Positions 1 to 32,324 of a DNA stretch of 32,324 nt are shown here, piece by piece (position 1 is the stretch's first letter; each line of letters starts with the position of its first letter). The translations under genes and the position numbers were made by a program. The DNA comes from Ignavibacteriota bacterium. GTDB taxonomy: Bacteria > Bacteroidota > Ignavibacteria > UBA10030. The stretch lies in assembly GCA_003142475.1 (NCBI GenBank), contig PLMK01000054.1, positions 11,880-44,203 on the forward strand, given 5' to 3'. The notes under the pieces were generated by a model. It worked only from the letters and a program-made list of their open reading frames with translations. It was not told the DNA's origin and did no database searches.

Positions 1-1234
1 CATTTGCCATAGAACCATGATTAAATGAACCCAGCATTTTTCGCTCACCTGTTCCATGAATATAGCGTGCGGCCCACACACAACACATTCCGGTGTCAAC
101 CGTGAATATGGCATCTTTTGCAGCTAGTTCATTAATCATAGAAGCGACGAATTCAGGATGGATAGCATTTGCCTTTCCGGGATCGTTTACATAGATCAGT
201 AATTTCTTTTTAACTTCCTTATAAAATTCCAGTTGCTGCGCAAGAAAAGTGTCATCTTCCTTTATTTCTATCAGAGGCAAGAGCGCCTGCAAAGTATCTT
301 TCACATCTCCACAAAGTCCAAGACCGAGTTTTGCTCTTCGCCCGAGGCTTTCAGGTTTAATATCAATTTGTACGATTTTATTTTTAACGGGCATGAAGGG
401 TGTATAAGGAAAATCTGTTCCTAATAATACCAGCAATTCACATTCATGCATGCTATGGTACGCCGAAGGAATACCCAGCAATCCTGTGAGTCCTACTTCA
501 TAAGGATTATCATATTGGATCGCCATCTTTCCTTTATAAGAATAAGCCACAGGGGACTTGAGCTTTCCGGCAAGCTCAATGATTTCTTTATGTGCTTCCG
601 CAGCGCCCAATTCGCAGAAAATAGTGACCTTTTTGTGCGAGTTTAACAGCTCAGCCAGTTGTATTAACTCGTCTTCCGACGGCCTGACAACAGGCTTGTT
701 TCGGAAAAGAATTGTGGTAGTTTCAGCCGCTGCTGCTGGAAGATTGGTAATATCTCCCGGCAACCCAAGAACAGCGACACCTTTTTTATGCACGGCATGC
801 TGAAGGGCAGTCTGCAGTATACGCGGTAATTGGGCCGGTGTAGCAGCTACTTGATTGTAGCAGCTGCAATCGTCAAAAAGTTTTAATGTGTTTGTTTCCT
901 GAAAAAAACCTGTTCCAAACTCTTTCGTAGGTATCGTAGACGCGATAGCAAGGACGGAAGCCGATGAACGGTGCGCATCATACAGCCCGTTGATCAGGTG
1001 GACATGTCCCGGGCCGCTACTGCCCGCACAGCATGCCAGGCCATTCAGCTGTGCCTCTGCACCGGCGGCGTATGCGGCAGTTTCCTCGTGCCGAACATGG
1101 ATCCACTTGATTTTGCCGTTGCGATGCACAGCAGCATTTACGTGATTGAGACTGTCACCTGTTACAGCATATATCCTTTGGATGCCTGCTTCAACTAATG
1201 TCTCTACCAACTGATCCGATACATTTTTGCTCAT
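1..1234 (-). CDS. poxB: Pyruvate:quinone oxidoreductase (PoxB-like), partial, C-terminus beyond window
   Basis: A thiamine-diphosphate enzyme of the PoxB/pyruvate oxidase family, which oxidises pyruvate to acetate and CO2 and passes electrons to membrane quinone. The frame is open from an ATG at 1234 to the first base, giving about 411 of the ~570 residues usual for the family. Visible features are the N-terminal GDSLN motif (26-30), the catalytic glutamate in HVRHEE (about residue 50), AGSSGPGH, INGLYDAHR, and near the edge VWAARY...LGSFNHGSMAN, which is characteristic of PoxB rather than of acetolactate synthase. The Mg/ThDP-binding GDG motif and the membrane-binding C-terminal tail would lie outside the window. 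The upstream ribosome site is weak. The neighbouring superoxide dismutase is upstream on the same strand, 52 bp away, and no terminator is visible between them. Confidence 0.9.
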   Translation of the reverse strand, partial: MSKNVSDQLVETLVEAGIQRIYAVTGDSLNHVNAAVHRNGKIKWIHVRHEETAAYAAGAEAQLNGLACCAGSSGPGHVHLINGLYDAHRSSASVLAIASTIPTKEFGTGFFQETNTLKLFDDCSCYNQVAATPAQLPRILQTALQHAVHKKGVAVLGLPGDITNLPAAAAETTTILFRNKPVVRPSEDELIQLAELLNSHKKVTIFCELGAAEAHKEIIELAGKLKSPVAYSYKGKMAIQYDNPYEVGLTGLLGIPSAYHSMHECELLVLLGTDFPYTPFMPVKNKIVQIDIKPESLGRRAKLGLGLCGDVKDTLQALLPLIEIKEDDTFLAQQLEFYKEVKKKLLIYVNDPGKANAIHPEFVASMINELAAKDAIFTVDTGMCCVWAARYIHGTGERKMLGSFNHGSMAN

Positions 1235-1286
1235 AAGTAGGTTTCTAAATCACAAAAATTCGGGGATTAAATTACCTCATACTCAA

Positions 1287-2054
1287 TTACTTTAAAGCAT
1301 TTTCGTATCTTTTGGAAACCTCTTCCCAGTTCACAACATTCCAGAATGCATCTATATAGTCCTGTCTTTTATTCTGATATTTTAAATAATAAGCATGTTC
1401 CCATACATCAATTGTAAGCAGAGGAATTCCTTTCTTTTCAGCTATATCCATTAACGGATTATCCTGATTTGGTGTGGAACAAATAAACAGGTTGCCTTTA
1501 TCATCAAGGCATAGCCATGCCCAACCGCTGCCAAACCTGGTTTTCCCAGCATCTGAAAATTGTTTTTTGAACTCTTCAAAGGAGTTGAATGTTTTTGCAA
1601 TAGCTTTAGATAATTTACCTGTTGGCAGGCCGCTTCCATGAGCTTTCATGTTTCCCCAATAAAATGTGTGATTAAAATAACCACCACTATTATTTCTAAC
1701 TGCCATCGGATACTTACTAATATTCTTGAAAATATTTTTTATATCCATTGATTCCATCTCAGTACCTTTAATTGCATTTATGAAATTGTCATAATATGCT
1801 TTATGATGTTTGCTATAATGGATTTCTACAGTAAGTTTATCAATGAAAGGTTCAAGAGCATCATATGAATAAGGCAGCGGTTGAAATTCAAATTTGCTTG
1901 GTGTATTCATGATAGTTTCCTTTTTAGAGTCATTGTTTGTTTGATTCTTTTTCATTTGATCTCTTGGAGTATCTTTTGCTTGTGCAATAAGAGTGTATTG
2001 CAAACCAAGAAACCAGATGATGATTAATGTTAAAACTGATTTTAGTATACTCAT
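1287..2054 (-). CDS. Exported Fe/Mn-family superoxide dismutase
   Basis: Dismutates superoxide to oxygen and hydrogen peroxide. The 255-residue protein is about 50 residues longer than typical cytoplasmic enzymes because of an N-terminal hydrophobic signal (about 4-24, ending AQA) and a polar linker to residue 53, so I infer export to the periplasm. All four metal ligands are visible: His79 (in VEIHYSKHH), His129 (NHTFYW), Asp216 and His220 (DVWEHAYY). The STPNQDNPLM segment carries a Gln (about 197) in the position typical of Mn enzymes, so manganese or cambialistic use is more likely than strict iron use. The start ATG is preceded by a strong AGGAGG at 8 bases. The gene may be its own unit, with a possible promoter at 2103-2111. 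Confidence 0.93.
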   Translation of the reverse strand: MSILKSVLTLIIIWFLGLQYTLIAQAKDTPRDQMKKNQTNNDSKKETIMNTPSKFEFQPLPYSYDALEPFIDKLTVEIHYSKHHKAYYDNFINAIKGTEMESMDIKNIFKNISKYPMAVRNNSGGYFNHTFYWGNMKAHGSGLPTGKLSKAIAKTFNSFEEFKKQFSDAGKTRFGSGWAWLCLDDKGNLFICSTPNQDNPLMDIAEKKGIPLLTIDVWEHAYYLKYQNKRQDYIDAFWNVVNWEEVSKRYENALK

Positions 2055-2102
2055 TGTTTGTCCTCCTCATATTTACCCAGAGCCTAAGGGAATTATAAAG
2101 AA

Positions 2103-2111
2103 ATTATATCA
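2103..2111 (-). promoter_or_regulatory. Possible extended -10 promoter for the superoxide dismutase gene
   Basis: On the minus strand this reads TGATATAAT, an extended -10 element about 50 bases upstream of the dismutase start codon. No good -35 box is present at 17 bases. This is motif evidence only. Confidence 0.3.
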
Positions 2112-2164
2112 GAACGATATAGGCAGTAAAATTATTCAAATCTAATCGTACATTAATCCCGCGT

Positions 2165-2560
2165 TCACAACGCAATCTGGACCCAGCCAGCTTCGAGTTT
2201 CGTCGAATAAGTGCGAATGGATTCCGTTCGAACGTCTTTCATCAGCATGCCAATATTCTGCAAGTATTCGCCAAACATCGGCGGTGGAATCTCTTGACCG
2301 AAATTCGGTGGTACCGGACCCGAGAGTGCTTCGCCATTGGTGACATCGAACTGGACGCAGTGCATTGGACAGGTGAGGTACGTGCCATCGAGCGTACCCA
2401 TATCGAGCGGTGCATTCATGTGACCACAGCGCCGCTGGATGGCGTAGTACTTTCCGCCGCAGTTGCAGATAACGATCTCGTTTCCGTCGAGTTCGATGGC
2501 TTTCATCCCACCGGGTGCAATTTCATTGGCGCTTATCGCCCGAATGAACTTTTCACTCAA
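2165..2560 (-). CDS. Rieske-type [2Fe-2S] protein, TTG start
   Basis: A small soluble Rieske ferredoxin-like protein of 131 residues. The cluster ligands are visible as Cys45-x-His47 (RRCGHM) and Cys64-x2-His67 (TCPMHC), with the usual spacing. I chose a TTG start at 2560 because the minus strand has an excellent AGGAGGTGG just upstream and the reading frame before it is the end of the preceding reductase gene. The two genes overlap by 8 bases, which suggests translational coupling. The C-terminal ~50 residues extend past the Rieske fold and end in a segment I do not recognise. Context (FTR subunit, glutaredoxin, second Rieske) suggests a role as electron donor or acceptor in a thiol redox relay; that is inference. 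Confidence 0.85.
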   Translation of the reverse strand: MSEKFIRAISANEIAPGGMKAIELDGNEIVICNCGGKYYAIQRRCGHMNAPLDMGTLDGTYLTCPMHCVQFDVTNGEALSGPVPPNFGQEIPPPMFGEYLQNIGMLMKDVRTESIRTYSTKLEAGWVQIAL

Positions 2561-2888
2561 TGCCCACCTCCTTCGGCGACAATTGGGGCAACTTGGCAGG
2601 GTCGAGGACATCTTTATGCACGAAGAGTCCGCACCAACAGCGCTTAAGAATGTCGAAATGCTTCCGGTGGAAAGGAATACATGGACAGACAATCTGCATA
2701 TCGCGTGTTCGGTCGTGCCGCAATGGCTGGCAAGGACAGAAGGGAATCCCATGCTTGCCTTCCAGTATAACCTCCTGCTCGAGTAAAAATTCCACCAGCG
2801 CTGCATCGGGTGTGAACTTGAAGCCTAACGGCCCAACGACCTTTTCGAAAAAATAGCGCAACGCCTTCTTCCTTGATTCAATATTCAT
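2553..2888 (-). CDS. Ferredoxin:thioredoxin reductase catalytic (beta) subunit-like protein
   Basis: A 111-residue protein with the six cysteines of the FTR catalytic chain arranged as three CxC motifs: Cys51-Pro-Cys53, Cys68-Pro-Cys70 and Cys84-Trp-Cys86 followed by GLF. In the family these hold a [4Fe-4S] cluster next to a redox disulfide and let one-electron donors reduce thioredoxin-like disulfides. The spacings (14 and 13 residues) differ from the plant enzyme (16 and 8) and fit the bacterial/archaeal type better. No variable FTR subunit and no thioredoxin are encoded nearby. A glutaredoxin ends 10 bases upstream and a Rieske protein overlaps the 3' end, so these are the obvious partner candidates. 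The ATG at 2888 has AAGGCG upstream. Confidence 0.85.
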   Translation of the reverse strand: MNIESRKKALRYFFEKVVGPLGFKFTPDAALVEFLLEQEVILEGKHGIPFCPCQPLRHDRTRDMQIVCPCIPFHRKHFDILKRCWCGLFVHKDVLDPAKLPQLSPKEVGIE

Positions 2889-2898
2889 TCAGCACGCC

Positions 2899-3144
2899 TT
2901 ATATTCCCAGAGCGCTCGAATAGCGTTCCGGCTGATAGCCCACGATGACTTCCTCGCCGATTTTGACGAACGGGAAGCCGGTGGCCCCCGCCGCATCGAC
3001 CTCCTTCGAAATTCTTTTTTGTGTCGCTTCGTCGGCGAGATCGTAGTCGATATATGCGAACGGAATATTGTGCTCGGTGAAAAAATTCTCCGTCTTTCGG
3101 CACCAGGGACAGGTTGAGAGAGTATATACGATGGTCTTCTTCAA
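2899..3144 (-). CDS. Glutaredoxin-like protein, TTG start
   Basis: An 81-residue dithiol glutaredoxin. The active site is Cys12-Pro-Trp-Cys15 after a short beta strand, and the cis-proline motif TGFP is at 55-58, followed by the IGEEVIVGY strand that usually contacts glutathione. No ATG is available at the right place. A TTG at 3144 preceded by AAAGGAG at good spacing fits the full fold. It lies between a Rieske protein (12 bases upstream) and the FTR-like subunit (10 bases downstream), so the three are probably cotranscribed. It could act as the disulfide substrate of the FTR-like protein in place of thioredoxin; that is inference from position only. Confidence 0.9.
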   Translation of the reverse strand: MKKTIVYTLSTCPWCRKTENFFTEHNIPFAYIDYDLADEATQKRISKEVDAAGATGFPFVKIGEEVIVGYQPERYSSALGI

Positions 3145-3156
3145 GGTTATCTCCTT

Positions 3157-3471
3157 TCAATTAAGGTTGACAAATACCCTACCGGCTTCTGACTTTGTGG
3201 GATAAACTGCAAGGCTAAGTTCGGGCGCGTCGAGAAACTTGCCAGTTCGAACATCGAACCGCCAATCATGGCATGGGCAGGTGATCGTGTAACCATTCAG
3301 CTTTCCCGTGAACAGCGGGCATGCCATATGCACGCACTTACCAGAAACGGCATAAACTACGCCGCCGACGCGCGCCAGAACGATATTCACTCCCAGCGGA
3401 TAGATCGGTGTCATGTGACCTTCTAGTAACGCAGCATCGTCCATTACGTATATCCAGTTCATTGCACTCAT
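3157..3471 (-). CDS. Rieske-type [2Fe-2S] ferredoxin
   Basis: A 104-residue single-domain Rieske protein resembling the small ferredoxins of dioxygenase and nitrite reductase systems. The ligands are Cys46-x-His48 (KCVHMACP) and Cys65-x2-His68 (TCPCHDWRFD). Cys67 lies inside the second motif. The protein has no signal peptide or membrane helix, so it should be cytoplasmic. The start is uncertain: ATG at 3471 or an in-frame ATG three codons later (MNWIYV), neither with a strong ribosome site. It is the first of the four redox genes and lies 93 bp downstream of the metal transporter gene. It is only distantly similar to the Rieske protein at 2165-2560, so this is not a recent tandem duplication. 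Confidence 0.87.
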   Translation of the reverse strand: MSAMNWIYVMDDAALLEGHMTPIYPLGVNIVLARVGGVVYAVSGKCVHMACPLFTGKLNGYTITCPCHDWRFDVRTGKFLDAPELSLAVYPTKSEAGRVFVNLN

Positions 3472-3564
3472 TGAAGTAGCTGCTCACTTCCTTGCAAATT
3501 AATCTTGTGAATGATCTTCATCTCTCGGTCCATATAAATGTTCAGACATCGAACCGATTACTTT

Positions 3565-4281
3565 TTACATTATAGAAACCCCTAGGATTCGACCTATAAC
3601 AGCGGTCACTGCCATCGCCAGGGCTCCTCCTAATGTGACTCGCAACGATGCACGGCCGAGCGGCGCCCCGCCAAGATGACCGCCGAACGCACCGAGAGCC
3701 GCAAGACTCACGAGCGAGAGCGCTGCGATTACAGGAATACGCAGAGATTCTGATGCAACGACAAGAGCCACAATCGGAATCACGGCAAAAGATGCAAAAC
3801 TCGCGGCCGATATCCACGCCGCCTGCATTGGACGTGCGAGGGATGTTTGATCGATCCTAAGCTCATCGCGCAAGTGAGCCCCGAGTCGATCGTGCGCGCT
3901 AAGTTGCTCCGCTACTTTTATCGCGAGATCTTTTTCGATGCCTCGCTTCACATAGATCATAGCAAGCTCCTCCAGTTCGGCTTTCGGCTGCTCCGTAAGC
4001 TCTCGCATTTCACGCTGGATATCCGCCCACTCCGCGTCGCGCTGCGAGCTAACCGAAACATATTCGCCCACGGCCATAGACATCGCTCCTGCAACAAGAC
4101 CTGCCACGCCGGCGACCAGGATAGCTCCCTGCGATGCCGAGGACGCCGCGACACCAATCATGAGGCTCGCCGTCGATACAATTGCATCGTCTGACCCGAG
4201 CACCGCGGCACGCAACCACCCTGCACGTCCACTAAGGTGCATTTCTTCATTGTCCATACGAATGACAGGTTTCGTTTTCAT
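3565..4281 (-). CDS. VIT1/CCC1-family Fe/Mn transporter
   Basis: A 238-residue membrane protein of the vacuolar iron transporter family, which moves Fe2+ or Mn2+ out of the cytoplasm in bacteria. Visible marks are the N-terminal RAGWLRAAVLGSDDAIVSTASLMIG helix, a second glycine/alanine-rich helix ending MSMAVGEYVSVSSQ, a charged cytoplasmic loop with many Glu residues (about 85-140) that binds metal in the family, and three hydrophobic helices after residue ~150. The start ATG overlaps the stop of the upstream 68-residue gene (ATGA), indicating coupling. Its position next to a dismutase and Fe-S proteins fits metal and oxidative stress handling; that is inference. Confidence 0.88.
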   Translation of the reverse strand: MKTKPVIRMDNEEMHLSGRAGWLRAAVLGSDDAIVSTASLMIGVAASSASQGAILVAGVAGLVAGAMSMAVGEYVSVSSQRDAEWADIQREMRELTEQPKAELEELAMIYVKRGIEKDLAIKVAEQLSAHDRLGAHLRDELRIDQTSLARPMQAAWISAASFASFAVIPIVALVVASESLRIPVIAALSLVSLAALGAFGGHLGGAPLGRASLRVTLGGALAMAVTAVIGRILGVSIM

Positions 4282-4484
4282 GTGCTAACACGCTCAGTCA
4301 CATGTTTGGCATGTACGCGCCCGGAGCCGCTCTTTTTGCCTCCGCCAGTAATTTTATTTACGGTAGCCCAAGCCCGTGCTTCCGCGGTTTTCGTACTTAA
4401 CCCATTTTTCTCGTAGCCGTTTTCGATGTGTCTCGCCTGTCGTTTTTGTTTGTCAGTGTAGCTGGATTTATCGCCTTGTGGCAT
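4278..4484 (-). CDS. Small basic protein of unknown function ('plasmid stabilization protein'-like)
   Basis: A 68-residue, strongly basic and hydrophilic protein. It begins MPQGDKSSYTDKQKRQARHIE and contains EARAWATVNKITGGGKKSGSGR. I recognise this pattern from small proteins often labelled 'plasmid stabilization protein' without experimental support. An AAGGAG ribosome site sits six bases before the ATG. The stop overlaps the start of the VIT-family transporter (ATGA), so the two are translated together. No catalytic motif is visible; nucleic acid or phosphate binding through the Lys/Gly-rich tail is possible but not shown. Confidence 0.75.
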   Translation of the reverse strand: MPQGDKSSYTDKQKRQARHIENGYEKNGLSTKTAEARAWATVNKITGGGKKSGSGRVHAKHVTERVST

Positions 4485-4601
4485 AAATGCTCCTTACTTG
4501 ATTTTTGTGGTTTATCTTGTCCGCAGGCTTTTAACCGGCGATGCAAGCCATCACTATGAACCGAATAAACTCGTGCAGTATTAATGTGTCCGGTAGACAT
4601 C

Positions 4602-4961
4602 TTAGCCACCTTTATCTTCGTCCAAATCGTTGTGGTCATCTCCCCCTAAACTGTAAAAGTTATTCTCTTCATCTTCACTTCCGATTTTTTCTTGTTCATC
4701 ATCCAATTCTGATCCTGGTACATCTAAGTCGCTGCCAGATTGATCTTCAACAAAATCTTTCTCGTTATTTTTTTCGGCTTTATCATTTTCATTTAATTCC
4801 TTTGTTTTGGAAATATCCTCTGGATTTATATTTCCCTCTTCTTTGGATTTACTGAAAATGTCTTCGCTGACAGGATACAACGGATATCCTGGAAGATCTA
4901 TCTTCCCTTGTTTGTCCGTCTGCTGAGCAGGCAGGTTGATTTGGTTGCCTTGTTTTTTCAT
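4602..4961 (-). CDS. Small acidic low-complexity protein, unknown function
   Basis: A 119-residue protein with no membrane segment and a very acidic C-terminal half rich in Asp, Glu, Ser and Asn (GSDLDVPGSELDDEQ, GSEDEENNFYSLGGD). The conserved-looking N-terminal part reads IDLPGYPLYPVSEDIF and then INPEDISK. I associate this layout with small hypothetical proteins of Bacteroidota; that is memory of the pattern, not a search. It is 15 bases downstream of the PRC-barrel gene and probably cotranscribed with it. Likely intrinsically disordered. Codon use is AT-rich, unlike the GC-richer genes that follow. Confidence 0.75.
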   Translation of the reverse strand: MKKQGNQINLPAQQTDKQGKIDLPGYPLYPVSEDIFSKSKEEGNINPEDISKTKELNENDKAEKNNEKDFVEDQSGSDLDVPGSELDDEQEKIGSEDEENNFYSLGGDDHNDLDEDKGG

Positions 4962-4976
4962 ATTTTCATTACGTCT

Positions 4977-5669
4977 TTATATGTGTTGAGAAATTTCATT
5001 TTCCACAGTCTGTTGAATGTCTGCTTTAGTAAGGCTCACGAATACTTTCGATTCCTCATAACTGATTCGTTTAACCTTGCTAGTTGGAATCAAGATTTCC
5101 TTACCCGAAAACCAGTGGCCAGTTTCAATGACAAGTTCATGAATCGCCCAACTCTTATCGTCCACTAGAAAGCTGCTCACATGACCGATCTCTCCATCTA
5201 CTGATTGAATGTTGTAACCGGTTACCGCTTGAGCGCTTCTGAGATGCTTATCGTCTCGGTGGTGATACTTCTTTTGAATCTCCATCTCCTTTTTCGAAGG
5301 TGGCAGAACAACCGGGTAACCACCGATGCCCCACATTGCACTACCATCCCAGTAAGCCGGCCAGCCGTAATAGGCGTAGTAATCGGTCTCGTATTGCCGG
5401 GAAACCGGTTTATGCAACTCAATTGAGGGACTATCTTGAATTTTCTTTTTGTGCAGCTTTATATGCAACGTCTTTTCGTCCTGGTCCAATTTACCAAACG
5501 CATGAGGGGTGAGTAGCACGAGGCGACCTGTCAACCAAGATCCCGTATCTGCGGCCAAATAGCGAACCACCCAGTTCTCGTCGTCAAAATAGAAGTCCTT
5601 CACATGGCCAATGTCGCCATCAAACGCGGCAAGTTTGTTGCCATATAATTGCTTAATGCTTTGTAACAT
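4977..5669 (-). CDS. Double PRC-barrel domain protein
   Basis: A 230-residue cytoplasmic protein with two PRC-barrel-like beta domains. The first is at about 1-80 (GNKLAAFDGDIGHVKDFYFDD then WVVRYLAADTG) and the second at about 150-225 (GYNIQSVDGEIGHVSSFLVDD then WAIHELVIETG). The near-identical cores show internal duplication. The linker (about 90-140) is rich in Tyr, Trp and Gly. PRC barrels act as adaptors in photosynthetic reaction centres and RNA processing factors; two-barrel stand-alone forms are common stress-associated proteins of unknown role. I start at the ATG at 5669, which has AAAGG upstream, rather than at an in-frame TTG five codons earlier. It is the first gene of the 5669 to 2165 stretch. 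Confidence 0.85.
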   Translation of the reverse strand: MLQSIKQLYGNKLAAFDGDIGHVKDFYFDDENWVVRYLAADTGSWLTGRLVLLTPHAFGKLDQDEKTLHIKLHKKKIQDSPSIELHKPVSRQYETDYYAYYGWPAYWDGSAMWGIGGYPVVLPPSKKEMEIQKKYHHRDDKHLRSAQAVTGYNIQSVDGEIGHVSSFLVDDKSWAIHELVIETGHWFSGKEILIPTSKVKRISYEESKVFVSLTKADIQQTVENEISQHI

Positions 5670-6142
5670 AAGTTTACCTTTCAAACAAGTTGACTATATA
5701 TCCTGGTAAGGGTTTATCGCTCTTGTACTCACGTAGGATGTTCCAATGGTTCTCTTAACGATATAATATTATTCTTATCCATATTCTTCCTTTCCGTTCA
5801 AATACAAAAACTCTTTTTGACCAAGGAAGGATGAAAAGGCATTCACTGAACTGTGAAATAGTCTACCGATAACTGCCTTAAGAGGTAATAGCCCGAAAGG
5901 ATGAAATAGTGATTAATTCTATTGGGAGCCAAATATTTGATAATTAACCGAACCTGCCCTCGAAATATGTACCAATAATTAGTTTTTTTTCTCATCAAGC
6001 AATATCCAGCTGATAAAGAAAAAGTGTTTCTTGTATTAGAGGACAATCACCTAATCCAATGTACGACCTGATTCTATTTTGATAATTCCTTCATTGCAAA
6101 GGCAGCACATATCCTGAAGTGCCTAGACTTGGAATCTCTTCT

Positions 6143-6373
6143 CCTGTTTACAAACAACAATAATGACCGCAGTTCTAGAATCTAAAAACAAATTGCGGAC
6201 AGAATTGCGTACAAACAAAAAAGGGTATCTGAAATTATCAGACACCCTTAAAGTGGACAGGGAGGGAATTGAACCCCCGACACATGGATTTTTAGACCGA
6301 CTCTGTACTTAATTTTATCGAATTCGAAAAGAATTCAGCACTTAGTGTTAGTACACCATTAGCAGATGAATTA
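6143..6373. repeat. Direct repeat copy 1 (degenerate), with tRNA-Phe-like 3' half and terminator stem
   Basis: This segment matches 30468-30721 in the same orientation with scattered substitutions. Shared blocks include CAGTTCTAGAATCT, AAAAAGGGTATCTGAAAT, GTGGACAGGGAGGGAATTG, TATCGAATTCGAAAAGAATTC and AGCACTTAGTGTTAG. On the minus strand 6254-6297 reads as the 3' half of a tRNA-Phe (variable loop GTGTC, T arm, acceptor CCTGTCC, A73), but the anticodon loop is altered. A hairpin (6220-6232 with 6238-6250) followed by an A-run on the plus strand corresponds to the terminator of copy 2. Compared with copy 2 it lacks a 20-bp segment after GAATTC at 6336, and it has no promoter-like boxes upstream. 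It looks like the older, decayed copy. Confidence 0.85.
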
Positions 6374-6794
6374 TGCAAGTGCTAAGAATTGATTTTTGTT
6401 TATTCTTGCATGTGAATTCCTTTACATTTATTTAGATTTTTATTCCAACTGCCAATATTATTAAAGCTAAATCGCTAAAATATTTTTTTATTAATCCTGT
6501 GTAGACGCCTACCAATCGTGGGAAAACTCTATACTGCTCTGCAAATAGATGCTAACGCGAGTTCATAACAACGGTGATGCATTTTTAAGAAAGATTCTAA
6601 AAACAAAAATTTCTCAGCCGTGCTTCCATTGAATCTTACATGCAACTCACAACGGCGGAGAACCTTCGAAGTGCAGAATGAAACGAAAGAGATTCAATAA
6701 ATTAGATGTGGCATCTGTAATGTTTCTATCGATACAAGGTGATCGGATTTAAAACGATACGCTGAAGATCCTGCGCTTCAGAATATTGTGAAAA

Positions 6795-6832
6795 TAAAAA
6801 AGTCCCCAATGTAGCGGTGACGTCGGGGACTT
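6795..6832 (-). terminator. Rho-independent terminator of the Hdr/MetFV/Glt operon
   Basis: On the minus strand AAGTCCCC (6832-6825) pairs with GGGGACTT (6807-6800) around a 17-base loop and is followed by a T-rich run. It sits about 50 bases after the metV stop codon. Confidence 0.75.
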
Positions 6833-6882
6833 CTTCCAACTATAATTGACATTTTAATTTATAATGATAGAGTCTTCTTTTT

Positions 6883-7551
6883 TTATATCCTGTGATCTTC
6901 ACGAATTATAGTCCGGCTACCGCCGTTTATGCTTGTACTCCAATTCTTAGCAGGATATTCCTTTGAGATTTTATCAAGCTGGCCGATATCTTTTAATCGT
7001 TTATAAATTAGCTGCCATGCGCATGGCTGGTCGGCTCTTATTTCACACCTGTCTTCTCGCGAGCCGCCGCAAGGTCCGTTCAGCATATGTTTTGCACATC
7101 TAGTAATTGGGCAAATCCCGCCGAAATCAGACAATACACATGTCCCGCATTGCATGCATTTTTCTGTCCAGACACCCCTTGATTCAAGAATTCCTAGGAA
7201 GGATGTATCAAGCCCCGCATATACCGGTGTATTCGGATAACGCTCTGCTATTGCCTGCACGCCTGCACCACAACCTAATGAAAGAACCGCATCGTTTTTC
7301 TTGATTTCTTCTGCAGCGCTTTCTATAAAAACATTGTCGCACTGCCGTTCAATTATGAATTCGTTAACTTTTATTTTTTTTCCTGCTTTTCTAGACGCAA
7401 TCCTTAACGCCGAAGAAATAATTGATACTTCCCGTTCACCTCCGGCAAGACACACCGTTACGCAAGTGCCGCAACCGAGAACGAGAACATTTTTATGATC
7501 TTTAACTGCATCGAATATCTCGGGTATTTTTTTCCTTTTTGCAACTATCAT
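6883..7551 (-). CDS. metV: MetV: zinc/Fe-S subunit partner of methylenetetrahydrofolate reductase
   Basis: A 222-residue protein of the MTHFR C-terminal/MetV family, which in acetogens forms a complex with MetF and channels electrons for reducing methylene- to methyl-tetrahydrofolate. The N-terminal part (1-120) has a Rossmann-like VLVLGCGTCVTVC segment (Cys27, Cys30, Cys34) and LSLGCGAG. The C-terminal part has the family cysteine array CMQCGTC (132-138), CPITRC (147-152) and NGPCGGxxxxxCE (about 158-170), followed by another Cys near 177. I use the ATG at 7551; an in-frame TTG two codons earlier is possible. It is the last gene of the operon, 24 bases after mvhD and directly before the terminator. 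Confidence 0.9.
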   Translation of the reverse strand: MIVAKRKKIPEIFDAVKDHKNVLVLGCGTCVTVCLAGGEREVSIISSALRIASRKAGKKIKVNEFIIERQCDNVFIESAAEEIKKNDAVLSLGCGAGVQAIAERYPNTPVYAGLDTSFLGILESRGVWTEKCMQCGTCVLSDFGGICPITRCAKHMLNGPCGGSREDRCEIRADQPCAWQLIYKRLKDIGQLDKISKEYPAKNWSTSINGGSRTIIREDHRI

Positions 7552-7575
7552 TCTCAATCCGCCTTAATAAAGAAT

Positions 7576-8049
7576 TTATTTTTGTGAATTAAGCGTTTCA
7601 AATTCTTTGTATTCTCCGCCAGATCCATCAATTGATTTTCGTATTGGATTCGGCCCTAATTCTTTTATCGTATTGACCATGTCATTTATTACTGTAACTA
7701 AATTTGTTGCCATCGCCGCCGAAATGTTCACCATTCGTAGGCGTTCCTTTTCAATGCCGCTTTCTTCAAGTATATTTCTTGTAGAATTTACCCGCTTTTT
7801 AGCGAATAGATTGCCGTCAATAAAATGGCATCCCCCCTCAAGGCATCCTGCTACTAAAACTCCGTCGGCACCATTTTCAAATGCACGCATATAGAATTCT
7901 ACTTCGAGCCGTCCTGTGCAAGGCGTTCGTATTATACGCACTCCGGATGGATATTGCAGACGCATCGATCCAGCTAAATCCGCCGACGCATATGCACAGA
8001 AATGGCAGCAAAAGGCAATGATTTTTGGTTCAAATACTTTATCGTTCAT
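7576..8049 (-). CDS. mvhD: MvhD/FlpD-family [2Fe-2S] electron-transfer subunit
   Basis: A 157-residue member of the MvhD family, which links electron-input modules to HdrA in heterodisulfide reductase-type complexes. Conserved cysteines are present: FCCHFC (14, 15, 18), TPCTGR (44), and AGCLEGGCHFIDGN (69 and 74), together with the typical ADGVLVAGC strand. The start overlaps the hdrA stop by four bases (ATGA), so it is coupled to HdrA, the partner it would contact. The C-terminal tail beyond residue 135 is polar and probably disordered. A second, shorter MvhD-like gene starts the same operon at 20980. Confidence 0.92.
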   Translation of the reverse strand: MNDKVFEPKIIAFCCHFCAYASADLAGSMRLQYPSGVRIIRTPCTGRLEVEFYMRAFENGADGVLVAGCLEGGCHFIDGNLFAKKRVNSTRNILEESGIEKERLRMVNISAAMATNLVTVINDMVNTIKELGPNPIRKSIDGSGGEYKEFETLNSQK

Positions 8050-11000
8050 TCTTGTACAGTTTCTTCCACGTTAAACAATTCATCTATCATTGATTTGAAA
8101 TGATCTGATTTAAAATGATTGAGCTGAATTGCATGCGCAGGGCATTCGGAGACACATATACCGCAGCCCATACACTTAGCTCTTTCAATTTCTGCCTTGT
8201 GATTATAATTACAAGATGGCGCTCCGTATGGACAGGCTTTTACACAAGTCATGCATGATATACATTTGTCTTGATTCACAATCGAAACCTGTGCGCCTAC
8301 CTCCAAATAAGTCTTTGAGAGAATAGTAGCAGCGCGTGCGGCTGCAGCTTTTGCCTGAGAAATATTCTCGTCTATCATTTTGGGCGAATGTGCCAAACCG
8401 CATAAGAACAAACCTTCTGTCGCAAAGTCCACAGGCCTTAATTTCATATGGGCTTCAACATAAAATCCGTTTGCATTGAGCGGTACTTTAAGCATGTCCG
8501 AAATTCTCTTATTTTCTTTTTCCGCTTTTATGCCAGTACTTAAAATAAGATGATCTGCTTCAATTACGATGCTTTCCGGAAAATCCAGACTTTCCATTTT
8601 AACCGAGCTTAAAATACCGTTCATATCCGATACAATAGGCAAATTATTTTCATCATACCTTATAAAGACAACTCCAGCTTCTCGTGCTTGTTTATAATAA
8701 ACCTCTCTGAATCCGTACGTTCTGATATCTCTGTATAACACATAAATATTTGCAGTCGGATCTTCCTTTTTAATTTTAAGTGCATTTTTAACCGCCATCG
8801 AACAGCATATTCTGCTGCAGTATGGATTTTCCGCATTACGGGAACCGACACATTGGATCATCACATAGGTTTGTCCTTTTTTTTCAATTCCCTTACTGCT
8901 CAGAAATTCTTCAAGTTCCGTTTGCGTTATGACATTCTTTACAGTTCCGTAAGAGTACTCTTTTGTTTCAGCAGGTCTTGCACCGGTGGCAATGATAATC
9001 ACACCGCAAATAAATTCTTTCAGTTTGCCATCCTTAGTAATGTTTATTTTGAATTCACCGATATGACCAGATACACTTTCAATTGTAGAATTCAAATAAA
9101 AATCTATATTTCTATGCGTACTGAATTTTTCAATCAGGTCAGCTTTGAATTTATTAAGATTCTCATTTTCAAGCGTGGAATTAACAAGAGCTAAATTCCC
9201 ACCTAATTGAGAAGACCTTTCGATTAAATCGACGTCATAACCTTGTTCTGCTAAAGACAACGCCGCAAACATTCCGCTTACACCACCACCAATGATAACG
9301 GCATTTTGATGTATTGGAATCTTTTCACCTTCTAAGGACGACAATCTGAATGCCCTTGCGATGGACATCTTCACAAGTTCAATTGCTTTATCCGTCGCAT
9401 TTTCCGGTTCTGAGGAATGAACCCATGAACACTGGTCTCTAATGTTTGCAAGCTCAAAGAGATATTGATTTAATCCTGCTTCCCGCAGCGTCTCGCGGAA
9501 GATTGGTTCGTGCGTCCTTGGAGTGCACGAAGCGACGACAACTCTATTTAACCTGTTCTTTATGATCTGCTCTTTTATGTTGGACAAGCTTGCATCCGAG
9601 CATGTGTACATTGTATGAGACGCAAATACAACTCCCCGCTGATTCTTGATAGATTCCGTTACCTTTTCCACATCGACAGTCCCTGCGATATTCATTCCGC
9701 AATGGCAGATAAATACGCCTATCCTTGGACTTTCATCGGTAACATCATGTTCGTACGGATATTCTTTTGATGTTATTAAAGTATTTTGAGCAGGCGACAA
9801 TAATTCCATCGCCATTGCTGCTGCGGCGCTTGCCTGCATCACTGTTTCAGGAATATCTTTAGGCTCCTGGAATGCTCCTCCAACAAAAATGCCAGGCTTG
9901 GATGTAACGAGCGGCGCCAACCTGTCCGTTTTGCAGAACCCAAATTCATTGATTTCAATTCCAAGTTTGCGGACACTTTCAGTAACAGATATTTTCGGAT
10001 CGATACCAACTGCAAGTACTATAATATCAAAATCTTTTTCTGTATAACCTTTCACTGGATCAAAATAGACCATCCGTAAATCGTTTGAGCCGGGTATTTG
10101 AATAATCCTGGATGGCATGCTTTTGACATATTCAATATTTTTCATCGCGCGGGCGCGTTCATAATACTGATCAAAATCTTTTCCATGCGCCCTTATATCC
10201 ATATTAAAAATAGTACTCTGCAATCCATTCACATGCTCGGAAGCAATCATAGCTTGTTTGGTAGTAGCCATACAGCAAATGGATGAGCAATATTCATTTC
10301 CGGGTTTCGATTCACGGGATCCGACACACTGTATCCAGGCTATTCTTTTGGCTTCTTTGCCGTTGTCCTTCCGTAGGAGATGGCCTTGGTACGGACCTGC
10401 GGCAGAAAGCATGCGTTCAAATTGGACGCTGGTGAGAACATTATCGTATCGTTTGAAACCGAACTCGCCTTTTTTCTCTGCATTATATTCATCAAAGCCG
10501 GTAGCAAGAATGACCGCTCCTACTTCCAATTCAATCTTCTGCTCGCTCATTCCGTGCTCGACTGCTTTCTTTTCGCATACTGAAACGCATTCCATGCATT
10601 CCGAGCATTGAGCGCAATTCAAGCACCTTTCCGCCTCAGAAATTGCATCATTCTCAGAAAACGAATATTCAATTTCATTAAAATTATGAATACGATTTTC
10701 AACATTAAGTTCATCGGCAGAAGCACGTTTCTTTTTTGCGACATTCTTTTCGGATGGCAGCATTTCTTCTGGGAAAGGTTTTAATGAATGCTCAAACCGG
10801 TTAGGCAGCATATCTTCGTTGTTCAAATATCGGGCGATGGATTCTGCGGCGCGTTTTCCGGCGGTAACAGCTTCGATCACACTGCCCGGGCCGGATGCAT
10901 TATCGCCGCCTGCAAAAATACCAGCTGCCGGAGTTTCAAGTGTAAAAGGATTGATTTTAAAACACCCGCGTTCAATATCAATTCCGATATGCCTAGTCAG

Positions 11001-12488
11001 GTCACCATCAACCATCTGACCTATTGCAACGATTACCTGATCAATATTAATTTTTACGGTATTATTTTCATCGTACGATGGTTTAAATTTTCCATTTATA
11101 TCAAAAACACTGGTACATTGTTTAAGTTCTATTCCGACAACGGAGCCGTTACCCAATATTTGTTTGGGTCCCCAACCGTTTCGCAGTACAATTCCTTCTG
11201 CCAGCGTCGCTTCGATCTCTTCTTTATATGCAGGCATTTCATTCCGCTGTTCAAGTGAAACCAGTTCAACTTTTTTTGCACCGAGTCTAAGCGCTGTTCT
11301 TGCCACGTCAACTGCGACATTGCCGCCGCCGATGACTACCAGATTTTCTTTAACCAGCGGCTTGTTCTTTTCGCTAGAAGCTTGCCGTAAGAATTCTACA
11401 CCATAATTCACACCCTTTTTATCCTCACCGCTTATGCCCAATTTTCTGCTGACATGTGCGCCGGCACTGATAAAAACCGCATCACTTTCTTTTTTCAGAT
11501 CGGAAAATGTTTTATCCTTACCGATAGAACAATTCAGAACAATTCGAACGCCCTTGCGTTTTATTAGCTCTATTTCATAATCAAGTATATCTTTTGGAAG
11601 TCTGTACCTAGGAATGCCGCAATAAAGCATTCCGCCTGCGGAATCTCTCGATTCATAAATTGTGACTGCAAAACCTCTATCGGCCAAATCACAAGCAGCA
11701 GTTAATCCGGCGGGCCCGCCACCGATGACAGCTATCTTCTTAGCGTCTGCGGATGGATTTTTCTGCTCGGGTAATTTCAATGCCCCGGATTTATAAAGTT
11801 TTATTTCCTGATCTGAAGCAAACCTTTTTAATTGTCTGATGGCGAGCGGGCTATCCACCTTAGAGCGAGTGCAAGCCATCTCGCAAGGAGCGGGACAAAC
11901 ACGACCGCATATTGCGGCAAATGGGTTTCTTTCGCGTATAAGATTGACCGCCTTTACATACTCTTTTTTCTTTATTAATTGGATATAACCCTGAACATTA
12001 ATATTCGCAGGACATTTCGTTTTGCAAGGGGCATGACCGAGCTTTAATATATTGGGCTTGTTTGGAATTGCCTGCGCATAATATTTTTGTATGGCTTTTC
12101 TTGTGCCAAGATCACGGTTAAATTTATCGTTTACTTCAACAGGACATGCTGTAGTACATTCCCCGCAATCATTGCAGATTTTTTCATTAATGTACCGCGG
12201 CGATTTTTTTATAGTAACTTTGAAGTTTCCAGGTTCTCCTTCAATTTTTTCAAGCTCGGAAAGCGTAAGAATTTCTATATTAAGATTTCTGGCACACTCA
12301 ACTAACTTCGGCGAAATAACACACGTTGCACAATCGCCCGTTGGAAAAGTTTTATCAAGATGAGCCATCATACCACCGATGGTTGCAGAGCGGTTCACTA
12401 AGTACACCTTGTATCCGGAATTAGCAAGATCAAGAGACGCCTGAACACCGGCAATACCTCCACCTTCGACTAAAACAGCACCGGTCAT
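8046..12488 (-). CDS. hdrA: Giant HdrA with inserted GltD module and second HdrA-like half
   Basis: About 1,480 residues, far longer than usual HdrA (~650). Numbering is from the ATG at 12488; an in-frame GTG (12509) or TTG (12515) could add up to nine residues, and none has a strong ribosome site. Order: HdrA flavin start (GGGIAG, about 9-14) with HdrA cysteines (CATC, 53/56); a [4Fe-4S] motif (105-115); a complete GltD-like module (about 155-560) with Cys-rich N-terminus, GGGPAG (256-261) and second nucleotide site GGGNVAVD (about 387-394), as in the NADPH-oxidising glutamate synthase small subunit; a Cys cluster (622-638); the rest of the first HdrA (GAVILATGFDEYN, about 657 on); a second HdrA half with FICHCG (about 928) and GGGVSG (1067-1072); and two C-terminal [4Fe-4S] motifs (1409-1449). 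HdrA carries the bifurcating FAD in known complexes; the GltD insert would supply an NAD(P)H site. Confidence 0.9.
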   Translation of the reverse strand: MTGAVLVEGGGIAGVQASLDLANSGYKVYLVNRSATIGGMMAHLDKTFPTGDCATCVISPKLVECARNLNIEILTLSELEKIEGEPGNFKVTIKKSPRYINEKICNDCGECTTACPVEVNDKFNRDLGTRKAIQKYYAQAIPNKPNILKLGHAPCKTKCPANINVQGYIQLIKKKEYVKAVNLIRERNPFAAICGRVCPAPCEMACTRSKVDSPLAIRQLKRFASDQEIKLYKSGALKLPEQKNPSADAKKIAVIGGGPAGLTAACDLADRGFAVTIYESRDSAGGMLYCGIPRYRLPKDILDYEIELIKRKGVRIVLNCSIGKDKTFSDLKKESDAVFISAGAHVSRKLGISGEDKKGVNYGVEFLRQASSEKNKPLVKENLVVIGGGNVAVDVARTALRLGAKKVELVSLEQRNEMPAYKEEIEATLAEGIVLRNGWGPKQILGNGSVVGIELKQCTSVFDINGKFKPSYDENNTVKINIDQVIVAIGQMVDGDLTRHIGIDIERGCFKINPFTLETPAAGIFAGGDNASGPGSVIEAVTAGKRAAESIARYLNNEDMLPNRFEHSLKPFPEEMLPSEKNVAKKKRASADELNVENRIHNFNEIEYSFSENDAISEAERCLNCAQCSECMECVSVCEKKAVEHGMSEQKIELEVGAVILATGFDEYNAEKKGEFGFKRYDNVLTSVQFERMLSAAGPYQGHLLRKDNGKEAKRIAWIQCVGSRESKPGNEYCSSICCMATTKQAMIASEHVNGLQSTIFNMDIRAHGKDFDQYYERARAMKNIEYVKSMPSRIIQIPGSNDLRMVYFDPVKGYTEKDFDIIVLAVGIDPKISVTESVRKLGIEINEFGFCKTDRLAPLVTSKPGIFVGGAFQEPKDIPETVMQASAAAAMAMELLSPAQNTLITSKEYPYEHDVTDESPRIGVFICHCGMNIAGTVDVEKVTESIKNQRGVVFASHTMYTCSDASLSNIKEQIIKNRLNRVVVASCTPRTHEPIFRETLREAGLNQYLFELANIRDQCSWVHSSEPENATDKAIELVKMSIARAFRLSSLEGEKIPIHQNAVIIGGGVSGMFAALSLAEQGYDVDLIERSSQLGGNLALVNSTLENENLNKFKADLIEKFSTHRNIDFYLNSTIESVSGHIGEFKINITKDGKLKEFICGVIIIATGARPAETKEYSYGTVKNVITQTELEEFLSSKGIEKKGQTYVMIQCVGSRNAENPYCSRICCSMAVKNALKIKKEDPTANIYVLYRDIRTYGFREVYYKQAREAGVVFIRYDENNLPIVSDMNGILSSVKMESLDFPESIVIEADHLILSTGIKAEKENKRISDMLKVPLNANGFYVEAHMKLRPVDFATEGLFLCGLAHSPKMIDENISQAKAAAARAATILSKTYLEVGAQVSIVNQDKCISCMTCVKACPYGAPSCNYNHKAEIERAKCMGCGICVSECPAHAIQLNHFKSDHFKSMIDELFNVEETVQE

Positions 12489-12521
12489 CTTTTTCTTTTC
12501 AATCTTCACAAACAAATCTTT

Positions 12522-13394
12522 CTAATAATTACTTTTAATAGCTTCAATAATAGATCTTGGAGAAACCACACATTTATCCATTCCTAGCTTCTCAGGAGCA
12601 ATACCTAAACACAAACCCACAAGCTGAGTTATATAAACTATGGGTATATTATGACTGCTATGTTTTACTTTATTAATATCGCTTTGCCTTAGATCTAAAT
12701 TTACCTGACACATTGGGCAGGCGACCGCCATACATTCTGCGCCGGCAGCTTTCGCCATGCCTAATATGGAATTAGAAAGTTCTATAACAACATCTGTTCG
12801 TGTGAGAGCAAATCCTCCGCCGCAACATTCTACTTTATGGGGCCAATCGATACTCTCACCCCCCATAATTGTTATGAGACTGTCCATAATCGTAGGATTT
12901 TCAGGATCATCAAAATTGGTTGCTTCTTTCGGTCTCACTAGCAAACATCCGTAGTAATTGGCAACCTTCAACCCATCCAAAGAATGTGTGAAGGCCTCCT
13001 GCAATTTTTTAACTCCAACATTCTTAATAAGTACCTCAACAAAATGATGCACGTTCACACTTCCATCATACTCTTCTCCTAATGAATCAGCAACTTCCTT
13101 CCTGATATCGGGATACTTTTGAATTTCATAGTTGGCGACTTTCATTCTATTGTAGCACGCCGCGCAAAAAACAACCATGTCGAGCTCCATTTTTTTTGCC
13201 ATCAAAAGATTTGCGGCAGGGAGTGCAAGAGAGAGAATTTTATCGGTTTGGTGTGCCGGTGTTGACCCGCAGCAAGTCCAGCCTTTTGGCTCGATCAACT
13301 CAATGTCTAGAATTTTTGACACTTCACGGATCGACATATATTGATCACGTGCCGTTGACTCTGCTGAACATCCGGGATAATATGCATATTTCAT
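12522..13394 (-). CDS. hdrB: Heterodisulfide reductase subunit B-like protein (HdrB)
   Basis: A 290-residue HdrB with two complete CCG domains. Domain 1 has Cys9 (YYPGCS), Cys41-Cys42-Gly and Cys77-x2-Cys80. Domain 2 has Cys150, Cys190-Cys191-Gly and Cys226-x2-Cys229. In methanogens these bind two non-cubane [4Fe-4S] clusters that split heterodisulfides. In organisms without coenzyme M the natural substrate is unknown, and in MetFV complexes HdrB is thought to pass electrons onward. Both cysteine sets are intact, so cluster binding is expected. It lies 68 bp after hdrC and a few bases before hdrA, the standard CBA order. Confidence 0.93.
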   Translation of the reverse strand: MKYAYYPGCSAESTARDQYMSIREVSKILDIELIEPKGWTCCGSTPAHQTDKILSLALPAANLLMAKKMELDMVVFCAACYNRMKVANYEIQKYPDIRKEVADSLGEEYDGSVNVHHFVEVLIKNVGVKKLQEAFTHSLDGLKVANYYGCLLVRPKEATNFDDPENPTIMDSLITIMGGESIDWPHKVECCGGGFALTRTDVVIELSNSILGMAKAAGAECMAVACPMCQVNLDLRQSDINKVKHSSHNIPIVYITQLVGLCLGIAPEKLGMDKCVVSPRSIIEAIKSNY

Positions 13395-13462
13395 TCTGTT
13401 CTAACACTCCAAAACTAATTATCCACCCTCTTAAATCAAAGAAAGCTGGAAAAGCATCTGCA

Positions 13463-14011
13463 TTAGTTCTTTTTCTTAAATATTCTTGTTACATATTTCT
13501 TATCGGCTTTGAACGATGGAAATAATGCTATCTTTCGTTTTCGAAGCATCATAGGAAACTTATCTGCATCCTGAAAATAATTTGATGTCCCGACTTTATA
13601 TGCCGCAATCATTCCAAGATCGTATGTTCTGCCAAATACCTTCACCGTTTTCAAAAACCATTTGTTAAACAGAGGAACGTTGCCTTTTTGTTTAGCTGTA
13701 TTTCTCTTAATAGAAATAATTCGTAACGCATCCATAATTGCTGCCATATCAATTTGCATTGGACATCGTGAAAAACATGTTTCGCAAGAAGCGCACATCC
13801 ATACGAGATCGCTGTTTACTGTTGAATCGTCTTCGTTCAATAGCAGTCTTCTAATAATTTCTGAAGGCGGCACTTTAACCAGTGTTGCAACTGGACAGCC
13901 GTTTGTACATTTTTTACATTGCAGACATCGGGCAACATCAACGCCGGAAATTTCTCTGACAGCATTTAATAGTCCGGCTTCCCTTTTATTTTTACTGATT
14001 ACGATAGGCAT
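13463..14011 (-). CDS. hdrC: Heterodisulfide reductase subunit C-like protein (HdrC)
   Basis: A 182-residue iron-sulfur protein with two [4Fe-4S] motifs: CLQCKKCTNGCP (Cys29, 32, 35, 39) and CASCETCFSRCP (Cys73, 76, 79, 83). HdrC wires electrons from HdrA to HdrB. No membrane helix is present, so it is the soluble type rather than the HdrE/DsrM-coupled type. The C-terminal third is basic and has no motif I know. It follows the glutamate synthase subunit by 18 bases. Confidence 0.92.
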   Translation of the reverse strand: MPIVISKNKREAGLLNAVREISGVDVARCLQCKKCTNGCPVATLVKVPPSEIIRRLLLNEDDSTVNSDLVWMCASCETCFSRCPMQIDMAAIMDALRIISIKRNTAKQKGNVPLFNKWFLKTVKVFGRTYDLGMIAAYKVGTSNYFQDADKFPMMLRKRKIALFPSFKADKKYVTRIFKKKN

Positions 14012-14029
14012 ATTTCTTTCGAAAGAATT

Positions 14030-16693
14030 TTATTCCTTTATTTCTTCAACGAGTTCATCAGCTTCTTCCTCTTCGCCATAAACATCTTGTTCAGGTGTAG
14101 ACGGAGTGCCTTCAATGCTTGGCGAAATTTTACGATAGACCTTCAGAGGATCAAGTTTTTTGCCATTTACAGTGAGTAAATCATCTATCTTGATTCCGAA
14201 AAGTTTTTCATTCTCTGTTAGATATGGTAATATCAATTCCCAATCCTTTTCCGTAAAAGGAGAAAAGATGCATCCGTTTAACTGCTCGTTAATTAATTGC
14301 CGTTTAGGATCCCTCACGAATGCAGCACCTCCCGAAGCCAAAGAAAAGAGATTGCTTCCGGGGTAAGGCTCAGGAAGAGGCATAACTTCACCTTCTTCGT
14401 TAAACTTCATTCCGTTCAAAATAACAAATCCCCCTTTATTATGAGGATCACCTGCCATAAATGATTCACCGAGAAAATCGAGGCTTGTTCCATTAATAAC
14501 AATCCTAGGCCTTCCAACAGAATTAATCATCGGACGTCCGGCAGCATTTCCTTTTACAAAGATCGAACCTCCTTTAGCGCCGTATAAAAATGTCTGACCG
14601 ACATCCCCGTGGATCACTAATTTTCCATCCTTAATTATCTGACCTAATTGATCCTGAGCATTACCATGAATGGTTACGGTCATTCCATCAATCCCGGAGC
14701 CAAGATAATCGCCTGAACTTCCGTACACGTCAATTGTTACGTCCTGCGTTTCAGGTCCTAAACCGCAACCGACATAACGCTGTCCGACGCAATTAAAAAG
14801 GATAAAACTTTTCCAGCCTAACTTATATGCTCTAACAATATACGTCGCGTCGCACTCATCACCTTCCGGCGGGAATTTCTTAGAATCTACTACGAGAATA
14901 TTTTCATTGTTTTTTGGTTCACGAAGATTGCTTCGATTATCAAAATCTAAGAGACGGTACTCGGATAATTCTTCATTTTCAGAACAAAGCTTTGGAATAT
15001 TTTTAAACAGCGAATCAAGTTCATGCCGAACTATATAAAGAATGTGCGAGCGTCTTTTCGCACCTGTTTTGTAATTCCTATCATTCAATAATGTTAATGT
15101 ATTGATAGCATAAGATGTCAGGGCACTGTTTTTACCGAAATTTCCTATCGCCTTGCATGCTATACGGATATCGTCGAAAGACCACTGTGGAATACTATCC
15201 CTGACAAAATCAAAAATATATTTTCCTGCGAAGGCGTATTCGGTAATTATTTTTTCGATCTGTTCCTTGTTTCTTGAGTCAGAAATTTCTTTTGTGAAAT
15301 CACAGCTTTCGGTTTTTTCAGTTATGACAACCGGAATACCGAACTTATCTTTGCATTCGAGCCTATGTTTGCCTCCGTTATCTTTCACAATATCGAATAT
15401 AAATGCACCGCCGTCTGAATAACTTCCACCGCGAGCATTCCAGTACTTATCGGCAATAGGACAAATTCGTTTATCATCTTTTGCAAGGCTTGCAAGCGTA
15501 GCATCGATCGCTTGCTTTTCGGAACCGATAATTCCGACCTGAACTTCTCCATCAACAAATGCAAAAACCTGTGGCCTCAACATTGCAGTATCTGTGATAC
15601 CGAGCAATTGGAATTTGCGGCTCTCTGTAAGATTACGCGCTATGATAAAGAACCATGGCCCATCTGGAGAACCGTGCATATGTGTCGTTTGAATTGCCCT
15701 GTAAATTTCCTGTTTTTCTTGGGGCAAACGGTCAAAGTCGAGTTCTGTAGTAGGCGCTAATGCCTCTATTATATATTCCACCGGATATTTGTATGTTCTA
15801 GATAATAAATCAAACATCAGGGCTGAGACTTCAGTATCGGTTATAAATTGCGGATAAATATTGCGCTGCTTTAAATATTCCGTTACAGAATGATAATTAG
15901 CAAAATCACCGTTGTGCACCAAGGCCATATTCATCGCTGTAAACGGATGAGCACCGCCCGGATGCCAAACGCGGCCTCTTGTCGGGTATCGTTGATGTGC
16001 GATCCAGACATGCGCACAGAGATCGTCTATTTTATAATACTGAGTGACAGCTTCGGCAAAGCCGACTACTTTCAGGATCATAATATTACGTCCCTGTGAC
16101 ATTACGAAAGCTGTTTGCTTTTTAGCAGAAGTATAAAATTCATGATTGAGTTTGAAGCTGTTCTGATTTACAAACTCATCTTCAACATCTCGCCGGTTAA
16201 GATTCGTAAAATTGTTTTCTGAGATAAATTTTCTCAAAATATTTTCTTTTACACGTACAAAATACCTGTATACATCTGGCGGCTTGACTTCAAGTCCAGG
16301 AACACTTTTCCAATCAATGACCGTATCGAGTTTTGCAGATTTTTTTACATCGAACACAGGAGCGACATACTTATTTTCAACATCGTGATGGGCAGATGCC
16401 TCAAGATATGCTATATGGAGCATGTAGCAATCATCGAGCACTTCTCTCGATACACCTAGTTGTTCGGGAATAAAACCTACAGCCGCTATTCCACCGCCCT
16501 TGCCGTTGCCTCGGTTATGCATGAGTCTTGAAGGCTCGTGGATATGCTTGCCTGGAACAGGTTCTGTGCAGCAAAAACCTACAACACCGCATCCTCCTTC
16601 AGCTTCCATAGCAATCGATTTTTCCGGAAATTGAAGATTTTTATTCAGTTGTCTTTTCGACTTAATTATTTTTTCTATATTCTTTCTATCCAT
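14030..16693 (-). CDS. Glutamate synthase glutaminase + GXGXG subunit (domains 1 and 3, no FMN domain)
   Basis: An 887-residue protein combining GltB domain 1 and domain 3. The class-II glutamine amidotransferase part (about 35-440) shows the nucleophile Cys35 in GGCGVVG, HQRYPTRG (233-240), HNGDFANY (260-267) and ITDTEV (284-289). The GXGXG beta-helix part (about 640-790) shows repeating glycine patterns such as YGSSGDYLGSGIDG, IHGNAQDQLGQ, IHGDVGQ and VKGNAAGR. Cys35 is preceded by 34 residues; bacterial GltB usually cleaves a propeptide to expose this Cys, which I cannot verify here. The segment 450-630 between the parts is unfamiliar. The FMN domain is encoded by the next gene upstream, so the enzyme is split as in archaeal-type glutamate synthases. 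It would supply ammonia from glutamine. Confidence 0.88.
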   Translation of the reverse strand: MDRKNIEKIIKSKRQLNKNLQFPEKSIAMEAEGGCGVVGFCCTEPVPGKHIHEPSRLMHNRGNGKGGGIAAVGFIPEQLGVSREVLDDCYMLHIAYLEASAHHDVENKYVAPVFDVKKSAKLDTVIDWKSVPGLEVKPPDVYRYFVRVKENILRKFISENNFTNLNRRDVEDEFVNQNSFKLNHEFYTSAKKQTAFVMSQGRNIMILKVVGFAEAVTQYYKIDDLCAHVWIAHQRYPTRGRVWHPGGAHPFTAMNMALVHNGDFANYHSVTEYLKQRNIYPQFITDTEVSALMFDLLSRTYKYPVEYIIEALAPTTELDFDRLPQEKQEIYRAIQTTHMHGSPDGPWFFIIARNLTESRKFQLLGITDTAMLRPQVFAFVDGEVQVGIIGSEKQAIDATLASLAKDDKRICPIADKYWNARGGSYSDGGAFIFDIVKDNGGKHRLECKDKFGIPVVITEKTESCDFTKEISDSRNKEQIEKIITEYAFAGKYIFDFVRDSIPQWSFDDIRIACKAIGNFGKNSALTSYAINTLTLLNDRNYKTGAKRRSHILYIVRHELDSLFKNIPKLCSENEELSEYRLLDFDNRSNLREPKNNENILVVDSKKFPPEGDECDATYIVRAYKLGWKSFILFNCVGQRYVGCGLGPETQDVTIDVYGSSGDYLGSGIDGMTVTIHGNAQDQLGQIIKDGKLVIHGDVGQTFLYGAKGGSIFVKGNAAGRPMINSVGRPRIVINGTSLDFLGESFMAGDPHNKGGFVILNGMKFNEEGEVMPLPEPYPGSNLFSLASGGAAFVRDPKRQLINEQLNGCIFSPFTEKDWELILPYLTENEKLFGIKIDDLLTVNGKKLDPLKVYRKISPSIEGTPSTPEQDVYGEEEEADELVEEIKE

Positions 16694-16709
16694 GCACTTA
16701 ACGCTGTCG

Positions 16710-18281
16710 TTATTTCTGCTTTTTTGATATATCCAGATGCATTAACAAATCCGTTCGTCCACGTAATTCTTTAACACTCTTCATACCAAGGCGCTTTAAT
16801 ATCTCTTTTAACCCAGTTGACCATGCATTATAAAGATTAATGATTCTCTGCGTTCCCCATTCTAATGTAATTTGTGAAGCAAGTTCTGGATTTGTTGTTG
16901 CGATACCTCTTGGGCATCCTTTGCCGCTTTCACACCTACTGCATCTTAAACAGGATAGCGCCACCAATTCTGCTGTACCAATGACAACGCCGTCGGCACC
17001 TAAACAAATCGCTTTGGCAATATCATAATAATTTCGTATACCGCCGCTTGCTATTAGTACAACGGCATCGCGGACACCTTCGGTTGAAAGAAAATTATGG
17101 ACTTTCGGAATTGCGTAGTCGATAGGCATTGCAATATTTTTTTTGGCTATATCAGGAGCAGCTCCTGTGCCTCCGTATCCACCATCTATATGAATAATGT
17201 GTGTGCCTGCATAATAACTCCCAACAGCAACCATATCGACATCGGTCGGAGTAGATACTTTCGTAGAAATTAAAGCACGAGGATTAACATGTTTTATCCA
17301 ATCGATATGTTTCATATGATCTTCGATCGAATAAACACTATGGAATGGGAATGGGGAGAATAATGGAATTCCCTGTACCGCTTCGCGCATTTTCGCGACA
17401 GCTGGAGTATTTTTTGTCCCCAACAAATGACCGCCTAATCCCGGTTTAGCTCCCTGAGCATATTTAAATTCAACAATCGGAACTCTTTGAATAGTTTCTT
17501 CCCTTACTCCGAAAAGCCCAGTAGCCACCTGTGTTATCATGTGATCGTCATACGGTCTTAAGCGCTCCATGTAGCCACCCTCTCCGGAGCAGGAAAAAGT
17601 ATTCCATGCCGTAGCCGCTCGCACCTTAGATAATTGTGTGATATTACTGATAGAACCAAATGACATTCCTCCACCGTACCATGGTACATCAATTTTTATC
17701 TTAGGCCTGCCATCGTTTCTTCTATTCAATTCAAGGCTGATGTCGATTTCATCGGGGTCAACTATGGGCGGTTTTTCTGGATACACAATTCTAATTCTAT
17801 CGAAGCCGCCGCCTGAGTTGCCTGTTTCATATTCAAAATCATAATCCTCAGGAATTACGTCTCCTGTTTCTGCCATTCTCCAAGTTGCAAGAATCATGTC
17901 CGACGTCCATCGATAATCTCCTAAAACTTCCATCATAGGATTCTCGACTAATCTTAAAGCACTATTCGGACATTTTGCTACACAAAAGTTTTCTGTTTTC
18001 TCGCAAACAAACCCATTGCATTTATAACTTTGCTGACTGGCAAATAGCTTATATCCTTTTTTTAGTACATGAACACCCTTAGTACATGTTTTAACGCATG
18101 TACCGCACATTTTACATTTCTCTTCATCACGATAAATGAGATATTTTGCGATTTCGTTGCGGTACCTCGAACGAGCCGGCTTAATATTTCTTGCTACCTC
18201 GGCTTGCGGAACACGGGTTTTAAAAGTATTCCGAGGGAGTATTTCTTCTAGATTGGTTTTATTTTCCAAAGATCGGTCCAT
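16710..18281 (-). CDS. Glutamate synthase FMN-domain subunit with N-terminal ferredoxin domain
   Basis: A 523-residue archaeal-type glutamate synthase catalytic subunit, which converts 2-oxoglutarate and ammonia to glutamate using FMN. The N-terminus has a [4Fe-4S] motif CKMCGTCVKTC (56-66) and further cysteines CNGFVC...CVAKC (88-104). The TIM-barrel has GGGMSFGSIS, the AKPGLGGHL loop, HIDGGYGGTGAAP (FMN phosphate region), and CLRCSRCESGKGCPRG, the usual [3Fe-4S] site. I start at the ATG at 18281, overlapping the upstream gene by 23 bases, because the frame further upstream is only the shadow of that gene's end. All catalytic motifs look intact, so I expect true activity. Confidence 0.9.
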   Translation of the reverse strand: MDRSLENKTNLEEILPRNTFKTRVPQAEVARNIKPARSRYRNEIAKYLIYRDEEKCKMCGTCVKTCTKGVHVLKKGYKLFASQQSYKCNGFVCEKTENFCVAKCPNSALRLVENPMMEVLGDYRWTSDMILATWRMAETGDVIPEDYDFEYETGNSGGGFDRIRIVYPEKPPIVDPDEIDISLELNRRNDGRPKIKIDVPWYGGGMSFGSISNITQLSKVRAATAWNTFSCSGEGGYMERLRPYDDHMITQVATGLFGVREETIQRVPIVEFKYAQGAKPGLGGHLLGTKNTPAVAKMREAVQGIPLFSPFPFHSVYSIEDHMKHIDWIKHVNPRALISTKVSTPTDVDMVAVGSYYAGTHIIHIDGGYGGTGAAPDIAKKNIAMPIDYAIPKVHNFLSTEGVRDAVVLIASGGIRNYYDIAKAICLGADGVVIGTAELVALSCLRCSRCESGKGCPRGIATTNPELASQITLEWGTQRIINLYNAWSTGLKEILKRLGMKSVKELRGRTDLLMHLDISKKQK

Positions 18282-19659
18282 AAATTTCTTCTTCGATTTC
18301 GTCTTTGAATATAGCGCGCCCAACATCGCCGCGGAGCCTGCGAGCTTCCCGCATACCCATTGCTCCCATAAGTTCGACCAATTGCCAATGCCATGCACCG
18401 ATTAAATTAGTCATACGCCCTACCCCATATTGTAAATCAATCTCTGTATCTAATTTGGAAGGACAGTAATCGCCGGGCTTGCAGGTTTCACACAGCCGGC
18501 ATTCGATTGCAATTAATAGCGGCAGGTTTATTGAAACAACATCTGCACCGCAAATAATGGCCTTAGCAACATGCTCCGATAAACCAATTCCACCGCCTGC
18601 AACAATTGTTATTTCATCTCTCTTTTCATTTTTTATTAAGCATCCATGAACTTCACGGAGAACATCCTTCATGAACCGTGGATTTTTTGTGCCAATTTCA
18701 TCGCCGTTAAGATCAGCAATCAGATGAATGGCTTCAACATCGATTTTCGATAATTCATCAACGCGCTTTACGACTTTTTCATCCATCATTATTCGTACAG
18801 CGATAATTATTCCCGGATGATTTTTCTTTATCGACTCGATTTGCTGTACGACATTATTACTATCCGGAATTTCTACAAGTCTTGTTTTAGCAAGAATTTC
18901 CTTCGGTATCTGAGGTCCATCCGGATTTAAAAAAAAGGCAATATTTTTCAAATATTTTTCTTTGCCATGCATTTTTATCGATAGCCATTTTTTTGAATCG
19001 ATAATGGCAATGAGGCCCGTTTGATTTGCAGTCTCAATAATACATGGCTCGAGAACAGGCAGTGTATGTTTTTCAGAAGGCATATCGAAAATAACTGGGA
19101 AGGGAATTGAAATAAGTGGGGGCAGAACGGTTTCTAATTTATTGTCTTTAAATTCCAGGAAGTGCGGTTTCTTACCGATATCAGCAGATGTGCTGATGTA
19201 TTCTCTTCCGTGAATACCGTCGCGCGTCGGGCGGACAATTTCGGACATATCTGTCCACATTGAATCAAATCCTGGGCCTGAAAATTTGCCTCTATATCCA
19301 GCACCAGAGACCGGTACTTTGCCTGTCTCTGCTTCTAACCACGTCGTACTTAAAATTTGTGGCTTCCAATATTCGTTGCCAAGTTTTTGATATTCTGAAT
19401 TTAATGCCAGTGTCAGTAAATTCTTAGTACAATTTTGGACACATGAAAAACATCCCATGCACTCATAATAGAGTGTATGAACTTCATCAAGATCTCTAAT
19501 AAATATGCTTTCTTCTCGATATTTATCATAGACACATGCTTTTTTAACGCAGTTATGACATCGGGCACAATCTTCGCGCCAGTCAACGATTCCGCATTTT
19601 CCTATGCGTGGAAGTCTGGGCTGAACATGATTCGTTTTAATATGATATTTTTCAGGCAT
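18259..19659 (-). CDS. Divergent glutamate synthase-like FMN/Fe-S paralogue
   Basis: A 466-residue paralogue of the next gene. The N-terminal cysteine-rich domain carries CARCHNCVKKAC (31-42) and CMGCFSCVQNC (67-77), two ferredoxin-like sites. The barrel is shorter and diverged: I find TIVAGGGIGLSEHVAKAIICGADVVSINLPLLIAIECRLC and a [3Fe-4S]-like CRLCETCKPGDYCP, but no GGYGGTGAAP loop, no AKPGLGGHL loop and no GGGMSFGSIS. It probably keeps the Fe-S clusters and a barrel while losing glutamate synthesis, so it may be structural or wire electrons between MetF and the active synthase; that is inference. Start ATG 19659, 10 bases after metF. Confidence 0.82.
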   Translation of the reverse strand: MPEKYHIKTNHVQPRLPRIGKCGIVDWREDCARCHNCVKKACVYDKYREESIFIRDLDEVHTLYYECMGCFSCVQNCTKNLLTLALNSEYQKLGNEYWKPQILSTTWLEAETGKVPVSGAGYRGKFSGPGFDSMWTDMSEIVRPTRDGIHGREYISTSADIGKKPHFLEFKDNKLETVLPPLISIPFPVIFDMPSEKHTLPVLEPCIIETANQTGLIAIIDSKKWLSIKMHGKEKYLKNIAFFLNPDGPQIPKEILAKTRLVEIPDSNNVVQQIESIKKNHPGIIIAVRIMMDEKVVKRVDELSKIDVEAIHLIADLNGDEIGTKNPRFMKDVLREVHGCLIKNEKRDEITIVAGGGIGLSEHVAKAIICGADVVSINLPLLIAIECRLCETCKPGDYCPSKLDTEIDLQYGVGRMTNLIGAWHWQLVELMGAMGMREARRLRGDVGRAIFKDEIEEEIYGPIFGK

Positions 19660-19669
19660 GGTTAACTAT

Positions 19670-20560
19670 TTATAATCCGGCTTGAGAAATAATCTCATTT
19701 ATGATATCTTCTTTCCCGCCCGAAATGATATGAATACCGCTTAATCCTTTCATTTCTTTTATCTTATTTATTGTTTCAATGCAGATCGCGATGCCTCTTT
19801 TCTTTTGTTCGGCAGGTCCTCCGGCATCTTTAATACTGTTAATATGCGATTCCGGTATGTAAAAATCGGTATGTTTTTTCAAGAGACCTGCCGCTTCGTC
19901 ATAGCTTTCAAGCGGATAAATTCCTGCTATGAATGCAGCCTTCTCTGTCAAACCTTCTTGGTATGCCGCGTTTAACCATTCATGAAAATCAGTTGTATTG
20001 AAAACTCCCTGCGTCTGAATAAACTTTGCCCCAGCCCTAATTTTTTTTGTCAAGCGCATAATGTTAAGTTCAAGAGGTCTTAGATAGGGATTTGCTACCG
20101 CACCTATAAGCATTGAAAAATCACCACCGATTTTTGCACCGTTTAGGAGGACTCTTTCATCATTCATCTTTGTCACAATATCTATCAGTTGAATAGAGTC
20201 GATATCATAAACATTTGCCGATTCCGGTATTTCTGTAATACTTTGATGATATCCAGAAAGGCAAAGAATATTCTGGATGCCGAACGATGCGGCGCCTAAT
20301 ATGTCCGACTGAAGGGCGATCCTATTGCGATCTCGAGTCACAATTTGATACACCGGTTCAATACCTGCTTGTTTCAATTTTACTGCCGATGCCAATGCTG
20401 AAATTACAGGACCGTATGGGTTGTCTGCTACATTTACTGCAAGCACACCCGAAATTTGTGATTTATTTATGGGATCGGATTCAATGTTTGTACCAGCCAG
20501 ATATTCTGCAGTAACAATGAAATCCCCTTCTTCAATTTTCTTGGCTAATAAGCTATTCAT
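19670..20560 (-). CDS. metF: Methylenetetrahydrofolate reductase, flavin subunit (MetF)
   Basis: A 296-residue beta/alpha barrel of the MTHFR family, reducing 5,10-methylene- to 5-methyl-tetrahydrofolate on FAD. Recognisable parts are the first strand FIVTAEYLAGT with the family's Glu, VNVADNPYGP, EPVYQIVTRDRNRIALQSDILGA, the glycine-rich GGDFSMLIGAVANPY, and KIRAGAKFIQTQGVF. The length matches the short bacterial type used with MetV. There is an AAGAGAA ribosome site before the ATG. Neighbours (MvhD-like 9 bases upstream, glutamate synthase paralogue 10 bases downstream, metV at the operon end) place it in an HdrABC-linked complex like that of Moorella, here interleaved with glutamate synthase genes. 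Confidence 0.92.
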   Translation of the reverse strand: MNSLLAKKIEEGDFIVTAEYLAGTNIESDPINKSQISGVLAVNVADNPYGPVISALASAVKLKQAGIEPVYQIVTRDRNRIALQSDILGAASFGIQNILCLSGYHQSITEIPESANVYDIDSIQLIDIVTKMNDERVLLNGAKIGGDFSMLIGAVANPYLRPLELNIMRLTKKIRAGAKFIQTQGVFNTTDFHEWLNAAYQEGLTEKAAFIAGIYPLESYDEAAGLLKKHTDFYIPESHINSIKDAGGPAEQKKRGIAICIETINKIKEMKGLSGIHIISGGKEDIINEIISQAGL

Positions 20561-20569
20561 TTTATTCTC

Positions 20570-20980
20570 TTACAATATTTCGATTGCTTTTTCATGTTCG
20601 TGTATTATTTGCCGTATACATATTATTAATTCATTAATAATATTTTCTGTTCTATTTTTATTATCAAGATGAATAAACCAAACGCAATCACCGCCTATAC
20701 CTGTCTCTATTAAAAGATCATTCATGGCTTCTATCCGTTTTTGGGCACGAAGGTTGCCTTGAAGAAACTTACATTCGCCCTTCATACAACCGGCAACTAT
20801 CGCGATATCAGATCCTGTCTCGATAGATTTTAAAATATACTCAGTTGCGACTTTCCCAGAACAGGGCACACTGATGGCATTTAATTCAGCTTCTTCAAGT
20901 TGCGAATTGATGCGATTTACTTCTGCAGAGGACATTGAATTCAAGCAATGAAAAAGTGAGATTTTAATTGAGGAATTCAT
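20570..20980 (-). CDS. Short MvhD-like protein with reduced cysteine set
   Basis: A 136-residue relative of MvhD. It keeps the core VPCSGKVATEYILKSIETG (Cys40), AIVAGCMKGECKFLQGN (Cys65, Cys70) and the typical AQKRIEAMNDLL helix. The N-terminal CCxxC of the family is reduced to a single HCLNS (Cys12), so the number of cluster ligands is at the minimum of four. It may bind a [2Fe-2S] cluster through Cys12, 40, 65 and 70, or be structural. It is the first gene of the operon, immediately before metF. It could be a MetF-specific electron entry, while the canonical MvhD at 7576 serves HdrA; that split of roles is inference. Confidence 0.82.
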   Translation of the reverse strand: MNSSIKISLFHCLNSMSSAEVNRINSQLEEAELNAISVPCSGKVATEYILKSIETGSDIAIVAGCMKGECKFLQGNLRAQKRIEAMNDLLIETGIGGDCVWFIHLDNKNRTENIINELIICIRQIIHEHEKAIEIL

Positions 20981-21556
20981 CTTTTTATAATAATTTTTTC
21001 GGATGATATATTTTATAAGATTGAAACAAATATTTTATGCATCAACTCTTTATAGTCTTAAACCTATCGTTTTATCCTTTATTGTATATTTTTAAAGCCC
21101 TTCCACTTTCACTGGCTCCTTGTAGCATAATGCTACATCCACCAAAAAAGCTAAGGTCTTTCACTACTATACAAATTGGGATCACCAGTCAGGATGTTTA
21201 TTTAAGGAGATTTGATATTCGGTTGGTTTTCCGCACATCATCTCCTTATGACGATCGACGAAGGTTTACTTATCTATCGCTTGTACTACCAACCAAACAG
21301 GTCGCTTAACATTGCTGAAGAGTTTGATTTCTTCTGCCATCAGCTTATTATATTTAATCTTAAATAATAATTATTCAAGATATAATCAAGTATTAATATA
21401 TAAAAATGTTAAAATATTAAGTTTGAGGATATATATTCTTTTCTATAAATTCTCTAAGAAAAGAGAAGAAGAGCATTAATAAAATTTAAATAAATAATAG
21501 TTGAGAGAATTGTCCGCACTTACTACAAATCACAATGCCACGATCTGTTCCAGATA
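20981..21556. other. Intergenic region between the ABC-type operon and the Hdr/Met/Glt operon
   Basis: About 575 bp, very AT-rich next to both ends. It must hold the promoter of the Hdr/Met/Glt operon and the end of the ABC-type operon. A 90-codon plus-strand frame at 21037-21309 has no family signature. A 17-bp palindrome is annotated separately. No clear terminator with a T-run is visible after 21557. Confidence 0.5.
21121..21137. promoter_or_regulatory. 17-bp perfect palindrome, possible operator
   Basis: TGTAGCATAATGCTACA has two 8-base arms with one central base, 141 bp upstream of the first gene of the Hdr/Met/Glt operon. Such a symmetric short site fits a dimeric repressor or activator, but I recognise no specific regulator. 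Confidence 0.35.
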
Positions 21557-23077
21557 TCATCGTTTTGAAGTATCAGGCATTGTGCAATTTGGGCTCCAAG
21601 AATGGAGATAATAAATATCATCCGCTGCAACTAAAGTATCGAATATCTCCTCATTGTGAGAAATAACGAGTACACCGATTCCTGACTGCAGTTTCATCTC
21701 GATCTTTGTAATCACCTTCGCTGCACTGGCAAAATCCAATCCATTGAGAGGTTCGTCAAGAATAAGTATATCGGTATGAAGAATTAGCGACCTGAGCAAG
21801 TTAAGCCGTTGCTTCTGACCTCCGCTGAGGTATTTTACTTTAGTGTTGAGAAAATCACGACTGGGTTCCTCTTCAAACAATTCCGAAATCGAATTCGCTA
21901 TAGTTCTTTCGTTCATTGGACCTGCAATTGGAAGACCGGAGAAAACATCTTTCACTTTTGAATTTTGGTTTAGCGACTCGTCAGCGTGCTGAAACACCAT
22001 GGTCATCTGTTTTCCCCAAACACCGCGAGCCCAAGCGTTTCGGTTTGTTTTCTCGGTATAAACCGCACTCCCAAGCTCCATCAACATCTTTTCCGGTTTA
22101 ATCAATCCCATCATAAGTTTAACGATCGTAGTTTTTCCGGTACCGCTCGGTGCTTTCAAATAGGTTACAGCACCTTTTCGGATTACAAGCGGTTCAAGGT
22201 TGCACCCTTCTTTGTCTCGCGAAATGGATAGCGTCCGTCCAAAAATTTCTATATCGGGGTGCAATCGAAGAATTGTTTCCGTTTTTTTTGCAGTCCGTAC
22301 GGCTGCGTTTCGTTTTTCCAACCAGGAAAGGTATTCTCCCGGAAGGAAATCCCTCAGATGAAGTTTGCCGCGTTCCAGCATCAACTCCCGATATAAAATA
22401 CGCATGCTAACCGCCGGATATGTACTGGCGAATCGGCTGATTATCGAATAATCATGTGTGATCAACACAATGGTTGCCGTTCGGTCGCGAAAGTTTTCGA
22501 TGAGGAGATCCAGAAATTCATTGCGCAGTCTGTTGTCGAGATTTCCGGTCGGCTCATCGAAGATGAACGTTGAATCCTCAAGTTCTGCACTCGCAGCCAT
22601 TTTTTTAAATGCCATAGCCGCCAGAATTCTTTGTTTCTCGCCTCCACTTGGACGGTATGGTTTTGGATAGACATCAAGAATGCTTTCAATATCGGATGAA
22701 GTAGAATTCTGCCAAAGTTTCCTTAGAATGCGCTCCTCATCGTGCGTTTTTGCCAGACTGCCTTCGCGTAATTGCGCCCGAAGCGTGGCCAAAGGATTCA
22801 GGTGCGACGATGGCTCCTGAAATACAAAGAAGCCGTTGCGCCGAATGTCAATTGCCTCTTGACTTCTGAGATATGCTGCATACGGTTTGCCATCGATCTG
22901 TACATCAAGCTCATCCGGATCAATAAGACCCGCAATTGCCAGCAATATCAGCGACTTGCCTATTCCGGATTCACCCAGCAAGACGGTGATTGCAGACTTG
23001 GCGAGACGGAAATCATCGATCGCGACAAGCTCGCGGCCTTCGGATGATATGCGAATATTATACTTTCGTTCGTTCAT
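21557..23077 (-). CDS. ABC transporter ATPase with two fused nucleotide-binding domains
   Basis: A 506-residue protein with two ABC ATPase domains, like fusions of the D and F subunits of oligopeptide/dipeptide importers. Domain 1 has Walker A GESGIGKS (35-42), Q-loop Gln87, signature SGGEKQR (144-150), Walker B FIFDE (171-175) and His208. Domain 2 has Walker A APSGTGKT (309-316), Q-loop in VFQHADES, signature LSGGQKQR, Walker B ILILDEP and a switch His in VISHNEE. Both sites look catalytically intact. The first domain's first helical segment is short. It is the last gene of the operon, four bases after a permease gene. It would power uptake by the upstream permeases. Confidence 0.9.
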   Translation of the reverse strand: MNERKYNIRISSEGRELVAIDDFRLAKSAITVLLGESGIGKSLILLAIAGLIDPDELDVQIDGKPYAAYLRSQEAIDIRRNGFFVFQEPSSHLNPLATLRAQLREGSLAKTHDEERILRKLWQNSTSSDIESILDVYPKPYRPSGGEKQRILAAMAFKKMAASAELEDSTFIFDEPTGNLDNRLRNEFLDLLIENFRDRTATIVLITHDYSIISRFASTYPAVSMRILYRELMLERGKLHLRDFLPGEYLSWLEKRNAAVRTAKKTETILRLHPDIEIFGRTLSISRDKEGCNLEPLVIRKGAVTYLKAPSGTGKTTIVKLMMGLIKPEKMLMELGSAVYTEKTNRNAWARGVWGKQMTMVFQHADESLNQNSKVKDVFSGLPIAGPMNERTIANSISELFEEEPSRDFLNTKVKYLSGGQKQRLNLLRSLILHTDILILDEPLNGLDFASAAKVITKIEMKLQSGIGVLVISHNEEIFDTLVAADDIYYLHSWSPNCTMPDTSKR

Positions 23078-23080
23078 GTG

Positions 23081-23968
23081 TTATGCTAGTTTGTGACGTC
23101 GTACAAATCCGTTCGCAATCATATAAATGCACAACAACGAAAACACAATGCAAAACGCTACGCTGAGTCCTTGAAGATGCCGTACAAAAATAACCGGTAA
23201 ATAACCTGGTTCCGTGAAGAGATTACTAAGGGCAAGAATATCCTGTTTGCTGTCGACATTTGCCAGCAGATTTCCGAGAGTCATAGGAAAATTAATCAAA
23301 CTGACGTCTGTTGAAAGTCCGACAGAGATAATGAAATCAATGCTGCACTGAAGGAAAATAGAAATGCCGAAAATTGCGATCAACTTGTGGAGCATGTGGC
23401 TGCGGCTATTCTTCCAGAGGATTTCAACATTAATGATCCTGCGTTCCTTGATACCGCAGCAAAGCATAGCATCGACAAAATCCAACGTCCGGAAATAGTC
23501 GATACGCTGCCTGATTGTATCGGCCACCTCGAGAAAGACAGCAATCGCAATGATGCCGGCAATCCATAGCATTTGTACGAATGACGAGCGGATGATTCCA
23601 TTGTGGAGCAGGATTGTCAACACAACATAACCTATCAATACTGTAATAATCTGCGGAATGGACCGGAGAATGTCGGTCACAAATGATATAACTGCAAAAC
23701 CAACTTTCGATTTGGAATGTTCGAGCATGTGGAGGGAAACACCCACAAACCACCCAAGCACAAGTGAAAAAAGAACAACCATTACTCCAGTAAACAGACT
23801 GTTCAAGAACGCTATTTGCAATCGAGCGAACGCAGGAGCATTGAGGAATAAAGCATCCCATATCCAGAGTACTCCCAACCCGGCAATCCAGATCGTCAGC
23901 CAGGGGAGATCTTTTTTGCTTGCAAGAATGGACAGCCAAGAATTACCGGTGAAAGTCTTAGTAGCCAT
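23081..23968 (-). CDS. ABC transporter permease, DppC-like
   Basis: A 295-residue inner-membrane permease with about six hydrophobic segments, starting near residues 23-45. The cytoplasmic coupling loop is visible as DFVDAMLCCGIKERRIINVEILWKN, a variant of the EAA motif of binding-protein-dependent permeases. It ends with a helix and basic tail (VRRHKLA). The segment SIDFIISVGLSTDVSLINFPMTLGNLLANV corresponds to the conserved region after the EAA loop in peptide permeases (E/S..L.FLGLG.....P.WG.ML), but without the usual glycines. It overlaps the upstream permease gene by 11 bases and precedes the ATPase gene by three. Confidence 0.82.
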   Translation of the reverse strand: MATKTFTGNSWLSILASKKDLPWLTIWIAGLGVLWIWDALFLNAPAFARLQIAFLNSLFTGVMVVLFSLVLGWFVGVSLHMLEHSKSKVGFAVISFVTDILRSIPQIITVLIGYVVLTILLHNGIIRSSFVQMLWIAGIIAIAVFLEVADTIRQRIDYFRTLDFVDAMLCCGIKERRIINVEILWKNSRSHMLHKLIAIFGISIFLQCSIDFIISVGLSTDVSLINFPMTLGNLLANVDSKQDILALSNLFTEPGYLPVIFVRHLQGLSVAFCIVFSLLCIYMIANGFVRRHKLA

Positions 23969-25121
23969 ACTTCCTCTTTTCTTTATGTTCCCAGATATCT
24001 ATCGCGATTTCCGTCGCCTTGACAGTCAGGAAAATACAGAATATGATAACTGCAGCGATATCGTACTGTTTGTAGAGGATTTGCTGCAGCAGCTCATAAC
24101 AGAAATGGCCCTGGATGTTTAATGCCATTTCAATAATAATTAATCCTGTGACAAGGAAAGAAGCATGTTCTTTGAGTGCCGGAATAAATTGAAATCGCGC
24201 ATTAAAAAAGATAGGCTGAAAAACATGAGATCGAAAACCATGTTTAATATTCAGAAGCGTCCGCAGCGGAATTCCTTCGGGCGCATTCCATTCATAGGAT
24301 GCATGAAGATTCTTAACAACTGCAGTCTGTACATACCCTTTCCTGCTTTCGGCGACAAGAAATGTAAAAAATTTGTTTGCGGTATGAATCAGAACACCAT
24401 TGGATATGATACCGAGAAGAATCATAAATAAGATAGAGCTTGTATCGATTGTTGTTTTTACAGCGTAGGCGATTACATAAGCTGGAGAGAAAAGAAGCAT
24501 CAACAACATGCCTTTTACAAGCGCTTTCATAAAAAGAAATACCGATTTTCTGACAACACTCCAGCTTATCAGACCGAGTTGGTTTGCCCGCGCATTATTG
24601 ATAAGGTCAAGAGCCTGTGTTAGATACGACTCGCGATGCTGCTTCATTTTAATAAATCTATACACAGCAATCCGCTGCGCCAGAAGATAAATGATGATGA
24701 GAACAATACCGTAAACAGCAATGAATTGCAGAAACATACCGCTCAATCTTTTAACCATGTTCCATGTCAGACCACTCTGTTTTTCACCCGTTTTGTAGTC
24801 AGGATCGGAAAATTGCCGCTGTCGCAGGTTATCGATCGCAGTAAGAACCGAATCGTTTCTTTGTGTTTGTCCATTGTAAAAGATATCCAGCGCTTCGCGA
24901 AACAGCGTGCGATCCAGGGGATCACCGAAATCAATTTTATTTAGATTGAGATATTTCTGAATTTCCTTATCGCTTTCTCTTGATTCTATCCGCAATACTT
25001 CAACTGCTGATATGAAAACCCAAAATACAGCTGCCATAAGGATTATACCTGCGCCATGAACTAGCAGTCTTGTCCGCAGACCTGAGTTTTCTTTGCGCAG
25101 TATGCCGGATAAGGCGCTCAT
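23958..25121 (-). CDS. Divergent ABC transporter permease, DppB-like
   Basis: A 387-residue membrane protein. One N-terminal helix (about 22-44) is followed by a ~90-residue extracytoplasmic segment, a layout typical of the B-type peptide permeases. Further helices start near 130. A probable coupling loop is AESRKGYVQTAVVKNLHA. The C-terminus has GLIIIEMALNIQGHFCYELLQQILYKQYDIAAVIIF...AIDIWEHKEKRKYGY, which aligns in shape with the DppB ending (E..F..PG.G.L...A...rDyp...vD..Y...DPR). Similarity is weak elsewhere. The start ATG overlaps the stop of the preceding gene (ATGA). It would pair with the DppC-like subunit to form the pore. Confidence 0.75.
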   Translation of the reverse strand: MSALSGILRKENSGLRTRLLVHGAGIILMAAVFWVFISAVEVLRIESRESDKEIQKYLNLNKIDFGDPLDRTLFREALDIFYNGQTQRNDSVLTAIDNLRQRQFSDPDYKTGEKQSGLTWNMVKRLSGMFLQFIAVYGIVLIIIYLLAQRIAVYRFIKMKQHRESYLTQALDLINNARANQLGLISWSVVRKSVFLFMKALVKGMLLMLLFSPAYVIAYAVKTTIDTSSILFMILLGIISNGVLIHTANKFFTFLVAESRKGYVQTAVVKNLHASYEWNAPEGIPLRTLLNIKHGFRSHVFQPIFFNARFQFIPALKEHASFLVTGLIIIEMALNIQGHFCYELLQQILYKQYDIAAVIIFCIFLTVKATEIAIDIWEHKEKRKYGY

Positions 25122-26017
25122 CTGGGTTTGATATCGATCCTATTGCCTGAAACTAAGACATTATAGCTTGTTCCAAGCAAATATGTTTGTAATGAGGTCT
25201 TCAATAAATCTACACTTTTTGGATAAATGCTAATTGCTGAATCTGGAATCAAAATAAAACTCGGGGACTCCGCATTCGGATCTGAGTACCACTGAGGAGC
25301 TGTCAGCCGTTTGCCGGATTCCCTGTTTAACATTGCATATAATTGTGCAAGTGTTTGATTTACCTGTTGAACCCGTCCGTAAATCCGTTCATGCAATGCT
25401 AATGAAATTTCTGATTGCGCCGCTGTCATATGAACAACCTTCCACAAACTTCCTTCCCCCGTGCTGGAGGTTCTGATCCAGCCGAACGCAGGGTCTTTTC
25501 CAATACGTTTTAAGTACAAGGATCCGTCATTCTCAAAATACCGAATACAATGGTCACCGGCCGTCAAAGAGTTCCGGCTTCCATCTGCAGAACTCTGGAA
25601 AATAATTTTGCGTGATACAAGAATGCTAATTGTATCTTGAAGAAAAGTTTTGCGTTTATATACCTTAACCATTCCCAACTTGTCCCATCCTACCAGTTTT
25701 CCGCTATCGTCGTTGAGCAAAAAGTAAATATTACCATCAACATCTATCTTTATGCAGCTTGTAAGTCCGTCACTTAAAACATCGTGGGTGTTGAGAATTT
25801 TCATAGGAATAAATGGTTGAAACATAGCGAGCTGTGATGAAGCCAGTGATTGCTGGAAAGCATCATACGCTGTGAGATAACGAGGCTTTTCAATGATAAC
25901 AACATCAAATGTTTGGGAGATTACAGGTGTGATAAAAATAGCGGTGAGTAAGATAGTCCAAATTAAAAAAGCTAAGGGGCGGCGCCATATACCGCCCCGA
26001 CAATAACGCCTCTTCAT
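25118..26017 (-). CDS. Exported protein of unknown function in the ABC-type operon
   Basis: A 299-residue protein with a basic N-terminus and hydrophobic signal (about 15-33, ending ISQ), so probably periplasmic. I chose the ATG at 26017 because it forms TAATG with the upstream stop; an in-frame ATG seven codons earlier would overlap that gene by 22 bases. The mature part is mostly beta-strand-like, with GNIYFLLNDDSGKLVGWDKLGMVKVYKR reminiscent of a small SH3-like or beta-propeller segment, and a C-terminal PQWYSDPNAESPSFILIPDSAISIYP. I do not recognise a family. Tight coupling on both sides (TAATG and ATGA) argues that it is a functional component of the transporter rather than a passenger. 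Confidence 0.7.
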   Translation of the reverse strand: MKRRYCRGGIWRRPLAFLIWTILLTAIFITPVISQTFDVVIIEKPRYLTAYDAFQQSLASSQLAMFQPFIPMKILNTHDVLSDGLTSCIKIDVDGNIYFLLNDDSGKLVGWDKLGMVKVYKRKTFLQDTISILVSRKIIFQSSADGSRNSLTAGDHCIRYFENDGSLYLKRIGKDPAFGWIRTSSTGEGSLWKVVHMTAAQSEISLALHERIYGRVQQVNQTLAQLYAMLNRESGKRLTAPQWYSDPNAESPSFILIPDSAISIYPKSVDLLKTSLQTYLLGTSYNVLVSGNRIDIKPR

Positions 26018-27741
26018 TACTTCTGAGACTCTTTCCATTTCTTCAGAGTTGACAATTGCGATGCAACGCCGTATAAATCGATGCTGGTGCTGTCAAACTG
26101 GGTACTGAAGTAAGCCATGGATGGCAACGAGAAAAGCCATGTTCCGAGAGCCATGCGATTTTCATCAGCGGTGACACGTCGGGCAAATTCTTGCTTGTCA
26201 CCCACTTCATGAGTGGACATAAAATTAAACATATCGTCTAAAAAGAGATTAATATCTTGTTTCTCTGCAACGTTCACACTTGCATCGAGGTTAAGGAAAT
26301 TGTGGTTTGCCCGAAACGAATTCGGGTTCACTGTTAGTTCTCCTTTATCATTCGGCACAGTTTGCAGATTGACTTTGTAGGTTTCCAGGTCTGGTTCCCG
26401 GAGGAAAATGCTGTACAGATCAAATAGGAAATTGCTGCGATAACCACTGACAGCTATTAAAAGTGCATCGTAATCACACCGTTTTATATCATCATTTTGT
26501 ACGGCTGTTGCTTTCACCCGTCCTTGTGTAATTGTCCGGTCATTCAGGATGTCGATTAAATCGGAATATTCTTCGCGGTAACCATAATTCAAGCATGCTT
26601 TAATACGAATTGTGTCCGGCAAAACTGATAAATTCGGTGGATTGTTGTCATGGATACGATCGACTATTGTGTCCTGGACGTAGTACGATGAGGTCGGGAA
26701 TACGATGTCATTCAGTAAATCAGTGTAGTTATCATGATTTCCTTTGAAATTAATCGTATGACGCTGTTGTTCAGTACCAACTTTGAAAAATCGGTCCACA
26801 ATTATTTTATTGTTCAGCAGTCTCCGCAGCTCGATTCGCTGTTCCCTATTCAGACGCTGACAGTTGAACAATACGGCGAAGAAAGTTGAACTCACATTTG
26901 ATTTCACAAAGAATTCTTTTTGTTCCTGAAGAATTGGAGACAAGCTGCCGAACGGCGTTTCGAGCAGTACATTTATGTTACCGTTTCGGAGCTCGGTTGT
27001 AAAGGTGCTATTGTCGACATATGGGATTAGGTGAACTTTATTGATTGCCGCACCGCCATTTGGAATACCAAAGAAGCGAATGATATTTTCATAATCAGTG
27101 ACTTTCATATAGGGCGTCGTGCCGACTGAATATGTCAGTGCATTCATATCGGAATTGTCAGGAAGAATTTTAAAGGATAAAATCTCTTTGATGTCGGATT
27201 CGATCCATATTCGATTTCCACGAAACTTAAAATTGATTTCATTTCGATCATTTGGCCCTTCGAAATCCATTACAGGAAGTGCCTGGCCCACGAGAATGTA
27301 ATCGGGCGAAAGGCTTCCGAGGCTCTGAATTCGTTTCAGCGTAAATGCAAGATCCTTTGCCGTAAATTCATGCGCTTTCTTTTTTTCAATTGTTACATCC
27401 TTACCATCGACAAACGCCTGGTACGAATCGTGCCAATACCGTCCGGATTTCAAGCGAATGGTGACAATATCGTTATTTATACCAACGAATTCCCCAAGTC
27501 CATCCTCGAAGATAACTCCGCTTGGAGTAGCAGTAAGATTGAACAAACCATCAAAAATAACATCGTCGAGTTTATCAGCCATTGCATTTGAGCTTGGAAG
27601 ATGGGGATCAATTGCCGGTTTCTGATGTGCAATATATGGAAATGCCACTGTATCCTTCAATGAAGGACGAGTCAGAAAGTACCAGAGACCGCCGGCAAGA
27701 ACAACGACAATTGCAGCACCGATGATGATTTTCTTTTTCAT
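26017..27741 (-). CDS. Membrane-anchored family-5-like solute-binding protein
   Basis: A 574-residue protein resembling extracellular solute-binding family 5 (peptide/nickel binding). An N-terminal helix (about 4-24) has no lipobox or clear signal cleavage site, so it probably stays anchored in the inner membrane. Family-like elements are AIDPHLPSSNAMADKLDDVIFDGLFNLTATPSG (start of lobe 1), IVTIRLKSGRYWHDS, FTAKDLAFTLKRIQS, and later TTPYMKVTDYENIIRF...INKVHLIPYVDNSTFTTELRNGNINVLLETP. This matches the canonical pattern of 'D.L.y.LR..vkwhDG..ftA.Dv.ftl' with replacements. It probably captures a peptide or similar substrate for the permeases downstream. The nature of the ligand cannot be read from the sequence. 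Confidence 0.82.
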   Translation of the reverse strand: MKKKIIIGAAIVVVLAGGLWYFLTRPSLKDTVAFPYIAHQKPAIDPHLPSSNAMADKLDDVIFDGLFNLTATPSGVIFEDGLGEFVGINNDIVTIRLKSGRYWHDSYQAFVDGKDVTIEKKKAHEFTAKDLAFTLKRIQSLGSLSPDYILVGQALPVMDFEGPNDRNEINFKFRGNRIWIESDIKEILSFKILPDNSDMNALTYSVGTTPYMKVTDYENIIRFFGIPNGGAAINKVHLIPYVDNSTFTTELRNGNINVLLETPFGSLSPILQEQKEFFVKSNVSSTFFAVLFNCQRLNREQRIELRRLLNNKIIVDRFFKVGTEQQRHTINFKGNHDNYTDLLNDIVFPTSSYYVQDTIVDRIHDNNPPNLSVLPDTIRIKACLNYGYREEYSDLIDILNDRTITQGRVKATAVQNDDIKRCDYDALLIAVSGYRSNFLFDLYSIFLREPDLETYKVNLQTVPNDKGELTVNPNSFRANHNFLNLDASVNVAEKQDINLFLDDMFNFMSTHEVGDKQEFARRVTADENRMALGTWLFSLPSMAYFSTQFDSTSIDLYGVASQLSTLKKWKESQK

Positions 27742-27767
27742 AGTAGAAGCCGTTTAATAATGAGAGA

Positions 27768-30137
27768 TCAGTTTTTACGGATGATCGGTACTTGAGCCAT
27801 CACGCTAACTTCAAACAACTGGAACGAAGGATAATTGAATTGTACCTCAATGATATTTTCGCCGTCTTTCGATATTTCAACCGGCGTAATTTGTGCTTCA
27901 TAGTTGTTGTCTTTTGACGGTGCGGTTATGCGCATATGTCCTTCGGTTTTTACGACCTTCTTGTTTAAAAGTATCTGCGTGAACCACTGTTTATTCCCAG
28001 CTTTATCTGCAATCGCCGCCGGCACTTTGATGTTGATATCATAAACGGGGAACTTCGCCTCCGACGGGATTTTTACGTTGATGCGGAAGAGATATTCGTT
28101 GGACGACTTTGCCTCTTCGTTTACAGGAATGACCAGCATGCGCCTGTACTCTTTCGGTTTTATGAGCGGCTTTGCAATCAAGGGGTCACATTCATCGATA
28201 ATATTACGAATCGATTTGTCCTGTCCTTTATAGAATTTTGCATGTACAAGAATCGCATGAGCCTTTTCGACACCGTGATCCCGCGGCGCTTGGGTCAGCT
28301 CCCGGTAAATAATGCGGATAGCTGCTTCAGGAAAACGAAGCGTTTTGACCTCATTGAGGTACGCCTGGATCGTGCGACGTTTTTGATTCACCTGCCCCTG
28401 AGATTCAAAACTGAATGTCAATGTATAAACGGGAAGGAACGATGAGTCAGCATATAATGCCGTGACATTATTAATAGTTGTCTCGTTCTTTTTTGCAAAC
28501 GCATCTACGCGTTCAAATGAAAGTTTTTTAACGCGCTCATACAGATCCGATTCAAGTGACTGGACTGTTTGAAATTTCTTCGATGAAATTTGTGATGGAC
28601 TAAAGTAATTCAGATCGTTGAACAGGACAGAGAGACCATCCTCAGTTCCCTTCCAATCTTGCGCATCAAGTTGTCCACGAATCTTGTCCGCCTGACTTTT
28701 CAACAGCAATGCGTCGACATCGGAATAATGTGCAACGACGAAAGTCATATCTCGATTTGCCCTGAGGATCTGAATTATCCCTATGTAATCTTTCTGGGGC
28801 CGGAGTGCATTAATCTGTTGAACTATTCCGGCAGCCACTCGGAATTGAGACTCTCGTTGATCTATCTTCAGCGTAACGTCTTGCAAACCCGCGTTTACGA
28901 GTGTGGTACTCTTCAGATACTTGAATTGTTCGAACCTGCTAAGCTCATTCTCCGGATTCGTAATCTTCGCCTTGTCTAACTTCGAAATCAATTCAGGATA
29001 ATACGAATTCTCAGGCCATGGCGTCTTTTGCTGCATTGCAGAAGTCACAGCCTCATACGTTGTTTCCGCATCCCTTACTCCCTTCGCCAGCACATTGAAT
29101 TCGTTCACATAAGTGCGCACATGTATCAGATCAATCGGCAACTGCTGACCGCAGGCAATGAATAATTTTTCCACGTCCCTTATCGGGGGCTTCAACTCGA
29201 TATCAGAGATATCGTTTTTCGCTCTTAACTGAGCTTCATACGAAGGGAGTGCCTCCTCAAGACGACGCAGAAAAACGTTTTTCAAATATTCTACAATAGG
29301 CGAGCGGAACCGGTTCTTCTGATTAAGGAACTGTTCAAATTCCTGGGATCGATTCATAAAGGCGATGAAATTGCCCTTTGTTTCGCTTTCCTTTTGGAGT
29401 ATTGAAAGTACGACATCATAATCAGACTGAAATTGAATTTCGCTTCTAGTGTCATTTCCTAGGCCGACATACCGCTGGTACATCGTATCGTGCGAAGTGG
29501 CGATATTTGCAGGGAAGACTTTCTCTAATTTAACAAGTTCACTGTTCATAGCCGATAACGATTTGTTTTTTACCTGAAGCTTTTGCTGTTCCGTTGCGGC
29601 ATCGAAAGCAATAAAATTAAATTGAGGACCCATCGCTTCATAGGCATGCCTGTCAACACTATTGTCGACAAGTGTACGCCGGTACAGATCATACTTATTC
29701 TCGACAGTATAACGCCACTGCGGCACATATCGATAACGTATACTCAACGGGGCATCCTGGTACACAGTGTCTATGACCCAATAGTAGAAAGAGATCGATG
29801 TGTCAATCACAAAAACACTGACGCTGTCTTGATCTACAGCCTCATCAACGATCGGGAGAATCGGCGATTTACCGTCATTGAACGTTGTTGTACAATAGTT
29901 ATGAACCATTCGTTTAGCGCTTGTTTGCAACACCAGGTAGAAATGAGCATCCAGCGGCCCTGGAAACTTTATGAAATATTTATTGCCTTTCTTGAGAAAA
30001 AAATTCTCTTTGTCGTTGCGAAGTTCGATGAAGCCTCGTTCGGCAGGCTGAAGCGGAGGAGCCGGCTCCAATTCTTTGAAAGAGGCACAACCACCGAGGA
30101 TGAAAAGAATAAAAGGAATTGCTGAATGAATTCTCAT
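27768..30137 (-). CDS. Large outer-membrane-type lipoprotein of unknown function
   Basis: A 789-residue protein with a lipobox: basic start, hydrophobic stretch FILFILGG and lipidated Cys17 (LGGC), then Ala, which allows transport to the outer membrane. The next ~150 residues look like beta strands. The middle (about 180-560) is long and mainly helical with many charged residues (coiled-coil-like), and the C-terminus (about 640-789) again looks like beta-sandwich sequence (VKIPSEAKFPVYDINIKVPAA; ENIIEVQFNYPSFQLFEVSV). I know no family for it. As the first gene of the operon, 26 bases before the solute-binding protein, it could be a periplasm-spanning or surface partner of the transporter. That function is not shown. 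Confidence 0.78.
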   Translation of the reverse strand: MRIHSAIPFILFILGGCASFKELEPAPPLQPAERGFIELRNDKENFFLKKGNKYFIKFPGPLDAHFYLVLQTSAKRMVHNYCTTTFNDGKSPILPIVDEAVDQDSVSVFVIDTSISFYYWVIDTVYQDAPLSIRYRYVPQWRYTVENKYDLYRRTLVDNSVDRHAYEAMGPQFNFIAFDAATEQQKLQVKNKSLSAMNSELVKLEKVFPANIATSHDTMYQRYVGLGNDTRSEIQFQSDYDVVLSILQKESETKGNFIAFMNRSQEFEQFLNQKNRFRSPIVEYLKNVFLRRLEEALPSYEAQLRAKNDISDIELKPPIRDVEKLFIACGQQLPIDLIHVRTYVNEFNVLAKGVRDAETTYEAVTSAMQQKTPWPENSYYPELISKLDKAKITNPENELSRFEQFKYLKSTTLVNAGLQDVTLKIDQRESQFRVAAGIVQQINALRPQKDYIGIIQILRANRDMTFVVAHYSDVDALLLKSQADKIRGQLDAQDWKGTEDGLSVLFNDLNYFSPSQISSKKFQTVQSLESDLYERVKKLSFERVDAFAKKNETTINNVTALYADSSFLPVYTLTFSFESQGQVNQKRRTIQAYLNEVKTLRFPEAAIRIIYRELTQAPRDHGVEKAHAILVHAKFYKGQDKSIRNIIDECDPLIAKPLIKPKEYRRMLVIPVNEEAKSSNEYLFRINVKIPSEAKFPVYDINIKVPAAIADKAGNKQWFTQILLNKKVVKTEGHMRITAPSKDNNYEAQITPVEISKDGENIIEVQFNYPSFQLFEVSVMAQVPIIRKN

Positions 30138-30271
30138 AAGAATTACTACCTTTTAGTTATTATTTTCGTTCTAATATACATAATTTACATCAGATTTCAA
30201 GTTTGACTTTCTTTATAGTAATTTTTCCAACGTTTGTTCACATCTATAAATACTTGTAATGCAGAGTCAAG

Positions 30272-30322
30272 AGTTGCTCTATATTCACCTCACATCTGCT
30301 AATGTGGGGACACAGAGCAATT
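30272..30322. other. Two-part hairpin upstream of the lipoprotein operon
   Basis: Outer arms AGTTGCTCT (30272-30280) and AGAGCAATT (30314-30322) pair at eight of nine positions. Inner arms CCTCACAT (30288-30295) and ATGTGGGG (30302-30309) pair with one T-G wobble around a six-base loop. No T-run follows, so it is not a clear terminator. It lies 135 bp upstream of the lipoprotein start and could be a regulatory leader or chance. Confidence 0.3.
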
Positions 30323-30541
30323 CTTCTAAAATAGGGAATTCATTTTTTCTATCAAGTGCGTCGCGTGTCCTCGCTATAAGGTCTAAGGAAGAATCCTAAT
30401 CGATGAAAACTGATTGGATTTATAGTTTTAAAGGATTATAAAATGATTCGGATATGGCATCCATTTCCCTGTTCACGGACCATAATAATGACCACAGTTC
30501 TAGAATCTGAAAACAAATTGCAGACAGAATTGCGTACAAAT

Positions 30542-30575
30542 AAAAAAGGGTATCTGAAATCATCAGACACCCTTT
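30542..30575 (-). terminator. Terminator after the tRNA-Phe-like sequence
   Basis: On the minus strand a 13-bp stem (30575-30563 with 30557-30545, one G-T pair) with a short loop runs into a T-run (A-run at 30542-30547 on the plus strand). It lies directly downstream of the tRNA-like sequence on the same strand. Confidence 0.75.
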
Positions 30576-30578
30576 AAG

Positions 30579-30634
30579 TGGACAGGGAGGGAATTGAACC
30601 CCCGACACATGGATTTTCAGTCCCACCCTGCACC
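30579..30634 (-). pseudogene. tRNA-Phe(GAA)-like pseudogene lacking the D arm
   Basis: Read on the minus strand it ends with a standard tRNA 3' half: anticodon loop CTGAAAA (anticodon GAA, Phe), variable loop GTGTC, T arm GGGGG/TTCAATT/CCCTC, acceptor strand CCTGTCC and A73, with no encoded CCA. The 5' side reads GGTGCAGG, which can pair with the acceptor strand at six of seven positions, but the ~18 bases of the D arm are missing and the first two anticodon-stem pairs are mismatched. At 56 bases instead of ~73 it should not be a working tRNA. It keeps its own promoter-like boxes upstream and a terminator downstream, so it may still be transcribed. Confidence 0.6.
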
Positions 30635-30725
30635 TAAATTCTATCGAATTCGAAAAGAATTCGATACCTTTTTTACCACTTCAGCACTTAGTGTTAGCAC
30701 ACTGTTAGCAGATGAATTGTGGATG

Positions 30726-30754
30726 AGTATAATAATTCATTCATAATTTGTCAA
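30726..30754 (-). promoter_or_regulatory. Near-consensus sigma-70-type promoter for the tRNA-like unit
   Basis: On the minus strand TTGACA (30754-30749) and TATACT (30731-30726) are separated by exactly 17 bases. The predicted start, near 30719, would give a ~175-base RNA running through the repeat to the terminator at 30542-30575. Copy 1 has no equivalent. Confidence 0.65.
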
Positions 30755-30963
30755 GTACAGAAAATAAATTATAATCTCATTTACCCTTTTGTCGTGAAAA
30801 GGAAAATATATTCATTTACTTCCCCTCGTCGAGAAATGACACACAATTAGCAAATGACAGGTGAAACGCATTAATCTTTAAAAGAGTTTTCGTAAAACTG
30901 AAATATCAATAATTCTGGTTAGAAGCTTCTATCTCCTACCATCGTATTTTTCCAAGGAAGGAT

Positions 30964-31002
30964 ATAATCTGCAGATCGTGGGTTCGAATCCCGTCAGCTT
31001 GA
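30964..31002 (+). pseudogene. tRNA 3'-half fragment (anticodon probably CAT-type)
   Basis: The plus strand reads ATAATCTGC, then AGATC (variable loop), then a T arm GTGGG/TTCGAAT/CCCGT, acceptor strand CAGCTTG and A73. The lengths fit the tRNA 3' half exactly. The end of the anticodon loop (ATAA) suggests a CAT anticodon (Met/Ile type), but the base before it has changed and no 5' half is present. Such fragments mark junctions of elements inserted in tRNA genes. It ends eight bases before the inverted repeat at 31010. Confidence 0.5.
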
Positions 31003-31009
31003 GCGCCTA

Positions 31010-31023
31010 GTTAGGTTGCGCCA
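31010..31023 (+). repeat. Left 14-bp inverted repeat, integron core-site-like
   Basis: GTTAGGTTGCGCCA, the perfect inverse of 32301-32314. On the minus strand this end reads ACCTAAC followed by TAGGCGCTCAAGCTGACG, which fits an attC inverse core site (RYYYAAC) and its left-arm CTCAAG sequence. The rest of a normal attC is not visible; the tRNA fragment begins instead. Confidence 0.5.
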
Positions 31024-31030
31024 AATAGAT

Positions 31031-32298
31031 TTAATATTTTCTTTCAATTTTTCTTGCTAAAAGAAATACAAATAAAGCAAGTGTGATGTATCCAAAGACA
31101 ACTTCGCAAATTATTATAAATTGGCCGAGTAGATTAACTGGTTTGATTCCTTCTAAACCAATTGAAGTTAGAATCAAAGTACTGTTATAAAAAACATTCA
31201 TAAATCCTTCATCAAGTCCGTGGAAACTATTATTAAAACAAATATACGACAATGTAAATAAGGTATTAGCTATAAGTGCAAAGAGACCTAATGCACTATA
31301 AGAAGACCAATGCTTTGTCGACAGAACTACAAAGAGAAATGCAAATCTCTCGCGTAAAGGACTACTTGGTAAATGATCAATTCTTTGCATTGTATGCTGG
31401 TACCAGAGAATATATTCTTTAAGGGCTCTAGTTTCTGGTAAAGTCATCTCATTAGTCGGATTATTAGCAAATCCAGTGTGATTAGCTAATTGCTGGCTTA
31501 TACTAGTTTGATTACCAATCCGAAAAAAACGTATTAGAGCCTGTTTGACTAGGAATAGATATGAAACTTGAGAATAAATAAATGGTTGACTAAGACATTT
31601 ATCGCCAAGTGGATGAATACCGTAGACTCCTGCCCCTGTCATATTTGCGTTATTGAAATATGATCCCTTCTTTACATGTATGTTGCTCAATCGTGCATTG
31701 CAAAATGAGGCGCCTATAAAATCGGTGTTTATCAGATCAACTTGCCAGATTACTGCGTTATCAAGGATCGCATGTCCAAAGCAAATGTTAATAAGTCGGC
31801 AATTACTTAGTCTGATCCCTGATAAATCTATTCCAATCAGATCAACTTGTCCTCCAATTCTACTCGTTTTAAATGAATAAACGAATTCTTTGATAGTCCA
31901 AGAACGATTTTGAAAGTTGAATGAAAAATCACTGAAATCAATAATCGCATAGAAATCATCAAGATTGATTCTAACTTTTTCTTCCCACTCAGGATCATCC
32001 ATCATGAGCGAATGAGTAGATACGAATTTTTCAGTAACTTCTTTCTCCTTGTCTCCGATTTTTTTCGCAACATAATTTAGAATTGCATTCCTACATTCAA
32101 TTCCCATAAGTGATTTCCATCGAACCATATTTGCAAATTCATCGCTATGCACACTCGGCCCATAGATCAATGGATCAATTTTAGCTCTATTGGTAAAGTA
32201 GAAATCAGAGACATTTATATCTGTCTTATATCCATTTTGAATAAGGATTCTATTAGAGGATAATTAACCAATGGTATATTTTTATGTTTTCTAAACAT
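31031..32298 (-). pseudogene. Frameshifted pentapeptide-repeat / two-helix channel-like protein gene, possible integron cassette
   Basis: From the ATG at 32298 a reading frame runs 28 codons, then stops. Moving by one base at the four-T run (32235-32238 on the plus strand) restores one continuous protein of about 421 residues down to the stop at 31031, with good coding sequence on both sides (ESLFK | NGYKTDINVSDFYFTNRAKIDP). A one-base loss in the A-run of the coding strand explains this. The middle (about 120-215) has pentapeptide repeats (DLSGIRLSNCRLINI, DLINTDFIGASFCNARL). The C-terminus has two membrane helices around a pore-like STLILTSIGLEGIKPVNLLGQ, as in K+ channels, but the selectivity filter TVGYG is replaced by TSIGLEG. 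The start codon is three bases from the right inverted repeat, as in integron cassettes. A start at the TTG at 32170 would give a 379-residue form. Confidence 0.7.
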
Positions 32299-32300
32299 GA

Positions 32301-32314
32301 TGGCGCAACCTAAC
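32301..32314 (-). repeat. Right 14-bp inverted repeat, integron core-site-like
   Basis: On the minus strand GTTAGGTTGCGCCA preceded by GGTCC. GTTAGGT fits the core site GTTRRRY that begins every integron cassette, and the gene's ATG follows after only two more bases. The attC arm that should precede it runs past the window edge. Confidence 0.5.
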
Positions 32315-32324
32315 GGACCGGCGC

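Follow-up and report, generated by a model that had tools for sequence, protein, structure and literature searches.

A perfect 14-bp inverted repeat encloses a single gene at the end of the stretch of DNA analysed here (32,324 nt; hereafter, the window), and raises the question of what kind of element it bounds. The window corresponds to C68:11880-44203 of a draft genome of 3.58 Mb in 81 contigs, which we place in the genus that includes the Ignavibacteriae MAG fen_1299. An initial annotation of the window had read the unit as a lone integron gene cassette beside tRNA remnants, and we follow that proposal from the borders of the unit to the rest of the genome and its relatives.

The inverted repeat claimed in that annotation is present, with arms GTTAGGTTGCGCCA and TGGCGCAACCTAAC at positions 31010-31023 and 32301-32314 and 1277 nt between them. 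The minus strand reads GTTAGGT-TGCGCCATC-ATG at one end and TGGCGCA-ACCTAAC-TAGGCGC-TCAAGCTGACGG at the other. GTTAGGT (32308-32314, minus strand) fits the core-site consensus GTTRRRY of an R' box and marks the cassette start, and ACCTAAC (31010-31016, minus strand) fits RYYYAAC and stands in the same register as the R'' box of other attC sites, as the inverse core site of the cassette's own attC; the unit thus carries both marks of an integron cassette, GTTRRRY at the start and RYYYAAC at the end. Outside the R'' box lies TAGGCGC-TCAAGCTGACGG, which genome-wide attC comparison identifies as the spacer and L'' half of that attC (30991-31009, minus strand), so that the core-site match and the first half of an attC named in the initial annotation both hold; the leader from GTTAGGT to ATG, described there as two codons, is 9 nt long. 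The core site directly follows GCGCCGGTCC (32315-32324, minus strand, up to the window end), the final 10 nt that precede R' in the attC belonging to the upstream neighbour cassette; some 30 further attC 3' halves in the genome show this same order. The outer 7 nt of the 5' arm, TGCGCCA (32301-32307, minus strand), pair with the outer 7 nt of the 3' arm, TGGCGCA (31017-31023, minus strand).

The length of the repeat is by itself unremarkable and proves little: in shuffled windows, matches of 14-bp arms within 2.5 kb occur at a mean of 0.6 per window, a frequency that would accommodate a chance inverted repeat. The composition of the arms speaks differently, in that GTTRRRY stood at the start in 0 of 42 chance repeats from shuffled windows, and the pairing rule described below, which holds over 87 cassettes, refutes chance. 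A rho-independent terminator cannot form from arms 1.3 kb apart, and we regard a terminator or any other accidental repeat as having practically no chance of being the right reading.

The decisive evidence for a cassette is genomic. The half-site TCAAGCTGACGG has 46 exact copies in the genome, spaced by about 1 kb on several contigs, against 0 for a reversed control pattern. A covariance model (R1; threshold E <= 1e-3) gives 78 attC matches on 23 contigs, 4 of them on the contig that carries the integrase gene. Nineteen complete, gap-free attC sites run from RYYYAAC-CA-GGCGCTCAAGCTGACGG to CCGCAGCTTAGCGCC-GGTCC-GTTRRRY and are 155-219 nt long; in bottom-strand folds their strong stems pair GGCGCT with AGCGCC, AAGCTG with CAGCTT and CGG with CCG, so that a single G and a single T, six bases apart, stay unpaired. 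In known attC sites, an extrahelical G lies in L'' and a T lies 6-8 nt from it (PMC2727003), and the arrangement in this genome fits that description. Many attC sites contain NN scaffold gaps (L043, L044, L045, L046 and others), and since arrays are broken at the attC repeats, cassette counts per array are lower bounds. An attC 20-mer is found in Ignavibacteriae MAGs of the genome collection, and the attC sites of G001, a genome of the same genus, have the coordinates seen in MAG fen_1299, which underlies the genus placement given above. When 20 regions surrounding integrases of relatives were scanned for generic attC sites, the congener G004 yielded sites of the same type and a few other relatives yielded candidates. 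Members of this attC family (142-145 bits) also occur on two contigs assigned by binning to Syntrophaceae UBA7544 and Aminicenantes PFL55 (L089:2613-2767 and L095:564-719), which are either misbinned contigs or transferred cassettes.

The genome also encodes the enzyme expected of an integron. Contig C49 carries an intact IntI of 319 amino acids that scores 446 bits against TIGR02249 (cut-off 265); its best solved relative is the Vibrio cholerae integrase 2a3v (286 bits), and the alignment retains the R, H-x-x-R, H and Y motifs, as predicted for an integron-type tyrosine recombinase with its catalytic residues. Among 150 relatives, 31 have an IntI above the cut-off. The cassettes on C49 diverge from intI, and between intI and the first cassette, directly before the first core site, lies GTCTAATCATAG, a candidate attI core that is common to G004. 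With an intact integrase gene, a candidate attI core and 78 attC matches, where two sites would make an array, the genome probably carries a complete integron. In G004, 24 attC sites form one run up to its intI; in the source genome, the 78 attC sites fit numerically the superintegron measure of more than about 20 cassettes with similar attC per array, although the contigs break inside attC sites. Several other features of C49 may be recorded here. A second, short integron integrase fragment with one in-frame stop lies just behind the intact gene (C49:6810-6932). The first genes beside the integrase encode a DUF5343 protein and a Swt1-type HEPN protein (L035:4085-5306, minus strand), a pair that matches the candidate phage-defence pair PDC-M34A/B (E about 1e-72), and a TIR-domain protein (PF13676) is encoded further along the cassette array.

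The initial annotation had proposed an attC model search past position 32324 and a search for intI, and would have given up its reading had the genome held neither an integrase gene nor further attC sites. It clearly holds both. Past the window end, a 2-N scaffold gap directly follows GGACCGGCGC, and a second decayed cassette comes next; its reading frame is frameshifted and terminates at a TGA within the TCAAGCTGACGG of its attC (L011:2780-3190, minus strand). This attC, although cut by the gap, matches the covariance model with 25 bits (L011:2688-2793, minus strand). The window cassette is therefore not 'lone', as it had been called, since a second decayed cassette adjoins it and dozens more lie elsewhere in the genome. 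Past the second cassette follow aldo/keto-reductase and dehydrogenase-like genes (named by eye from sequence), and no integrase was found on the contig of this cassette pair. Some points count against the cassette reading: in the neighbouring attC, which the gap interrupts, the R'' box GTCTATC is poor; the codon presumed to start the window gene is out of frame; and the window cassette's own attC is incomplete, with no match to the full attC covariance model within the window. One further attC of the genome, at G000:C11:66326, likewise lacks a proper R'' side.

The own attC of the window cassette consists of R''-L'' only. It ends after TCAAGCTGACGG, the remaining ~130-190 nt (VTS, L' and R') being missing, and then runs into a tRNA-Met-like 3' half, TCTGCAGATCGTGGGTTCGAATCCC (30964-30992, plus strand), to which it is fused. 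A complete folding site, with R''-L''-L'-R' and extrahelical bases, is thus found at the other attC sites of the genome and not at this one, and with R''-L'' alone left, the unit amounts to the remnant of a cassette, not to an active one. Since L' and R' of its attC are gone, the known mechanism implies that the window cassette is probably immobile and should no longer be excised.

The tRNA remnants that the initial annotation saw beside the cassette stood up in part. A tRNA-Phe 3' end (30580-30635, minus strand) is clear, aligning at 98% identity across 81 bp with the part of contig C74 where the intact gene lies, whereas the piece at 30964-30992 is merely tRNA-Met-like, 90% identical over 29 nt to the tRNA-Met of contig C11, and ARAGORN reports no tRNA there; Rfam and ARAGORN searches of the window gave no matches. 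The tRNA-Phe remnant belongs to a block that occurs twice, at 6217-6394 and 30542-30741, in copies that are 80% alike and each contain a tRNA-Phe 3' end. The relative G003 lacks 5944-21556 and is syntenic to the window up to 30379, after which it has other genes and no match to the right of 30379, which makes the region a variable one; this comparison does not give the exact point of an empty insertion site of the cassettes. The block copies may be borders of variable regions outside the cassette, and such borders look like an explanation of the tRNA remnants without any integron link.

The junction itself could have another origin: the cassette would be real, but a chimeric assembly would have joined its truncated attC to an unrelated contig and so given it an apparent place beside the tRNA remnants. 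That the assembly has NN gaps inside many attC sites, one of them at the window edge, and that the own attC breaks off right after a repeated 12-mer would suit this account, whereas the junction contains no N, the attC and the tRNA-like piece have just a few bases in common, and the spacer TAGGCGC (not CAGGCGC) is a mutation of this site's own, as expected in a decaying attC. We consider a chimera possible yet improbable.

The cassette contains one gene behind its 9-nt leader. The ATG after the core site opens 27 codons only and lies in a different frame from the main one, which spans 410 codons from stop to stop (31031-32263, minus strand). This frame has no ATG near its start, and so the gene is frameshifted, mis-sequenced, or initiated at an alternative codon such as TTG 32170, the first TTG of the frame. 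The product has pentapeptide repeats and an ion-channel-like 2TM region at the C-terminus. Pfam returns PF00805 (E 2e-10) and, below the cut-off of 22.5 bits, PF07885 (E 3e-4, 20.9 bits), and KirBac3.1 matches weakly at residues 318-405; the latter two matches belong to a predicted C-terminal two-helix, pore-like region. Homologues of the gene were found neither in 293 relatives nor in plasmids, and its absence from the relatives is as expected for a cassette.

The outer halves of the 14-nt arms extend beyond the 7-nt R boxes, and this outward extension is a general feature across the genome. A set of 87 cassettes was taken, without selection of rows, from five genomes in the genus, with the source genome supplying 38. 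In this set, the two ends of a cassette pair with each other for a median of 13 bp, and pairing of at least 12 bp is seen in 76% of them against 1% of swapped pairs. In 30 cassettes, positions 8-13, beyond the R box, are complementary between own ends in 80-97% of cases; with swapped partners, the nearly constant positions 9-10 alone stay high and the others drop to 24-39%. A set of 46 cassettes gives a covariation score of 0.515 against 0.119 for shuffled partners (0/500), where leaving out three poorly paired rows raises the score somewhat, and sliding the partners destroys the pairing. The 14-bp repeat is accordingly the R stem plus a 7-bp outward extension, a general rule in the genus. At 37 sites, the arm pairs with the start of its own cassette for a mean of 13.5 bp and with that of the next cassette in the array for 6.2 bp (p=1.5e-7). 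Because the arm finds about 13 bp in its own start and about 6 bp in its neighbour, the extended stem is a property of the excised circle alone.

These observations also bear on a different kind of mobile element with 14-bp terminal inverted repeats, for example a MITE or an insertion sequence with a passenger gene, for which a perfect repeat around one gene would be the natural hallmark. The sequences outside the arms are the two halves of attC, present genome-wide (46 half-site copies); the arm sequence is cassette-specific, unlike the ends that members of a transposon family share; an integrase of the right family is present and the gene has no transposase domain. Together with the swapped-pair control, these points have in practice already refuted such an element, which we rate as very improbable. 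Separately, arms common to unrelated cassettes were considered as a sign of a birth unit and are not convincing: 8 pairs share at least 13 nt, one pair being a single cassette that occurs in both of two genomes, whereas independent positions would predict 2.9 such pairs and 300 shuffles gave at most 9.

The directly observed elements are both core sites, the terminal 3' part of the neighbouring attC, the half attC of the cassette itself, the integrase gene, the candidate attI core, the attC set and the covarying ends. We are highly confident that the unit is a decayed cassette from a large integron of the sedentary chromosomal type. In the proposed mechanism, the integrase of contig C49 would act on attC folded from its bottom strand and recombine it at the R' box, cassettes would be excised as circles by attC x attC recombination, and circles would be reinserted at attI beside the integrase gene. 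Either IntI-mediated insertion or the breaking up of a larger array may have brought the window cassette to its place, where it lies with the second decayed cassette, away from the integrase. The long stem, confined to the circle, might favour folding, and hence capture, of circles over excision from arrays. We put forward only tentatively that this cassette-specific complement of 13-15 bp is a selected device that eases capture over excision, or else a trace of how cassettes are made; if it were such a device, the capture bias would be one-way and would help large arrays to grow.

A bare inverted repeat around one gene can thus reveal a whole integron in a little-studied phylum. Pairing of a cassette's own ends offers a simple sequence signature by which cassettes can be found and precisely delimited, even with a broken attC. 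The difference in pairing between circle and array can be measured and is relevant to the bias between integration and excision and to the origin of cassettes.

The initial annotation had remarked that integrons are rarely discussed in such genomes, which is partly true: complete integrons of Chlorobi and Ignavibacteriae, detected with IntegronFinder, are on record (PMC9024848). Those integrons come from the same bacterial group and follow the same definition of a complete integron; the passage of that report that covers them lists integrons, and the attC family, the extended arms and the cassette content are not described in it. Integrons in Ignavibacteriae being already recorded, the present element is of an ordinary kind, and what gives it wider interest is that cassette ends pair so strongly, and specifically in the circle. 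The sedentary chromosomal integrons or superintegrons of the Vibrio cholerae type resemble the present one in several respects: IntI lies beside a candidate attI core, the cassettes form long arrays whose attC sites are long and alike, their functions are mostly unknown, and they are oriented divergently from intI. They differ in that the present integron belongs to another phylum (Ignavibacteriae), has attC sites of 155-219 nt, and comes from an assembly too fragmented to display one continuous array, the congener G004 having a run of 24 attC sites. CALIN elements resemble the window's cassette pair in lying on a contig where no integrase was found; here, just two decayed attC sites are involved and the integrase is elsewhere in the genome. 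Finally, most known cassettes show pairing beyond the R box, to 9-11 nt (PMC2727003), whereas the pairing in this genus is longer and strongly covarying.
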